64,000 nucleotides of DNA from Candidatus Kapaibacterium sp. (GCA_025059875.1 JANXCT010000002.1:403180-467179); one strand, 5' to 3'. Positions 1-64,000 are shown, numbered from the stretch's first letter. The notes: generated by a model from the sequence alone, not told the origin. A program made the numbers and translations.

Positions 1-57
1 CCGATCGATCAGCCTTTATATGGCATGCTTAAGCCCTGTGGCAAGTGGAGTACTGCA

Positions 58-65
58 TATATTTG
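58..65 (+). promoter_or_regulatory. Bacteroidota-type -7 promoter element (TATATTTG)
   Basis: The octamer TATATTTG exactly matches the Bacteroidota -7 consensus TAnnTTTG. It lies about 57 bases upstream of the ATG at 123 and is the only recognisable promoter ahead of the 123-7222 gene run. The -33 element is weak: TGTG at 37-40 instead of TTTG. Identical or near-identical octamers precede several other transcription units in this window, which supports the call. Confidence 0.45.
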
Positions 66-122
66 TGGGTTGTCTGTCTACAGTAAGTGCGACTGCGCTG
101 TCTCACACCGAATGAGCTACGG

Positions 123-488
123 ATGCGCACCCTGAGTCTTGGAGCTATGACAGCTTTCCTGTTATGCCTGAGCGTCTCTCACCTCGTTGCTCACGACGGC
201 TGCGCCCAACAGGCCAAAGCTTCCTGCTGTCGAGCAAAAGCCACAAAACAAGTCGAGCAGCAAGAAGCGACGCCAGAACGGGCTGCAGTGCCAACAACGG
301 TTGCTGACCGAGAGCAAGGGACAGCGGACAAAGAGGGATGTTGTCGCAAAAGTTCATCTGCAGCAAAAACGGCAGCAAAGTTTGATTCCTGCCATGACGA
401 CGAAGCAACTCAGGCCCAGGATGGCTGCTGCAGCACCCGATCTACAACGGAAGAAGGCCCTTCCTCCAGCGAGGAAGCCCCACAGTAA
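123..488 (+). CDS. small secreted cysteine-rich protein, function unknown
   Basis: A protein of about 121 residues with a clear signal peptide (MRTLSLGAMTAFLLCLS, ending near HLVAHDG). The mature part is hydrophilic, rich in Ala, Gln, Glu, Lys and Ser, and carries three adjacent cysteine pairs (ASCC, EGCC, DGCC) plus single cysteines, spaced roughly evenly. An in-frame ATG at 87 would add 12 residues, but the start at 123 gives a proper signal peptide. It stops 28 bases before the GldM-like gene on the same strand and is probably cotranscribed with it. I do not recognise a family. Paired cysteines suggest disulfides or metal binding in the periplasm, but that is inference. The composition is unlike ordinary globular proteins, so a spurious ORF is possible; the promoter and signal peptide argue against that. 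Confidence 0.55.
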   Translation: MRTLSLGAMTAFLLCLSVSHLVAHDGCAQQAKASCCRAKATKQVEQQEATPERAAVPTTVADREQGTADKEGCCRKSSSAAKTAAKFDSCHDDEATQAQDGCCSTRSTTEEGPSSSEEAPQ

Positions 489-516
489 CACGGTTGGACC
501 GTTCTAAGGAGCTCTC

Positions 517-2709
517 ATGGCGCGTGGTGGTGGTGCCGGCAAAGTCTACTTCGTGCTCTACTTAGCCGTAGTCCTGGAGCTACTCCTCATCATCGTGGAG
601 CGGGATGAAGCTGAGGAGCACCTGCTGAAGAAGCAGAAGGAGTCCATGAGAATTGTACAGAGCATCCTGTCACAGCTCCAGGTCGGGACAGGGACGGAAG
701 GCATCAGCACACGTCCAAAGGACGAGATTACGATTGCCGAAAGTTATCTCCAGGCAGCAGGAGGTCCACAGATTCGCCAGGACCGCTACTACGAGGTTGA
801 GGTCGGGGTCACCGACATCAGTGGCATGGGAGCAACCGAAGGCATGGAGCCAGCGGAGGCGAAGAAGCGACTGGAAACTCTGATGCGCTTAGCAAATGTC
901 CAGGAGCTCGACTACCAAATCTTCTACCATCCTAGTCCTAATCCCCAACAGCCACCCTCATTCCCTCCCGATGATACCCTTCGTCGCCTCCGCTGGGAGA
1001 CCTTCGTGGAAGGTCAGCCGATTGGTCCAGAGGTGGAAGGTTCTCCATGGCGGCTACTCGTGATGAGACGCCTGGAGCTAGACCTATCCGCTATGCGCGA
1101 CTATCAAACGCCTATCTACAAAGCTTACACCATCGCCATCGGGGATATCCGGCGCTTTGCTCCACCAGATGCGGTTGCCAAAGACAGTATCTACTGGTAC
1201 GACCACAAGCGAACGCTGGAGCGCGCCCAGCAGAACGGTGGACGTATCAAGAAGCGTGTCTTTGCTGTTCGGTTCCAACCACCCGCGCAACCTGGTTGGT
1301 ACAAACTCCGCTTCGCCTCCCGGACGAACCGTATCCTCGGTATCCAGGCCGAGCAGCCGCTGGAGCTTGGCGGCGAGGAGACCGTCAACATTGGCACAGT
1401 ACAGATCAAAGTCAAAGACCTACAGCTCGTCAAACGCGAGTTGGAGTATGAGCTAGATGCTTATAATCCGCCGTTAGCCGATGACCTCATCAGCGGACGC
1501 ATAGATGCTGAAGGATTCCTCAATGGCCTTGCGGCCTCGATAGAGTACGTACGCCGCGAGTTTCCAGAGAAAGCCCCTGAAATCGCCAACAAGTTGGAGC
1601 TCTATGGGTACATTGCACGGCTGCTCGCCCCAGGGCAATCCGCCGGCTTCGAACAGAATCGGTCCAGCATTGCGATCGATATCCGTGTCATCAAGCCTGC
1701 CGTTCCACCACCAGCAGATCCCAAGGTCTTCTTGACTCAGGAGGAGTTCTACTCGTTCGACAAAGCCCAGCGCACCGTTATTCCCTTTACAGCAGGCCCC
1801 ATAAACCCCGGAGGTAGACCACCGACAGTTACGATCCAACCGCCCCTCTCCTTCCGACTCGTAGACCTGGGACCTGAGTTGGTCGCAGGAGGTCCTACCG
1901 CTGGGGGTGGAACGAACCATAAGTTTGAGCTCCAAATCAACGAGCCAATAGCAAGCGGAGAGTACACCATCCGGATTACCCACACGAACATAGCAGGGAA
2001 GCAAACGACTTCAGAAGCTCGCTTGGTTGTCTTTCCAAGCCGCCTCAACAATGCCCAGGACATAGACGCTGCCCTCCAGAACAACCTCTTCTATGGCTAC
2101 ACTTTTCAGGTCACTGCTGATCCTAGCTCAGGTGGGAAGATCCCAGCAGCCCAGTTCCGCACGAGCATTCAACTCGGAGCTGACCAGCAACCTGCCGCTC
2201 CAGGATTGCAGGCTGAACGAGACATTCCTGCAGTTGCAACGACAGTCAACGTGCGGGTCACGTGGCAAAATCCATATACTGGCGAAGTCGTAACCCTCTA
2301 CGAAGGGAGTGGGACTCCACAGCAGCGAGCTCCACGCTTCTCAGTTAGCGACCTGAAGATTGACCCTACGATTGACCCACGCAATCCGGAGCTCCTCGTT
2401 ACCGGCATCACAATCCTGCCACCTTTCGTAGACATCCAGCGGCTGGCAACTCCGGAGGATATCCGAGACGTTCGGGTCCAGATTACGCGGGCCGACATCC
2501 CTAATTACAAGCCTTCGGCCACGATTAACCGCGTGGGGGCCAATACTTATGAGGTACGGATCCGTTTGGACGGTCCACTTCCCCTACGCCGAGGCCGAGT
2601 AGATGGGACAGTCTCGCTCCTGGTCACCGCAAAGGTCCGGAACCCCATCAATGGAGCTGAATCCCGTGAAGGACGCGTAGCTATCCCGAATATCCCGATC
2701 GCGTATTGA
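517..2709 (+). CDS. GldM-like single-pass inner-membrane protein with periplasmic beta domains
   Basis: 730 residues. A short cytoplasmic N-terminus (MARGGGAGK) is followed by one hydrophobic helix at about residues 10-28 that contains a buried Glu (VVLELLLIIVE), then a charged coiled segment to about residue 55. The rest is periplasmic and beta-rich, with Ig-like stretches in the last 350 residues. This is the architecture of GldM/PorM, the T9SS subunit whose helix packs inside the GldL ring and whose periplasmic domains reach the outer membrane. It is longer than typical GldM (about 510-530 residues) and primary sequence similarity is not obvious to me, so the assignment rests on architecture and context: two barrel proteins and a VWA-OmpA protein follow at 34, 15 and 69 bases. 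An AAGGAG Shine-Dalgarno sits upstream. Alternative: an unrelated anchored adhesin-like periplasmic protein. Confidence 0.6.
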   Translation: MARGGGAGKVYFVLYLAVVLELLLIIVERDEAEEHLLKKQKESMRIVQSILSQLQVGTGTEGISTRPKDEITIAESYLQAAGGPQIRQDRYYEVEVGVTDISGMGATEGMEPAEAKKRLETLMRLANVQELDYQIFYHPSPNPQQPPSFPPDDTLRRLRWETFVEGQPIGPEVEGSPWRLLVMRRLELDLSAMRDYQTPIYKAYTIAIGDIRRFAPPDAVAKDSIYWYDHKRTLERAQQNGGRIKKRVFAVRFQPPAQPGWYKLRFASRTNRILGIQAEQPLELGGEETVNIGTVQIKVKDLQLVKRELEYELDAYNPPLADDLISGRIDAEGFLNGLAASIEYVRREFPEKAPEIANKLELYGYIARLLAPGQSAGFEQNRSSIAIDIRVIKPAVPPPADPKVFLTQEEFYSFDKAQRTVIPFTAGPINPGGRPPTVTIQPPLSFRLVDLGPELVAGGPTAGGGTNHKFELQINEPIASGEYTIRITHTNIAGKQTTSEARLVVFPSRLNNAQDIDAALQNNLFYGYTFQVTADPSSGGKIPAAQFRTSIQLGADQQPAAPGLQAERDIPAVATTVNVRVTWQNPYTGEVVTLYEGSGTPQQRAPRFSVSDLKIDPTIDPRNPELLVTGITILPPFVDIQRLATPEDIRDVRVQITRADIPNYKPSATINRVGANTYEVRIRLDGPLPLRRGRVDGTVSLLVTAKVRNPINGAESREGRVAIPNIPIAY

Positions 2710-2743
2710 TTGATCACATGTCAGAATACGAGTGCTGATAGCG

Positions 2744-4411
2744 ATGCAACGAATAGCCCAGAAACTGCTTGTAGCAACTAGCTTTTATCTCTTCCTCTCC
2801 TGGGGAGTGGGGACCTATGCGCAGGATGCTGAACTTCGGGCCATCCTGCGCAAGTTTAAAAACTACCGCTACAGCACCATTTCCCTCTTCCGCTTAGAGG
2901 GACAGGTCTTTTCCGACGTCCAGGAGCTGCTCAACCCAATGCCGAAGGCTCCCCAAGTTGTAGCTAATCTCCAGTCTACGAATCCCTCCCTCTACCAGCA
3001 AATTCAAGACCGAGTGATGCTAGAGGGGTGTGCGGCTGAAGTCCAAGAGGTCTTACGGAAGCTACGTGAAGAAGATGGAGTTCCCCCAGGCATAGTAAAC
3101 CGTGCAGAGACGATTGAGGCCGTCAAGTATGCCGTTCAAGTGATGCAGAACAACTGTAATGCCTTCAAGAGTGCTTTCGTCGTCACCACCCGCTTCCGCC
3201 CAGGGGAACCTTTCAGCATTATTGCTCTCATCAAGACCCGTGATCGCTCACGCACTATCGCCCGCGATCTCCGAAGCATCCAGGACGCCGATATTCTACT
3301 GTTCTCCGACCTGCGTCGGATCGCTGCACCTCCTACATCACCATCACCGACACTGTACGACTACCTAGCCAATGCCATTATCCAGGGCGCCGTAGAAAAT
3401 GTCACCCTAGAAGCTCAGGGTATCGGTGACGAAACAACCCAGTTTGCTCCCCCGACGTTTGGTAATGCCGAGCCTGTTCCGGAAGACGATATCCAAACCT
3501 ACCTGCGAATCTCAGAAGGCCAGCCCTCAGCTTACAGCCATCCTAATGAACTGACTATGAGCTTTCCTGACCTCCTCCGCTACCGGTACTACGCTGTCCG
3601 AGCTGAAGAGGTGGGAACAGCCGAAAGTACTGAGGATACCGTCCGGATCTACAATCTCCATCTGCCCCACTTAGGAGTCGAGTTTCGACACGGATTAGAA
3701 GAGCTTAACTACCCGTCAGTATGGTCCCAACGAGTAACTCTCAATGCCCTTTGGAGCAGTGCTCGACTAGGGGTCATCCTACCAATGAAGGGATGGGGTG
3801 AGCTCTCCTCTAAGATCGGCCCTAAACCTCGCTTGACTCACGCCGGTTGGGGCCTCTATGGAACGGTGGATTTCCCAATCAAGCTCCTCTACGATGGCGG
3901 AGTCTTCCACGCCTCTGCCTCGTATGTCTTCGGGGATGCCAAAGCATCAGGTCGGCCTATTTGGAATCCCGAGCTCCAGAGAACCTCGGACTTCTTGATC
4001 CGCTACCATGTTCAGCTCCAGTATTCCTTTGCGATTGCCGTAGACAAAAATTACTTCTTCCGCTTCCGGCTAGGGGGAACTGTCTATGGGGCAGAGACTT
4101 GGGTGGAGCGCGAGGACACAACAGAAGATCGGGAGATTATCCGCCGCTTCCGAAGGGCAAGCAACGAGACGATTGGCGGTATCAGCGGCGGGGTTGATTT
4201 CCTTTCCACCGGAATCCAGACTCCGTATGGCTTTGCTCTCAATTACTTCGACGGGACACTCCTTGGTACCTTGTGGCTGCAAATCCCCGTTACCCGAGGC
4301 CTGTCGCTGCGCTTTGACGGGCGTGTCTTCACATGCCTCCTGCGCGATCCTCGGCTTTGGGAAGAGCGAGTCCTCTTCTTCCCTTCTGCACGTGTCGTGT
4401 TGAACTTCTGA
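2744..4411 (+). CDS. outer-membrane beta-barrel protein with N-terminal periplasmic domain (first of two)
   Basis: About 555 residues. ATG 2744 is preferred over GTG 2732 because it gives a compact signal peptide (MQRIAQKLLVATSFYLFLSW, cleavage near TYAQD). Residues 25-270 are largely helical and polar and probably periplasmic. From about 290 onward the sequence alternates hydrophobic and polar residues with many aromatics, typical of beta strands, and it ends in a hydrophobic strand closing with VVLNF, a usual outer-membrane-protein C-terminus. The next gene has the same plan, so the two may be distant paralogues. In T9SS the barrel PorP/SprF sits beside the GldM/PorM complex, so a related role is possible, but no family was recognised. 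It lies 34 bases after the GldM-like gene. Confidence 0.6.
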   Translation: MQRIAQKLLVATSFYLFLSWGVGTYAQDAELRAILRKFKNYRYSTISLFRLEGQVFSDVQELLNPMPKAPQVVANLQSTNPSLYQQIQDRVMLEGCAAEVQEVLRKLREEDGVPPGIVNRAETIEAVKYAVQVMQNNCNAFKSAFVVTTRFRPGEPFSIIALIKTRDRSRTIARDLRSIQDADILLFSDLRRIAAPPTSPSPTLYDYLANAIIQGAVENVTLEAQGIGDETTQFAPPTFGNAEPVPEDDIQTYLRISEGQPSAYSHPNELTMSFPDLLRYRYYAVRAEEVGTAESTEDTVRIYNLHLPHLGVEFRHGLEELNYPSVWSQRVTLNALWSSARLGVILPMKGWGELSSKIGPKPRLTHAGWGLYGTVDFPIKLLYDGGVFHASASYVFGDAKASGRPIWNPELQRTSDFLIRYHVQLQYSFAIAVDKNYFFRFRLGGTVYGAETWVEREDTTEDREIIRRFRRASNETIGGISGGVDFLSTGIQTPYGFALNYFDGTLLGTLWLQIPVTRGLSLRFDGRVFTCLLRDPRLWEERVLFFPSARVVLNF

Positions 4412-4426
4412 GCTGACCTAGCGACT

Positions 4427-5839
4427 ATGTATCGACTACTCTTGCTCGCTTCCGGACTCGTCGCTTCAGTAGCAATAGCACAACAGTCCACCACGCCCGC
4501 TGCCTCTAGTCCAGCACCGAACTACGACACTGCACTTGCGGCCCTGAAGACAATTGACCCCAATATCCTCCGCTATTTCCCACGGTGGCGGATCTGCGAG
4601 CCGAACTTGATGATTCAGATCCATCAAACTTTCCTGCTGCTGGGATACCCCGAGGAACAGCTGGACATGCAGCGGATCATCATCACTGCTGCTCCTACTC
4701 TCCGCAGTGGCAACGAGGAGTTTGAGATCCTAGTCATAGAGTGCGGAGCCGCAAAGATGGTCTCCTCGGAAATCGAGGCCAATATGCGGAGCTTAGGCTC
4801 ATTCTTAGCCGATCCACAGCGCCGATACTGCTATGAAGATATTCCGCCTACTGTTCCCCCAACCCCAGCGCAAGCAGAGGCGATCATCAACTTTACTATG
4901 CCTCCAGCAGCAGCACATGCCATCGCTATCTCTGCCTTTGAACAGAGCCTAAAGCTCGGCCGAAGTGGCTTTTGGCTCCGTGCGACATTAGGCGTAGACC
5001 ATATCGGCTACCACTTCTGGTCTGCCGGTATCGCCCACGTCCTACTCCAGCGTCCTCTCATTCGGAACACCGACCTCCAAACGCAGAAGTCTATCCCTCA
5101 TCTACTGGATGTCCAACTTGGTATCGGGTACCGCATCACCGGAGGGTTAGACCCAAACTTCCTTGGAGGCTTCATTCCTACCCGAAAACTCAATACCGAT
5201 GGTGGTGGTCAGCTCCTTGCCGGAGTCGATTTCTATCTCCCCTTCCATCCCGCCGCAGGTACCAGCCTACACCTCGGCCTTCCGCTGCGAGATATCGACC
5301 CGACAGAAACCATCAATCTTAACTCCTACGCTATCCTCCCCGTGGGGGCTAACCGTGAACCGCTGCGGGCTGACGACCCCTCTTGGCACATCGCGACAGA
5401 TAGTGTCGTCCCACTCCTCCGGTCTTACGGCCGATGGACAGTTTTCTACAACTGGTGGCTAACCTCGAGACACCCAGATCACTTCTTCCGCATTGAGTTG
5501 GGTGTTTGCTACGCCGAAATCCAAGAAGCCGCTCTACGGTACAATCCTGATCAGAGCATCTCTTTGGTGCGCGATGGAGTAACAGGGCTCCGGCTCTACA
5601 AACCTCAACAGCTCGGGGATTGGCTCTACGCACGGTTGGAGTACCGCAACCAGAGCAACTTCCCGTTCGGGATTGCCTTGCAGTACTCCAACCAAATCCT
5701 GCTCGGGAGAGCTTACGTACCCATTGTCGGACGCTGGTTGTACGTTGAAGGAAAGTACTCCGCCCCTCTGCGGCCGCTCCGTCCATTCGAGAGGCGTCAC
5801 TTCTTCGTCCTCTCGCCCCTGTTTCGGATCGTAATGTAA
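4427..5839 (+). CDS. outer-membrane beta-barrel protein with N-terminal periplasmic domain (second of two)
   Basis: 470 residues with a signal peptide (MYRLLLLASGLVASVAIAQ). Residues 35-160 form a polar domain of mixed helix and strand; from about 180 to the end the sequence has alternating strands with aromatic girdles and finishes in FFVLSPLFRIVM, a barrel-type terminal strand. Order, size and layout parallel the preceding protein. It begins 15 bases after that gene, so cotranscription is very likely. No catalytic motif is visible. The neighbouring GldM-like and VWA-OmpA proteins suggest a trans-envelope assembly in which this is an outer-membrane part. Function is unknown beyond localisation. 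Confidence 0.6.
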   Translation: MYRLLLLASGLVASVAIAQQSTTPAASSPAPNYDTALAALKTIDPNILRYFPRWRICEPNLMIQIHQTFLLLGYPEEQLDMQRIIITAAPTLRSGNEEFEILVIECGAAKMVSSEIEANMRSLGSFLADPQRRYCYEDIPPTVPPTPAQAEAIINFTMPPAAAHAIAISAFEQSLKLGRSGFWLRATLGVDHIGYHFWSAGIAHVLLQRPLIRNTDLQTQKSIPHLLDVQLGIGYRITGGLDPNFLGGFIPTRKLNTDGGGQLLAGVDFYLPFHPAAGTSLHLGLPLRDIDPTETINLNSYAILPVGANREPLRADDPSWHIATDSVVPLLRSYGRWTVFYNWWLTSRHPDHFFRIELGVCYAEIQEAALRYNPDQSISLVRDGVTGLRLYKPQQLGDWLYARLEYRNQSNFPFGIALQYSNQILLGRAYVPIVGRWLYVEGKYSAPLRPLRPFERRHFFVLSPLFRIVM

Positions 5840-5908
5840 CGAGCTGCCCCCACCACGGCATGGCAGTCTCTCTACTGTGACTGAGCTACAAGACCCTAAG
5901 GGGAGCCA

Positions 5909-7222
5909 ATGAGAGCTGGATATGCAAGCCTCGTGCTTGCCGGTGCCTTGGGCACGCTGATGGCTCTCCCACAGGAACTCCCCGACACTGCTTCCCTCCA
6001 GCGCCGACTCTTAGAACAGGCCCAAATTCAACCTCAGCGCCCAACATTTCAACTCCGGCTACACAACGTGGACATTACGCAGTTCCCGTTGGTCAACTTG
6101 ATTGTCGAAGTTCTTGGAGAAGAACCCGACACCCTGCTACCCGAAGATTTCATCATCGTGGAGAACAACCGAAGCTACCCTGTGCTGGCTACTAGCCGTC
6201 TCTCGCCTCAACGTCGCGTCCCGATAGACTTTGTATTTGTGGTGGATGTCACCGGCACTATGCAGGCTTACATTAAGGGAGTTCGGGATAACATCCTTCG
6301 CTTTACGCAGACGCTACTGTTGCACGGCATTGATTACCGACTAGCGTTGATCTTGTTCTCCGACATTATCGAACAGGTATACCCTTTCACGGAGGATGCC
6401 AAGGAATTCATCGGATGGATCGCCCGCATTTGGGCGAGTGGTGGAATGGATGAGAAGGAAAATGCACTCGAAGCCTTGGCTGAAGCTTCCAGAATGCCCT
6501 TCCGGCCGGCAGCAAATCGAGTAGCGGTTCTCATCACAGATGCCCCTTACCACCAGCAGGGCGAGCGCGGGCACGGACGTACGAACTTCACTACAGAGTC
6601 AATCATTGAACTCCTGCGCAGCCACCAGCTCCGCGTCTTCTGTATCACCCGCCCAGAGCTGAAGGAGTATAGGCAGATTGCTGATGCAACGCGCGGCTCT
6701 GTGTACGATATCCAGCTGCCATTTTCAAGGATCCTAGATCGCTACGCGGCTGAACTGACCAACCTTTGGGTACTGACCTACCGAACGGGTGAAGACATTC
6801 CCCTTGACTCCATACGCGTGGCTATTCTGGACCGCGAACGTCGGCAACTGGTTCGGCAAGTCATCCCAATCGTAGCGATCGGGCGGAAGTTCATTTTAGA
6901 GCACCTCCTCTTTGGGATCAATAGTGCAGAACTCCCCGACACGGTACCCGAGCTAGAGACAATCGCACGTTTCCTCAAACGCCGTCCAGAGGTTGTGATC
7001 CGGATAGAGGGACATACTGACAATCGCGGCAGTCCAGCCCACAACCGCCGTCTATCCCTCCAGCGGGCGGAGAGCGTCCGCCGGTACTTACTCCGACGTG
7101 GAGTGTCGGAACGTCAACTCCTCATTGCAGGATTCGGCTCTACCCGACCCATCGCCGACAACGAGACAGAGTTCGGGCGCAGTCTGAACCGACGCGTGGA
7201 GATCGTCATCGTTCGGAAGTAA
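5909..7222 (+). CDS. secreted VWA-domain protein with C-terminal OmpA peptidoglycan-binding domain
   Basis: 437 residues with an N-terminal signal-like segment. A von Willebrand A domain spans about residues 105-285; its metal site is DVTGT at residues 113-117 (the usual DxSxS with threonines). The last 110 residues are an OmpA-type domain, recognisable from the GHTDNRGS motif near residue 368 and the later LNRRVEIVI. OmpA domains bind peptidoglycan, and VWA domains mediate metal-dependent protein contacts, so this protein probably anchors the neighbouring barrel complex to the wall. In T9SS, PorE is an OmpA-domain protein beside the PorM/PorP machinery, a tempting parallel but inference. Last gene of the run; its end overlaps mreD on the other strand by 17 bases. 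Confidence 0.75.
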   Translation: MRAGYASLVLAGALGTLMALPQELPDTASLQRRLLEQAQIQPQRPTFQLRLHNVDITQFPLVNLIVEVLGEEPDTLLPEDFIIVENNRSYPVLATSRLSPQRRVPIDFVFVVDVTGTMQAYIKGVRDNILRFTQTLLLHGIDYRLALILFSDIIEQVYPFTEDAKEFIGWIARIWASGGMDEKENALEALAEASRMPFRPAANRVAVLITDAPYHQQGERGHGRTNFTTESIIELLRSHQLRVFCITRPELKEYRQIADATRGSVYDIQLPFSRILDRYAAELTNLWVLTYRTGEDIPLDSIRVAILDRERRQLVRQVIPIVAIGRKFILEHLLFGINSAELPDTVPELETIARFLKRRPEVVIRIEGHTDNRGSPAHNRRLSLQRAESVRRYLLRRGVSERQLLIAGFGSTRPIADNETEFGRSLNRRVEIVIVRK

Positions 7223-7736
7223 ACCTCCTCCGAACAAGCTGCCAACAGAGTAAGGCAAGAACCGCAACTACCGCTGTATATCCCGTAGTGGCCGCTGCAT
7301 ACTTCAGGACAAACTCCGTTACTGGCACCTCCAATGGATGGACAAAGAGAGCGAAGTACAGTAGGTTGTGAAGGACGCACACTAGCAGCAGAATTCCCAT
7401 TAGACGGAGTAGATCCACTGTGGCTAGCCACCCAGGATCCTCCGGATGTGCAAAGAGACCACCAACAAACCCCGCTACCGTCTTGGCAAAAGCATGGAGT
7501 CCTAACTGTCCCTGCATTGCCCAGTCTAGCAGGAGCCCACATCCAAAGCCTGCAATCATTCCGGCTATCTGCCCTTCCCGCAGAGCAATCCACACCGTTA
7601 GCACTAAAAGCACGTCAGGAACAATCCCTGCAACGGCAATCCACGGGAGTACCACTACGTGAAGGACAGCCGCCCCGAGAGCGACGACACTATAGCTTAC
7701 CACACGCGACCATGCCCGTGCACCTAGCAGCACCAT
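7206..7736 (-). CDS. mreD: rod shape-determining protein MreD
   Basis: 176 residues, almost entirely hydrophobic with five to six predicted membrane helices, as expected for MreD, the small inner-membrane partner of MreC and the MreB elongasome. The helix pattern and the segment with AGFGCGLLLDW are family-like. It follows mreC with a 7-base gap, the canonical order. mreB is not in the window; the gene upstream of mreC is hbd. The 3' end overlaps the convergent VWA-OmpA gene. Confidence 0.85.
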   Translation of the reverse strand: MVLLGARAWSRVVSYSVVALGAAVLHVVVLPWIAVAGIVPDVLLVLTVWIALREGQIAGMIAGFGCGLLLDWAMQGQLGLHAFAKTVAGFVGGLFAHPEDPGWLATVDLLRLMGILLLVCVLHNLLYFALFVHPLEVPVTEFVLKYAAATTGYTAVVAVLALLCWQLVRRRFTSER

Positions 7737-7743
7737 AACCGGT

Positions 7744-8595
7744 TCACGGCTCCCGCTCTGGACGGAGGAGCCGCTCCTCTAACGCTCGCCGCTCAGGATT
7801 GGGGCGATGGAGGAGTACGGCTACAGTCTGGAGGCTCTGATACGCTACGGCTGGTACAACACGAATCCGGTAGAAAGGGGTCGTCGGATCGCGTGTCACT
7901 TCCTGGACAGTGCCAACAGGGATTCCGGGTGGGAAACGGTCACTAGAAGCCGAGGTCACAACTCTCTCGCCTGCCTGAACCGACACAGATGTTGGGATGT
8001 ACTCCAGAGCGAACTCCCCTACGACACCCTTCCACGCCAGAATCCCTTCAGCAGAGGACGATTCGAGCCTTACAGCTACCCGAACTCCTCGGTTATCCAG
8101 CAGCTCCACTACGGCAAAGTGTGGACTAACTGCTTGGACTCTTCCGACTAGCCCCGCTGGAGCAACTACTGGCATAGCTGGACGAAGACCGTCGGAAGAC
8201 CCTTTATCCAAGATGGCGTACGACCGCAGTTGACCGACCGTCAATCCTACTACACGGGCGAAGACAAGAGGGTAGGATAGCCGCTGCCGTAGCTCCGAAA
8301 GCTGCTGGAATTGCTTGTTCTCAGCTACCGCTTGCCGGAGACTGATAGTCTCTAGCAGCAGCGCAGTGTTGAGTCGTGCGAGGAGCTCATTCTCTCGGCG
8401 CAGTGCTGCAGGATTCGGGATTGCCCCAATGAGCCCCTGCACCACGCCAAGGACCCCAACTGTGAAGGTCGTGAGTCCTGGGATAGCTGTCGGCTGCCCT
8501 AACTGCATCAACCCCACACACAGCAGCAGCAGTGCAGCTAGAATCACATACTGCCGGAAGCGCACGAAGAAGGCAGCTATCCGCTGCAGCAGCAT
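7744..8595 (-). CDS. mreC: rod shape-determining protein MreC
   Basis: 283 residues. An N-terminal membrane helix at about 14-30 is followed by a second hydrophobic stretch, a coiled coil at about 65-105 and the periplasmic double beta-barrel domain, with typical segments such as DKGSSDGLRPAMPV, GLVGRV and NRGVRVAVR. MreC is the periplasmic scaffold linking MreB to the wall-synthesis enzymes. The length is normal. It lies 18 bases after hbd and 7 bases before mreD, so all three are likely cotranscribed from the promoter upstream of hbd. Confidence 0.9.
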   Translation of the reverse strand: MLLQRIAAFFVRFRQYVILAALLLLCVGLMQLGQPTAIPGLTTFTVGVLGVVQGLIGAIPNPAALRRENELLARLNTALLLETISLRQAVAENKQFQQLSELRQRLSYPLVFARVVGLTVGQLRSYAILDKGSSDGLRPAMPVVAPAGLVGRVQAVSPHFAVVELLDNRGVRVAVRLESSSAEGILAWKGVVGEFALEYIPTSVSVQAGERVVTSASSDRFPPGIPVGTVQEVTRDPTTPFYRIRVVPAVAYQSLQTVAVLLHRPNPERRALEERLLRPEREP

Positions 8596-8613
8596 TCTGG
8601 AGGCCTTACCGCC

Positions 8614-9465
8614 TCAGCTGTTGTACTCGTAAAAGCCGCGCCCAGTCTTCCGTCCCAGGTGCCCTGCCGCCACCATCTTACGCAGTAGGGGGCACGGACG
8701 GTACTTGTCGTCTCCGAGCTCGCGATGAAGGACCTCCAGAATCGCCAAGCAGACATCCAACCCAATCAGATCCGCTAAGGCAAGCGGACCCATCGGATGG
8801 TTCATCCCAAGACGCATGACGGTGTCGATGTCCTCTGCCGAGGCAACACCCTCCATGAGGCAGTAGATGGCCTCGTTGATCATCGGCATCAACACTCGGT
8901 TGGAGACAAAACCAGGGGAGTCCTGGACACAGACTGGTGTCTTGCCTATGCGGCGTGCCAACCCTTCAGTGGTGCGAAAAGTCTCATCACTGGTCATCAA
9001 CCCCCGGACAATCTCACAGAGCTGCATAACTGGCACGGGGTTGAAGAAGTGCATCCCGATAACTCGGTCTGGACGCCGCGTGCTTGCAGCCAGCCACGTG
9101 ATGGGGATGGAAGACGTATTGGTGGCAAAGATGACCTCTGGACGGCAGAGCCCATCCAACCGTGCGAAGAGCTGGCGCTTCAGCTCCGCATGTTCCGGAG
9201 CCGCCTCGATGACAAAGTCCGCTGTTGGAGCTGCAGAATCTAGGTCTAACGTGAACTCAATTCGGTTGAGCGTTGCCTCTTTCTCCTGCTCCGTCAGCAC
9301 CCCTTTGCTAACCTGGCGCTCCAGGCTACGCCCTATGAGCGAGCGTGCCCTCTGGAAGACTTCTTCGGCTACATCGACGACGGCAACCTGAAAGCCATGT
9401 TGGGCAAAGACTTGGGCAATCCCGCTACCCATCGTGCCTGCGCCAATGACGAGGATACGCTCCAT
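8614..9465 (-). CDS. hbd: 3-hydroxyacyl-CoA dehydrogenase (3-hydroxybutyryl-CoA dehydrogenase / PaaH type)
   Basis: 283 residues from the ATG at 9465, where the Rossmann motif begins at once ([17 protein letters not shown]). The open frame continues upstream to 9630, but a promoter at 9501-9508 and the lack of homology there make 9465 the start. The catalytic region HFFNPVPVM and the C-terminal domain ([14 protein letters not shown]) are clear. The enzyme oxidises (S)-3-hydroxyacyl-CoA to the 3-oxoacyl-CoA with NAD(P). Family members serve butyrate/fatty-acid metabolism or the phenylacetate pathway (PaaH, 3-hydroxyadipyl-CoA). Because paaABCD and paaF/paaG-like genes occur elsewhere in the window, PaaH is plausible, but context here is only mreC-mreD. 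Confidence 0.9.
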
Positions 9466-9500
9466 CCGGCGTCCACCCAGCAATCTTCTACCAACGGCCG

Positions 9501-9508
9501 CAAAAATA
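9501..9508 (-). promoter_or_regulatory. -7 promoter element for hbd-mreC-mreD (TATTTTTG)
   Basis: On the minus strand this reads TATTTTTG, an exact TAnnTTTG match, about 36 bases upstream of the hbd ATG at 9465. It lies within the artificial 5' extension of that open frame, so it also supports the shorter start. No convincing TTTG -33 box is seen. Confidence 0.5.
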
Positions 9509-9590
9509 CGGACCACCTCCTCTCTTCGTTCTGCAATAGGGCACGTAAAGGGCACGTCTTCCGCTGCCGTGTTGGCTTCTTCTGAGATCC

Positions 9591-10901
9591 ATGCCACGCG
9601 CACGCCTGCTACGAACACCAACAGCAGCAATCATCACGCTCGGCTGCAGCAAGAATACGGTTGACTCAGAAAGGCTCGCAGCACATCTGCGGGTGCATGG
9701 CGTCCAGCTGACAGAACCAGCTGAGGCTGAGACACTCATCCTCAACACCTGTGGCTTCATAGAAGCCGCGAAGCAGGAGAGCATCGAAGCGATTATGGAA
9801 GCCCTTGAGCTAAAACGCTCTGGGCAAGTTCGCCGAGTCATCGTGTCGGGGTGCCTTTCGGCGCGGTACGCTGAAGTACTCCGTCAGGAGCTCCCCGAGG
9901 TGGATTACTTCTTCGGCACTGAGGCTTACGAACCCATCGTCCGCGCTGTTACGGGCGATTTCCGCTACGAGCTGGTAGGCGAACGGGAAGTCTCCACCCC
10001 CCAGCACTACGCCTACCTCAAAATTGCCGAAGGTTGCGACCATCCCTGTTCCTTCTGCGCCATCCCACTCATACGCGGACGCTACCGATCACGCCCGATA
10101 GAGCTTGTGCTCCAGGAAGCCCAGTGGCTTGTCCAGCGTGGGGCACGTGAGCTTATCTTGATTGCTCAGGACACGACGTACTACGGCGTAGACCTCTACG
10201 GCAAGCGTTGCATCGCAGACTTAGTAGCCGCTCTCAGCAGCCTGGAAGGAGTGGCATGGATACGCTTGCTCTACGCCTATCCCGCTCACTTTCCCGAAGA
10301 GCTCCTCGAGGTCATGGCTGATCATCCCAATGTCTGCCGCTACATAGACCTACCGCTCCAGCACATCTCTACCCCCGTCCTCAGCTCCATGCGACGGGGC
10401 GTGACCCGCCGAAGCATAGAGCGGCTGCTTGAAAGGATCCGCTCTCGACTACCCGGAATTACGTTACGCACCACCTTCATTGTGGGCTATCCGAACGAGA
10501 CAGAGGAGCGGTTCGCTGAGCTTTACGAGTTCGTACGCCAAGCCCGCTTCGAACGGATGGGAGTCTTCCCGTATTCCCACGAAGAAGGAACGGCTGCCTG
10601 GATCCTCGGAGACCCTATCCCGCCTGAAGTCAAACAGGAGCGCCTCCGCGCCCTTATGGAGCTCCAACGGGAAATCTCCCTCGAGCTCAACCGAGCAACG
10701 ATCGGCAAATCGCTCCAAGTTCTCATCGACGAGCAGATTGCCCCGAACGAGTACCGTGGGCGCACCGAGAGAGATGCTCCTGAGATTGACAACGAGGTCT
10801 TCGTCCGCTCAGAACGGCCACTAGAGGTTGGCACGTTCGTCACAGTCTCGATAGAAGATGCCACAGACTACGAGCTTTACGGTGTTGCAGCGGATTGCTG
10901 A
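9591..10901 (+). CDS. rimO: ribosomal protein S12 methylthiotransferase RimO
   Basis: 436 residues with the three-part layout of methylthiotransferases: an N-terminal UPF0004 domain with cluster cysteines (LGCSKN near residue 19, [13 protein letters not shown]), a radical-SAM core with C149, C153 and C156 in the CDHPCSFC motif, and a C-terminal TRAM domain. The motif [11 protein letters not shown] and the RGRYRSRP segment separate RimO from the tRNA enzyme MiaB. RimO converts an aspartate of ribosomal protein S12 to its methylthio form using two SAM molecules. It is divergent from hbd (125 bases between starts), and its end overlaps the GWxTD gene. Confidence 0.93.
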
Positions 10902-12144
10902 AGTGCTCATCCTCCTGTGCGGACTATCCTCCCAAGCCATCGCCCAAGAGATTCGGCCGTTGGTCGACGTACTCTGCTTCGCTGCCGAGAACGCTGATTC
11001 TAACGCCCGCGTAGATGTCTGGACAATCGTCCCATACGCAGCCTTGAGCTTCAGACCGGCCGACACCGCTGGTTTTCGAGCTAGCTACACCCTCGGCGTC
11101 GTGATCTACGACAGCCTACGAGCGATCTCCCGCACCCACCGTTACATCCGGCATGTTACTGCTCCCTCATATGCAGTTGCCCAGGGAGCAACCGCTGGCT
11201 TTGATTACGTTCAGACTGTAGAGCACCTGTCTCCAGGCACGTACACAATTACCGTCGCTGTCACCGACAATGCCACAGAGCAGACATACTCTAGCGTGCG
11301 TCGCTATACAGTCCCGGACTACCGTCTCCCGGAGGTTGCCCTCAGTAGCATCGTGCTAGCAAGCAGCGTCGAGTTCCGGTCAGATCGACCTATTGTAACT
11401 CCCTTCTTCGCTGACAATCTCGCGCAACTGGAAGAACATCCCTTCGCTGTACTGGAAGCCTATGCAAAGGTCCCGCAAAGTAAGCTGACCGTGACGGCTG
11501 AGCTCCTGACGCCTGCAGCAAAGCCCTTAGCGCCACTATACCGACGGGAGCTGGACTCCCTTTGTCAGGGACGAACCCTCCTCGTCCTGCCGCTCAGTCT
11601 TCCAAAGGAACTCCCATCCGGGACCCAGCTCCTTCGAGTCCGAATAGAACGTGACAGTATCCCTCTGGCTCAGAGTGAGCGCTCCGTGAGCTTCCTCTGG
11701 ACGTTCTGGGGAAGGGTGCTCGGTGACTTAGACCAAGCCATCCGCCAGCTCCGGTACGTTGCCACTCAGGAGCAGATGGACAGCATCGCGAGAGCCCCCA
11801 CGCTGAGCGAGAAGCGACGCCGCTTTGAGGCTTTCTGGAGAGCACTGGATCCGACCCCAGAGACGCTCCGGAATGAAGCCTTCGAGGAATACTACGACCG
11901 GATTGCCCAAGCCAATCGCCTCTTCCGGAGCTATACCGAAGGCTGGCTTACCGATCGCGGCATGGTCTACGTGATCTTCGGCCCACCCTTACGTCGTGAC
12001 CAGTTCCAGAGCGATGGCCGCCAGTACGAACGCTGGACTTACACCGACCGCGAGTTCCTCTTCGTGGACTACACTGGCTTTGAAGATTACCGCCTGCTCA
12101 CACCTTTGCCGCCAAACGCGAAGTACCGCTACCGCGGCGGTTAA
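10882..12144 (+). CDS. GWxTD-domain secreted protein
   Basis: About 420 residues from the GTG at 10882, which gives a clean signal peptide (start [20 protein letters not shown]). An ATG at 10858 is also in frame but extends the overlap with rimO from 20 to 44 bases. The middle is beta-rich. The C-terminal 100 residues contain YTEGWLTDRGMVYVIFGPP, the hallmark of the GWxTD domain found in secreted proteins of Bacteroidota, Acidobacteria and related groups; its biochemical role is unknown. Translational coupling to rimO is suggested by the overlap, though the two functions look unrelated. Followed by a 540-base gap. Confidence 0.8.
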   Translation: MLQRIAEVLILLCGLSSQAIAQEIRPLVDVLCFAAENADSNARVDVWTIVPYAALSFRPADTAGFRASYTLGVVIYDSLRAISRTHRYIRHVTAPSYAVAQGATAGFDYVQTVEHLSPGTYTITVAVTDNATEQTYSSVRRYTVPDYRLPEVALSSIVLASSVEFRSDRPIVTPFFADNLAQLEEHPFAVLEAYAKVPQSKLTVTAELLTPAAKPLAPLYRRELDSLCQGRTLLVLPLSLPKELPSGTQLLRVRIERDSIPLAQSERSVSFLWTFWGRVLGDLDQAIRQLRYVATQEQMDSIARAPTLSEKRRRFEAFWRALDPTPETLRNEAFEEYYDRIAQANRLFRSYTEGWLTDRGMVYVIFGPPLRRDQFQSDGRQYERWTYTDREFLFVDYTGFEDYRLLTPLPPNAKYRYRGG

Positions 12145-12684
12145 CAGCATGCGGAGCACTTCCGGGTTAGGCAGGTGCAGTAGCGAGCACGAGCCAGCAC
12201 AAGCCTCTTACCGCCCCCTTCCCTTCTTCGACGTCCTGTGGCCACCCTCGTTGGTAAGCCTAGCCAGGGTGACGAAGCATCTCTGCAATCCATGCCCAGA
12301 AAGGCATACCAAATCTGGCCGCACAAGGGTCATAACACTTTCAGCCCCAGCGCTAGGACATGGTGCTTTCAGTCCCAACGCTGCCCAATGATACTGGCCT
12401 CGATATCCCCAGCCAGACTCAACGGTCGCATGACTTGAGCACCCTTTAGAGAAGACATTTCCCCTCGCCACTGCGGTCACTGGCACGATGAGTATGCAGA
12501 AGGATTCCCTCCGCTGACTTAGCTGTCCCCGAGGACTCTAGTGAGCGCTGAGCTCGTTCACACAGGCTTCCGTCGTGCTGCCTAATAGAGAGCCGCTTTA
12601 CATCCTCTTTCGGAGCAATGAGGCCATCGATGCACGATAGCCTTCGGCCTCCACCCAGCGGCGATTCTGCCAGCTACAGGGTAG
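12145..12684. other. 540-base gap with no supported gene
   Basis: Between the GWxTD gene and tRNA-Asp. Short open frames exist on both strands (for example 12208-12486 minus, 92 codons) but none has a ribosome site, a recognisable domain or neighbour support. I looked for RNase P, tmRNA and SRP RNA signatures and saw none. An unrecognised small RNA cannot be excluded. Confidence 0.5.
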
Positions 12685-12758
12685 CGGGGCCGACGAGACT
12701 CGAACTCGCGTCCTCCTGCGTGACAGGCAGGCGCTCTAACCAGCTGAGCTACGGCCCC
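12685..12758 (-). tRNA. tRNA-Asp (GTC)
   Basis: A 74-base cloverleaf on the minus strand. The acceptor arms GGGGCCG and CGGCCCC pair perfectly, TA precedes the D stem GCTC/GAGC, the anticodon stem CCTGC/GCAGG closes a CTGTCAC loop with anticodon GTC, and the T arm carries TTCGAGT. Discriminator base G fits tRNA-Asp. No CCA is encoded. It sits 8 bases downstream of tRNA-Ala and is cotranscribed with it. Confidence 0.97.
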
Positions 12759-12766
12759 AGTTGCCG

Positions 12767-12839
12767 TGGACCCGAGGGGATTTGAACCCCTGACCTCGTG
12801 AATGCCATTCACGCGCTCTCCCAACTGAGCTACGGGCCC
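12767..12839 (-). tRNA. tRNA-Ala (GGC)
   Basis: A 73-base cloverleaf on the minus strand. The acceptor GGGCCCG/CGGGTCC contains the G3-U70 wobble that identifies alanine tRNAs. The anticodon stem CGTGA/TCACG closes the loop ATGGCAT with anticodon GGC; the T loop is TTCAAAT. The discriminator is A. The promoter element at 12853-12860 lies just upstream and tRNA-Asp follows. Confidence 0.97.
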
Positions 12840-12852
12840 AGCGACAGCGCTA

Positions 12853-12860
12853 CAAAATTA
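12853..12860 (-). promoter_or_regulatory. -7 promoter element for tRNA-Ala/tRNA-Asp (TAATTTTG)
   Basis: The minus strand reads TAATTTTG, an exact TAnnTTTG match 14 bases upstream of the mature tRNA-Ala 5' end. The following bases (TAGCGCT) resemble those after the tRNA-Leu promoter (TAAGCGCT), which strengthens both calls. Confidence 0.6.
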
Positions 12861-12882
12861 GCAGGAATTCGCTATTCCAACT

Positions 12883-14256
12883 TCAACGAACCAGCAGCAC
12901 TTGCCGCCACGTGCGTGTCCCTGCATGCACGATCAGCCCATACCAGCCAGGAGCGAGCCGAGGACTTGTCCACCTCTGCCCCGATCCTCCCCGCCAGCGG
13001 CAAAGCAGCCGCCCACAGGCATCAACGAGTGCCAGATGAGCAGAACTCCGCACCACGCAGTGCATGCGGTCCATCTCCTGCCAAACGTGGATTGGTGGCT
13101 CCCCACTGCCAGTCGTCCCTATATCCTGCGCCTTGGGAACCAGCTCAACGATCTTATCATCCCCTGGGCGAGGCGTCCCGCGACCATCCCTATTGCTCGT
13201 GCTGAGGAAGACTCGCCCTTGAGGAGTCACCAACACGTCGCGCAAACGCCCTACTCCCAGCGCATATGGGATCACTTCTGTTATGCGCCGGCCGTCGGCA
13301 GAGAGACGAAGCTGGTAGAGGGTGTTTCCCCGTAAGGTCGCCAAGAGCAGGGAATGACGGAACTGTGGCAGATGCGATAGCGCAGAGTCATAGTACGCCA
13401 GCCCACAGGGTGCAACAGTTGGCGTCCAGGCGTATAGTGGCGCCGCAACGTTCGAATCCCGACAGAATTGCTGCTCTGTTGGGGTGTCGCAGTAGCCTTC
13501 AACCGCTGGCCAGCCGTAGTTCCGGCCCGGCTGGAGGAGGTTGATCTCATCATCCGTGCTAGCCCCATGCTCGGAGCAGTAGACGATCCCGCCACGTCCC
13601 AGCGCTAACCCTTGGGAATTCCGTAGCCCCCACGCCCATATTGGGCTGCCGGGCAGAGGATTGTCCGCTGGAATACTGCCATCCCAGCGGATCCTCAGCA
13701 CTTTGCCGCTTAACGAACGGAGGTCCTGCGAGAGCGACGGAATCCCGCCCTCCCCAACCGTCAGCAGCAGTGTCCCATCAGGCAAGTTCAAGAACCGGCA
13801 ACCCGCATGGATATTCCCCACCCGGATTCCGGAAAGAAGAACTTGAGGGGCTGTTAGCGTATCCTCCGTAGCGTCGTAGCGATAGCGGACAATTCGCAAC
13901 TCCACAGTGCTGCCAGTACTCACCGTATACGCTATGGCCACGTATGGAGAGTCCACAAAACGGGGATGGAGCGCCATGCCCAAAAGGCCCGTCTCAGTGT
14001 AGGCATAGAGCCCAGGAATGTCCGTTAGCAAAAGGCGCTGCTCGCCCGTCTCTGGATGAATCCGGCTGATCCGACCCGGGCGTTCCGTACACCACAGCCA
14101 TCCATCAGCTCCCCAGAGCACGGACCAGGGCACCGTAAGTCCTTGCGCCACTACTCGGAGCTCAAACCCCCACTCCTGGGCTTTACAGGATAGCCCTCCC
14201 CAGGCACACCAAGCCAGTAACGTACCGAACAGTGCAAGCACCTGGGACTTAAGCAT
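12883..14256 (-). CDS. secreted PQQ-type glucose/sorbosone dehydrogenase-like protein with T9SS-like tail
   Basis: 457 residues. A signal peptide (MLKSQVLALFGTLLAWCAWG) is followed by a six-bladed beta-propeller of the GSDH/Yli family: PWSVLWGADGWLWCTERPG, GLLGMALHPRF, GEGG, SGKVLRIRWDG and YGWPAVEGYC are typical. Such enzymes oxidise aldose sugars using PQQ outside the cell, though many family members have unknown substrates. The last 60 residues are a separate small beta domain with LALVDACGRLLCRW and APGWYGLIVHAG, matching the T9SS type A sorting-domain pattern, so surface secretion is inferred. Its ATG overlaps the end of thrS by 8 bases. It is the last gene of the minus-strand run that includes the PorU-like gene. 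Confidence 0.82.
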   Translation of the reverse strand: MLKSQVLALFGTLLAWCAWGGLSCKAQEWGFELRVVAQGLTVPWSVLWGADGWLWCTERPGRISRIHPETGEQRLLLTDIPGLYAYTETGLLGMALHPRFVDSPYVAIAYTVSTGSTVELRIVRYRYDATEDTLTAPQVLLSGIRVGNIHAGCRFLNLPDGTLLLTVGEGGIPSLSQDLRSLSGKVLRIRWDGSIPADNPLPGSPIWAWGLRNSQGLALGRGGIVYCSEHGASTDDEINLLQPGRNYGWPAVEGYCDTPTEQQFCRDSNVAAPLYAWTPTVAPCGLAYYDSALSHLPQFRHSLLLATLRGNTLYQLRLSADGRRITEVIPYALGVGRLRDVLVTPQGRVFLSTSNRDGRGTPRPGDDKIVELVPKAQDIGTTGSGEPPIHVWQEMDRMHCVVRSSAHLALVDACGRLLCRWRGGSGQRWTSPRLAPGWYGLIVHAGTRTWRQVLLVR

Positions 14257-16219
14257 GCCGCCCTTCCGCTCCCGGAACGTTCAGCTCAGCAAACCATCGG
14301 ACCACCTCCTCCACACTCCGCACTCCCTGATCACCAAGCCCATGCCGCCGAACCGCCACTGTGCCTGCCTCTACCTCCCTACGCCCGAGGATGAGCAGGA
14401 AGGGGATTTTGCGGTGTTCTGATTCAGCAATCTTCCGCTGCAGCCGTTCGGATCGAAGGTCCACCTGGACGCGATAACCAGCCTCCTGAAGCCGCTGCGC
14501 CAGTTCCATTGCCGCTGCATGCTGGGCATCGGTGATTGGCAACACCATCGCTTGGACAGGGGCCAGCCAGAAGGGGAAGTTGCCGGCGTAGTGCTCAATG
14601 AGAATCCCCACAAAGCGCTCCAGCGAACCGAAGGGAGCGCGATGGATGATCACCGGACGATGCGGTTGCCCGTCGGGGCCAATGTACTCCAACCGAAAGC
14701 GCTCGGGCATCACATAGTCAACCTGCACTGTCCCAAGCTGCCAACGCCGCCCGAGAGCATCACGAACAATGAAGTCGATCTTCGGCCCGTAGAAGGCCGC
14801 CTCTCCCAGCCCGATTTGGTACTGCAGACCCATTTCATCGGCCACCTCCTGGATCTCCCGCTGAGCACGCTCCCAGAGAGCCTTATCTCCACCGTACTTC
14901 GCGTCGTTGTCATCTCGGAAGGAGAGCCGTACATCTACGGGCATCCCAAAGCAGCGGAAGACGTACTGTGTCAGCTCCACGACGGCCTTGATCTCGTCCT
15001 TGAGTTGCTCTGGCGTGCAGTAAATGTGGGCATCGTCCTGGGTGAATCCGCGGACGCGAATTAGCCCGTTCAGCTCTCCGGACTGCTCGTATCGGTACAC
15101 TGTCCCAAACTCCGCTAAGCGCAGCGGAAGCTCTCGGTAGCTGCGTGGCTTGGATGCGTAGATCTGGTGGTGATGCGGGCAATTCATGGGCTTGAGTAGG
15201 TACTGCTCCCGCTCATCCAGCTCCATCGGTGGGAACTGGGAGTCGGCGTAGTAAGGGTAATGGCCGGAAGTTTTGTAGAGCTCCAGGTTCCCGATGTGGG
15301 GGGTGATAACTTCTTGGTAACCGCGCTTCAACTGCTCCCGACGGAGGAAGTTCTCGAGAGTCCGACGCAACACTGTACCGTTCGGCAGCCAGATAGGGAG
15401 CCCGGGTCCAACCGCTGGGGTTAGCAGAAACAGCTCTAGCTCACGCCCCAACTTCCGATGGTCACGACGCTCCGCCTCCTCTCGAAGCTGCAGGAAGGCC
15501 TCCAACTGCTCCTCTCGCGGGAAGCAAATGCCATAGATGCGCGTCAGCATCTTGTTACGACTGTCCCCGCGCCAGTATGCCCCAGCAACACTCAAGAGCT
15601 TCGGATACCGGAGCATCCCCGTGGATGGCACATGGGTCCCTTTGCAGAGGTCGGTGAAGTTGCCCTGCCGGTAGAACGTGATCGGTTGCCCTCGGAGCTC
15701 CTCTAGAATCTCCAGCTTGTACGGGTTCCAGTTCCGACGATAGTAGTCCACAGCCTCCTCCCAAGAGACTTCAAAGCGCTCAAACGGAACATCCCGCTGG
15801 GCAAGCTCACGCATCACCTGCTCAATCCGAGGCAGGTCATCGGCCGTAATCGTCGTCCCTTCGGGAGGCTCAACGTCGTAGTAGAAGCCATTCTCTATTG
15901 GAGGGCCGATGGCGAACTTGATCCCGGGATACAGAAGCTCCAGCGCCTCTGCCATGAGATGAGCGGAAGAGTGCCAGAAGACCTGCATGCCCTCCGGGTC
16001 ATCGAACGTCAGGACCCGTACTGTAGCGTCCTCCTGTAACTGCCGGGAGAGGTCGTAGATCGTGCCATTGACGACGATGCCAACAGCCTCGGAAGCTTTT
16101 TCAGGGAAGAGAGTGGCTACCACATCCCTACCCGTTACCCCCCTTGGGAATTCTACGGTGACCCCATCAGGGGCCGTAATCCGAATGCGTTGGGCCTCGC
16201 CGACGATGACCTCCGCCAT
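14249..16219 (-). CDS. thrS: threonyl-tRNA synthetase
   Basis: 656 residues from the ATG at 16219 (the longer frame to 16312 lacks homology and overlaps the upstream gene). Domain order is TGS (about 1-65), editing domain with HSSAHLMAEAL, class II catalytic core with the zinc-site motif MNCPHHHQIY and motif 3 near HRAPFGSLERF, and a C-terminal anticodon-binding domain. It charges tRNA-Thr. Length is normal. It sits 67 bases downstream of the PorU-like gene and is followed by the GSDH-like gene with an 8-base overlap, an unusual setting for thrS, which is often next to infC; here infC is 34 kb away. Confidence 0.96.
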   Translation of the reverse strand: MAEVIVGEAQRIRITAPDGVTVEFPRGVTGRDVVATLFPEKASEAVGIVVNGTIYDLSRQLQEDATVRVLTFDDPEGMQVFWHSSAHLMAEALELLYPGIKFAIGPPIENGFYYDVEPPEGTTITADDLPRIEQVMRELAQRDVPFERFEVSWEEAVDYYRRNWNPYKLEILEELRGQPITFYRQGNFTDLCKGTHVPSTGMLRYPKLLSVAGAYWRGDSRNKMLTRIYGICFPREEQLEAFLQLREEAERRDHRKLGRELELFLLTPAVGPGLPIWLPNGTVLRRTLENFLRREQLKRGYQEVITPHIGNLELYKTSGHYPYYADSQFPPMELDEREQYLLKPMNCPHHHQIYASKPRSYRELPLRLAEFGTVYRYEQSGELNGLIRVRGFTQDDAHIYCTPEQLKDEIKAVVELTQYVFRCFGMPVDVRLSFRDDNDAKYGGDKALWERAQREIQEVADEMGLQYQIGLGEAAFYGPKIDFIVRDALGRRWQLGTVQVDYVMPERFRLEYIGPDGQPHRPVIIHRAPFGSLERFVGILIEHYAGNFPFWLAPVQAMVLPITDAQHAAAMELAQRLQEAGYRVQVDLRSERLQRKIAESEHRKIPFLLILGRREVEAGTVAVRRHGLGDQGVRSVEEVVRWFAELNVPGAEGRHA

Positions 16220-16286
16220 GGTTTTAGGCTGCCGTCGCCCGAGAGACACACTCACCAGCAGGCAGCAAGACGTTCCTCTATCCGCT

Positions 16287-19200
16287 TTAGGGCACGACGA
16301 CGCAGACCCCACTAATCCCTACGCTCGGCCCCATGTGCTGTGGCCAGAGCCTCCAAAGGTAGACCCCAGGAGCCACCCGAGCCGCCTGTACTGTATTCCC
16401 AGCCCATTTCCACTCGTTCTGTCCCACGACCACCGGGAGCTCTGCAGCGTACACAAGTTCCCCAACGGCGGAGAAGACCTCTGCCACAACTACCCCCTGC
16501 CCCTGCGGACCTTCGTAGAGGAACTGCACCGTGACATCCCTACCCGTGGGCTGCGGATACTGCCGCACAAAGCGGAGCGCTGGACGGTCCACTACCCGCA
16601 GCTCTATAGCGAGGGTATCACGCAATCCAGCAGCATCCTCAGCGATTCCCCATACAAAGACGCGCCCTACCGGCAGCCGCCATGGGACAAAGTGTAGCGC
16701 TGCCCGAACCGTTGGACCCCGCAACCGGACCGGGAGTGAGTCTACCTCCGCTGTCGTGAAGAACCTGTACTCCTGTGCCGTGAGGCTGTCTACTTGTCGT
16801 CCTTCAATCCACAGGCGTGGGAGTTGTGCTCGCGTTAGCGGCTTCGTTCGATCGTTGTCGTGAATAACAAGCCACAGCGTTGGCTGCCGAGATACGGCGG
16901 TGGCGGAATCCAGTGGAATGAAGACTTCGCCATCCTGCCACCACAACGTAAGCTGAGGCGGTATGGTATCCAGCCCAAGCCGATAGCTGGCCTCAGCCGT
17001 GTTGTTGAAGGAGTAGAGTTCGCCTGCTGCTGCCACTGTTGCCCTCAGGTTCCCCTCAGCATACCACCCTACCGTGGGCAGGCGGACGGTAAACTCCAAG
17101 GCCGTGTCCGGCGGGAGTATAGCTGAATGCGTCACAGTGTACTCCCCTTGTCCGGTGTTAGGCCAGACCGTGAAGCGGAAGCGAAGGGACGCAGCCTCAG
17201 CACGGAGAGCCCGATTCCAAACACGGAGCCTCACAGGCAGCGTATCCCCAAGCAGTGCCGTCCCAGGTACCAAAGAAGCCTGCGTCACACCAACCTCCCC
17301 CTGCGGCTCAAACGCCACACTTAGCTCCCGCAGTGTCGGGGTCACAGAATCCACAGCCCGTGCCTCCAGCTTGAGCTGAATGTAGGAGTACGGTTCCGAC
17401 CGGAGGTCTATGGCGGTATCAGCAGGGCCAGTGTAGAGGATATCTGGCTCTCGCTCCTCTGCCTCACGGCGGCCGTAGATGGTCAAGAACCATGCAGAAG
17501 CGGGCGAGAGATAGGACTGGACCTGCTCCCACCGCCGTGCCGGTCCAATCCAAGGTGTCAGCACGTATCCCTCGGAGGCTCTGCGCTCCACGACCGCACT
17601 CAGCATGACGCTATCTCCCCGCCGAAATGCCTCAAAGGGAGACCGACCGCCACGATCTCCAACGAACACGAACGCAATTCCGGTCCGCTGCAAGGAATCC
17701 GCTAATCGAGAACCGTAGCGAGAACGCAGCACCTGGCGTAGGCTGTCCAACCGTGCTGGCGTCCAGCGCCATAGACCATCACCCGAAAGAGCCCATGCCA
17801 CCATCTGTCCGGGGCGGAGGGAGTCTCGTAGCAGGCTCAGGAAGTGCTGGGCATCCTCTTCCTGCCCTGTCCGGCCCGTCCTATAGAAGCGGACCTGAGC
17901 AACCGTATCCCCGAGCGAGAACACCACTACTCCAATTCCCGCCTCCTGCTCCAGCTCCATGACTGTCCTACCGTCAAGGCGCAGCACAGCGCGAGTCCGA
18001 ACGGGATCCGAGATAGCCTCCACTTGCCGCCTCCAGCGCCGGAGCTGAACGACGGACTGCCCATTAGCGCTTACCACCTCCATGTTCTGCAGGACTCCAG
18101 CACTCCAATCCGCACTATCCGACTGGCGCCACTGGACAGCACGAAAGGTCGGCAGCGTATCGGTCCAGAAAGGCACTTCCAGCCACTGCGTCCACAGGGT
18201 GTCTCCCCGTCGCACGGCTCGGATCCGGAAGAGATAACGACGTCCTGGCTGGAGCACGGCTGCCGGCTGCCAGTCTACGCACTCATCACGTAGCAGTAAC
18301 TGCTCCTCCGTTGCTGCCTCTATCCGCTCTCCACCACTCCATAGTTCCGCCTCGTAACGGGAGTCAGCAGCCCTCCCCGAGGGATTCAGCACGCGAAATC
18401 GAACCCGTCCCGCTGTCACATGCCAGAACGGTAACGGCTCCAATGGTACCAGAAGCGGCTCGCGGAGTACGTACTCCAGCACCGCTTCATTGTTCTGCCA
18501 CGTACGCTCTGGCACGAGACTATCCGGGTTGAGCTGTACCCACAACTGATGCCTCCCAGCACTCTGCCACTCCGAAGGGAGCGGAATGTCTACTGTAGTC
18601 TGTCGTCGGACTGGGCTAACCCCAATCCACACTGAATCCCATCCCTGGGGGCTCCGATGTACCAGACGTAGCCGCCACTGGCGCGACGGCACAATCCCTA
18701 AGTTCCCAACAGCTACCCGAACCCACAACGAATCTCCACGAAGCGCCTCCCCCAGCGGACGGCCATCTCCACGGTGGATGAACGGACCGGAGGCGATGAA
18801 GAACTCAGGGACTGTGTCAACAGGGAAGCGGAGCAGCGGATCCCCTAAGAGCGTATGTTGCAGGACCGTTGCTCGGTAAACATCTTGAGCCACAAACCCT
18901 GCTAGCGGTAGCCGCGCTGCAGTGTACGCCACGCCTAAGAGCCGAATTCCCTCTTCCACAAGTGCGCGGAAGAAGTGGTGCTGAACCGTCTTCTCCACAA
19001 TGTCCCATCCAATCCCAGCCATCCCCATCGCTGCCACCATCCCGCCGGGGACGGTGACATACTGTTCGTTGTAAGCACGCACGTAGGGCACCGCGAAGTT
19101 GCCCATCGAGCACGAGAGCGTCATCAGGATGCTGTAGTGCTCCACATTTGTCAGCCGCTGTGGTTCCCAGCCCTGGACCTCCATGTTGGCCTCCGCCCCG

Positions 19201-21947
19201 TGGCCGAAGTAGATCGTCAGCCCCACTCCCTCCTGGAGTACCTGCCGGATTTGCGGTCCGTAACGGCTGCTGCTGGGTTCAGGAGTCTCCTTCTGGACTA
19301 CAGTCGGTTCCATGCCAAGCCAATCCGTGAGCCACTGGTAGTAGGTCTCCATCGTGTTGTTGAAGCCATAGCCGAAGATGAGGAGCGCACGCTTACGCCA
19401 GAGCTCTGCGGCAGCATCCTCCCACGCTGCCAGCTTCCCAAGAACTACCGCTGCCTCAGCACTGTCGGCCGCGGGAATCCGCCCAATGAAGAGCTCGGGC
19501 AGGTAGTCATCGCCCTGCAGGAGGGTATACCAGTAGTCGCTCGGAGGCACTCCATAGGCCGGCACCAAGTTCGGCTTCCGGTGCCCCAGTAGATTCCGGG
19601 CATCCCAACTCGCAGAGCCGAACAGCAACACGAACTGCGGAGCTGGCGACCGCCACCGCTCGTAGGCGTACCGTAGGAAGGCCTTGATTGCATGTGGCGT
19701 CAACCGACCGAAGCCAAATGCAGAGCTGATCTCGACTGTCGTCACGATACGACTCCGTATCCCATGCGTCTGCTGCCGCATCTGGGCCCACTGTCGGGCT
19801 GCTGCCAGGAGCTGGGGCGGAGCGATGATGATAGCGTCCGCTTGCGGTTCTGCTGCAAGGAGAGAAGGCGGTTGCAGACGCTCTACGCCTATCGGCTGCC
19901 AACGTCGCTCATCGGCCACCCACAAGACAGCCGTGTCGCGCCTTGACAAGCTTATCTCAACCCGGTACTGCCCGCTACCCTGCGGAAAGCTCCAGAACAG
20001 ATTCGCCCACTCCCCTTCGGCAGCCGCACGCTCATACAGAGGTAACGTATCGCCGCGGCGGAGTACCCAGACCCATGCTTGGCCTCCCCGTGTCTGCTCG
20101 CCCTGCTGTAGGCCCCACGTCCTAAGTAGTTCCGTCACCGCCGTCGGTAGCGACTCCGTAACAGCCCCGACGACGAACGTCCCTGAAGGTAACTGCACAA
20201 GGAGCCGCTGTAGACTGGCAGCATCCCCTTGAATCCACCGCAACTGCTGCTCGTACTGCGGCGGCTGCCACCAAAGGAGGAGCGTCCCCCGTTCTTCCCT
20301 GCGAACTACCAAGCTGTCCCCTATGAAGAGCTCTGTCAGCGGCTGTCTGCCCGACCGCGCAGCAACACGAACGACCCTCTCGGGAGTTCCCTCCAAAAGG
20401 GCCGCCCGCCAGCGCAGTGTATCAATGGCCATCGCTCGCCGCGTCCGGAAGCCATGGAGAACCAAGCGCGCAGCGGAGTCCGATGTGGTAACCCTGCCAT
20501 GCCACTGGCCACCGTATGCTACAGGTCCGGGACGTAGAATGAGCTCCCATGCATCAATCCCTTGCTCCGCCACGGAGCAGACAGCTACCGTGTCCGCAGG
20601 CAAGGAGCTCACTGCCACCACATTCCAACCCGCTGACCACCGGCTGGGAGGGAGCTTCCATTGCCCATCCATACCACCCCATCCACTCCTCTGGACCGCA
20701 CCGACCGTGTCCCCGTTGAGGAAGACCATCAGCCGATGCTCCGGAGCACAGGTACTCAGGCTGTTGAGAGCATATCCGATGAGTCGGACCGATATCGAGT
20801 CCGTTGCTACCAGTTGAAGCGAATCTCTCCACTTACCCCCAGCTCGCATTGTACTCCAGTACCACCCCTCACCGGGAGCTGTCTCAGTCCAGTTGCGGAA
20901 GAAGCCCACGTTCGCTCCCGAAACGTAGACCCTATCGGATTCCCGCCAGAACCTAGTCGGGAGAATATCAGCCTCAGCCAATGGGGACCCATCCGCCTGT
21001 AATGGGAGGAAGCGCAGGCCACTGCCGCTGTCGCGCAGTACCAGGAAGAACGGCTCTTCGGCAGTGTAGGCATCCAGCCACGTCGTATCGCCAGCTGGAC
21101 GGCGCCCAAAGAACAAGAGGGTGTCTGAGTCATCCAGGCTCCCGTCTCGATCAAGCAAAAGACAAGGGGTGGCCATCCCGCGCCAGAGTAGCTCTAGACG
21201 GGATGTGGAAGTCCCTCTCCACTCCGGCATCACCTCCAAAACCCGGCGGAGCGGTACTACCGCAATGCCGTCGGAGAGCGTGGTCAACTTGACGATCGGG
21301 CGCTCAAACCTAAAAGGCTCCGTTCCTCCATGGAGACCTTCAGTACTACGAAAGCCGAGAGCATGCTCTGGGTTGAGGAGTTGACGTGCCCATTCCCACT
21401 CTCCCGGTGCCCAGGAGCCAATCGAAGCTAGTACCTTCATCGGCTCTGGATACCGTATCCGAAGCCGCAGCGCCGCCCACAGGCTTAGCCGACGTCGGTC
21501 TGCGTCGTACCTCCAAGGACACACCCGAAGCACCGCTACTGGGATGCCACGCCAAATTCCTGCGTATCGTAGCGCCACTCCAGCCTCAGCTGACCGTGCT
21601 TCTGCTGCTGCCGACCCCAGCAATGCTTCACCTACTGTGGCAAGCGCTACATTCTCCCAGTGCCGCTGGTGGACCACTGTGACTTCGACATCGGGGAGCT
21701 GTCCCAGACGAGGAATGGCAAGCCAGAACTGCAAGCACTCGCATGCTGGTGCTGCAGAATCCGGTATGAAGAATGCTCCCCTCTCCGCCAGGAATGCCCC
21801 GTAGCGTCCAGTCGACAACTGACGAATCTCTGCGCGAGGGAGATGGAGCTCTAGCTCTATTCCCGCGGGAGAAAGTTGCCGTTGCACTGCCGCCGATAGC
21901 AGCGCAACACTACTGACGCAGGCCATAAGGACTTGCTTAACTCGCAT
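16287..21947 (-). CDS. porU: giant PorU-like C25 (gingipain-family) protease, T9SS sortase candidate
   Basis: About 1886 residues from ATG 21947, which gives a signal peptide (MRVKQVLMACVSSVALLS); ATG 21980 and TTG 21992 are alternatives. The peptidase C25 domain is roughly residues 700-1050, with the catalytic pair H916 (YFGHGAEANME) and C946 (MTLSCSMGNFA). PorU is the T9SS sortase that removes sorting domains and attaches cargo to anionic LPS at the cell surface. Upstream of the domain are beta-rich stretches; downstream are several Ig/CARDB-like modules (pattern NTAEASYRL and similar) and a terminal beta domain ending in APGVYLWRLWP, a sorting-domain-like tail. Porphyromonas PorU has about 1160 residues, so this one carries some 700 extra. 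The GldL-like gene lies immediately upstream. Alternative: a C25-family cargo protease rather than the sortase itself. Confidence 0.8.
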   Translation of the reverse strand: MRVKQVLMACVSSVALLSAAVQRQLSPAGIELELHLPRAEIRQLSTGRYGAFLAERGAFFIPDSAAPACECLQFWLAIPRLGQLPDVEVTVVHQRHWENVALATVGEALLGSAAAEARSAEAGVALRYAGIWRGIPVAVLRVCPWRYDADRRRLSLWAALRLRIRYPEPMKVLASIGSWAPGEWEWARQLLNPEHALGFRSTEGLHGGTEPFRFERPIVKLTTLSDGIAVVPLRRVLEVMPEWRGTSTSRLELLWRGMATPCLLLDRDGSLDDSDTLLFFGRRPAGDTTWLDAYTAEEPFFLVLRDSGSGLRFLPLQADGSPLAEADILPTRFWRESDRVYVSGANVGFFRNWTETAPGEGWYWSTMRAGGKWRDSLQLVATDSISVRLIGYALNSLSTCAPEHRLMVFLNGDTVGAVQRSGWGGMDGQWKLPPSRWSAGWNVVAVSSLPADTVAVCSVAEQGIDAWELILRPGPVAYGGQWHGRVTTSDSAARLVLHGFRTRRAMAIDTLRWRAALLEGTPERVVRVAARSGRQPLTELFIGDSLVVRREERGTLLLWWQPPQYEQQLRWIQGDAASLQRLLVQLPSGTFVVGAVTESLPTAVTELLRTWGLQQGEQTRGGQAWVWVLRRGDTLPLYERAAAEGEWANLFWSFPQGSGQYRVEISLSRRDTAVLWVADERRWQPIGVERLQPPSLLAAEPQADAIIIAPPQLLAAARQWAQMRQQTHGIRSRIVTTVEISSAFGFGRLTPHAIKAFLRYAYERWRSPAPQFVLLFGSASWDARNLLGHRKPNLVPAYGVPPSDYWYTLLQGDDYLPELFIGRIPAADSAEAAVVLGKLAAWEDAAAELWRKRALLIFGYGFNNTMETYYQWLTDWLGMEPTVVQKETPEPSSSRYGPQIRQVLQEGVGLTIYFGHGAEANMEVQGWEPQRLTNVEHYSILMTLSCSMGNFAVPYVRAYNEQYVTVPGGMVAAMGMAGIGWDIVEKTVQHHFFRALVEEGIRLLGVAYTAARLPLAGFVAQDVYRATVLQHTLLGDPLLRFPVDTVPEFFIASGPFIHRGDGRPLGEALRGDSLWVRVAVGNLGIVPSRQWRLRLVHRSPQGWDSVWIGVSPVRRQTTVDIPLPSEWQSAGRHQLWVQLNPDSLVPERTWQNNEAVLEYVLREPLLVPLEPLPFWHVTAGRVRFRVLNPSGRAADSRYEAELWSGGERIEAATEEQLLLRDECVDWQPAAVLQPGRRYLFRIRAVRRGDTLWTQWLEVPFWTDTLPTFRAVQWRQSDSADWSAGVLQNMEVVSANGQSVVQLRRWRRQVEAISDPVRTRAVLRLDGRTVMELEQEAGIGVVVFSLGDTVAQVRFYRTGRTGQEEDAQHFLSLLRDSLRPGQMVAWALSGDGLWRWTPARLDSLRQVLRSRYGSRLADSLQRTGIAFVFVGDRGGRSPFEAFRRGDSVMLSAVVERRASEGYVLTPWIGPARRWEQVQSYLSPASAWFLTIYGRREAEEREPDILYTGPADTAIDLRSEPYSYIQLKLEARAVDSVTPTLRELSVAFEPQGEVGVTQASLVPGTALLGDTLPVRLRVWNRALRAEAASLRFRFTVWPNTGQGEYTVTHSAILPPDTALEFTVRLPTVGWYAEGNLRATVAAAGELYSFNNTAEASYRLGLDTIPPQLTLWWQDGEVFIPLDSATAVSRQPTLWLVIHDNDRTKPLTRAQLPRLWIEGRQVDSLTAQEYRFFTTAEVDSLPVRLRGPTVRAALHFVPWRLPVGRVFVWGIAEDAAGLRDTLAIELRVVDRPALRFVRQYPQPTGRDVTVQFLYEGPQGQGVVVAEVFSAVGELVYAAELPVVVGQNEWKWAGNTVQAARVAPGVYLWRLWPQHMGPSVGISGVCVVVP

Positions 21948-21952
21948 GCCGA

Positions 21953-21967
21953 GGTGCTGACAGCACC
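21953..21967. repeat. perfect 7-bp inverted repeat at the porU start
   Basis: GGTGCTG-A-CAGCACC, a near-complete palindrome of 15 bases. It lies just upstream of the ATG at 21947 and inside the longer alternative start. As RNA it could fold into a 6-bp hairpin with a 3-base loop between the GldL-like and PorU-like genes, possibly limiting ribosome access. Chance cannot be excluded. Confidence 0.3.
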
Positions 21968-21997
21968 CCCCATTGCCCATAACTACCGACAAAGCAC

Positions 21998-23323
21998 CTA
22001 AACTTTATTGCCGTCCTTGTCTTTGGTCTCCGTTGCTTCCCGGATCCCGATCAGGATTTTCTGGCTGATCTCCTCTGCCACCATCCGCTTGATCTTGTCG
22101 TCAGAGGTGAGGTATTCGGTAATAGCCTCCTCGACTCGCCTGCGGATGAGCTCCGTCGTTCCGCCCTCCAGTGCTTCTGCCAAGCGATGGATATCGCGAG
22201 ACTGCTGCTCCAGTGTCTCCAGCTGCCCGCGAGCTGCATCCTCCATCTTCTTCAGCATCTTGTCCACTCGCTCTTCTGCCTCCGTGTAGAAGAGCGTAAA
22301 CGCCAGCAGTGCTAACATCGAGAACTCCAGGAAGATAGCAAAGAGAATCAGGCTTGGCCGGGTAGCCGGGATAAACTTCAGCCCGCGAATACCGATCGCA
22401 ATGATGAGCAGCGCTGCCCCCCCGTACGCCAACCCTGTCACAGCGTTAGAGTACTGCTCTGCGAAATGGTGACTCATGTAGAGCCGTAGCGCCTTGCCAA
22501 TCTTGAGCCGGTTTTGGCGCCAGAGCTGAGCTGCACGAGTATCCACAATCTCACGCGCAACGAAGTCCGAGAAGTATTCCCGGATGCGGTTGTCTAGAAT
22601 TTCACGCCGGAAACGGGCAGGGTCTACATCAGGGGTGAAGACCTCTTCGAACCGCAGTGGGTACTTCCGCGAAGCTACTTGCTCTTCCGAAGTCGTCCGC
22701 TCCCAGACATAGGCAAAGACACGACGGAGAGTGTTCCACTCCAGCTGTGCCAGTTCCTCGTCCCGCATCACTAGAATGTCGATTACCTCCTCGTTGAAGC
22801 CTGTCTGGATACGCACCTTCGCCTTCGTCTCTTCAATCGCTTCTTCCACCTTCGCCGCCATGAGCCCGATGGAAGGAGGCAGGATCAATGTCAGCAGGAT
22901 AGCTAGCAGGAATCCAATGTCCAGCGACAGAATAATGAATCCAAAGGGTTCCAGGATGATCGGATCCTCGCCGAGTTTTGGGGCTTTTGCGAGCCACTCA
23001 CTGGCAGCTTTCGTGTAGCCGTGCTCCCACTCATTACGGGCTTTTGGGGTAAAGTCAAAGATGTATTCGCGGTTGATGTACTCCCGCCGAACCTCCATGC
23101 CTGCGAACTTCTCTCCCTCAGCAGAGGGTGTAGCATAAACACCGCGGAAGTTGACCAGCGACTTGCCAGTTGCTGGCTTGAACTGGGAGACGAAGAAGTA
23201 CTCCACTATCCGCGGGAGCAGAAACGTGTGGAATAGCCACGTAGTCCCCACGAAGAGCATGGCAAAGACCACATAATGCGGCAGTCCTGCTCGAGCCGAA
23301 CGATCCTGCCTTACCTTTGCCAT
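21998..23323 (-). CDS. GldL-like inner-membrane protein with extra N-terminal half
   Basis: 441 residues with four hydrophobic helices at about 15-37, 126-150, 296-316 and 323-345. The second pair forms a hairpin (LAYGGAALLIIAIGIRGL, then FAIFLEFSMLALLAFT) with a Glu (E333) near the start of the last helix, followed by a charged coiled coil at 346-400. GldL/PorL, the T9SS proton-driven motor subunit, is a two-helix hairpin with an essential membrane Glu in the second helix and a cytoplasmic coiled tail, so residues 295-441 match that plan. The first 290 residues, with two further helices and a polar domain, are absent from usual GldL (about 200-220 residues). It starts the run with porU and has a good ribosome site (AGGAG). 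Alternative: an unrelated four-helix membrane protein. Confidence 0.5.
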   Translation of the reverse strand: MAKVRQDRSARAGLPHYVVFAMLFVGTTWLFHTFLLPRIVEYFFVSQFKPATGKSLVNFRGVYATPSAEGEKFAGMEVRREYINREYIFDFTPKARNEWEHGYTKAASEWLAKAPKLGEDPIILEPFGFIILSLDIGFLLAILLTLILPPSIGLMAAKVEEAIEETKAKVRIQTGFNEEVIDILVMRDEELAQLEWNTLRRVFAYVWERTTSEEQVASRKYPLRFEEVFTPDVDPARFRREILDNRIREYFSDFVAREIVDTRAAQLWRQNRLKIGKALRLYMSHHFAEQYSNAVTGLAYGGAALLIIAIGIRGLKFIPATRPSLILFAIFLEFSMLALLAFTLFYTEAEERVDKMLKKMEDAARGQLETLEQQSRDIHRLAEALEGGTTELIRRRVEEAITEYLTSDDKIKRMVAEEISQKILIGIREATETKDKDGNKV

Positions 23324-23370
23324 CCCTAACTCCTATCGTGCTTGACTAGACCATTGTAACTTGCAAAACT

Positions 23371-23402
23371 GCAATATAAGACGTTTACTCTTTCCTACCA
23401 AA
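23371..23402 (-). promoter_or_regulatory. two-box Bacteroidota-type promoter for the GldL-like/porU run
   Basis: On the minus strand TTTG (23402-23399), a 20-base spacer, then TATATTGC (23378-23371), compared with the consensus TTTG-N19-21-TAnnTTTG. The start codon at 23323 is about 48 bases downstream. This is the only place in the window where I found both boxes at canonical spacing; the -7 box deviates at its last two bases. Confidence 0.45.
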
Positions 23403-23474
23403 GCCGCCGGGACACGAGCTAAGACCTCTTCTTCGTTTTCCCTACTGCTGTGAAACGTGTTTTCGGAGCTAGCT

Positions 23475-24875
23475 ATGGGGCAGCTGTTAGAAGTGCTGCC
23501 GACACTCGCCTCGCCAGATGCTGCTGCATATGAGCCGATGTTCCCCGTACGCCCAGAAGAGGTACTGCAGGAGCTTTGCCAGCATATCCTCGTAGACGGG
23601 TTCGACCTAGTAGTGGATCTGGAACGCAGCACCCCATCTTCCATCGTCGACGCCCGGTCTGGCAAAGAGTACCTAGATCTCTTCACTTGCTTCGCCTCCA
23701 TGCCCCTCGGGTTCAACCACCCTAAGCTCTTCGAGCCAGGCTTCCTGCGAATGCTCCTCCTTGCGGCACTCAACAAGCCTTCCAACTCCGACCTCTACAC
23801 CGAGATCTACGCAACATTTGTCAAGACCCTCTTCGCCATAGCTGCTCCGCCAGCATTCCGGTACGCCTTCTTCATCGAGGGCGGCGCACTAGCAGTAGAA
23901 AACGCGCTGAAGGTTGCCTTCGACTGGAAAGTCCGCCGAAACTTCCGCAAGGGATACGCCTTTGAACATGGGCACCGAATTCTGCACTTCCGTCAAGCCT
24001 TCCATGGACGCAGCGGTTACACCCTATCCTTGACCAACACCAACCCCATCAAGACGATGTACTTCCCTAAGTTCCCGTGGCCGCGCGTCCACAACCCAGC
24101 CCTCCGCTTCCCAATCACGGACGCAGAGTTAGAGCGCGTTGAGCGTGAAGAGCGCCAAGTCATCGCTGACATCCTCCAGGCTTTTCATGACTACAAAGAT
24201 GACATCGCCGCCATCATCATAGAGCCGATCCAAGGTGAGGGCGGAGACAATCACTTCCGACCAGAGTTCCTCCAGGCTCTGCGCCAAATAGCGGATGAGA
24301 ACGAAGCACTGCTGATCTTCGACGAAGTCCAAACCGGTGTTGGCCTCACCGGGACGATGTGGGCACACGAACAGATGGGCGTGACCCCCGACATCCTGGT
24401 CTTCGGCAAGAAGATGCAGGTCTGTGGCATCTTGGTTACCGACCGAGTCGACACGGAGCCTGAAAATGTCTTCCACGTACCCGGCCGTATTAACTCTACG
24501 TGGGGCGGGAACCTAGTGGACATGTTGCGTGCAACACGCTACTTGGAGATCATCTACTCGGAGCGATTGCTGGAAAATGCACAGCGAGTCGGAGAGTACT
24601 TACAGCAACGTCTTCAGGGCCTCGCTCAGGAATTCCCCGAACTCCTCAGCAATGTCCGCGGGCGTGGTCTCTTCTGTGCCTTCGATCTACCGAATCCTAC
24701 GGTACGTCAGCACTTTCGGCGACTGGCCTTCGAAGCAGGGCTCCTTCTCCTACCGTGTGGCGAACGCTCTATCCGCTTCCGCCCACCACTGAACATAACG
24801 CCGGACATTGTGGACGAAGCGATTGACCGAATCGCTTCCTTCCTACCGCAGCTCCGCCACTCTGTTATGGCCTAA
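23475..24875 (+). CDS. lat: L-lysine 6-transaminase (lysine epsilon-aminotransferase)
   Basis: 466 residues. ATG 23475 is preferred to GTG 23457 because GGAG lies 8 bases before it. A class III PLP aminotransferase: FIEGGALAVENALK near residue 135, HGRSGYTLSLTNTNP, the PLP-aspartate segment LLIFDEVQTGVGLTG and the Schiff-base lysine in VFGKKMQVCG (K312/K313). These segments match lysine 6-aminotransferase rather than ornithine or GABA enzymes. It transfers the epsilon-amino group of lysine to 2-oxoglutarate, giving 2-aminoadipate 6-semialdehyde for lysine degradation. Neighbouring genes are not part of that pathway. The end overlaps the convergent nrnA by 11 bases. Confidence 0.9.
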   Translation: MGQLLEVLPTLASPDAAAYEPMFPVRPEEVLQELCQHILVDGFDLVVDLERSTPSSIVDARSGKEYLDLFTCFASMPLGFNHPKLFEPGFLRMLLLAALNKPSNSDLYTEIYATFVKTLFAIAAPPAFRYAFFIEGGALAVENALKVAFDWKVRRNFRKGYAFEHGHRILHFRQAFHGRSGYTLSLTNTNPIKTMYFPKFPWPRVHNPALRFPITDAELERVEREERQVIADILQAFHDYKDDIAAIIIEPIQGEGGDNHFRPEFLQALRQIADENEALLIFDEVQTGVGLTGTMWAHEQMGVTPDILVFGKKMQVCGILVTDRVDTEPENVFHVPGRINSTWGGNLVDMLRATRYLEIIYSERLLENAQRVGEYLQQRLQGLAQEFPELLSNVRGRGLFCAFDLPNPTVRQHFRRLAFEAGLLLLPCGERSIRFRPPLNITPDIVDEAIDRIASFLPQLRHSVMA

Positions 24876-25875
24876 GATAGGCCGCTGCGCGCTCTACTAA
24901 GCGCTGGCACACCTCAGGGAGCTCGCCATTCGAGATACGAGCTCCTGCGGCATGTTCGTGACCTCCACCTCCGAACTCTGCTGCAAGCTCATGAACTGAT
25001 ATCCCGGCTCGTGAGCGGAAGGAGACTTTGATTCCACCCTCCATCGGCAGCTCTACAACTAACAACCCAATCTGCACGCCTTCAACAGAAAGTGTGTACT
25101 GAGCAAAGCCCTCAATGTCCTCCTCTACAGCTCCTGTCCGAAGGAAGGCCTCCCTCGGCACAACCAGCAGACACACTCTCCCACCGTGGTAGAGTTCCAT
25201 TCCGGCCAGCACTTCTCCGAGCAGGCGCATCCGCGCCAGCGACCATGAGTGGAAAACATGGTCATGCACTGTTGGGATATCTACCCCCAGCTCTACCAGT
25301 TCCGCGACCGTTCGGTGGGCAGCCGCAGACGTGTTGGAGTAGGCAAAGCTGCCCGTATCGGTCATAATGGCTGTGTAGAGGGCTATCCCTATCTCTCGTT
25401 GCCGATAAGGTCCACCGAGGAACCGGAGGAAACGCCACACGAGCTCGCCCGTAGCACATGCCGTAGGGTCGATGACGTAGACGTCAGCAAACGGCTGGGG
25501 AGAGAGGTGGTGGTCAATTACGACTTTCCGCGCAGGCGAGTTCGCTACACTTTGTGCTAGAGCTCCTAAACGACTCAGCTCACTGGTGTCTACCACAACG
25601 ATGACGTCGGCTGTCCCGACGATAGCCTTGTGCTCTGCAACCTTCCATTGCTCAATCTCTTCCGCACCCGGCAAGAAACGCAATGGCGCCGGCACCGAGC
25701 TGTGGAGGATGATGCGAACGTCTTTCCCTTGCTGCCGTAGGTAGTGCCAAAGGGCTAGCGCTGAGCCAATCCCATCACCGTCGGGATGGATGTGAGTAGT
25801 AAGGACGATGGAGCGACTCTGGCAAAGCAACTGTCGTGCTGCTGCAAATGCCGCTCCGAGGCTCCCCTGCCCCAC
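24865..25875 (-). CDS. nrnA: DHH-family phosphoesterase, NrnA-like (nanoRNase / pAp phosphatase)
   Basis: About 336 residues from a GTG at 25875, directly after the upstream stop; the open frame to 25983 overlaps that gene by 105 bases and has no homology. The DHH domain motifs are complete: THIHPDGDGIGSA, VDTSEL, IDHH and MTDTGSF; the DHHA1 domain ends with the GGGGHEHAAG motif. NrnA degrades short RNA oligonucleotides and 3'-phosphoadenosine 5'-phosphate in the cytoplasm. It is third in a run with a SAM hydroxide adenosyltransferase and a metallophosphoesterase. The exact start is uncertain. Confidence 0.88.
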   Translation of the reverse strand: MGQGSLGAAFAAARQLLCQSRSIVLTTHIHPDGDGIGSALALWHYLRQQGKDVRIILHSSVPAPLRFLPGAEEIEQWKVAEHKAIVGTADVIVVVDTSELSRLGALAQSVANSPARKVVIDHHLSPQPFADVYVIDPTACATGELVWRFLRFLGGPYRQREIGIALYTAIMTDTGSFAYSNTSAAAHRTVAELVELGVDIPTVHDHVFHSWSLARMRLLGEVLAGMELYHGGRVCLLVVPREAFLRTGAVEEDIEGFAQYTLSVEGVQIGLLVVELPMEGGIKVSFRSRAGISVHELAAEFGGGGHEHAAGARISNGELPEVCQRLVERAAAYLRP

Positions 25876-25877
25876 AC

Positions 25878-27101
25878 TTATGCCTCCTCTGCTGGGACAA
25901 GTCGGAGGTGGGTAATCTCTGGTGGAGCGTTCCACCGAACGGGGATGCCAACTGTGCCAATACCTCGAGTGACATACATCCAAGCCTGCGGACGGTGCAT
26001 AGACCAGTATGTGCCAGCAAGATAGGGGGAGACGATTGCTGCTGGTGCAAGCCTCAAACTACCAAGTTCTGCCAATACAATCTGCCCACCATGGGTGTGG
26101 CCTGAAAGAACCGCGTCCGCCCCTAGCAAGACAAGATGCTCAAAGTAGTAGGGCCGATGGCAAGCAACGATACGTGGCCGAGGGAGATCCTGCAAGAGGC
26201 TCTCCCAGCGTGAAAGCATCCCGTCTGGATCGGCTGCACCTTCTACGTAAGCTGGAAGCAATCGAGCATAGAAGTCATCCAACCCGGCCAGAGTTAGCCG
26301 ACTGCCATTCCGCTCCAGGACGACGGCTTCGTTCCGCAAGAGGCGAATTCCCGCCTGCTCGATCTCACGGCAGATCCGCTCGACCTCTCCAGAGAAGTAG
26401 TCGTGATTACCTGTGACCGCGTATACGCCCAGCGGAGCCGAGAGGCCAGCAAACGCTTCTGCAAAGGGGTAGATTTCTGCCGTTCGGTTGATGATGAAGT
26501 CACCTGGCAGGACGACTACATCGCACCCTAACTCTTCGAGCTCTCGCCGATACTGCTCCATTTGGAAGCGCTGCATGAAGGGCCCCGAGTGGATATCGCT
26601 CACCACGCCGATTCGGAGCCCCGCCAGCTCCGGCGGAAGTCCTGAAACCGGTAGCTCGACGAACTCAACGTGCCCACGGCGTGGACGCGTCGTTGCCAGG
26701 AGCTGGGCTGAGCCAACGATACTGATGCCGCTGAGGACAGCAAAGCGTAGGAAGGAACGCCGCTGTGAGGACACCGGGACATTGGCAGGATTTCCTGCCG
26801 CAACCTTGCACCGAGCCACTGCCCGCCACACTGTAAGCCCTAGCCCACTGAGCACGACTGCTAATCCAAAGAACCAGGCAACATACCACACCGTGGCCGG
26901 GAGTTCCAGTAGCATCCCCTTGTACAGCAGCAGCCAGTAGAAGAAGGGAGCATGAGCCATTAGCAGCACCAGGGCAATGAGACTTCTCCGCGTAGAGCTA
27001 GCCTGTTGTCGCCACAGCCACAGCCATCCTGGAAGCTGTAGCACAATTAGGCCGAGTAGCCCTGCCACTGCGCACACAAATGCAGTCGTCCCGTCTGGCA
27101 T
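25878..27101 (-). CDS. membrane-anchored metallophosphoesterase (YaeI-like)
   Basis: 407 residues from ATG 27101 (GTG 27119 also possible). The first 130 residues hold about four membrane helices. The catalytic domain has the calcineurin-like signature: GVVSDIHSGPF, PGDFI, VTGNHDYFSGE, ACHRP and LSGHTHGGQI, all metal-binding residues present. This matches YaeI/YkuE-type phosphodiesterases, whose lipid or nucleotide substrates are mostly undefined. The domain order means the active site probably faces the periplasm. It lies 58 bases after the SAM hydroxide adenosyltransferase gene and touches nrnA. Confidence 0.85.
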   Translation of the reverse strand: MPDGTTAFVCAVAGLLGLIVLQLPGWLWLWRQQASSTRRSLIALVLLMAHAPFFYWLLLYKGMLLELPATVWYVAWFFGLAVVLSGLGLTVWRAVARCKVAAGNPANVPVSSQRRSFLRFAVLSGISIVGSAQLLATTRPRRGHVEFVELPVSGLPPELAGLRIGVVSDIHSGPFMQRFQMEQYRRELEELGCDVVVLPGDFIINRTAEIYPFAEAFAGLSAPLGVYAVTGNHDYFSGEVERICREIEQAGIRLLRNEAVVLERNGSRLTLAGLDDFYARLLPAYVEGAADPDGMLSRWESLLQDLPRPRIVACHRPYYFEHLVLLGADAVLSGHTHGGQIVLAELGSLRLAPAAIVSPYLAGTYWSMHRPQAWMYVTRGIGTVGIPVRWNAPPEITHLRLVPAEEA

Positions 27102-27159
27102 CGCGGGAGCAGCGTCCACAATTCGGGGTTAGAGACGAACAGGGAGCAACTCGTGTAGG

Positions 27160-27966
27160 TTACGCTTTCCAAACATGCACCTCTTCCCCAATGGAAACCC
27201 CAAGCGTAGCTGCTGCGTCTCCGTTCCTCCGAGCTACCTCCAATAGCCCATCGCTCCCTACGTACGCACAGAAGTCTCCCTCTGGAACATCCGCAAACGT
27301 CCTACTCACTCCCACGACCGTCAGGGATCGGACCCGAACGCGCCACCGAGCTCGCTCACGCAGCTCTTCCTCGATTCCCAACTGCTCAGCCAGCAGCGAC
27401 GTAACAATGTTCCCGAAGCGGTCGATATGGAGCACCTCACCACTCCAGACACCACCATGCTCTTCACACCGCGGCGGCGGAAGCTGGCACAGAGTCTCCG
27501 GAGGTACTGGCTCTCCTACAGCCTCCAGTTCTACTCCACGGGCCAGATGGGCTGCCACTGGAGCAAAGATGTCACGCCCATGGAACGTAGAGCTGACACG
27601 AGGCAGATGGTACGCCGAGTTGTTCAACACTACGGCACGGGTGACTCCGTAACGCCGAAGTACAAAGCTCAGTACCCCGTTGTCGGGGGCTACGAAGTAC
27701 TTGCTATGGCTCTCCACTGCTACGGCTCGCCGTTCTGTCCCCACGCCGGGGTCCACGACAACAACGAAGACAGAGCCCTCAGGGAAGTACGGCTCACCCA
27801 CCCAGAGAGCATAGGCTCCCTGCCGTACTTGCTGAGGACGTACCATGTGGAGCAGGTCAATGACAGGCACACCCGGAGCAATGTGGGCTATTACCCCCTT
27901 GACGACGCCGACGTACGTATCCTGAAGCCCGTAATCGGTCAGCAGCACTATCGGTCCCTTAGCCAT
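27160..27966 (-). CDS. SAM hydroxide adenosyltransferase (DUF62 family)
   Basis: 268 residues, full length. Family motifs are LLTDYGLQDTYVGVVKG at the N-terminus, VVVDPGVGTERR, APDNGVLS and TFHGRDIFAPVAA, with a C-terminal beta domain containing DRFGNIVTSL. Enzymes of this family split SAM with water/hydroxide into adenosine and methionine; fluorinase and chlorinase are relatives, but the halide-specific insertion is not apparent here. First gene of a three-gene minus-strand run. The biological purpose of this activity is generally unclear. Confidence 0.9.
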   Translation of the reverse strand: MAKGPIVLLTDYGLQDTYVGVVKGVIAHIAPGVPVIDLLHMVRPQQVRQGAYALWVGEPYFPEGSVFVVVVDPGVGTERRAVAVESHSKYFVAPDNGVLSFVLRRYGVTRAVVLNNSAYHLPRVSSTFHGRDIFAPVAAHLARGVELEAVGEPVPPETLCQLPPPRCEEHGGVWSGEVLHIDRFGNIVTSLLAEQLGIEEELRERARWRVRVRSLTVVGVSRTFADVPEGDFCAYVGSDGLLEVARRNGDAAATLGVSIGEEVHVWKA

Positions 27967-28101
27967 CTCCCCGCAGCAGGCTCGTTTCGATCAGCCCTTG
28001 CCAAAGACGAAGAAGCTCTGTAGGCTCGTAACGTAAAGCCCCGCAGGGCCATTTTGGATTTTGCATTTTTGTAGCTCCTAAGCGGCTACGTGTCTACCAG
28101 C

Positions 28102-29325
28102 ATGTGCTTTCTCCCTTACAAGTGCTGCCAGACAGCAGGGTGGGGAGTTGTGCTCTCTCTCCTCTTCTCCTGCAACGAGCCTCCATCGCCAGTTGGAGCC
28201 GAATTCCTCCCAGACACTGCTGAGCTGAAGACACTCTCCTCTGCCGATACGCTCCTCATTGCTGCAGCGTTCACAGAGCGCGTACAGCAGCCTATCTTCA
28301 ATGTCGGCACCCTCTTCGTGGGACGCTTTCAAGACATGGAAGCCCGTACCCTCCTCCGTTTTACCGACATTCCCGACAGCCTCCCCTACGTCACCGCAGC
28401 CGACATCCTACAGGCCACCATAGTGCTTACACCTGAACGCTACGCGCTGGGAGATACCTCAGCAGGCGCAACTCATCTCTCGTTCCAAGTTACCAAGGTC
28501 CTTCGACTATGGAGTCCCAAGTCGACGTGGGACAGCCTCTTTGCCGCAGGTGATGCAGGAGTAATAGACCCATTGGAACTGGGGCGCTGGGAGGGGAATA
28601 TTCCCTTGAGAGACACGGCAGAGCCCGTGCGAGTCGAGCTTAATGAGGCTGGCCGACAGCTCATTGCAGAATGGCTCCGTTTCCAGGCAGACAGCACCTT
28701 ACGGCAGCAGATTTACGGGATTGCCCTTCTCCCAACTCTTGCAATGACTGCTATCCGAGCATTTGCAACGCAAGCCGTCGGCCGCTTGGAACGACCAGCC
28801 CCACAACTACAGGTCGCCTACCGGCGGAGAGACAACGTCATCGACACCTTACGTCTCACCGCCGGCTACGCAGGAAGCTTTATCTCCCCTCCGCAGGCCG
28901 ATACAACCCGCCTCCTCGTTCTGCAGCCTGGAGTCCAATACGCACCAAGGCTACACATTCGCCTAGATGCCCTCCCAGCGACAGCTGCGATTCACCGTGC
29001 CGAACTCCGCCTGTGGGCCGATACTACCACCTACTGGACCAGCAACTACGGCAGACTCCGCACCCTCACCTTGACACCGACTGACTCTGGGGTCCCATCC
29101 TGGATCGGTGCAACGGCTACCTACGACGCCGCTAGCAGCAGCTTCATCAGTAAGTCGCTGGCCCCAATCCTGGAGCACTGGCTCCGCCGTGGACGGCGGG
29201 GGACACTCTCCATCAGCCTCCCAGCAACAGACCTCTACTCTCGGTTGGACCGGATTACGTTAGAGCGCTCCGGCTCACGAGCCCCACTGCTGGTCATCCT
29301 CTATTCGGCCCGAAGACAGCCATGA
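28102..29325 (+). CDS. DUF4270-like lipoprotein
   Basis: About 407 residues from ATG 28102 (a GTG at 28090 is also in frame). A lipoprotein signal peptide ends in LLFSC, with Cys about 24 residues from the start. The mature start CNEPPSPVGAEFLP resembles DUF4270 lipoproteins of Bacteroidota, which begin similarly after the lipidated Cys and are beta-rich. No catalytic motif is visible. The stop overlaps the ATG of the next gene (ATGA), so the two form a coupled pair: an envelope lipoprotein plus an outer-membrane barrel. Divergent from the SAM hydroxide adenosyltransferase gene. Confidence 0.65.
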   Translation: MCFLPYKCCQTAGWGVVLSLLFSCNEPPSPVGAEFLPDTAELKTLSSADTLLIAAAFTERVQQPIFNVGTLFVGRFQDMEARTLLRFTDIPDSLPYVTAADILQATIVLTPERYALGDTSAGATHLSFQVTKVLRLWSPKSTWDSLFAAGDAGVIDPLELGRWEGNIPLRDTAEPVRVELNEAGRQLIAEWLRFQADSTLRQQIYGIALLPTLAMTAIRAFATQAVGRLERPAPQLQVAYRRRDNVIDTLRLTAGYAGSFISPPQADTTRLLVLQPGVQYAPRLHIRLDALPATAAIHRAELRLWADTTTYWTSNYGRLRTLTLTPTDSGVPSWIGATATYDAASSSFISKSLAPILEHWLRRGRRGTLSISLPATDLYSRLDRITLERSGSRAPLLVILYSARRQP

Positions 29326-30536
29326 AGCGCCTCGTAGCTTCCATTCTGGCGCCAATTCTGGCGTGGGCTCAGGGAGGCTCAAACTATTCGATGTTCGGCA
29401 TCGGCGACCTCAGGCCGAGCGTCGGCGCTCTCTACGACGGAGCCAACTCCAGCGCTGTAGCACTCCCTTCGGAGTATGGCATCAGCACAGTTAACCCTGC
29501 CCTCTGGACCTTTGTCACTTCGACCCGTCTTCAGGGCGGCTATCGCTTCCATCAGCAGCGGATCAGCAGCCAAGCAGGGACTGCTGCCCAGAACAATGGC
29601 AAAGTAGAGGGGCTCCTCCTGATATTTGCTGTAGACACCAGCAAGGGCTGGAGCGTAGGAACAGGTTTCTACCCGTTGACGTCAGTCAACGCCACGGCCG
29701 CTGTCCCACTGAGAGCTGTGGTACTCGACGACACCCTCGTTGGGAGCTACCGCGTCCTCGCTAGCGGTGGCATCACCGTTGCCTACGTGGGGATAGCCAT
29801 GAAGCCAATCCCTACGGTTGGCGTTGGGCTAAGCGTACGATACTACTTCGGCCTCTTCCAGGCCGAGCGAGTCACTCAGTTCCTTGACCAATGGTCTGCA
29901 CCCGACACGCAAGCAGTTACTGACTGGCTATCCGGGGTTGGGATGAGCGCTGGTATCTGGCACCGTCCCCATCCCCATTGGCTCTGGGCTGTGGCAATCA
30001 CCATACCGACCGTACTCTCTACACAGCAAGTGTGGCGATACGCTTATCCCCACACCTTTGCCGATACTACCTTCACCCGAGAGTTCCGTTGGAGCCTCCC
30101 GGCCAGTATTGCTGGTGGAATCTCGTACCACCACGGACGCTTGGTAGTAGGCGCGGAGGCCCTCTATGCTGACCTTCGGCGATTGGACTATCGCTCCTCG
30201 CCGATCGCAAACTTCCAGCCGCTGTATAGCCTCTCCGCGAGCCTCCTACGGACAGCCTCGCCGCGGGAGGGTCGGAGTTACTGGGACCGCATCGGAGTGG
30301 CCGTGGGAGTACGCTGGAGTCGGCTCTACTACCGCGTGCACGGCCACTCGATCTCGGAGTATGCACTCTCTGGTGGCTTGAGTTTACCTTTGGGTAACGC
30401 AGCGATGCTCGACATGGCATGTCAGGTCGGCACACGTGGACGGAATATCCCGCGGCTTGTACAGGAGTGGTTCGGACGCTTCTCCTTCACGCTCAGCCTA
30501 GGTGAACAGTGGTTCCTCCCGGTACGCCGTCGCTAA
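29322..30536 (+). CDS. outer-membrane beta-barrel protein
   Basis: 404 residues with a signal peptide (MKRLVASILAPILAWAQGG). The N-terminus NYSMFGIGDLRPSVGALYDGA and the alternating strands resemble Bacteroidota transport-type barrels (FadL/PorV-like layout), and it ends in a terminal strand (FSFTLSLGEQWFLP). It is translationally coupled to the preceding lipoprotein (4-base ATGA overlap), so a joint role at the outer membrane is likely. Its stop overlaps the convergent heptose gene by 4 bases. Substrate unknown. Confidence 0.65.
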   Translation: MKRLVASILAPILAWAQGGSNYSMFGIGDLRPSVGALYDGANSSAVALPSEYGISTVNPALWTFVTSTRLQGGYRFHQQRISSQAGTAAQNNGKVEGLLLIFAVDTSKGWSVGTGFYPLTSVNATAAVPLRAVVLDDTLVGSYRVLASGGITVAYVGIAMKPIPTVGVGLSVRYYFGLFQAERVTQFLDQWSAPDTQAVTDWLSGVGMSAGIWHRPHPHWLWAVAITIPTVLSTQQVWRYAYPHTFADTTFTREFRWSLPASIAGGISYHHGRLVVGAEALYADLRRLDYRSSPIANFQPLYSLSASLLRTASPREGRSYWDRIGVAVGVRWSRLYYRVHGHSISEYALSGGLSLPLGNAAMLDMACQVGTRGRNIPRLVQEWFGRFSFTLSLGEQWFLPVRRR

Positions 30537-31009
30537 GGCGTGCAGTACCTCCGAATGAGCTCTTCGACGAACCGCGTTGTCGAGTACCCCTCCACATACG
30601 GTAGAATGACCACCTCACCTCCCCACGAGCGGACAAGCTCTGCACCTGCAATTTGCTCGTACTGGTAGTCCCCACCCTTGACTAGTACGTCGGGCCGGAG
30701 CTCCGCAATCAGTGCTGTCGGCGTATCCTCGTCGAAGATGGTAACAAAATCCACCGGCTTCAGCGCCGCAACGAGCGCTGCCCGTTCCTGCTCAGACCGG
30801 AGAGGGCGTTTCTCTCCCTTGAGGCGACGCACAGAAGCATCGGAGTTCACGCCCACAATGAGAACATCTCCGAGGCGCCGCGCTTGCTCCAAGTACCGCA
30901 CATGCCCCAAGTGTAGTACGTCGAAACAGCCATTCGTGAAGACCAGCCGCTTCGCGGACGCTCGTAGATGCTGGCAGAGGGCACCCAAGAGAGCTCGCTC
31001 GACTACCAT
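30533..31009 (-). CDS. rfaE2: D-glycero-beta-D-manno-heptose 1-phosphate adenylyltransferase
   Basis: 158 residues from ATG 31009, two bases after the hldA stop (a TTG at 31015 is also in frame). The nucleotidyltransferase signature FTNGCFDVLHLGHVRYLE is followed by GVNSD and the FVEELI tail. This is the C-terminal half of the bifunctional HldE of enterobacteria, here a separate protein. It makes ADP-heptose for the LPS core from heptose 1-phosphate. Operonic with the kinase gene upstream. gmhA and gmhB are not in the window. Confidence 0.92.
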   Translation of the reverse strand: MVVERALLGALCQHLRASAKRLVFTNGCFDVLHLGHVRYLEQARRLGDVLIVGVNSDASVRRLKGEKRPLRSEQERAALVAALKPVDFVTIFDEDTPTALIAELRPDVLVKGGDYQYEQIAGAELVRSWGGEVVILPYVEGYSTTRFVEELIRRYCTP

Positions 31010-31011
31010 CT

Positions 31012-32004
31012 TCAAAGCCCCGCCTGAATGACAGCCTCCAGCAAAGCCCTCGGCTGGATTGGAACGACGCCAGGCTCACCGCAGACGACCCCAGCGGCGA
31101 AGTTGGCTAATGCTGCTGCTTCCCGGAACGTAGCCCCTGCAACCAGCGCGGCTGCAACCGTCGCAATCACCGTATCCCCAGCTCCGGAAACGTCTGCAAC
31201 ATGTCGGGCCCGGGCAGAAATGAAACTCTCACTCCCATCGGCTTCGCACAGGAACATCCCCTCTTCTCCAAGAGTGATGAGCACCGCTTTGCATTCAAGC
31301 CGCCGCTGCAGCTCGACTGCTGCCCACCGAACATCTTCTAATGTCGAGAGCGTCCGCTGGAGTGCTTGGGCAGCCTCGCGCCGATTCGGCTTAAAGAAGG
31401 TAGCACCAGTGTAAGCGAAGAAGTTCTCCTGCTTCGGGTCCACCAACACTGGGATGCCCCGCCGGCGCATCAGCTCAATGACAGCTCGGATCAGGTTCGG
31501 TGTCAGCATCCCCTTGTTGTAGTCCTGGAAGACCACCGCCTGTAGCCTCGTCTCTGCCTCCAGGAGTTGGAGTACATGGTCAACGATAGAGCTGTTGACT
31601 GGGGCTCGCGTCTCTCGATCTAAGCGCACCAGATGCTGCCGATTCCCTAGGATGCGAATCTTCTCCGTCGTTAAGCGACCAGATACACGGAACAGCCCGT
31701 GGGTCTCCAACCCTAATCCCCGAACCAAGTTCAGCAACACCTCTCCAGCTGCATCCTGCCCAATCACTCCGATTAGCACTGGCTCGACGCCCAAAGTACA
31801 GAGGTTGTGGGCAACGTTGGCAGCCCCACCCAAGCGGACTTCCTCTGCCTCGAAGTCCACCACAGGCACGGGAGCTTCAGGAGAAATCCGCGAGACGCTC
31901 CCCCAGAAGTACCGGTCTACCATGACATCCCCAATCACCGCAACCCGTTGTCCACGGCAGAGTTCAAGTAGTTCGTGGGCCCGTTCACTGCTTAGGCTAT
32001 CCAT
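31012..32004 (-). CDS. hldA: D-glycero-beta-D-manno-heptose-7-phosphate kinase
   Basis: 330 residues from ATG 32004. PfkB-family sugar kinase: GGAANVAHNL near residue 55, the PEAPVPV segment typical of heptose kinases and the anion-hole motif DVSGAGDTV. It phosphorylates heptose 7-phosphate to the 1,7-bisphosphate, the step before dephosphorylation and adenylylation by the next gene's product. A possible promoter lies at 32057-32064. Confidence 0.92.
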   Translation of the reverse strand: MDSLSSERAHELLELCRGQRVAVIGDVMVDRYFWGSVSRISPEAPVPVVDFEAEEVRLGGAANVAHNLCTLGVEPVLIGVIGQDAAGEVLLNLVRGLGLETHGLFRVSGRLTTEKIRILGNRQHLVRLDRETRAPVNSSIVDHVLQLLEAETRLQAVVFQDYNKGMLTPNLIRAVIELMRRRGIPVLVDPKQENFFAYTGATFFKPNRREAAQALQRTLSTLEDVRWAAVELQRRLECKAVLITLGEEGMFLCEADGSESFISARARHVADVSGAGDTVIATVAAALVAGATFREAAALANFAAGVVCGEPGVVPIQPRALLEAVIQAGL

Positions 32005-32056
32005 GGCCTTCACCTTCCCGCAGAACAGCCGAAACAAACCGTAGCGCAGGCAAGTA

Positions 32057-32064
32057 CAAAACTA
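32057..32064 (-). promoter_or_regulatory. -7 promoter element for hldA-rfaE2 (TAGTTTTG)
   Basis: The minus strand reads TAGTTTTG, an exact TAnnTTTG match 53 bases upstream of the hldA ATG at 32004. No TTTG box at the expected -33 distance. Confidence 0.4.
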
Positions 32065-32171
32065 CCGGACCCACACGGAACGCTGCAGCAGAGCGGCAAC
32101 TGCAATAAAGCCAAACGCTGCTGCGTCCCAAGAGAGCGAATATCTCAGCAACTGCGTAGCAATCGGCTGCA

Positions 32172-34673
32172 ATGGAAGCGAACTTCTCGCAGCGTATGCA
32201 GGAGGTTATTCAGCTGAGCCGCGAAGAGGCATTGCGGCTGGGCCATGACTACATTGGTACCGAACACCTTCTGCTGGCCATCCTCCGAGAGGGTAGCGGA
32301 ATGGCTATTCGCATTCTGCGGAATCTCGGAGTTGATCTCGTCCGGTTGCAGCGTGCGATAGAGGAAAACGTCCGCACCTATGGGGGAACACTGACCATCG
32401 GGAACATCCCATTGACGAAGCAGGCGGAGAGGGCTCTGAAACTGAGCTACTTAGAAGCCCGATCGTTGAAATCCGACCTCGTCGGTACCGAGCATCTCCT
32501 CCTGGCATTGCTCCGCGAACCAGATACAATTGCCGCCCAGGTCTTGGTCCACTTCAACGTTACCTACGAAGCAGCCCGACAGGAGCTCCAGAACATCCTC
32601 AGCGGCCGCCCGAGCGCACCACGAGCAGAACGTGCTGGGCGTGTCCGTACCGCCGAACGCGTCAAAACCCCCGTGCTGGACAATTTCGGACGTGACCTCA
32701 CGAAGCTCGCCCAGGAAGGGAAGCTGGATCCTGTTATTGGGCGGGAGAAGGAAATCGAACGCGTTGCTCAAGTCCTATCACGCCGCAAGAAGAACAATCC
32801 GGTCCTCATCGGCGAACCTGGCGTAGGGAAGACAGCCATCGTAGAGGGCTTGGCGCTCCGGATCGTTGAACGAAAAGTTCCACGAGTGCTGCTGGACAAG
32901 CGGATCGTTACCCTAGACTTGGCAGCACTTGTGGCTGGGACAAAGTACCGCGGACAGTTTGAGGAACGCGTCAAAGCTATCCTCAACGAGCTGGAGAAGG
33001 CCCGCGATGTCATCCTCTTCATCGACGAGCTCCACACCCTCGTCGGCGCTGGCGGTGCTTCCGGGTCGCTCGACGCTTCCAACATGTTCAAGCCAGCGTT
33101 GGCCCGCGGGGAAATCCAGTGCATCGGCGCCACTACTCTGGACGAGTACCGGCAGTACATCGAGAAAGACGGAGCGTTAGAGCGCCGATTCCAAAAGATC
33201 TTGATTGACCCACCGAGTCCGGAAGAGACCTTCCACATTCTGATGAGCATCAAGGACCGCTACGAGGCGCATCACGGTGTTGTCTACTCAGAAGAAGCCA
33301 TTCGGGCCTGTGTCCGCCTAGCTGAACGCTACATCACCGACCGCCACTTCCCAGACAAGGCTATAGACGTCATGGACGAGGCTGGCGCACGGGTCCATCT
33401 TGCACATCTGACAGTCCCGAAAGAGATCTGCGAGCTGGAAGAACGGATCGAGCGCATCCGTCAACAGAAGAACCAGGTTGTGCGGATGCAGAACTTCGAA
33501 GAGGCTGCCCGTCTCCGAGACCTGGAAAAGAAGCTTCAGGCAGAACTGGAGACACTCAAGGAAGAATGGGAGCTACGCTCTGTAGAAATGGTCTACCCCG
33601 TCACGGAGGAGGACGTCGCTGAAGTCGTTGCCATGATGACTGGCATCCCAGTCAATAAGGTTGCTGAGAGCGAACAGCAGAAGCTCCTCAACTTGGAGGA
33701 GGAGCTCAAGAAGCACGTCGTTGGCCAAGATGAGGCCATAGAGCACCTGGTGCGAGCCATTCGGCGAGCGCGTGCTGGTCTGAAAGACCCCAATCGTCCC
33801 ATCGGCTCCTTCATGTTTTTAGGTCCGACGGGCGTTGGGAAGACAGAGCTAGCCAAAGCACTCGCTCGGTGCCTCTTCGACACAGAGGAGGCCCTCATTC
33901 GGATTGACATGAGCGAGTATATGGAGAAGCACTCCGTCTCTCGCCTCATCGGCGCCCCACCTGGCTACGTTGGCTACGAAGAGGGAGGCCAGCTTACCGA
34001 AAAGGTCCGGCGGAAACCGTACAGCATCATTCTGCTGGACGAGATTGAGAAGGCCCATCCTGATGTGTTCAACATCCTACTCCAAGTCCTCGATGACGGT
34101 ATCCTTACCGACGGCCTAGGGCGCCGGGTAGACTTCAAGAACACCATCATCATCATGACCAGTAACGTCGGGACTCGAGATATCAAGCCTGGCGGCAAGA
34201 TCGGCTTCACAGCCCATGCAGAGAGTGACGACTATGAAACCCTCCGCAGCACGATTGAAGAGGCCGTCCGCCGCCTCTTCAACCCTGAGTTCCTCAACCG
34301 AGTCGACGAGTTCATCGTCTTCCGTCCACTCAGACGCGAGCACATCTCTCGCATCATCGACATCCAGCTCCAGCGGCTACTCAAGCGTCTGGAGGTTCAG
34401 CACATCACCCTAGAGCTTACGAAGCCTGCCCGCGAGTTCCTTGTAGACAAAGGCTTCGACGAAAAGTTCGGCGCCCGACCGCTCCGCCGAGCCCTCCAGC
34501 GGTACCTGGAAGACCCGTTAGCGGAAGAGATCCTCAAGGGGAACATCAAAGACGGTGCTCGGGTACGTGTCCGCTTCGACCGCAAGCTCAACCGCTTGTA
34601 CTTCGTGGACGCCTCACAGCAAGCAAGCGTTGCAAGCGAAGAGGTACAAGAGGAAGGCGTCTCGCCCGAGTAG
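32172..34673 (+). CDS. clpC: ATP-dependent Clp protease ATPase subunit ClpC
   Basis: 833 residues. Two N-terminal Clp_N repeats ([10 protein letters not shown] and [10 protein letters not shown]), a first AAA+ module with Walker A GEPGVGKT, a UVR-type linker ([17 protein letters not shown]), a second AAA+ module with Walker A GPTGVGKT and the C-terminal D2-small domain. The short linker with a UVR motif, rather than the long ClpB middle domain, identifies ClpC. It unfolds substrates for ClpP and usually works with adaptors; mcsA/mcsB are not present here. rlmN follows after 11 bases. Confidence 0.93.
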
Positions 34674-34684
34674 CCTCTCGCGTT

Positions 34685-35809
34685 ATGCGCACACTACCGC
34701 TGGAAGTCAACGGAAAGCTCCATCTAAAGGGCTATCTCCGCGCTGCCATAGAACGGCTTTTCCAGGAGTGGGGGGAAGCACGGTATCGAGCAACCCAGCT
34801 CCTGGAGTGGATATACGGCAAGGGCGTGGAGTCGTTCGAGGATATGACAAACCTCCCGAAGGCATTGCGTCACCGACTGGCTGAACGATGCACATTACAC
34901 ACACTCAGTCTCGAGCGATGGCAGCGCTCGGCAATGGATGGAACTTCCAAGCTCTTGTTCCGCCTACCCGACGGGGCAGCCGTTGAAGCGGTCCTAATCC
35001 CCTCCAGCAATCCATCAGCCACAGGTTCTCGTCGGCGCCTGACTCTCTGTGTCTCTACACAGGTCGGATGTCCTCTAGGATGCGTGTTTTGCGCAACGGC
35101 AACCCTCCGTCTGCGTCGGAATCTCAACGCTGCAGAGATCGTTGACCAACTCCTCCAAGCTCAGCGTCTGGCCGGAGAGCGCATCACGAACATCGTCTTC
35201 ATGGGCATGGGAGAACCCCTCCTGAACACTGATGCCGTGCTGGATGCCATCCGCATCTGGACCGATCCAGCGGTACGGCTCCTGTCAGCCCGACACATAA
35301 CGCTCTCAACGGCGGGAATTGTCCCAGAAATCTACCGCCTTGCAGATTCCGGAATCCGCTGCAAGCTTGCTATCTCGCTCCACACCACCAAACAGGAGCT
35401 CCGGGAACGCCTCATGCCGATTGCTCGACGCTACTCCCTCCGGGATCTCCAACGGGCTGTCTGCTACTATGCCGAGCGTACACAGCGACCCGTAACGTAC
35501 GAGTACATCCTCTTCGACGGTCTCAACGACTCCTTAGAAGACGCAGACGAGCTCGCTCGATTCGTTCGGGCTACGCCACCAGCGAAAGTAAACCTTATCC
35601 CGTTCCACCCGATTGGCTTCACCCACCCCACGGGAATCGCAGCAACCTTACGCCCTAGCCCGCCCGAGCGCATCGCGGCCTTCCAACAGCGTCTACGGTC
35701 CCAAGGAGTCATCGCGACGCTTCGCTCCTCGAGCGGCGTAGACATCAACGCCGCATGTGGCCAATTAGCGTTCTCGTGGGAACACGCCGTGACACACTGC
35801 GGCAGCTGA
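34685..35809 (+). CDS. rlmN: 23S rRNA (A2503-C2)/tRNA (A37-C2) methyltransferase RlmN
   Basis: 374 residues. Radical-SAM cluster cysteines C129, C133 and C136 in CPLGCVFC; GMGEPLLN; and the C-terminal SSGVDINAACGQL, which holds the catalytic Cys. RlmN methylates C2 of adenosine 2503 in 23S rRNA and A37 in some tRNAs. Normal length. Probably cotranscribed with clpC. Confidence 0.95.
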   Translation: MRTLPLEVNGKLHLKGYLRAAIERLFQEWGEARYRATQLLEWIYGKGVESFEDMTNLPKALRHRLAERCTLHTLSLERWQRSAMDGTSKLLFRLPDGAAVEAVLIPSSNPSATGSRRRLTLCVSTQVGCPLGCVFCATATLRLRRNLNAAEIVDQLLQAQRLAGERITNIVFMGMGEPLLNTDAVLDAIRIWTDPAVRLLSARHITLSTAGIVPEIYRLADSGIRCKLAISLHTTKQELRERLMPIARRYSLRDLQRAVCYYAERTQRPVTYEYILFDGLNDSLEDADELARFVRATPPAKVNLIPFHPIGFTHPTGIAATLRPSPPERIAAFQQRLRSQGVIATLRSSSGVDINAACGQLAFSWEHAVTHCGS

Positions 35810-35855
35810 AGCTGGCCGGGTACTGCAACGAGATGTCCCCGCCCTTCTACTTGGG

Positions 35856-35920
35856 AAGAGGTTAACCCTCTTGGTCCCCAGCCACTCGGAGATACCTTTC
35901 TCCGTTAGGAAGGAATCTCC
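35856..35920. terminator. two inverted repeats between convergent rlmN and degQ
   Basis: The first is AAGAGG-TTAAC-CCTCTT (35856-35872). The second has 11-base arms matching at 10 positions (35888-35898 and 35910-35920) and spans the degQ stop codon. Neither is followed by a T-run on either strand, so intrinsic termination is only suggested by the position between two convergent genes. Confidence 0.25.
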
Positions 35921-37461
35921 ACGGAGACTAAGCGTCGGAGGACTTCTCCGTTGGGACCTGCGCTGATCACACGGAGTAGCACGGCCTCTCCTGGCTTCCG
36001 CTGACCCAGTAGCCGCCGGAACTCCGTCACTGAACGGACCGGTGTATTCCCCACATGGGTGATGACATCCCCACGGCGCAAGCCACGCTCCCAAGCGTGG
36101 CTGTACGGGGTGACCTGGACGACCTCTACTCCGTCTTCGACCTCAAGCTGGTTGCGCTGCCGCTCAGACAGCGGTCCCACGCTGAGACCTAGCTTGTCCA
36201 AGTCAACCAAACGCTCCGCTGTTCCTTCAGAAGAGCCTGGTTCCTCCGTATCAGAGGTACGGGCAGCTGTGCCACTCTCGTCGCGGCGGCGCAAGGTAAC
36301 GGACTTTTCTATTTTTTTACCATCACGCCAGATCGTGAGGCGAACCGTCTGTCCAGCTCGCCGAGTAGCCACTAGCCCCTGCAGATGGTTTGGGCTCTTG
36401 ACCGGGGTGCCATCGAATTCCAGGATGACATCCCCTTCGCGAATCCCTGCGCGCTCAGCCGCCCCGCCCTTGACGACGCTCGAGACAATTGCCCCCTGAG
36501 GCTTGTCTAGCCCTATGGCTTTGGCAGTGACGTCATCTACAGGCTGGATCTGTACTCCGATGTAGCCACGGTCAATCTTGCCGTCTTCCATCAGATCCTC
36601 TATGACCGCGCGCACGATGTCAATCGGCACCGCGAAGCCATACCCTTGGTAGAACCCAGTTGTGGTTGCGATCGCTGTGTTGATTCCGATCAAGCTCCCT
36701 TGCAGCGTGAAGAGTCCTCCGCCGCTATTCCCAGGGTTGATGGCTGCATCGGTCTGAATGAAGTTCTCCACAGCGTATGGGTCTCCCCCAAGCACGCCCA
36801 ATCCTCCGCGTCCCACAGCACTGATGATGCCCGCTGTAACGGTGGAGCGCAGCCCGAACGGGTTACCTACCGCAATCACCCACTCGCCTACACGGACATC
36901 CTCGATCTTGCCGAAATGCGCTGGCTTAAGACCCCGTGCCTCAACCTTGAGCAGGGCTAGGTCTGTCAGCGGATCACGCCCGACAATCTTCGCCCGAAAT
37001 TCCTTACCATCATGCGTGACAACGCGAATGTCCTCCTCCTTGGCATTCTCCACCACATGGTTGTTGGTGACGATGTAGCCGTCCTCCGTCACGATAACTC
37101 CAGAACCCTGGGAGCGCTGTGGTGGCGGAGACATGTCAGGATGTTCCTCGAAGAAGCGTCGGAAGGGACCAAAGAACTCAAAGATATCCCGCCGCTGCCC
37201 CCGCTCTCGAAGAATCCTTATACCCACCACCGAAGGGGTAACCGCATTAGCAACATCGACGAAGACTTGGTTGAGTTGTCGAACGGCCTCGCTGAGCTGG
37301 ATTGGAGGCTGCTTAGCCCCAAGGGTGGACGAATTCGGGCGAGTCTGTGCTAGCAACGTCCCAATAGCGCTCCCAGAACCCAAATGGGACACCAACACAA
37401 TCCCCATCACCATGCCGACAGAAATTAAGCCGACGGCCGCTAAGAGCATCCGCCGATCCAT
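35905..37461 (-). CDS. degQ: DegQ/HtrA-type periplasmic serine protease
   Basis: 518 residues from ATG 37461, giving an N-terminal membrane anchor or signal (MLLAAVGLISVGMVMGIVLV). Trypsin-like domain with catalytic H135 (TNNHVVE), D167 (TDLALLK) and S246 (NPGNSGGG); two PDZ domains follow (about 305-400 and 425-515, with EGDVILEFDG and RGDVITHVGN). It degrades or refolds misfolded envelope proteins. Residues at all three catalytic positions are intact. Convergent with rlmN; upstream on the same strand are a coiled-coil gene and a small gene. Confidence 0.92.
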   Translation of the reverse strand: MDRRMLLAAVGLISVGMVMGIVLVSHLGSGSAIGTLLAQTRPNSSTLGAKQPPIQLSEAVRQLNQVFVDVANAVTPSVVGIRILRERGQRRDIFEFFGPFRRFFEEHPDMSPPPQRSQGSGVIVTEDGYIVTNNHVVENAKEEDIRVVTHDGKEFRAKIVGRDPLTDLALLKVEARGLKPAHFGKIEDVRVGEWVIAVGNPFGLRSTVTAGIISAVGRGGLGVLGGDPYAVENFIQTDAAINPGNSGGGLFTLQGSLIGINTAIATTTGFYQGYGFAVPIDIVRAVIEDLMEDGKIDRGYIGVQIQPVDDVTAKAIGLDKPQGAIVSSVVKGGAAERAGIREGDVILEFDGTPVKSPNHLQGLVATRRAGQTVRLTIWRDGKKIEKSVTLRRRDESGTAARTSDTEEPGSSEGTAERLVDLDKLGLSVGPLSERQRNQLEVEDGVEVVQVTPYSHAWERGLRRGDVITHVGNTPVRSVTEFRRLLGQRKPGEAVLLRVISAGPNGEVLRRLVSVEIPS

Positions 37462-37540
37462 CTCTCGCCTCCAGCAAAGCGTTTGTTGAACGGACACTCA
37501 AACTCCCACGCTTTTAGACGAAAGCCTCATCGGGCTCGTA

Positions 37541-38356
37541 TTAACCCTGAAGCACCGCAATGAGTAGCGCGACAGCCGCAGCAACAAGTACGACACAGAA
37601 AAGCGGGAAAAGGACGGCGAGACGCTGGACCCTTTGCAGGCGACGCTGCAACTCTTGGAGTGCCTGTTCGATTTCCACCATCCGCTGCAAGGAGCTCTCC
37701 GAGGGCTGAAGAGCTAACGGTGAAGCCACCTCGGGAACATGGAGATGGAGAAGGGCCGAAGCAAGTTCTGAGAGCTGCGCCTCCAGCTGCTGAAAGCGTC
37801 CTTCTATGCTCTGCAGTAACTGCTGACGGAGCCGCTGTAGATCTGAGGCTTCTCGAAGCTGTTCCAGCTGCTGGCGAAGCTCCGCATTATCGCGTTGTGC
37901 CAGCAGACGGATTACTTCTATGCGCTGCTGCCACTCCCGCAGCTCTTCCTGTAGACTGCGAAGAGTGATAGCAATCTTCTGTTCGGTGGTCCGCACCAGC
38001 GCCTCGGCCTGCGCCAGTACTTCAGCTGCTTGTTCCGCAAAGCGCTCTGGGAACCTGCTAACTCGCTGAACCTCTGTCTCAAGCTGCTCCATACGGGCGA
38101 CGAGATCACGTGCCCCCACAGTCCGCTGAACGAGTAAGGTAAGGGTCTTTTCCACCTCCTGGTGCAGCAGTCGCAAGGCTGCTTCGGAGCGTTGTTGGAG
38201 GCGCTCCAGCTCCTGCTCCATCTGCTCCTGTTGCTGTCGCAGCTGGCGGAGTAGTCTTTCCACTTCTGTAAAGGCTTCCGCGTAGGCATGCGCTTGCTGC
38301 CGGACAGTCTCAAAGAGGGCCTCAATCTCGCTCCTCAATGCCTTGCTCCCCACCAT
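37541..38356 (-). CDS. coiled-coil protein with C-terminal membrane anchor
   Basis: 271 residues. Residues 1-235 are almost wholly Gln/Glu/Leu/Arg-rich heptads, a long coiled coil. The last 25 residues (RLAVLFPLFCVVLVAAAVALLIAV) form one membrane helix, making this a tail-anchored protein facing the cytoplasm. No domain is recognised. Its start overlaps the end of the upstream small gene by 22 bases. Role unknown; low complexity limits any similarity inference. Confidence 0.65.
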   Translation of the reverse strand: MVGSKALRSEIEALFETVRQQAHAYAEAFTEVERLLRQLRQQQEQMEQELERLQQRSEAALRLLHQEVEKTLTLLVQRTVGARDLVARMEQLETEVQRVSRFPERFAEQAAEVLAQAEALVRTTEQKIAITLRSLQEELREWQQRIEVIRLLAQRDNAELRQQLEQLREASDLQRLRQQLLQSIEGRFQQLEAQLSELASALLHLHVPEVASPLALQPSESSLQRMVEIEQALQELQRRLQRVQRLAVLFPLFCVVLVAAAVALLIAVLQG

Positions 38357-38616
38357 GAGCGTGTGTACTCCAGGAAGTAGCTCAGGGCGGCACTCAGCTC
38401 TGCCAAGAGATCGCGTTCCAGCTCAGGGATCGGCTCCGGTGAACACCGTAGCAAGATGTCGTACATGTCATATCGGAATTGTTCGTCTTCCCGCATGAGC
38501 TGCGAACAGTGTTCTTGCAAGAAGGCATACAGCAACCCTTCAGCAGCCAGCTCCTCATAGAACCGGCGCGGCACCCCATGGCAAAAGTACCAGCCTCGTA
38601 TCTCAGACGTTGGCAA
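38335..38616 (-). CDS. small hypothetical protein
   Basis: About 93 residues beginning at a TTG at 38616; no ATG is available in the open frame, so the start is uncertain. The sequence is compact and mixed, with FCHGVPRRFYEELAAEGLLYAFL and a Glu-rich helical C-terminus (ERDLLAELSAALSYFLEYT). It looks like a real folded helical protein, but I do not recognise it. It overlaps the coiled-coil gene by 22 bases, suggesting coupled translation, and is divergent from rel/spoT. Confidence 0.45.
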   Translation of the reverse strand: MPTSEIRGWYFCHGVPRRFYEELAAEGLLYAFLQEHCSQLMREDEQFRYDMYDILLRCSPEPIPELERDLLAELSAALSYFLEYTRSWWGARH

Positions 38617-38662
38617 GAGTGCCCTTCTAGCCCAAAGGAACTCCCTCGGCAGTCAGTATCGG

Positions 38663-38681
38663 CAGCTTCTCGGAGAAGCTG
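38663..38681. repeat. 9-bp inverted repeat directly upstream of rel/spoT
   Basis: CAGCTTCTC-G-GAGAAGCTG, a perfect 19-base palindrome ending 5 bases before the rel/spoT ATG at 38687. As DNA it could be an operator for the divergent genes; as RNA it would form an 8-bp hairpin that covers the ribosome-binding position. No other Shine-Dalgarno is visible in front of this start. Confidence 0.45.
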
Positions 38682-38686
38682 AACGC

Positions 38687-40924
38687 ATGCCAACGACGAC
38701 TATCTCCTCGGCAGTCTCTGGAGTCTGCGCATCGCCCGATCACCTCTTGGAGACTCTATTGGCTGACTGTCGGGCATCGCTAGCACAGTGTAACGAACAA
38801 CTCGTCCGCAAAGCGTTTTACTTCTGTGTCGAAGCTCATAGAGAGAGCCTCCGTGCTTCCGGCGAACCATACTACACCCACCCCGTTGAGGTTGCTCGCA
38901 TCGTTGCCCGCGAGATCGCCCTCGACGACATCTCCGTCGCTGCTGCCCTCCTCCATGACGTCCTAGAAGACTCCGAGTTCACCTACCAAGACCTACAGGC
39001 AGAGTTCGGTAGTACTATTGCCGACATTGTCGAGAGTGTGACGAAAATCGCTGATTTGGTTGAGAGCCGTACCATCACTGAGGCGGAAACCTATCGGAAG
39101 CTTTTGCTCTCCCTCATTCGGGATGTTCGAGCAATTCTGGTGAAGCTGGCTGACCGCCTCCACAACATGCGTACGATTGGTGCGCTCCCTCCGGAGCGGC
39201 AGGCTCGGATCGCACGTGAAACTCTCGATATCTACGTGCCCTTCGCCCACCGGTTAGGATTGGCCAACCTGAAGTGGGAATTGGAAGACCTCGCCTTCAA
39301 AGTCCTCAACCCTGAAAGCTATGCTGCAATCGCCAAAGCTTTGCAGGAGACACGCGCTGAGCGGGAGGCTTACATCCGCCGAGTCATTGCCCCGATTGAA
39401 GAGCACTTGCATGCCCACGGGCTACAGTTTGAGATCACTGGGCGCCCTAAGAACCTCTACTCCATCCACTACAAGATGGTCACCCGCGGCAAGCCACTAG
39501 AGGAGATCTACGACCTCTTCGCCATTCGTATCATCCTGGACACAGACGACAGCAGCGAGTGTTACTTCGCCTACGGGCTCATCACGCAGCTTTTCACTCC
39601 AATCCCAGAACGTTTCAAAGACTTCATCGCAGTCCCGAAGAAGAATGGCTACCGTTCGCTCCATACCACAATCATCGGCCCTGAAGGCAGACCGGTGGAA
39701 ATCCAGATTCGCACGCGCGCCATGCACGAAGTAGCCGAGCGCGGCGTCGCCGCCCACTTCCGCTATAAGGCAGAACAGGGCGCGCTCCCTGCCTGGAAGG
39801 ATGATCCAGAGCTGGAAGAATGGATCCAGTGGGTTCGGGAGCTCTTCGAGAAACGTTCCCGTGAAGAGGCAGCTGCAGAGCTGCTGGAAAGCTTTCGTCT
39901 CAACCTCTACCAGGACGAAATCTACGTTTTCACCCCCAAGGGCGAGCTGAAGCGCTTGCCGAAGGGGGCTACTCCATTAGACTTCGCTTTCGCTATCCAC
40001 ACCGAAATCGGCCATCACTGCATTGGTGCCAAAGTCAACGGACGCATTGTCCCCTTGGATTACCGACTCCAGACAGGGGACCAAGTGGAAATCCTCACCT
40101 CCAAACACCAGGCTCCCAGCCGTGACTGGGAGCAGATCGTCGTCACGCACAAAGCAAAGTCGTACATCCGCCGATACCTCAACGAACAGAAACGCCTCAA
40201 GCAGCAAGAGGGCCAACAAGCTCTGGAAAAGCGGCTGCGGAAGGCTCGGATAACTGTCCGCGAGGAAGACCTGGAGCGGGTTGCTCACCTACTCAAGTAC
40301 GAAAACCGGGCTGCCCTCTACTATGCCATCGGAACCGGAGCTGTAGCCCCCGAGCTAGTCGTCACTCTCCTGCAGCAGCGCCACCGCGACGGCTCTATGG
40401 CTGAAGAATCTGCGAAGCCTTCTCCGGCTGAGCAAGCCACAGAGCTCGCTCAGCACTCCAGCACCGGCATTGAGCTTCTTGGCACCCCGACGGGGAATAC
40501 ACCGCTCCTCTACTCCTATGCTCGCTGCTGCAACCCCATCCCCGGTGACGACATCGTCGGGGTCATCACACTCGGGAGTGGAATCCGAGTGCACCGGCGC
40601 TCATGCCGAAACGTACAGGAGTTCCTTGCGTCTAACCATCCTCGCCTGGTCCAAGTCCGTTGGGGGAACGTGGGAGATGAGGAGTTCCTAACAGCCCTCC
40701 GGATTACCGGCGATGACCGCCCTGGAATGCTCCACGACATCACAAAAGCAATTGTCGCTTGCGACCGCACGAACATACGCTCGGTGAACATCGACTCTTA
40801 CGGCGGCATCTTCGAGGGGATCTTCACCCTCTACGTCCGCAACACAGAGCACCTAGAGCGGCTCATAGAGAAGCTGCGGCGCATCCGTGGCGTCCGTACA
40901 GTTACCCGCCCCGACAGCTTCTAA
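38687..40924 (+). CDS. rel: bifunctional (p)ppGpp synthetase/hydrolase, RelA/SpoT family
   Basis: 745 residues with the complete long-RSH architecture: HD hydrolase domain (THPVEVARI near residue 67 and LLHDVLEDS), synthetase domain (RPKNLYSIHYKM, AVPKKNGYRSLHTT, QIRTRAMHEVAERGVAAH), TGS domain (VFTPKGELKRLPKGATPLDFA), zinc-finger/helical region with CCNPIPGDDIVG and a C-terminal ACT domain. Both HD and synthetase motifs look intact, so it can probably make and hydrolyse the alarmone. The upstream inverted repeat may control it. Its stop overlaps the convergent neighbour by 4 bases. Confidence 0.95.
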   Translation: MPTTTISSAVSGVCASPDHLLETLLADCRASLAQCNEQLVRKAFYFCVEAHRESLRASGEPYYTHPVEVARIVAREIALDDISVAAALLHDVLEDSEFTYQDLQAEFGSTIADIVESVTKIADLVESRTITEAETYRKLLLSLIRDVRAILVKLADRLHNMRTIGALPPERQARIARETLDIYVPFAHRLGLANLKWELEDLAFKVLNPESYAAIAKALQETRAEREAYIRRVIAPIEEHLHAHGLQFEITGRPKNLYSIHYKMVTRGKPLEEIYDLFAIRIILDTDDSSECYFAYGLITQLFTPIPERFKDFIAVPKKNGYRSLHTTIIGPEGRPVEIQIRTRAMHEVAERGVAAHFRYKAEQGALPAWKDDPELEEWIQWVRELFEKRSREEAAAELLESFRLNLYQDEIYVFTPKGELKRLPKGATPLDFAFAIHTEIGHHCIGAKVNGRIVPLDYRLQTGDQVEILTSKHQAPSRDWEQIVVTHKAKSYIRRYLNEQKRLKQQEGQQALEKRLRKARITVREEDLERVAHLLKYENRAALYYAIGTGAVAPELVVTLLQQRHRDGSMAEESAKPSPAEQATELAQHSSTGIELLGTPTGNTPLLYSYARCCNPIPGDDIVGVITLGSGIRVHRRSCRNVQEFLASNHPRLVQVRWGNVGDEEFLTALRITGDDRPGMLHDITKAIVACDRTNIRSVNIDSYGGIFEGIFTLYVRNTEHLERLIEKLRRIRGVRTVTRPDSF

Positions 40925-42177
40925 GTCTTCAGCCGCTTCTTCCGCGCTGCTGGGAAGAGAACGTTGTTCAAGATCAGCCGGTATCCCGGCGAGTTCGGGT
41001 AGAGCGACAGGTCCGTCGGAGGGTCTCCAACAGCGTGCTGATAGTCCTCTGGGTCGTGTCCCCCGTACCACGCGAACATGCCGCGGCCAACAGTGCCGTA
41101 GATGTACTTGACTTCGTTCGTGCCTTCGCGCTTTGCCAAGACGACCACGGACGGCTTCAACAGCTCCTCCCGAAACGCCGTCGTCTGCCCTAAGAAGCCT
41201 TGGATGACGTTCACGTGGCATTGCGTCAGCATCGTCGGTACAGGATCGAGCTTGGCAGAAAAGTCAAACAGGGTGAAGTAGTCAGACGACGGGTCCGCTA
41301 ACCCCGTCGGGCCAACATCGATGTTGGAGAACTCGTACACGTAGGGGTTCATCTCGAGCGTGAAATTCTGGAAGGCGAAGGTGCGGGAGAAGTCCAGCTT
41401 TCGGTTTGCGTCCGGATCAGCGGGATCCCCGTCGAACATCTCCGCGCAGATGTCCACATCGCGGGCTGCTAAGGCAATGTCATACGTGTCCGTAGCGCTG
41501 CACATAGCGAACATGAAGCCACCGTCGAGAACAAACTCCCGGATCTTCTCCACCACCGCCTTCTTCAGCTCGGAGACCTTCCGGAAGCCCAACTTCCGGG
41601 CAGTAGCCTCCTGGAGGGCCACCTGCTGCTGGTACCACGTCGTATGGGCAAAGGCAGCCCAGAACTTGCCGTACTGGCCCGTGAAGTCTTCGTGGTGGAG
41701 ATGGAGCCAGTCGTAGTCCCGCAGCTTTCCTGCCAATACCTCTTCGTCCCAGACCTTGTCGTACGGGATTTGAGCATACTCCAGCACAAGCTGGACGGCA
41801 TCGTCCCATGGCTTAGCTGTAGGCATCACGTAGACAGCGAGTCGCGGGGCCCGTTCCAGCCGGACGACATCCATGTTGGCTTCTGGATCCTGGACCTCCG
41901 CGTACACATGGGCTGCCTCTGTAGCAGAAAGGACCTCAAAGGAAACACCGCGTGCACGGCACTCAGCAGCGATGTCGGGCAGATACTCCATCAGGAACGA
42001 GCCGCCGCGGTAGTTGAGGAGCCAATCCACCCAGCGCCCCTGCTGTAGGTTCCAGTATGCTATCCCGTAGGCCCGAAGATGATCGGTCTGGCTGAGGTCC
42101 ATGGGGATGAGCAACTTCTGCTGTGCCCACAGCGATTCCCCCAAGACGAGTCCAGCAAGGATCAGGACGCGCTGCAT
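40921..42177 (-). CDS. conserved secreted Bacteroidota protein (often mislabelled asparagine synthetase B)
   Basis: 418 residues with a signal peptide (MQRVLILAGLVLGESLWAQ). The mature start LLIPMDLSQTDHLRAYGIAYW and the later VDWLLNYRGGSFLMEYLP match a conserved Bacteroidota family that databases often name asparagine synthetase B. I see neither the N-terminal glutaminase cysteine nor the ATP-pyrophosphatase motif of real AsnB, and the protein is exported, so that name is unsafe. FVLDGGFMFAMCSATDTYD is reminiscent of a class I glutamine-amidotransferase-like fold; the function is unknown. Divergent from the crotonase genes. Confidence 0.7.
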   Translation of the reverse strand: MQRVLILAGLVLGESLWAQQKLLIPMDLSQTDHLRAYGIAYWNLQQGRWVDWLLNYRGGSFLMEYLPDIAAECRARGVSFEVLSATEAAHVYAEVQDPEANMDVVRLERAPRLAVYVMPTAKPWDDAVQLVLEYAQIPYDKVWDEEVLAGKLRDYDWLHLHHEDFTGQYGKFWAAFAHTTWYQQQVALQEATARKLGFRKVSELKKAVVEKIREFVLDGGFMFAMCSATDTYDIALAARDVDICAEMFDGDPADPDANRKLDFSRTFAFQNFTLEMNPYVYEFSNIDVGPTGLADPSSDYFTLFDFSAKLDPVPTMLTQCHVNVIQGFLGQTTAFREELLKPSVVVLAKREGTNEVKYIYGTVGRGMFAWYGGHDPEDYQHAVGDPPTDLSLYPNSPGYRLILNNVLFPAARKKRLKT

Positions 42178-42255
42178 CGCTCTTCCTTCCAGACTGAGAA
42201 TTCCTGCCTGCCCGTGGACGTACTACAACGGCCGGTAGCGTACGGCTGCGGGCGG

Positions 42256-42263
42256 TAATTTTG
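42256..42263 (+). promoter_or_regulatory. -7 promoter element for the crotonase operon (TAATTTTG)
   Basis: TAATTTTG matches TAnnTTTG exactly and lies 29 bases before the first crotonase ATG at 42292, in an otherwise GC-rich spacer. No TTTG -33 box. Confidence 0.45.
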
Positions 42264-42291
42264 CGCGTCCCACTGAGCCTTACGGCCACCG

Positions 42292-43077
42292 ATGAGCAAC
42301 TATCAGTACATCCGCACGTACCGCTACGACAACGATCCAAGGGTAGGGGTGGTGCAGCTCAATCGCCCTGAGAAGCTCAATGCTCTGAGCCTCCCGCTCA
42401 TGGAGGAGCTACTTGCGGCATTAGAAGCCTACGACGCGGACCCCGAGATCCGCTGTATGGTGCTCCACGGCAACGAGCGGGCGTTTGCCGCTGGTGCCGA
42501 TATTGACGAGATGGCCGATGCCGACAGCATCGAGATGCTGCTCCGAGACCAGTTCCGCAAGTGGGAGCGCATCAGTGCACTGAAGAAGCCACTCATCGCC
42601 GCTGTTAGCGGATACGCTCTCGGCGGAGGCTGTGAGCTGGCTATGCTCTGCGACATGATCATTGCCAGCGAAACGGCCCAATTCGGACAGCCCGAAATCA
42701 ACATCGGCGTCATACCTGGAGCCGGAGGGACCCAGCGCTTGACACGCACTATAGGTAAGGCAATGGCGATGGAGTTGGTCCTCACTGGCCGCTTCCTCTC
42801 GGCTCACGAGGCCTATCGTCTGGGATTGGTAAACCGTGTTGTTCCAGTGGAAGCCTACTTGGAAGAGGCATTGGCTCTGGCGTCACTTATTGCCTCGAAG
42901 CCACCAATCGCTGTGCGCTTGGCCAAGGAAGCCGTGCTGAAAGCCCTCAGCACCCCGCTAGAGGTTGGAATAGAGTTTGAGCGCAAGAACTTCTACCTCC
43001 TCTTCTCTACCGCTGACCAGAAGGAGGGTATGCAAGCCTTCCGGGAGAAGCGCTCGCCAAATTGGAAGGGTCGCTGA
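42292..43077 (+). CDS. paaF: enoyl-CoA hydratase (PaaF-like)
   Basis: 261 residues, crotonase fold. Both catalytic glutamates of hydratases are present: E115 in GGGCELAMLCD and E135 in QPEINIGVIPGAGG. The oxyanion-hole segment AFAAGADIDEM is also typical. It hydrates trans-2-enoyl-CoA to 3-hydroxyacyl-CoA. The immediately following isomerase-type crotonase and the paaABCD cluster 13 kb away suggest 2,3-dehydroadipyl-CoA hydratase (PaaF), but short-chain fatty-acid enoyl-CoA hydratase fits equally by sequence. Followed without gap by the next gene. Confidence 0.87.
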   Translation: MSNYQYIRTYRYDNDPRVGVVQLNRPEKLNALSLPLMEELLAALEAYDADPEIRCMVLHGNERAFAAGADIDEMADADSIEMLLRDQFRKWERISALKKPLIAAVSGYALGGGCELAMLCDMIIASETAQFGQPEINIGVIPGAGGTQRLTRTIGKAMAMELVLTGRFLSAHEAYRLGLVNRVVPVEAYLEEALALASLIASKPPIAVRLAKEAVLKALSTPLEVGIEFERKNFYLLFSTADQKEGMQAFREKRSPNWKGR

Positions 43078-43911
43078 ATGTCGCACGAGCTGCAATCTCC
43101 GATGGCGTTCCAGACAATCCTCTACACCACTTCCGACGGCGTTGCCACCATCACCCTGAACCGTCCCGAAGCCCACAACGCTATCAACGCCCAAATGGGG
43201 GAGGAACTCCTGCAAGCACTCCAGCAAGCACGGGAAGACTCCGAGGTCCGCTGCATCGTGCTTACCGGCGCCGGCAAAGCCTTCTGTGCCGGGCAGGATT
43301 TGAAAGAGGTACCACCGCCACCAACAGACTTCTTCGGGCAGGTCCTCCGCCAGCGCTATAACCCTCTCATCCGGATGCTGCGCAGCATTCCGAAGCCCAT
43401 CATTGGCGCAATCAACGGCGTCGCTGCGGGTGCTGGCCTGGGACTGGCGTTGGCAACAGACTTCCGAATCATGAGTAGCGCTGCTCGCTTCGTGGAGGCT
43501 TTCATCGGCATTGCACTAGTACCAGATTCTGGCTGTAGCTTCTTCTTCACCCGCCTACTAGGGTATGCTCGTGCGTTCGAGTTTGCAACGCTCAACAAGC
43601 CTATCTCCGCGGAACAAGCACTCCAGTGGGGACTCGTCAACGTGGTTGTCTCTGCGGAGGCCTTCCCAATGGCCGTCCAGCGACTTGCTCAGACGTATGC
43701 CCAAGGTCCAACCCAGGCGTATGGCTACGTCAAGGAGCTCCTCAACCGTTCCCTTGTCGCGTCGCTAGAGGATATCCTGGAGTTGGAGGCGGAATACCAG
43801 CAAAAGGCTGGGGAGACTCCAGACTATGCCGAAGGCCTCCGCGCTTTCTTAGAGAAGCGTGCGCCACACTTCACCGGCAAACCGCGTCAAGAACTGCAAG
43901 GGCACAGATGA
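43078..43911 (+). CDS. paaG: crotonase-family isomerase (PaaG-like)
   Basis: 277 residues; ATG 43078 directly follows the upstream stop (ATG 43102 also possible). The oxyanion-hole motif GKAFCAGQDLKEV is present, but the hydratase glutamates are replaced (GAGLGLALATD and FIGIALVPDSG); an Asp in VPDSG is retained, as in PaaG, the 1,2-epoxyphenylacetyl-CoA isomerase that makes the oxepin ring. That, the gene pairing and the paa genes in the window support PaaG. The stop overlaps the HAD gene start by 4 bases. Confidence 0.8.
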   Translation: MSHELQSPMAFQTILYTTSDGVATITLNRPEAHNAINAQMGEELLQALQQAREDSEVRCIVLTGAGKAFCAGQDLKEVPPPPTDFFGQVLRQRYNPLIRMLRSIPKPIIGAINGVAAGAGLGLALATDFRIMSSAARFVEAFIGIALVPDSGCSFFFTRLLGYARAFEFATLNKPISAEQALQWGLVNVVVSAEAFPMAVQRLAQTYAQGPTQAYGYVKELLNRSLVASLEDILELEAEYQQKAGETPDYAEGLRAFLEKRAPHFTGKPRQELQGHR

Positions 43912-44777
43912 TGCTCTGGCGCTGGTGGAGAGCTTTGTGGCAGCCCACCTTAGCAGATATCCGGCTACTCGTTAGTGATGTTGACGGTACCCTCGTTATC
44001 GGCGAGGAAACCCTCCCAGACTCGACGGCTGAGCTCCTACGGTCCTTGCATCGGTGTGGAGTCCAGCTTGCCCTTGCCAGTGCACGACCGTATCCCAGCC
44101 TTGCGGCGCTTGTTCGTCAAGCTCATGTCTCTGCCTGGATCATCTCGCTCGACGGAGCTCTATTGCATGCTCCTGATGGAGAGCTGCGTTTCTCTGTCCC
44201 TTTCCCAGCAGAGATCCTACGCTCACTCGTAGAGCTTGCCGGCCACTATGCCGTGCACTATGCAACCTTCACCCCCGAAGGTCTCTACCGCATGGCCGAC
44301 GTCCATATTCCATCGTACCTAGATGACCCTCTCCTCCCACGTTTCCAGGCGCAGCTCTTAGCCGATTTCTTCCGCCATCCCGCCGTGCTCTTCTGCCTGA
44401 GCGGTCCCCAAGCCCACGCCTTAGGGTTTGTCCAAGCCGTAGAAAGTCTGCCGCGCCGCATACGCCGCCATCTGAGCATCGCCGCCGTGGAATCGGCAAG
44501 CCAACCAGGACTCACGGTAGTTGAGATCCGGATGCGGGCTGCTCACAAAGGGACGGCAGCCCAAGCTCTCCAGAAGCTCTTGGGCATCCCCCGCCGTGCG
44601 ACGCTTGCTGTTGGCGACTACCGCAATGACCTTTCCCTCTTTGCCATTGCAGGCCTCCGAGTCGCCATGGCAGATGCAGTCGCGGAGCTCCGTAGCAAAG
44701 CTGACTGGATCACTGAGCGCCCTGCTACGGAACGTGGGATTGACGATGTCCTCCGCCGCCTCCTCCAAGAATGCTGA
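43908..44777 (+). CDS. Cof-type HAD phosphatase
   Basis: 289 residues from ATG 43908 (43911 also possible), overlapping the paaG-like stop. HAD motif I is VSDVDGTLV near residue 22, motif II is around ALASARPYPS, and the acidic motif IV is VGDYRNDLSLF. The C2B-type cap between about 90 and 200 marks the Cof subfamily of sugar/cofactor phosphatases. Substrate not predictable. Probably part of the crotonase transcript, though no link to the pathway is known. Confidence 0.85.
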   Translation: MMLWRWWRALWQPTLADIRLLVSDVDGTLVIGEETLPDSTAELLRSLHRCGVQLALASARPYPSLAALVRQAHVSAWIISLDGALLHAPDGELRFSVPFPAEILRSLVELAGHYAVHYATFTPEGLYRMADVHIPSYLDDPLLPRFQAQLLADFFRHPAVLFCLSGPQAHALGFVQAVESLPRRIRRHLSIAAVESASQPGLTVVEIRMRAAHKGTAAQALQKLLGIPRRATLAVGDYRNDLSLFAIAGLRVAMADAVAELRSKADWITERPATERGIDDVLRRLLQEC

Positions 44778-44888
44778 TGGGCACCCTCTACGGCTTTCTG
44801 TGCACGGACCACTTCTCATTCACTGACAGGTCTGGTTATGCCCAGCAGAAACTCCAGTCTGACACCTTGCCGGCTGCCACGGCGGAGA

Positions 44889-47741
44889 TCACAGAGAGAA
44901 GTTCCGAAGCCGGTAGCTGAGCTGCAGCATCGCATATCGCCCTAAGACACGGGTAGAGCTGTCCTCAACGTACTGCCCTGTGACGGTCCGGCTAATCCCC
45001 CTATTCTGGTTGAGCACATCAGCAACTACCAGCCGCACCTCAGCGGCATTGTTCTCCAGGAAACGATATCCGACGCCGAGGTTCCATAGTACAACCGGCT
45101 TGTCCAGCTCACCTCCCAGCCCACTGTAAGCACGACCACGGAGCTGAGAGGACAAGACCCATGGTCCTGGCATGAGCGTAACATCGGCCGAGAAAGCGTG
45201 CTGTAGATACCGGCTGCTGCCACTCGGAGCGGTGGTCAAGACACGCGAAAGGGTGAGGTAATACGCCACAGAAAAGTCTACCCGCTCGCTCCAGTTGCTG
45301 CTTACGGTGACCCCAGCCGAGGGAGCTACCCAGTCTGTCTGGACTAGCATGCCGTTGACTCTGCTCGGTATCCTGGAGAAATCAACCGAGGCCGTCAAGC
45401 TCAATGTGCTCCGTAGCCACGGTGCAGGGAGCCCAAACACCCAAAAGGTCCGTCCGCTCCAGTAACCGCTGAGGTTCACTGGTACCGTATACTGCCCTCC
45501 CCGGGGCAGCGGGACTCCAGCAATAGTAGTATCCCGCTGCACTATGGTCGTCTCGCTACTGATGTAGTCCACGGCGTAGGATAGGTGGAGAATCCCGAAG
45601 AACAGACGGCCTCCGAAGGGGTCCGTGGCAGAGTAGCGGGCAAAGAGGGTATGAGTATAGCTGGGACGCAGCGACGGGTTGCCTGTAGCCAGCGCTGGTG
45701 GAGTGCTGTTATCTACCGCCGTGCCTAATTGCGCTGGAGAGGGCGTTGTAACGAACGAGCGGTAGACGAGGCGCAGGTTCTGCAAGCGAGTAGGGCGATA
45801 CTCCAACATGAAGAAGGGAAGCCAGAACCGGAAGTCCCGCAATTCAGACCGTGGTGACTGTGGTCGCTCCTCCGTCTGCAGTCGTTGCCATGAGTGCTCT
45901 ACTCGAGCAGTCCATTGGAAGACACTGCCTTGGTACATGTATGCCATCCCCACCCGATGTTCTACCACTTGCCGCAGCAGATCTGAGGTGAGTGTCAGTA
46001 GCGGTGACTGCAGCAATCCGGCCGTATCAGTGCCCCATGCTTCTTGGCGCAACTGCCCCCAATCCCAGGCTGGAGCATAGCGGAACTGGAGAACGGTAAG
46101 GCTATCCAACGGCTCCGTGTACGTGGCCGTAATTGATAGCGCGCTGCTACTCTGCCGACGTGTTACGAGCTGAGTGACTACAGAGTCCTCCGAGGAAGCC
46201 CGCTGGAGGGAAAGAGAGATTGTCTGCTGCGTACGGCGCTGTTGAGGGGTATAGTCACCTTCCAGCTCAACGGAGAAGGAGCGATTCGGTGCAAAGCGCC
46301 GTACAACGAGCAGTTGAGTGGAACCCTGGAGCACGCGATTCGTCGTCGAGCTTGTAGCCGTCAGGCAGGAGACTGTATCCCCATGTGCCCCGAGCAATGC
46401 TCCCCATATTGTCGGACGGCTCTCCGTAGGCTGAAAGGTCAGGCGCGGTGAGAGTAGGACCGTGGTTGCCGTATCTGGTGAGAGCTCTGCCCGCACGTTC
46501 AATCGATGCGTCCCCAGCTCTCCCTCAGAGTAGCTCCGCTCAGCGTAGGAGCTCCCGAGACTATCCACGCTGAAGTAGGAGCGGTGGAGCGTGGCGTCTG
46601 AGGTATTGAAGAGGGCATTGAAGAGGTAGCTGCCGGTCACATCCAACCAGCTCCCCCAGCGGTTGGAGTACATGCCTCCGACGGAATGAGCTGTGTTGAT
46701 GCCGCCCTGTTCAGGGACAAAGAAGGTGCCCAACTGAGCGAAGGGTCCACGTGGGCCTCCCCGCTGCCCACCGCCTGGTGGACCTGGGAAGCGACCCCCA
46801 GCGAACATCATCCGAAGGAGGCTCGGCGGAGGTCCCCCTGAGAAAGACCGTTGACCGGCGAAGTTGATGATGCCCAACACATCGTCCAGCACAAAGTTCT
46901 GCTGATTGATGTTGTTCGTCATCCCTACCACGGAGAACCGGAGCGTATCTCGGAAGAAGTTCAGCGTTGCACCTGCCTGGTAGCGCGAGTCGCTCCCGTA
47001 CCCGCCGTACACCCGCCCGAAACGCCCTGTGCGTAGTGAGGGGTTCGTGATGATGTTGAGAGTACGTTCTGCGGAACTCGGGTCGCGGACACCAGTCAAG
47101 CGAGCCTGGTCACTCTCTCGGTCGAAGACCTGCACCGACTGAACAACCTCCGCCGGTAGGTTGCGGAGGACGGCCATCGGATCCTGTCCGAAGAACTCCC
47201 GACCATCCACCAAGACACGCTGGACCGTCTCCCCAAAGGCTTGCAACTGGCCGCCTCGAGAGGTCACCCCAGGCAGCTTCCGGACTAGATCTTCGGCCGT
47301 AGCGTCAGGATTGACCTTGTACGCTGAAGCAGCATACTCTACAGTATCGCCCTTGACCCTTGCCCGTTCCTGCATGGCCTCCACCGTCACTTCCTCTGCC
47401 TGTACGGCCGCAACCTCCAAGGAGAGTACCCCAAGGTCCTGGGACTCCAACACGACGAGCACTCGTTCCAATGCTTTGTACCCAACTGAGTGCACCCGAA
47501 GTCGGTATCGGCCTCCGCTAGGAAGGCTGAGCTGGAATTCCCCTTGGGGGTTCGTCACTGCTCCCCAGCGCCGTGTCGTATCTGGTAGAGTCTGCACTAC
47601 CACAGTGGCACCGGGGATAGGGCTCCGCTGAGCGGCATCAACGACCCGACCTTGGAGGCTCAACTGAGCTGACACCTCACCTACGGCTAGGACAAAGAGT
47701 ACAGAGGACAACAGTGCCAAAGAGCTTCCTTTTGGAGCCAC
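44889..47741 (-). CDS. TonB-dependent-receptor-like outer-membrane protein (carboxypeptidase-like N-terminal domain)
   Basis: 950 residues from a GTG start. Signal peptide ending near VSAQ; a carboxypeptidase-regulatory-like beta domain (QGRVVDAAQRSPIPGATVVV, about 27-110); a plug domain (LPGVTSRGGQLQAFGETVQR and RVLVDGREFF); then a large barrel, ending in YRLRNFSL. A Gly/Pro-rich loop (residues about 315-335) is typical of the OMP_b-brl_3 subgroup. No TonB box is obvious. Substrate unknown. It lies 49 bases after the lolD-like gene on the same strand, convergent with the HAD gene. Confidence 0.82.
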   Translation of the reverse strand: MAPKGSSLALLSSVLFVLAVGEVSAQLSLQGRVVDAAQRSPIPGATVVVQTLPDTTRRWGAVTNPQGEFQLSLPSGGRYRLRVHSVGYKALERVLVVLESQDLGVLSLEVAAVQAEEVTVEAMQERARVKGDTVEYAASAYKVNPDATAEDLVRKLPGVTSRGGQLQAFGETVQRVLVDGREFFGQDPMAVLRNLPAEVVQSVQVFDRESDQARLTGVRDPSSAERTLNIITNPSLRTGRFGRVYGGYGSDSRYQAGATLNFFRDTLRFSVVGMTNNINQQNFVLDDVLGIINFAGQRSFSGGPPPSLLRMMFAGGRFPGPPGGGQRGGPRGPFAQLGTFFVPEQGGINTAHSVGGMYSNRWGSWLDVTGSYLFNALFNTSDATLHRSYFSVDSLGSSYAERSYSEGELGTHRLNVRAELSPDTATTVLLSPRLTFQPTESRPTIWGALLGAHGDTVSCLTATSSTTNRVLQGSTQLLVVRRFAPNRSFSVELEGDYTPQQRRTQQTISLSLQRASSEDSVVTQLVTRRQSSSALSITATYTEPLDSLTVLQFRYAPAWDWGQLRQEAWGTDTAGLLQSPLLTLTSDLLRQVVEHRVGMAYMYQGSVFQWTARVEHSWQRLQTEERPQSPRSELRDFRFWLPFFMLEYRPTRLQNLRLVYRSFVTTPSPAQLGTAVDNSTPPALATGNPSLRPSYTHTLFARYSATDPFGGRLFFGILHLSYAVDYISSETTIVQRDTTIAGVPLPRGGQYTVPVNLSGYWSGRTFWVFGLPAPWLRSTLSLTASVDFSRIPSRVNGMLVQTDWVAPSAGVTVSSNWSERVDFSVAYYLTLSRVLTTAPSGSSRYLQHAFSADVTLMPGPWVLSSQLRGRAYSGLGGELDKPVVLWNLGVGYRFLENNAAEVRLVVADVLNQNRGISRTVTGQYVEDSSTRVLGRYAMLQLSYRLRNFSL

Positions 47742-47790
47742 AGCTACTATCCCCTTGCTCGACCTATCCCCTTTGACACCACAAGAAGCC

Positions 47791-48504
47791 TTAGGGTTTA
47801 GGCACTAACGGGGAGGCGGTGACAAGCTGTCCATCCAAGAGGTAGAGGCTACGGTCGGCCGCAGCCGCCAGCTCGGGACTGTGAGTTGCCAGTACAAGGG
47901 TGCTACCAACCTGTTGTTGGAGCTCTCGAAGAAGCTGGAGCACTAGAGCAGCATTAGCTGAGTCCAAGCTCCCTGTTGGTTCGTCTGCTAAGACGAGCAC
48001 TGGTCGGTTGATGAGTGCCCGCGCAATGGCGACCCGCTGCTGCTCCCCGCCCGAGAGCTCCGCTGGGAGATGTTCCGCACGTTGCCCCATCCCGATGACT
48101 CTGAGAAGCTCCAGCGCGCGCTGCCGTGCTTGACGCCACGGGATTCCTGCAATGAGCGCTGGGAGCATGACATTCTCAAGCGCCGTTAGCTCTGGGACAA
48201 GATGATATGCCTGGAACACGAAGCCAAGAGCGCGCTGCCGCAACCACGCTAACCGTTCCTCAGAGAGCTCCTCATAGCAGTACCGCTCCCCTTCCAACCA
48301 GAGTTCTATGGTGCCGCCATCCGGACGGTCCAATGTCCCCAGTAGGTGAAGCAGCGTGCTCTTCCCGGCCCCCGATGGCCCAACGAGGGCGACGAATTCT
48401 CCAGCAGCCAATTCCACAGAAACCCCTCGCAACACGGGAGTATCATTGAGTGCTCGGCGGGAAAAGCTTTTGACGAGATTCTGCGCACGCAGCAACAGGC
48501 TCAT
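47791..48504 (-). CDS. ABC transporter ATPase, LolD/MacB family
   Basis: 237 residues. Walker [11 protein letters not shown]-loop, signature LSGGEQQR and Walker [15 protein letters not shown] are all intact; the ADEPTGSLD form is characteristic of the LolD/FtsE/MacB group that drives lipoprotein release or efflux. No permease gene is adjacent. ATGA overlap with pheS upstream, so it is in the infC-rpmI-rplT-pheS operon, in the place where pheT often sits. Confidence 0.88.
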
Positions 48505-49517
48505 TGGAACTGCCTCAGGACGCGGAGATCGTTCTGGTAGAGCAAGCGAATGTCATCCAAGCCGAACCGCAGCATCGCAATTCGTTCAATCCCCATCCCG
48601 AATGCGAATCCCAGGTAGGTCTCGGGGTCTATCCCGCCATTGCGCAGAACTGTGGGATGTACCATGCCACAGCCGCAGATCTCCAGCCATCCCGTCCCTT
48701 TGCATACTCGACAACCGCTCCCGCGGCAGAGGAAGCACTGGATGTCCATTTCCGCACTGGGTTCTGTAAAAGGGAAGAAGGAGGGCCTGAAGCGGTATGC
48801 TATTCCGCTGCCATACATCTGCTGTGCGAAGGCCACCAAAGTCCCTTTCAGCTCGGCAAAGCTCGTCGTGCGGTCCACTACCAAGCCCTCGACCTGATGG
48901 AACTCAGCAAGCGAGCGAGGATTGATCTCTTCGTTCCGGTAGACCCGCCCTGGCACGATTGCGCGAATCGGCGGGACTAAAGCACGCATAAGTCGTAGCT
49001 GTACCGGTGAGGTATGCGTGCGCAGGAGGATCTGACGGTCTGGCGTCAGGAAGAAAGTATCCTGCATGTCCCGTGCTGGGTGCTCGGGCGGAAAGTTGAG
49101 AGCTGTGAAGTTGTGCTCATCGTCCTCGATATCGGGTCCTGTAGCAACGACAAATCCCAGGCGGCGGAAGATCGCGACGACTTCATCGAGGACTTGCTGA
49201 ATTGGATGCCGTCCACCAAGGAAGCTGTGCCGGCCGGGCAGAGAGAGGTCTATGCTGAGCTGCTCTTCTGCCTGTTCTTCAAGCAAGCGTCGCCGCTCCT
49301 CAAAGCAACGGCGGATGGTGGATTCGAGTTCGTTGAGGAGCCGACCGACGACAGGCTTCTGGTCGGCGGGTAGTTCGCGGAAACGTTCTCGGAGACGTCC
49401 GAGGGTGCCTCGGCGGACTAAATGTCGCAGCCGAAAGGCCTCCAGATCAGCAAGGGATTGAACAGCTTCCAGCTCATTGAGCAACTCCCCCTGCAGCGCC
49501 TGCAGCTCTTCCAGCAT
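48501..49517 (-). CDS. pheS: phenylalanyl-tRNA synthetase alpha subunit
   Basis: 338 residues. N-terminal coiled-coil arm followed by the class II catalytic core, with typical HPARDMQDTFFL, RVYRNEEINPRSLAEFHQVEG and the C-terminal GFAFGMGIERIAML. A cysteine cluster (CFLCRGSGCRVC) before the last motif suggests a zinc site, which some PheS proteins carry. The beta subunit gene pheT is not adjacent. It charges tRNA-Phe together with PheT. Confidence 0.95.
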   Translation of the reverse strand: MLEELQALQGELLNELEAVQSLADLEAFRLRHLVRRGTLGRLRERFRELPADQKPVVGRLLNELESTIRRCFEERRRLLEEQAEEQLSIDLSLPGRHSFLGGRHPIQQVLDEVVAIFRRLGFVVATGPDIEDDEHNFTALNFPPEHPARDMQDTFFLTPDRQILLRTHTSPVQLRLMRALVPPIRAIVPGRVYRNEEINPRSLAEFHQVEGLVVDRTTSFAELKGTLVAFAQQMYGSGIAYRFRPSFFPFTEPSAEMDIQCFLCRGSGCRVCKGTGWLEICGCGMVHPTVLRNGGIDPETYLGFAFGMGIERIAMLRFGLDDIRLLYQNDLRVLRQFQ

Positions 49518-49529
49518 GAGGATAGTGCC

Positions 49530-49877
49530 TTAGGCGTGGAGCGCCATCTGCACGATCTGCCGGAAGACCTCCGGGCGGTTCATCGCTAGCTCTGCCAAGA
49601 GCTTGCGGTTGAGCTGCACGTTCTTACGGTGCAATGCAGCCATGAGTCGTGAGTAGGTTGTCCCCTCCTGCCGAGCTGCCGCGTTGATGCGGATGATCCA
49701 CAACCGCCGAAAGTAGCGCTTCCGTTGTCGCCGGTCACGATATGCATACTGTAGAGCCTTGGCTACGTGGTCCTTTGCCTGACGGAGCAATTTGCTCCGC
49801 GCACCCCAATACCCCTTCGCTAGTCGAAGGATCTTCTTGCGCCGCTCTCGCGAGGCACTGCGGTTACGAGCACGCAT
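49530..49877 (-). CDS. rplT: 50S ribosomal protein L20
   Basis: 115 residues, very basic, with family segments [32 protein letters not shown] and [11 protein letters not shown]20 is an assembly-initiating 23S rRNA-binding protein. Gene order infC-rpmI-rplT-pheS is standard. Confidence 0.97.
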
Positions 49878-49899
49878 GGGTCGCCAGCCACCGTAGAAC

Positions 49900-50097
49900 C
49901 TACCTTAGACAGAGCATCCGTTCTACACGCCCCCGGTCAGCGCTACTGACCAGAGCAGGATGTCGGAGCCGCCGCTTCCGCTTTCGAGGTTTACCAACCA
50001 GCAGGTGGCTCCGATACGCTCGGTTCCGCTTCAGCTTCCCCGTCGCCGTCACGGAGAAGCGCTTCGCCGCAGAACGATTCGTCTTGGCCTTCGGCAT
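49900..50097 (-). CDS. rpmI: 50S ribosomal protein L35
   Basis: 65 residues. Characteristic N-terminus [14 protein letters not shown] and the basic middle [12 protein letters not shown]. Typical length and placement between infC and rplT. Confidence 0.97.
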
Positions 50098-50126
50098 CCT
50101 ATGCCCCTACCTCGTACCAAAGGACT

Positions 50127-50711
50127 TCACACAGCCGGTTGAGGACGAGGTGCTGAACCAGAGCTACGCTCTTCAGCTTGCCTCCGCTGAATCTTGACCT
50201 TATCAGGAGAGACAATAAGCGTCATCATCTTGCCTTCCAGCTTTGCCGGTTGATCCAGCTTTGCAATGTCCTCCACAGCTTGCCAGAAACGATTCAACAG
50301 TTCCTCTCCTCGTTCGGGGTAGAGGATTTCCCGACCACGGAAGAGTACAGTCGCCTTGACCTTGTGCCCTCCTACCAAGAACTCTCGGGCATGACGGACC
50401 TTGAAGTTGAAGTCGTGGACGTCAGTATTCGCCTTAAAGCGGAGCTCCTTGAGTTGATGGAGCTGCTGCTGGCGGCGCTGGTGGCGCTCCTTCTTCTGGA
50501 GCTCATAAGCGAACTTACCGTAGTCTAAGAGCTTGCAGACTGGGGGTTGCGCTTGGGGAGCGACTTCAACGAGATCCAGTCCCACACGCTGAGCATACTC
50601 CAGTGCCTCCCGCCGTCGCATAATCCCAATCGTCTTCCCTTCAGCATCTACCACCCGAACTTCCGGTGCGGTGATCTCCTCGTTGACCCGATACCGACGC
50701 TGTATCGTCAC
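50127..50711 (-). CDS. infC: translation initiation factor IF-3
   Basis: 194 residues from a GTG at 50711. Family segments are RVNEEITAPEVRVVD, GLDLVEVAPQAQPPVCKLLD (positions about 45-65), DYGKFAYELQKKE and KVKATVLFRGREILYPERG. IF-3 keeps ribosomal subunits apart and checks the start codon. Rare start codons are common in infC, where they allow autoregulation. It heads the operon, 71 bases downstream of tRNA-Leu, and may share the promoter at 50873-50880. Confidence 0.95.
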   Translation of the reverse strand: MTIQRRYRVNEEITAPEVRVVDAEGKTIGIMRRREALEYAQRVGLDLVEVAPQAQPPVCKLLDYGKFAYELQKKERHQRRQQQLHQLKELRFKANTDVHDFNFKVRHAREFLVGGHKVKATVLFRGREILYPERGEELLNRFWQAVEDIAKLDQPAKLEGKMMTLIVSPDKVKIQRRQAEERSSGSAPRPQPAV

Positions 50712-50782
50712 TTGCAGTCCGAATGCGCGTTGTACTCAACTCCGCTGAGTTTGCTACCTGCAGTACCCTACGACAATCATCG

Positions 50783-50864
<82 letters not shown>

Positions 50865-50872
50865 AGCGCTTA

Positions 50873-50880
50873 CAAAAATA
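50873..50880 (-). promoter_or_regulatory. -7 promoter element for tRNA-Leu and probably infC operon (TATTTTTG)
   Basis: The minus strand reads TATTTTTG followed by TAAGCGCT, nine bases before the tRNA-Leu 5' end. The exact TAnnTTTG match and the similarity to the tRNA-Ala promoter context support it. No separate promoter is seen before infC, so readthrough is likely. Confidence 0.6.
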
Positions 50881-50985
50881 CAAAATGCCCAGCCGATCCC
50901 TCTACTCCACTCACCCTGCCATCCATTTGGTGCCTGGCTTGCTATATTAGCACGAGCGAAAAAGTGTTTGTCTGCTGGAGGTGGA

Positions 50986-53139
50986 ATGCGGCTGTGGCAG
51001 GGAGGGGTGTTGTCGGCTCTGCTAGTATGGAGCTGCAGTACTGTGCCTCCCTCCTCGCAATCGCTCTTTCGCTACTACCTCCAGACACCCCCTAGCAGAT
51101 TGGTGAGCGCTCGATTCTCCGACGAATTTTCCGAACTGGATGATCCAGACTCTGCATCCCGAGCAACTACTACCGACACGGTCGTCTCCACCTTCGTAGA
51201 GCACGCAAGGGCCTACTACCTCCAAGCCCTAGAGCGCCTGGAGAGCGGCGACACTGCCCGCGCAGCCATCGCCTTCGAGCGCTCGCTCTCAATCCTCCAC
51301 ACTCTTGCTTCCTCTCCTGCTGCGCAACGCTCTCAAGAGTTCTCCGAGCTCGTGCAGTCCGTCCTGGAGGATTACGAAACCCATATTCGAAATCCTGAGC
51401 TGTTAGACCCCAATTCTGCTTTCTTCCTTGTTCGTGAGCAGCTGTTAGATGCCGTCGACCGCGCTGAAGCCGAGCGGCGTATCGCTACGGCTCAGCCGCC
51501 ATACCCATCCTATCCCACTGCTGGGGAGCCCAACATACCCAAGACGACGATTCCCCTACCGCGTAACGAATACGTCGAGCGAGCGCTGGATTTCCTCAGC
51601 AAGGACCGTGGCCGCCGCTTCATGCAACGCTGGCTCGAACGGAGTGGACGCTACTTCCCGATGATGCGCCGCATGGTTGCCGAAGAGGGACTGCCGGAGG
51701 AAATCATCTACTTGTCCATGATTGAGAGTGGCCTCAATCCCTTCGCTGTCTCCTGGGCAGGCGCCGTCGGACTATGGCAGTTCATCTATTCGACTGGCCG
51801 GCTCTACGGGCTGCGCGTTACTCCTTGGATTGACGAGCGTCGCGATCCAGAAAAAGCAACTCGTGCTGCTCTCCGTCACCTCCGCGATCTCTATACCGAG
51901 TTTGGAGACTGGCACTTGGCGCTGGCGGCCTACAACTGCGGTGCCCAAGCCGTTCGTCGAGCCCTTGCACAAGCCCGACGAGCCTTAGCCGAAGAGAGCA
52001 CCGCCGCCCCTCCTCAGCGCCTGACTTTCTGGGACATCCGAGAGTACCTCCCAAGAGAGACACGCAACTATGTCCCACTCTACATTGCCACCACTCTCAT
52101 CGCACTCAACCCCCGCCTGTATGGCTTCAATCCAGACGAGCTGACCTACGAACCTGAGTACGTCTACGACGTCTACGAGCTCTCCGAACCGATGAATCTA
52201 CAGGCGGTAGCCCGCTGCCTCGACATCAGCGTTGATAGCCTTCGCCAGCTTAATCCAGAGCTTCTCAGCCACAGTACCCCCCCAGATGTCCCCGCCTATC
52301 CCCTGAAAATACCTCTGGGTCGCCGAGAGGCTTTCCAGCAGTGTCTCTCGGCGCTGTCTCCTAGTGAGAAGCAACCGTGGATCGTGCATATCGTCCGACG
52401 GGGAGAGACGCTTGCCGGGATTGCTGCTCGGTACGGAGTTCCAATGTCAGAACTCCAGCGCCTCAATCGCCTCGGCCGGCGTCTCCGAGCCGGTATGCGG
52501 CTCCACATACCCGTTGTGACCACTGCCACCAACCTCAACGCCACTGGCAGTGATTCAGCCCGTGCTCTCCCTCCACCTCCTACTGCTGATATCCCTGGCC
52601 CTACTTCCCCTCCCGCTTCTACTGCTACAAGCCCTCCGCAACGGCGAGTCATGTATCACTTGGTACGCCGCGGAGAGACACTGGCGAGAATTGCTCAACG
52701 GTATGGCGTTAGCATTGCTGAGCTGAAGTCCTGGAATCGGCTCCGCGTGGACCGACTGAAAGCTGGACAGCGCTTGCGGATCTACCGCACTTCTGACGCG
52801 CCTTTGACGTACATACTCCATCGAGTCCGGCGTAACGAGACAGCTCATAACATCGCCCAGCGCTACGGTGTCACCGTCACCCAACTTCAGGAGTGGAACC
52901 CGAGCTGCTTTCGCAAGGGGATACTGCTTGCTGGCTCTACCCTTCGGATTTACGTACAACGTCCTATCAACGGAAAGACACCCTCCTCCCGCCAGCAGAA
53001 TCGCATCTACACAGTCCGTGCCGGGGATTCTCTCTTCTCGATCGCGCGGCGCTTTGGGGTCAGCGTAGAAGAGCTGCGGAACTACAACGATCTGGAAGGC
53101 GACTACATCCGCGTCGGGCAGCGTCTGCGTATTCCGTAA
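50986..53139 (+). CDS. membrane-bound lytic murein transglycosylase (MltD-like) with four LysM domains
   Basis: 717 residues from ATG 50986, which follows a GGAGG ribosome site and gives a lipoprotein signal with LVWSC as lipobox. The open frame to 50782 runs through tRNA-Leu and is not real. SLT catalytic domain at about residues 220-350, with the catalytic Glu in SMIESGLNPFAVSW and downstream GLWQFI and AAYNCG. Four LysM repeats follow (RRGETLAGIAARYGV, RRGETLARIAQRYGV, RRNETAHNIAQRYGV, RAGDSLFSIARRFGV), separated by a Pro/Thr-rich linker after the first. It cleaves peptidoglycan glycan strands. The sensor kinase gene follows after 26 bases. Confidence 0.92.
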   Translation: MRLWQGGVLSALLVWSCSTVPPSSQSLFRYYLQTPPSRLVSARFSDEFSELDDPDSASRATTTDTVVSTFVEHARAYYLQALERLESGDTARAAIAFERSLSILHTLASSPAAQRSQEFSELVQSVLEDYETHIRNPELLDPNSAFFLVREQLLDAVDRAEAERRIATAQPPYPSYPTAGEPNIPKTTIPLPRNEYVERALDFLSKDRGRRFMQRWLERSGRYFPMMRRMVAEEGLPEEIIYLSMIESGLNPFAVSWAGAVGLWQFIYSTGRLYGLRVTPWIDERRDPEKATRAALRHLRDLYTEFGDWHLALAAYNCGAQAVRRALAQARRALAEESTAAPPQRLTFWDIREYLPRETRNYVPLYIATTLIALNPRLYGFNPDELTYEPEYVYDVYELSEPMNLQAVARCLDISVDSLRQLNPELLSHSTPPDVPAYPLKIPLGRREAFQQCLSALSPSEKQPWIVHIVRRGETLAGIAARYGVPMSELQRLNRLGRRLRAGMRLHIPVVTTATNLNATGSDSARALPPPPTADIPGPTSPPASTATSPPQRRVMYHLVRRGETLARIAQRYGVSIAELKSWNRLRVDRLKAGQRLRIYRTSDAPLTYILHRVRRNETAHNIAQRYGVTVTQLQEWNPSCFRKGILLAGSTLRIYVQRPINGKTPSSRQQNRIYTVRAGDSLFSIARRFGVSVEELRNYNDLEGDYIRVGQRLRIP

Positions 53140-53165
53140 CTATAGCCCAGCCATAAGGCCATCCT

Positions 53166-54362
53166 ATGTCAGTGCCGCTGCTGATAGGGCGGCTCGCTGC
53201 AGCCTTCATAGGTAGATCGCGAAGCACACCACCATCGCTTGTCTCCTGGCAGCGTCGCCAGCCACTCGTCCTCCGTACACTCTTCGAGCATCTCCCTTTA
53301 GCAGCAGCCGTCGTTGATGAACACGACATCGTCCTAGCGGTCAATCCCGCCTTCACAGAGCTCTTCGGCTACTCCGCCGACGAAGCTATTGGGCAGCCAA
53401 TCGGTCCTCTCATCGTCCCTGAAGAGCTTCGCTCAGAGGGGCTTCACTTTACGGAGTCCGCTCTCGCCGGCGAACCTATTAATACGGAGACAGTTCGCCA
53501 GTGCCGCAACAGGCTTCGAATCCCTGTCTGGCTACGGGCTGTTCCTATCCGCCTCTCCGGACGCTACCTCGGTGTCTTAGCACTGTACCAGGACATCCGC
53601 CCGCTCCATGAACACCGCCAACGACTCACCGAACCGGTCCAAGAGCTTCAGCACCTCAACGCTGCTAAGGATCGGCTGCTAGCCGTCATCTCCCATGACC
53701 TGCGTGCGCCCTTGGCAACCGCACAGAGTTTGGCAGGGCTGATCCTGGCAGAAGCACACTCGCCGGAAGCTGTCATAGAACATGCCACCAAGCTTCAGAG
53801 ACTCCTCAGCGATCAGTTGGAGCTAGTCAACGAACTCCTAGAGTTTGCACGCTCCGAAGAGGGGCACTCTACACTCCAGCGGTCAGCATTGGACCTCTGC
53901 GAAGTGCTCATCCACGCTCTTGACAGCGTCACCCTCCTGGCTTATAGCAAACAGATACGGCTGGTACCCAAGCTCCCGGAGATGGGCATTCCAATGGAAG
54001 GAGACCCTCATAAGCTCCGGCGAGTTTTCACCAATCTTCTCTCCAACGCTGTCAAGTTCACACCAGAACACGGTGCTGTGGAGATAGAAGCATGGGTTGA
54101 GTACGAAGGATCCTCCCTCCCCATCGTTGTACAGATCAGGGATACCGGGATTGGCATTCCTCCAGAGCACCTCCCTTCTCTCTTTGTACCCTACGCAGCC
54201 GCACAACGGCAAGGGACACGAGGTGAGCGTGGGGTTGGCTTGGGATTGGCAATTGTCAAGCGCTTCGTGGAGCTCCATGGCGGGACAATCGAGCTCCATA
54301 GTGTACCCGAGCATGGGACGACCGTCACCCTGCGTTTTCCCCAAGCTCCCCCTGCACGCTAG
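53166..54362 (+). CDS. soluble PAS-domain sensor histidine kinase
   Basis: 398 residues. A PAS domain (about 40-150, VDEHDIVLAVNPAFTELFGY), a HisKA domain with phospho-acceptor H177 (ISHDLRAPL), and an ATPase domain with N box NLLSNAVKF, G1 DTGIGIPPEHL and G2 GVGLGLAIVKRF. No convincing membrane helix apart from a weakly hydrophobic N-terminus, so it is probably cytoplasmic. No response regulator is adjacent. It follows the transglycosylase gene closely. Confidence 0.88.
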   Translation: MSVPLLIGRLAAAFIGRSRSTPPSLVSWQRRQPLVLRTLFEHLPLAAAVVDEHDIVLAVNPAFTELFGYSADEAIGQPIGPLIVPEELRSEGLHFTESALAGEPINTETVRQCRNRLRIPVWLRAVPIRLSGRYLGVLALYQDIRPLHEHRQRLTEPVQELQHLNAAKDRLLAVISHDLRAPLATAQSLAGLILAEAHSPEAVIEHATKLQRLLSDQLELVNELLEFARSEEGHSTLQRSALDLCEVLIHALDSVTLLAYSKQIRLVPKLPEMGIPMEGDPHKLRRVFTNLLSNAVKFTPEHGAVEIEAWVEYEGSSLPIVVQIRDTGIGIPPEHLPSLFVPYAAAQRQGTRGERGVGLGLAIVKRFVELHGGTIELHSVPEHGTTVTLRFPQAPPAR

Positions 54363-54379
54363 CAAGGATAGAGGGACCG

Positions 54380-54387
54380 TATTTTTG
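54380..54387 (+). promoter_or_regulatory. -7 promoter element (TATTTTTG)
   Basis: TATTTTTG, an exact TAnnTTTG match just after the kinase stop and about 52 bases before the ATG at 54439. It supports the later start of that gene over the long frame beginning inside the kinase gene. Confidence 0.5.
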
Positions 54388-54438
54388 TGTGCTGGTACTG
54401 CTACAAGCTCGCTAGTTCCCTCAACAGAGAAAGATCAA

Positions 54439-55197
54439 ATGCGCCTACACTGGATTGTAGCTTGTCTGCTGCTTTGTAGCTTGCTGTCCCTATGGGCCCA
54501 GCAAGATGACCTGGACTTAGATCGGCTGGAGACCCCTGTGCCTACTACTGAACCTTCCACCCCATACTTCGGATTAGGAGGTGGCTTTGTAGGGATGTTC
54601 CTCTTCCCCCCACTTGACGCGCCCAACCAAAAGGTGGCAGCCTGGGGTCTGCCAGGTTTCTCTTCGCCGCTATTTCTTTCTGGCATCGAGGGAGTCGTGA
54701 CTGTCGGAATCGTCCCTAACCTACGCCTTGGGTTCTTCGGTGTCGGTGGAAGCAAAGAGCTTCAGAAAAGCTTCGGCCTAGACACCCAGAGGCAGGCAGA
54801 GTTACGTTTTAGCGCTACTGGCATCTCTACCGCATACGCGTTCGTCCCACTACGCTCGTTGACCCTTCTACCGACCTTGGCTGGGGGCTGGGGGATGATA
54901 TCCCTTGAACTGGTACAGGCACCTTCCAGAACTGAGTGGGAGAATCTCACCCCAAAGGATGTAGGAGGAACGATGCTACAGCGGGTTAGTGCTTCCTACC
55001 TCTTCTTCCATCCGCAGCTCTACATAGAGTACACTCCACTACCATTTCTCCTCGTGCGTCTTGGGGCTGGATACCAGCTCTCCTCTGTTGGGGAGTGGAA
55101 ACAAAACCGGCTTGCTGTTGTGGAGGGTATCCCAAAGACCTTTCGTGCCTCCGGTCCTTCGGCCCAGTTTGCTATCTTTGTGGGCCTTTTCAACTGA
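54439..55197 (+). CDS. hypothetical outer-membrane protein
   Basis: 252 residues from ATG 54439 with a signal peptide (MRLHWIVACLLLCSLLSLWAQ). After an acidic linker (DDLDLDRLE) the protein is Gly/aromatic-rich with alternating strands (YFGLGGGFVGMFLFPP, LRLGFFGVGGSK, LLVRLGAGYQLSS) and ends in FAIFVGLFN, a barrel-type C-terminus. Small eight- to ten-strand barrel is likely. Family not recognised. The tRNA gene follows 7 bases after the stop. Confidence 0.6.
   Translation: MRLHWIVACLLLCSLLSLWAQQDDLDLDRLETPVPTTEPSTPYFGLGGGFVGMFLFPPLDAPNQKVAAWGLPGFSSPLFLSGIEGVVTVGIVPNLRLGFFGVGGSKELQKSFGLDTQRQAELRFSATGISTAYAFVPLRSLTLLPTLAGGWGMISLELVQAPSRTEWENLTPKDVGGTMLQRVSASYLFFHPQLYIEYTPLPFLLVRLGAGYQLSSVGEWKQNRLAVVEGIPKTFRASGPSAQFAIFVGLFN
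55173..55180 (+). promoter_or_regulatory. -7 promoter element for tRNA(CAU), inside the upstream gene (TATCTTTG)
   Basis: TATCTTTG, an exact TAnnTTTG match, lies 25 bases before the tRNA 5' end and inside the last codons of the outer-membrane protein gene. Spacing resembles the other tRNA promoters in this window, but the sequence is also coding, so it may be chance. Confidence 0.35.
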
Positions 55198-55204
55198 AGC
55201 AAGG

Positions 55205-55278
55205 GGGCCCGTAGCTCAACCGGTGAGAGCAGCGGACTCATAATCCGTTGGTTGCAGGTTCGAGTCCTGCCGGGCCCA
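55205..55278 (+). tRNA. tRNA with CAU anticodon (Ile2 or elongator Met)
   Basis: A 74-base cloverleaf: acceptor GGGCCCG/CGGGCCC, D stem GCTC/GAGC, anticodon stem GCGGA/TCCGT with loop CTCATAA (anticodon CAT), T arm GCAGG/CCTGC with TTCGAGT, discriminator A. The regular acceptor pair G1-C72 excludes initiator tRNA-Met. Whether it is tRNA-Ile2 (lysidine-modified) or elongator Met cannot be settled by eye; no CCA is encoded. Confidence 0.95.
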
Positions 55279-56292
55279 CAGTAGCCTTTCTTTTCCTGTC
55301 GAGCTCAGCAGAGCATCGCTGCAAGTGCAACCGCTCTAGGTATCCACTCTAAGCGATCGGACATGCTGATCCTGCTCCTCATTAACTAAGGGCCACTATC
55401 GATGCCATAGGAGGGGTGTACTCTCGCTTCTACACACGCTGGGCAATTTCGAGTCCTACATCAAAACCCGTGCCTCTAGCTTCGCAATCCTCGGACTTCC
55501 AGCAGAACTACTCCCGCAGTTGGTAGATTCACGCTCGTAGCACAGGACAAACCCCTCTGGCAGGCGGGGTGATTGGCAGCCTTGCGTTGCTTCGCTGTCC
55601 ATCTCTGGTAACCCACGCCGAATCCCTCCGTAGCCATGGCAAACCTTGTTGAGACAGCTCCCGCAATCGCATCCTGGTAAAGTTGAGTTTGGGGAAAGCT
55701 CAAAGCTGCTAACAATTCCTGCAGAGTAGGTGATTCTACTCCTGCAGGAGCAAAGCCACCGATCGGCGTTGCACAGAAGAGTTCCCCCTTAGAAGCAAGC
55801 TCGATGATAACGATGCCTCGAACTACACACGAAGCTGTGCTTGCAGATCCGTGCTGGAATTGCCTCCAAATTCAATCCCAATCATGGATCCCCTGCCAGC
55901 GTGTTGGAGACTGTCTGCCGCGCGAACTGGGAATCGGCTGTTGCCTCAGTTGGCGACTCCTATCCTAACCACATCCACCGTTGGCCGCAGAGCTGCTGTC
56001 ATTCGTTTAGGTGCTCCAGAGACCCGGTCCTATGACACTGACCCAGCACCTTTGGATTACCAATAGCTGACTTGGTATCCCTGCAGGAGTACAGAACCAA
56101 GCAGCCACTCACTGCTTAGCTGTAGCCGGTTAGCGATAAGACCAGCAGTCTGAGCGACGGCATTAGAACACCCAACTAGACAAGCACTTGTGGTAGCAAC
56201 ACGCACTCCCCCTTGTCGTGCAGTTGGCCAGCATTTATGGCTTGCTACCTCTACTCTCTTCGGTAGCCACGCAAATCGTGTGAAGCTTGCCG
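55279..56292 (-). other. 1-kb gap, possibly a decayed gene on the minus strand
   Basis: No intact gene is supported. On the minus strand a frame stays open for about 135 codons (roughly 55880 to the stop at 55476) and reads plausibly (for example IVIIELASKGELFCATPIGG), yet it has no ATG, GTG or TTG until far inside. Just upstream another frame reads MIGIEFGGNSSTDLQAQLRV and stops where the first becomes protein-like, as expected after a frameshift. A competing third frame is Cys-rich (CDCGSCLNKVC). I recognise no family, so decay of a former gene is a guess. Confidence 0.3.
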
Positions 56293-56784
56293 CTACACCG
56301 GCTTGAACTGTTCAAAAGCCTGATGACAAGTGTTGCAGTAGTGAATCGCACGACATAGTGTTGGACCGAAAGGTGTCTGTAGGACCGTGTCCACGCTCCC
56401 GCAATATGGGCACTCTACAGGTTCTTGAAGCAGCTCCAACGGGAACTCTAGCCCTTCGTATACTGGCGGCGGTGCGATGCCGAACTGGCGCAAAATCTCT
56501 CGGGCCTTTGGAGAGAGCCGATTGGTCGTCCACGGTGGATCATACGTAATCTCCACAACGACGTCACGCAAGGGTAACTGACGGAGACGTTGCTCTACTT
56601 CGGCGCGAATTAGAGGAATCGCTGGACACCCAACAAAGGTAGGGGTAAGTTTGACCACCACCCTCTCAGAGTCAGGGTCCAGATGCACATCCGCCACCAT
56701 CCCCATGTCCGTGATAGCAAGGTTGGGGATCTCGGGATCGTAAACCGTACTTAGCGCTTGCCAGATGTCCTCATACGTCACCAT
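56293..56784 (-). CDS. paaD: phenylacetate-CoA oxygenase assembly protein PaaD
   Basis: 163 residues. An N-terminal MIP18/DUF59 domain (VYDPEIPNLAITDMG, then TPTFVGCPAIPLI with the conserved Cys) and a C-terminal zinc-ribbon-like part with CPYCG and CNTC. PaaD resembles iron-sulfur assembly factors and is needed for function of the PaaABC(E) epoxidase, probably for maturation of the reductase. Overlaps the paaC end by 7 bases. Last gene of the run. Confidence 0.93.
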   Translation of the reverse strand: MVTYEDIWQALSTVYDPEIPNLAITDMGMVADVHLDPDSERVVVKLTPTFVGCPAIPLIRAEVEQRLRQLPLRDVVVEITYDPPWTTNRLSPKAREILRQFGIAPPPVYEGLEFPLELLQEPVECPYCGSVDTVLQTPFGPTLCRAIHYCNTCHQAFEQFKPV

Positions 56785-57554
56785 TCTGCGTCGGGCTCAC
56801 TACGGATTACCTCCCCCATCTCATCCAGGAGAGGCTGGAGGTATTCCGTATGGATACCTCGCCGTCCACCGTACGCAGGCACAACTGTCTGGAGGTCCGG
56901 TAATTGAAGCGTCGCCTGCTCTATGATGGAGGAGATCGTCTCTAGCCATCTCTCTTGCAGCACTCGCTCTCCCAGAAAGATCCCTTCTGCAGCAAGGAGC
57001 TCGTCGTACGGTGTTACCTCAAAGATTCCTAGTGCCAGCGGGAAGACCCGCTCCAGGGCTTGCTGCATCCGATGGTGGCTCTCCTCCGTCCCCCGAGCTC
57101 CCAACTGGACGACCCACTGGGTAGCGTGGAGGACATGGTACTTGATCTCCCCACGTACCTTCCGGGCAAGACGTGCCAGAGGCTCGTAGCGAGAACCCTC
57201 CAGAAGATGATATCGCCATTGCTCAGCAACATCGAAGAGGAGATGGCGCATAAGGCTGAAATCATAGCCGCCGTTTGGGTACTCTACCAGGTGGCAGCAG
57301 CGAAACTCCGGAGCATCCCGGAAGAAAGCAATTCGGTCAGGATCGGGCTCACCTAATTCGTGCAGTAGTTGGTAGAGCGCATACGCATGGCCAATCTTAT
57401 CCTGGGCGATAGAGGAGAAAGCGATGTCTTCCTCCAGAATTGGCCCCAAGCCAGTCCATTCCGAATGGCGGTGACCGAGGATAAGCGCATCATCCGCCAT
57501 TCGGTACAGCAGATCCTTCAGCGCTGGCCGCAGTTCTACGGGTAGGACGGTCAT
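56778..57554 (-). CDS. paaC: phenylacetyl-CoA 1,2-epoxidase subunit PaaC
   Basis: 258 residues, ferritin-like helical fold. Conserved segments are ADDALILGHRHSEWTG, IAQDKIGHAYALY and KYHVLHATQWVVQLG. PaaC is the structural, catalytically silent partner of PaaA. ATGA overlap with paaB and 7-base overlap with paaD indicate tight coupling. Confidence 0.94.
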   Translation of the reverse strand: MTVLPVELRPALKDLLYRMADDALILGHRHSEWTGLGPILEEDIAFSSIAQDKIGHAYALYQLLHELGEPDPDRIAFFRDAPEFRCCHLVEYPNGGYDFSLMRHLLFDVAEQWRYHLLEGSRYEPLARLARKVRGEIKYHVLHATQWVVQLGARGTEESHHRMQQALERVFPLALGIFEVTPYDELLAAEGIFLGERVLQERWLETISSIIEQATLQLPDLQTVVPAYGGRRGIHTEYLQPLLDEMGEVIRSEPDAEW

Positions 57555-57970
57555 CCTTCCTCTTCAGACGAACGCTCGCGCTGCTGCTGCCGCTTCAGAC
57601 GTAGGATTTTCTGGACAACCTTGTAGGCATCAGGCTCTCGGTAGGTTTTCTCGGGCACTGTCGCGAAGATGTCCGCATCATCGGGACCAAAGGTGTAGAT
57701 ATCAGCCGTACGGACAACCCAGATAGTGTAGGTCTCGCCTCGGCGACAGTAGCCCTCTTTTGCCAGTACCAAAGCCATCTCTGGGTTTGGAGCATGGACA
57801 GTGCCAACGTGTACTGGCTGGTCCCCTGGCTTTTCTTTCCAGAAGACCTCGTACGGCTCCCACTCGTCTAGCTCCGGTTTCGGAGTGAACTCTGGAAGCT
57901 CTGCTGGAATGCGGAGGCGATTGATCCGAGGATCGAGGGACTGAATCGTCACGGTATGCGGGGCAGACAT
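57551..57970 (-). CDS. paaB: phenylacetyl-CoA epoxidase subunit PaaB, extended form
   Basis: 139 residues. The PaaB core lies at about 35-120 (WEPYEVFWKEKPGDQPVHVG, HAPNPEMALVLAKEGYCRRG, IWVVRTADIY). Typical PaaB has about 95 residues, so roughly 35 at the N-terminus and a charged tail of about 20 are extra. PaaB bridges the PaaAC heterodimers. It starts 21 bases after paaA and overlaps paaC by 4 bases. Confidence 0.93.
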   Translation of the reverse strand: MSAPHTVTIQSLDPRINRLRIPAELPEFTPKPELDEWEPYEVFWKEKPGDQPVHVGTVHAPNPEMALVLAKEGYCRRGETYTIWVVRTADIYTFGPDDADIFATVPEKTYREPDAYKVVQKILRLKRQQQRERSSEEEG

Positions 57971-57991
57971 CCCAAGAAAGGGCCTACAGAC

Positions 57992-58972
57992 TCAGAAGAG
58001 AGGTGCCACATACCGCCCATTCGGTTTCAAGAGGGCGCGACGTACCCACGCTCCAAGCTCATCAGCCATACGGCGAACAGCCAACCGCTCCCGATTGCAT
58101 GGCCCATTCCCATTGATGACGCGCCAGAACTCATCCCAATCGGGATCGGAGTACTCCCATTTGCCTGTTTCGGGGTTTTTGCGCAGCTTGGGATCAGGGA
58201 TGGTCAATCCCAGCTCCCAGATCTTAGGAACGTAGGCATCTAGGAACATCTGGCGCATCTCGTCGTTGCTCGCCATCTTGACTTTCCAGCGCAGTAGCTT
58301 TTCGCTGTGCACGGACATAGAGTCAGGCGGACCGAAGAAGTGCATGATCGGCTTCCACCACCGGTTCAGGGCCTCTTGGAGCATTTGCCGCTGCCGCTTG
58401 GTACCGCTGGCGAGCGTAACGACGTTGTCGTATCCGTACTTCAGATGGAAGGACTCTTCCTTGCAGATCCGCTCCAGAGCTCGGGCGTATGGGCCATAGG
58501 AGCCCTTGCTATTCAGCGTCTGATTGATGATTGCTGCAGCGTCAATGAGCCAAGCAATGATAGCTGTGTCAGCCCATGTCAGAGCTGGATAGTTGAAGAC
58601 GTTGGAATACTTGGCCTTCCCGCTGAGCAGGTCATTGATCATCTGCTCACGTGGCTTCCCGAGCGTCTCTGCAGCGCTGTAGAGGAGCTGTGCGTGACCC
58701 ACCTCATCCTGTACCTTTGCCATGAGCGCCAGCTTCCGTTTGAAGCCAGGGGCCCGAGTGATCCACGTCCCTTCGGGTAGGGCCCCGATAATTTCGGAAT
58801 GGGCATGCTGTTCAACCATCCGAAGGACTTGCCGACGGTACTCTCGTGGCATCCAGTCCCCTGGCTCAATCTTCTCTCCGCGAGCAATCCGCTCCTCAAA
58901 CTCTGCCAGGCGCTCCGGATCCTCTCGCTCCTCCGTCTTCAAAGGCTCAATGATGCTGAGGTTGCCGTACAT
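57992..58972 (-). CDS. paaA: phenylacetyl-CoA 1,2-epoxidase catalytic subunit PaaA
   Basis: 326 residues. Ferritin-like diiron subunit with metal-ligand motifs [17 protein letters not shown] and [10 protein letters not shown], and conserved FFGPPDS and DWDEFW near the C-terminus. With PaaB, PaaC and a reductase it epoxidises the ring of phenylacetyl-CoA. First paa gene, 69 bases after the fur-family gene on the same strand. The reductase gene paaE and the ligase gene paaK are not in the window. Confidence 0.95.
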
Positions 58973-59041
58973 CGGCTGCTCTCCCTTGCTGTGTCGGACA
59001 ATTCGAGCTTTGGGACGAATGCACCAGCGGTGGATTGTCCA

Positions 59042-59524
59042 TCACGTTCGGTACGGACACTCTGCCAGTTGTGGACAATGGGCGAAGATCTGCAGCGAGT
59101 GGCGCACGGCGTTCAACTCATACTGCTGTGCCACTCGCCGCACTAGCTCCTGGAGTTGCGGGATGCAGAACTCCACCATTCGACCACAGTCTAGGCAGAA
59201 GAGATGGTCATGGTTCGGCATCCGCGCCGCCAATTCATACTTCATCCCGTTACGGTCAAAGCGATGCCGGACCAGCAAATCGCAGCGCGTTAACAGCTCC
59301 AATGTGGAGTAAATTGTCGCCCGCGACACCTTGTCGCCCCGCGTATGCATGTAGACGTAGAGCTCATCAGCGGTGAAGTGGTCCGGCATCTCGGCAATCC
59401 GCTCCAGAATCCGCATCCGCTCCTCGGTATTCCTATACCGCTGCTCCTGGAGAAATGCAGCGAAACGACGCTTCAGCTCCTCTACGTCTATTGAGTTTGC
59501 CTTCAAAGCTTCTGCAGGCTTCAT
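59042..59524 (-). CDS. Fur-family transcriptional regulator
   Basis: 160 residues from ATG 59524; ATG 59539 is possible, but a promoter at 59554-59561 makes the frame to 59566 unlikely. A winged helix (HFTADELYVYMHTRGDKVSRATIYSTLELL) is followed by the metal-binding dimerisation domain with HDHLFCLDCGRMVEF and a C-terminal CPQLAEC pair, giving two CxxC-like zinc ligands. Whether it is Fur, PerR or Zur cannot be told from sequence alone. It sits upstream of paaA on the same strand and divergent from a TonB-dependent receptor gene, the usual target of iron regulators. Confidence 0.88.
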   Translation of the reverse strand: MKPAEALKANSIDVEELKRRFAAFLQEQRYRNTEERMRILERIAEMPDHFTADELYVYMHTRGDKVSRATIYSTLELLTRCDLLVRHRFDRNGMKYELAARMPNHDHLFCLDCGRMVEFCIPQLQELVRRVAQQYELNAVRHSLQIFAHCPQLAECPYRT

Positions 59525-59553
59525 CGGAAACCAGGGCATCTCAGACCGAGCGG

Positions 59554-59561
59554 CAAATATA
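59554..59561 (-). promoter_or_regulatory. -7 promoter element for the fur-family gene (TATATTTG)
   Basis: The minus strand reads TATATTTG, an exact TAnnTTTG match 30 bases before ATG 59524, in the spacer shared with the divergent TonB-receptor gene. It may also serve paaABCD by readthrough. Confidence 0.5.
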
Positions 59562-59636
59562 CACAAGCCCCACCACAGCTCTGTCTAGCCTTTGTCCATC
59601 CCCCTCTCATGCCAAGGCGCTAGTTTAGCAGACGCC

Positions 59637-61757
59637 ATGAACCGTGTAGCACGAATCGCCGGGCTAGTGCTATGCATCCTGCCAAGAGCAAGCGACGGGC
59701 AACCTCTATCACAGGAACCCCCTGGAGCCGATTCTGCGAGAATCTACCGAGCCCCGGAGGTTGTCGTGACTGGATCTCGGCTTCCCACCATCGCTGAACG
59801 CGCCCCTGTTCGAGTCGAAGTCCTCCAACCCCTCCCTCAGACTCTGGCAGGATTGTCCTCCATAGCTGAGCTCTTGGAGGAGTCGGCTGGGCTGCTTCGA
59901 CAGTACCGAATCCGGAGCGGGGTTCAGCTCATGGGACTGGAACCGGCCTACACGCTCATCCTGCTGAATGGGCAGCCACTTACCGGTCGCGTAGCCGGTG
60001 TGGTGGACCTTCGGCGCATCCCCGTAGGGAGCGTTGAGCGAATCGAGATCGTCAAAGGGCCGATGTCTAGCCTCTACGGCAGCACGGCCCTGGGGGGCGT
60101 CATCAACTTGATTACACCGAGACCTCAGCAAGGCTGGGAAGGGCAGGCTGCAGCTCGTTACACTACCCGTGGCGGATCCGAACTTCAAGCGGGGCTGGGG
60201 TATGGTAGCTCACGTATCGCAGCCCATCTGTTTGGGTATTTCCGCCACGCACAGCCATTCGAGCTGACAGCGGATAGTGTAGGGATTCCCTATGCCGGAG
60301 CCACCGAGGTAGCTCTCCAAGGGACAACGTATTGGCACCCAAGCTCTGCATGGGAATTCCAGTCCGATGCTCGCTGGTTCCAGAGTCAAACACGAGGCGC
60401 ATTCGCGGAGAGCTTTGCAGGACGAGTGGCCGTCAACCGAGGCCGATTCCGACAGCGGGAGTGGAGTGCGGCGGGGACTGGCTCCTGGACTCGACGCCGC
60501 GCACGGCTACAGTTCGGCCTCTTCGGTAATCAGTACGAGGAGCAGTACACCTGGGATGTTTCCCAACCCCTTACTGGAAGTTCAGACGACTTGCTACAGC
60601 GCTTGGGTCGCCTCTGGGTTCAGTACGACCTGCTGTGGAACGTACGATACCGCTTCACCTTCGGTGGGGAGTGGCTAGTGGAGGAGATCTCTGGAACCCG
60701 CTACCCTGGCAGGCCTATTATGCGTACTCTTGCAGCCTTCACACAGTGGGAGGGCGAACCCTATGAGTGGCTTGGCTATGCACTAAGCCTCCGGTGGGAC
60801 CGGACCTCTGCATACGGAACTCAGTGGAATCCGAAGGCAGCCTTCTTACTGCGACCCTGGGGATCGAACGCCCCCCAGCTCCGCTTTTCCGTAGGCACAG
60901 GGTTCCGGGCCCCTGATCCTCGACAGCTCTTCGTTCAATTCACTAACCAACTGCAAGGGGCCGGGTATGCTCTCCTAGGGGCACGCCTGCTCGGCCTTGA
61001 GCTCCAAGCAGAGCGCTCTATTGCAGCCGATGCCAGCCTGATGATTCCCATCTGGTTCCTGCTCTCAATCCAGGGCGAAGGAGCTTTAGAAGTACGCGGC
61101 TTCGCCAACTGGGTGCGGAATCTCATCGAACCCTTCTACGTCGGGCGCACTGGAGGGATCGACGTCTACTCGTACCGCAACATTGCTCGGATCGCCACAC
61201 GGGGTTTTGAAGTTACAGCCTCCGCGACTGTCTTGCCGACCTCAGAGTGGCGGCTTTCTGCCCATGTGGCCTACCAATGGCTCGACGCCGTCGATGTAGA
61301 CGTGCTGGATGCTATTGCTGCCGGACGGGCCGGTACACAAGACCCTACCACAGGACACTTCACTCCACTACGCCGAAATCAATACGGCGGACTCTGGGGA
61401 CGCTCTCGCCACACCCTTGCTGGACGCATACAGCTCCAGTATGCACCAACGATGACGTGGCTCACGCTTCACTTCCACCATCGGAGCCGCTTTGGGGACG
61501 AGGCCTTGGACCGGAACGGAGTCGCCGTGCTCAACCCGCCGCGGCGCGTTTTGGACCGCCCAGACGAGTATGTGCCCGGTTACTGGAATATCAGTGCCTG
61601 GTTGTCGCAGTCCTGGAGAACGACCCCTGCTACGGTGAGCTGGAGTGCTGGAGTTCGCAACATCCTCAACACCTCTAATCCCCGCTTCCTTCCCCACTTG
61701 GTAGGGCGTCAATGGTTTGTTGGCTGTGAAGTCCGTTGGGACGCTACCGAACAATGA
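59637..61757 (+). CDS. TonB-dependent receptor
   Basis: About 706 residues from ATG 59637, giving a signal peptide (MNRVARIAGLVLCILPRASD). The plug domain starts at about 40: YRAPEVVVTGSRLPTIAE resembles a TonB box plus plug, followed by QLMGLEPAYTLILLNGQPLTGR and the VERIEIVKGPMSSLYGSTALGGVINLIT signature region. The C-terminal barrel ends in FVGCEVRWD. The short size and plug type fit vitamin B12, metal or siderophore receptors. Divergent from the fur-family gene, so iron-linked control is plausible; no Fur box was recognised. Its end overlaps the convergent surface-protein gene by 14 bases. Confidence 0.9.
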   Translation: MNRVARIAGLVLCILPRASDGQPLSQEPPGADSARIYRAPEVVVTGSRLPTIAERAPVRVEVLQPLPQTLAGLSSIAELLEESAGLLRQYRIRSGVQLMGLEPAYTLILLNGQPLTGRVAGVVDLRRIPVGSVERIEIVKGPMSSLYGSTALGGVINLITPRPQQGWEGQAAARYTTRGGSELQAGLGYGSSRIAAHLFGYFRHAQPFELTADSVGIPYAGATEVALQGTTYWHPSSAWEFQSDARWFQSQTRGAFAESFAGRVAVNRGRFRQREWSAAGTGSWTRRRARLQFGLFGNQYEEQYTWDVSQPLTGSSDDLLQRLGRLWVQYDLLWNVRYRFTFGGEWLVEEISGTRYPGRPIMRTLAAFTQWEGEPYEWLGYALSLRWDRTSAYGTQWNPKAAFLLRPWGSNAPQLRFSVGTGFRAPDPRQLFVQFTNQLQGAGYALLGARLLGLELQAERSIAADASLMIPIWFLLSIQGEGALEVRGFANWVRNLIEPFYVGRTGGIDVYSYRNIARIATRGFEVTASATVLPTSEWRLSAHVAYQWLDAVDVDVLDAIAAGRAGTQDPTTGHFTPLRRNQYGGLWGRSRHTLAGRIQLQYAPTMTWLTLHFHHRSRFGDEALDRNGVAVLNPPRRVLDRPDEYVPGYWNISAWLSQSWRTTPATVSWSAGVRNILNTSNPRFLPHLVGRQWFVGCEVRWDATEQ

Positions 61758-64000
61758 GCAGCGGGCGCAGCACAATTGCAGTTGGACTCTGGAGCCGCAG
61801 CCAGTATAGTCCCGCCGGATAGGGCTCGACAGAGAACACCACGGTGTGATTCCCTGCCGGTACCATCCCAGAGGAAAGCTCCCGGAGTTCTTGCCCATAG
61901 GCATCGTACAGTACGAGCTGAATCTCTGTTGGCTGTCGAGTACTGAAGCGGAACCGAACCTCTGTAGTTGCTGGCTGCGGGGACGGTGGCTCTACGAAGA
62001 GTTGGGTCGTGTCGCTCCTGCCCTGTAGCACTACTCCACACTGGTCACGCCCGATATACGACTGCGGTAGCAATTCACTCCGCAACGCAATCTGCCTGTA
62101 CCGGCAGAGCGCCTCGAATCGCAGCGTGTCCACATAGGGGCCTACCACAGGCTCCAACGGTGCAAAACAGACCAAGAGTCCCCAGGACTCTCCTGGGGCC
62201 AGCACGAGCGGTAGCTGTCCAGGCGGTATCGAAAACGCTGTCCCCCGCTGCAGCAAGGCATAGTCCAGGCGTACAGTGAAGCGCCCTGTGTTCCGGAGCC
62301 AGACTGTATCACACCGGAGCTCGCCGTAAGAGCAGGGCGATACTGCTAACTCCTGCTCTATCGGCTTAACGACTTGCACCGTAAACCCCGGCAACGTATC
62401 AGCAACACGGCACTCGTTGCCCGCCGCATCGCGAATCAGGAGCTCATACCAAGCATCTTCGTAGGGGTCCAAGACTCTCACCTGCAGACCTACCCGATAC
62501 TGCTCACGTTCTACGATCGAGACGGTGCAGTTCACCTGCTGGAGAACATTCAGCTCCACGATGCCGGAGGCCAAACCACCCGTGTCAGCGACGATGACTC
62601 GATCTTCCCAGCCGCACGAATCTCGGCGTCGGGACACCGCTGGCGGAGTCTCGTCGGTGCCAATTAGGATCCGAACGATCGCTGCGCTGTCGTCAACGAA
62701 GCAACTATCGGCAAGGAGTAGTCGTGCTTCGTAGGCACCTGCCCTCTCTGCTCGGAAGCAGAGCTCCACTCGCATAGCCTCTCCAGGGCCAAGGAGTGAA
62801 TCAGCAGGGCTCAAAGAGACCTCGGTCCCCGGAGGCAGCGCCCCAACGAACCGAAGCTCCCGAAGGTACTTCGGCAAGCGGCCTACGTTGTGCACCATCA
62901 ACTCTCCACAGTGTCTCTGCCCATCAGCGAAAGCATCTACCTGTACAGTGCCCGGCTCTGCCCGAAGAGTGAAGCCTGACAGTGCGAAATCCCATCGCTG
63001 CTCGTAACCCGCTGAATCTCGGGCATAGAGTTGGAAGAAGCCATCCGAGAAGACATCCCGCAGCACGGCCTGGAAGCGTACTGAATCAGCCGGCTTCGGA
63101 AAAGGCTCCACAGTCACGAGCACGTTGTCTGTCGAGAGGACCTCCACTGTCTGCAGGCGACTATCTGCGTCAGCTGTATCGTAAACTACCCCGCTGAGGC
63201 TGAAACACCGATACTGCGCCACGAGGCTCGGTGGCGTCACATCCAAGGGGCGAAAACTGGCCCCACCAACGTAGCCGTATGAGTCTGCCGGTCCATAGCC
63301 GTAGACGTAAAGTCCCAGCGGGGCTGGTGTCCCATCTGCAAAACGTGCCTCAATGTTGTGAACCCCATCCGTGGTCCGCAGCCAGGCATACATGTAGCCA
63401 GAGGTTCCTACGGGCTGCAGAAGGGCTGGAGAGACGCGTTGCCCATCCAACCAAAGCTCGGCTCCTCGCGGGAGAACAGCCGTAGCGTACTGTTCCTGGT
63501 AGACAGGCATGTAGTTGCCCGCGACATCGTAGCTATACTTCTGGGCATTGATGAAGCGGTACCGCGACATGAATTGCTGCACGGGCGGGATGAGCATCAT
63601 GAAGGGGTCGCTGATGTTGTTGACCTGCCCAGCATTGGAGGTCTTATGGAAGGCAGCAACCAAGATGGGCCCGGTTGCGCGCACCTCCAATGGTTGAGCC
63701 AGCTCACCCTCGTATACTTGCCCGCGATCCAAGACGGCGACCCGCTGCCCGTTCACGAAGACTTGGGTCCCCGCTTGCGCAGCTAAAACACGAAAGCGGT
63801 GAGTTCCTTGGGGGGCAATTCCTTGCGACGGTGGTGGGAAGTGGGTGAGGAGCACGGAGTATCCCCATGTGCTAATCGGTGGCAGCTGCTCCACGAGGAT
63901 ATCACGTGAAGTCAGTCCTGGCTGTCCAACGGGGACTAGGGCCCGCTGATGTCCGGCAAACACAGCGATAGGCTTTGTAGCCCGAATCTCTGTACCCGTT
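61744..64000 (-). CDS. surface protein with IgGFc-binding-like domain and T9SS type A sorting tail (5' end outside window)
   Basis: At least 752 residues; the reading frame continues in frame past the window edge (TGTEIRATKPIAVFAGHQR), so the start is missing. The first 220 residues resemble the IgGFc-binding N-terminal domain found in Bacteroidota surface proteins (VFAGHQRALVP, FRVLAAQAGTQVFVNG). Beta-sandwich repeats with SPADSLLGPGEAMRVELCF-type segments follow. The last 80 residues are a classic T9SS sorting domain (LVLYDAYGQELRELSSG, PAGLYWLRLQS). The protein is therefore a predicted exported surface cargo. Ligand unknown. Confidence 0.85.
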   Translation of the reverse strand, partial: TGTEIRATKPIAVFAGHQRALVPVGQPGLTSRDILVEQLPPISTWGYSVLLTHFPPPSQGIAPQGTHRFRVLAAQAGTQVFVNGQRVAVLDRGQVYEGELAQPLEVRATGPILVAAFHKTSNAGQVNNISDPFMMLIPPVQQFMSRYRFINAQKYSYDVAGNYMPVYQEQYATAVLPRGAELWLDGQRVSPALLQPVGTSGYMYAWLRTTDGVHNIEARFADGTPAPLGLYVYGYGPADSYGYVGGASFRPLDVTPPSLVAQYRCFSLSGVVYDTADADSRLQTVEVLSTDNVLVTVEPFPKPADSVRFQAVLRDVFSDGFFQLYARDSAGYEQRWDFALSGFTLRAEPGTVQVDAFADGQRHCGELMVHNVGRLPKYLRELRFVGALPPGTEVSLSPADSLLGPGEAMRVELCFRAERAGAYEARLLLADSCFVDDSAAIVRILIGTDETPPAVSRRRDSCGWEDRVIVADTGGLASGIVELNVLQQVNCTVSIVEREQYRVGLQVRVLDPYEDAWYELLIRDAAGNECRVADTLPGFTVQVVKPIEQELAVSPCSYGELRCDTVWLRNTGRFTVRLDYALLQRGTAFSIPPGQLPLVLAPGESWGLLVCFAPLEPVVGPYVDTLRFEALCRYRQIALRSELLPQSYIGRDQCGVVLQGRSDTTQLFVEPPSPQPATTEVRFRFSTRQPTEIQLVLYDAYGQELRELSSGMVPAGNHTVVFSVEPYPAGLYWLRLQSPTAIVLRPLLIVR

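Follow-up and report, generated by a model that had tools for sequence, protein, structure and literature searches.

We consider it likely that the gene cluster described here encodes a divergent GldLM-type rotary motor together with its outer-membrane coupling, and that this module drives a type 9 secretion system (T9SS). In canonical GldLM, GldM consists of a helical first domain and three beta domains, and a 5:2 ring rotates, driven by protons; in Bacteroidia the motor meets an outer-membrane complex of GldK, GldN and PorP-type barrels. The cluster lies at the start of a stretch of 64,000 nucleotides, which we call the window (G000:C2:403180-467179), from a host genome of 1.97 Mb whose nearest named relatives are Candidatus Kapabacteria and HRbin21. 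The window was compared with genomes of the same genus, the same order (Kapabacteria; families f1-f10), the same class and the same phylum; the samples comprised 61 genomes of the order, 148 genomes of the phylum and 24 class members outside the order, and Bacteroidia served as positive controls for searches with canonical GldM, GldN and PorP. Two profiles were central: A1, an alignment of 23 GldM-like sequences, and A3, built from the GldL-like proteins of class members outside the order. Synteny was read from 17 stretches of about 20 kb that carry the main GldM-like copy and represent nine families in addition to that of the window; three further stretches carry f7 paralogues of the GldM-like gene rather than the main copy.

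The cluster comprises five open reading frames, all on the plus strand (87-488, 517-2709, 2732-4411, 4427-5839 and 5909-7222), and the gaps of 28, 22, 15 and 69 bases between them bear out the positions and the close spacing, of 69 bases or less, that an earlier note had read from the sequence. The first encodes a small Cys-rich secreted protein, and the four large genes encode a GldM-like motor shaft protein, two probable outer-membrane beta-barrel proteins (barrels 1 and 2) and a VWA-OmpA protein. When synteny was checked in relatives, as that note had proposed, the four large genes were found in the same order and on one strand across ten families, with the exception of the single f5 stretch, in which no VWA-OmpA gene was found behind barrel 2. 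Such an arrangement is far beyond chance, and the cluster is a real unit. Upstream lie genes that we name, from sequence, spermidine-synthase-like and ribonucleotide-reductase-like, neither of them a T9SS gene, and downstream MreD and MreC lie on the opposite strand; with these neighbours, the unit ends after the VWA-OmpA gene. A scan for promoters and terminators gave chance-level results only. The GldM-like protein and barrel 1, whose genes adjoin, are each present in 60 of the 61 genomes of the order; the one genome that lacks both (G058) does carry SprA, so that an assembly gap and a true loss are both possible. Outside the order, one class member (G179, locus L187) has the GldM-like, barrel 1, barrel 2 and VWA-OmpA genes in the window's order, and in another (G112, locus L189) a single run contains gldL, gldM and the genes of two proteins that match the profiles of barrel 1 and barrel 2, with a CTD-bearing protein encoded nearby. 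Given these arrangements, the module probably predates the order.

The candidate partner of the shaft protein is encoded elsewhere in the window: a GldL-like motor ring protein of 441 aa with four membrane helices (21998-23323, minus strand; match to the class GldL-like profile, E 3.5e-16). Profile A3 matched every one of the 31 order genomes tested, and this protein is its best match in the host genome. Across the phylum, the GldM-like and GldL-like profiles match an identical set of 20 of the 148 genomes, plus one weak match to GldL only, and of the 24 class members outside the order, both proteins occur in eight and neither in 16. The two genes are also paired physically, gldL directly before gldM as in the canonical systems, in class members outside the order and among the f7 paralogues, which have no barrels and have a GldL-like gene directly upstream in all six loci (the three stretches mentioned above and three additional f7 loci). 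When the phylum was searched with A1, the helix motif turned up in eight class members from outside the order; in seven of these, G179 being the exception, the motif opens a protein of about 190-430 residues whose gene comes after a GldL-like gene. Unlike canonical gldL and gldM, the main copies in the host genome are not neighbours but lie some 19 kb from each other on different strands; we therefore infer their pairing from the paralogues and from the other class members.

Several lines of evidence tie this motor to type 9 secretion. A gene for a PorU-like C25 sortase of 1901 aa (16287-21992, minus strand; Peptidase_C25, 1.9e-62) begins six bases behind the GldL-like gene. The only PDB match of its product is PorU (6za2, 5.2e-8), and the nearest NCBIfam models are PorU2 (168 bits against a cut-off of 450) and PorU, both of which it hits far below cut-off. 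This adjacency of GldL-like and PorU-like genes recurs at 19 loci in eight families (f1, f2, f3, f4, f6, f8, f9 and f10; the case at L102 is weak). The T9SS translocon protein SprA (SprA_N, PF14349) scores over the cut-off in 60 of 61 order genomes, and reaches 931 bits against TIGR04189 in the host genome, where there are 14 matches to the cargo domain Por_Secre_tail (PF18962), 4 of them over the cut-off. The host genome thus resembles canonical T9SS hosts in having SprA, a PorU-like sortase and CTD cargo, but differs from them in that no GldN was found: the GldN/PorN model PF19841 exceeds its cut-off in 36 of 148 phylum genomes, all of which lie outside the window's class. Taken together, the system has a T9SS translocon and T9SS cargo, and has neither GldN nor PorP as these are defined by their family models. 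The earlier note had let its reading depend on co-occurrence with T9SS genes in relatives, and such genes do co-occur. Its proposal of a divergent T9SS/gliding module is supported in the first part by the GldL-like partners, the GldL-PorU adjacency, SprA, the CTD cargo and the absence of canonical GldM, GldN and PorP, whereas nothing speaks for gliding.

The alternative that survives best, although we regard it as unlikely, is that the motor, though real, has a different task in the envelope (outer membrane-peptidoglycan tethering, lipid transport or surface motion) and lies near T9SS genes incidentally. Further GldL-like genes of the order stand beside an LptF-like permease (L174) or an AAA ATPase (L098, L110), which indicates that the motor family is not confined to a single role, and the VWA-OmpA protein points to peptidoglycan. 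Against this stand the adjacency of the main GldL-like gene to a PorU-like gene in eight families and the consideration that, because canonical GldM is absent, the near-universal SprA system would be left with no recognizable motor if the GldLM-like motor did not serve it.

The last two of the four helices of the window's GldL-like protein carry the GldL pattern, a Gly/Ala-rich helix followed by a Glu-bearing helix, whereas the two N-terminal helices are extra with respect to GldL. Seven positions are invariant across 21 GldL-like sequences, among them the membrane Glu, residue 333 of the window's protein (22325-22327), which is invariant in 21 of 21. A comparison of the GldL-like profile with canonical GldL aligned both helices, Glu on Glu (P 5e-4), and none of 150 column-shuffled controls reached the score, a control that is lenient because shuffling destroys hydrophobic periodicity. 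The corresponding residue, GldL E49, is strictly conserved, and secretion in F. johnsoniae requires it (PMC8986121). Among curated models, the GldL-like protein has no NCBIfam match and no Pfam match over the cut-off, and a PDB search with the GldL-like domain returned nothing.

The shaft protein (517-2709, plus strand; 730 aa) resembles GldM and PorM in architecture: a single N-terminal membrane helix at residues 10-28 (544-600, plus strand; near-invariant VYFVLYLAVxLELLxIIVE) is followed by a long periplasmic part. Its most conserved portion, near-invariant in the 23 sequences of A1, is this helix with its flanks (residues 5-55) and not the Ig-like domains. It differs from GldM in length (730 aa vs. 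about 515) and in matching no family model: no Pfam or NCBIfam model scored over its cut-off, the canonical GldM model TIGR03517 was found in none of the 61 order genomes (36 of 148 phylum genomes exceed the cut-off as a control), and a PDB profile search with the 23 GldM-like sequences gave nothing useful, with no chain matched. A direct profile comparison with canonical GldM, over the full length and over the N-terminus, was not significant (hhalign, P about 0.01). Since the protein fails the family model, we do not assign it to GldM; it is its context that makes it most likely a T9SS-type motor subunit.

Structure prediction is compatible with a GldM-like fold and does not prove it. The AlphaFold model of the full-length protein was poor (pLDDT 45), because it was built on only five close sequences, but it does show a helix-rich part followed by a strand-rich part; its best PDB match by E-value in Foldseek was PorM (7cmg), followed by GldM 6ey4 in tenth place and PorM 6ey5 in twenty-fourth, all at low TM-scores, a ranking that we take as a hint only. 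The fragment 380-730 was predicted better (pLDDT 77.5) as tandem beta domains, and its Foldseek matches were generic tandem Ig-like proteins, with neither PorM nor GldM among the first 50. The four GldM-like periplasmic domains named in the earlier note are, in the same way, compatible with these models but not proven by them.

These mixed results leave some room for an independently evolved two-part motor that does the same job without being homologous to GldM and GldL, a reading that we hold to be quite improbable. In its favour, neither protein matches a family model, the GldM profile comparison is not significant and the main GldL-like proteins cross the membrane with four helices where GldL has two. 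On the other side, two-helix GldL-like proteins occur elsewhere in the class, the Glu falls at the position of GldL E49 and the full-length model, for all its pLDDT of 45, has PorM as its best structural match. That the cluster is an ordinary set of Ig-like outer-membrane or cell-surface proteins with no motor is very improbable: the best fold matches of the fragment are indeed generic Ig-like surface proteins, but conservation peaks at the membrane helix and its flanks instead of the Ig-like domains, and co-occurrence and operon pairing with the GldL-like protein are strict.

Outer-membrane protein 1 (barrel 1; 2732-4411, plus strand), with an N-terminal periplasmic part, and outer-membrane protein 2 (barrel 2; 4427-5839, plus strand), placed by synteny, are probable beta-barrels, an assignment made because both have signal peptides and, by hydropathy, no other membrane helix, and because every intact copy of barrel 1 ends in an aromatic residue. 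Their C-terminal halves are homologous (hhalign 97.5%, P 8e-12; residues 416-554 vs. 325-469), and it is these, rather than the matching N-terminal periplasmic domains claimed earlier, that relate the two proteins, as their N-terminal domains have no detectable match to each other. Like PorP/SprF, they are predicted outer-membrane barrels encoded beside a motor gene; unlike PorP/SprF, they are mutually homologous, measure 470-560 aa and have large N-terminal parts. Of the 12 order genomes sampled, not one matched the PorP/SprF model PF11751, whose cut-off is exceeded elsewhere in the phylum by 45 genomes, and profile comparisons with PorP and GldN gave short, weak matches only, so that the suggested identity with PorP/SprF finds no support from either approach.

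The last gene (5909-7222, plus strand) encodes a probable peptidoglycan anchor whose OmpA and VWA domains, recognized earlier, are firm (Pfam 6.8e-22 and 1.7e-10); its GHTD...N..LS..R residues are conserved at 90% or more. As in PorE, an OmpA-type peptidoglycan-binding C-terminus stands beside T9SS parts, but a VWA domain replaces the rest of PorE. We rejected an assignment to PorE itself: the model NF052230 scores 56.5 bits against a cut-off of 600 and aligns with the OmpA part only, and the parallel drawn by the earlier note comes down to this common domain.

Cysteines are a further feature of the cluster. The N-terminal part of barrel 2 has three conserved cysteines, C57, C106 and C135; C57 and C135 are either both present or, in 4 of 20 sequences, both missing, whereas C106 is kept in 19 of 20. 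From this pattern C57 and C135 are probably paired with each other, which would leave C106 free. The small Cys-rich protein (123-488, plus strand) has a signal peptide and SCC/GCC motifs and no Pfam match; its frame opens at GTG 87, and ATG 123 (MRTLSLGAMTAF...) is the more likely start. Similar small Cys-rich proteins with signal peptides lie directly upstream of the GldM-like gene in f1, f2, f4, f6, f8, f9 and f10, and none was found there in f3, f5 and f7. In F. johnsoniae, SprF and PorG are disulfide-linked to GldK (PMC12635249). The conserved, probably unpaired Cys of barrel 2 and the Cys-rich secreted protein recall that system, with which no sequence relation was seen, and a comparable disulfide link in this cluster is a guess by analogy.

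We propose that GldL-like subunits (21998-23323) would form a ring around the helices of the shaft protein of 730 residues, five to two by analogy with GldLM; that the shaft would turn as the invariant membrane Glu is protonated; and that the periplasmic domains of the shaft would push on an outer-membrane complex, here most likely the two homologous barrels and the peptidoglycan-binding VWA-OmpA protein. This complex would pass force to the SprA-dependent export of CTD cargo, which the PorU-like sortase would process. What rests on observation is the gene order and its conservation, the pairing with GldL-like genes, the PorU adjacency, the presence of SprA and of cargo, and the lack of canonical GldM, GldN and PorP; in this scheme we infer the stoichiometry, the proton drive, the physical contact between shaft and barrels and the export function. 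A bolder version is possible but doubtful: a second T9SS motor architecture, in which an early-branching or independent GldL/GldM lineage pushes on a barrel pair and a VWA-OmpA anchor instead of a GldK/GldN ring, and in which a disulfide link like that of SprF/PorG and GldK joins the free Cys of the barrel to the Cys-rich secreted protein.

According to reviews, Ignavibacteriota and related groups may have T9SS (PMC11285876), whereas the main survey, which relied on models such as those of GldK/L/M/N, detected it in Bacteroidetes only (PMC4793230); our literature search found no paper that treats GldL, GldM and Ignavibacteria together. If the proposed motor is correct, the gap between reviews and survey is explained by a motor that is present but too divergent for the models. 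It would also suggest that the outer-membrane end of the T9SS machine is replaceable, and would offer a natural comparison for force transmission by GldM. The sequence profiles supplied here could then serve to recognize T9SS in lineages where it has been missed.

Variants of the motor genes were seen in several places. In family f7, a genome may contain as many as six GldM-like matches, several of them as GldL-GldM pairs without barrels (L055, L056, L058, L184, L185 and L186), and these paralogues are an expansion of the motor. Several GldM-like proteins outside the order are short (about 205 residues) and are followed by a separate signal-peptide protein, which may be a split form. At L188 8080-13950 (G167), GldL-like and GldM-like genes and a signal-peptide protein are followed by four proteins in two alternating pairs, whose barrel-like C-termini suggest duplicated barrel pairs; no profile match was obtained for them. 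The host genome has a second GldL/GldM-like pair (L174 1572-3688; G000:C2 about 369571-371687) behind the LptF-like permease, consisting of a 240-aa GldL-like protein and a 466-aa protein that starts EPYFVLYLIALFLLL, and similar pairs occur in other families (L175-L180). In a third GldL-like type, of about 320-345 aa, an AAA-type ATPase follows directly (L098 823-3257, L110 2-2373 and L182 987-4067); it is possibly an ATPase-linked motor variant.

Three observations concern the neighbourhood of the module. In G050 (L039 1617-8552 and 9538-16580), the module is preceded on its own strand, at a distance of about 1 kb, by a SprA gene and so has a T9SS gene as direct neighbour. Within the window, 10858-12144 (plus strand) encodes a GWxTD-domain protein (Pfam 3.4e-22), and 12883-14256 (minus strand) a glucose/sorbosone dehydrogenase-type protein with a C-terminal tail that resembles a T9SS sorting domain, a possible T9SS cargo.
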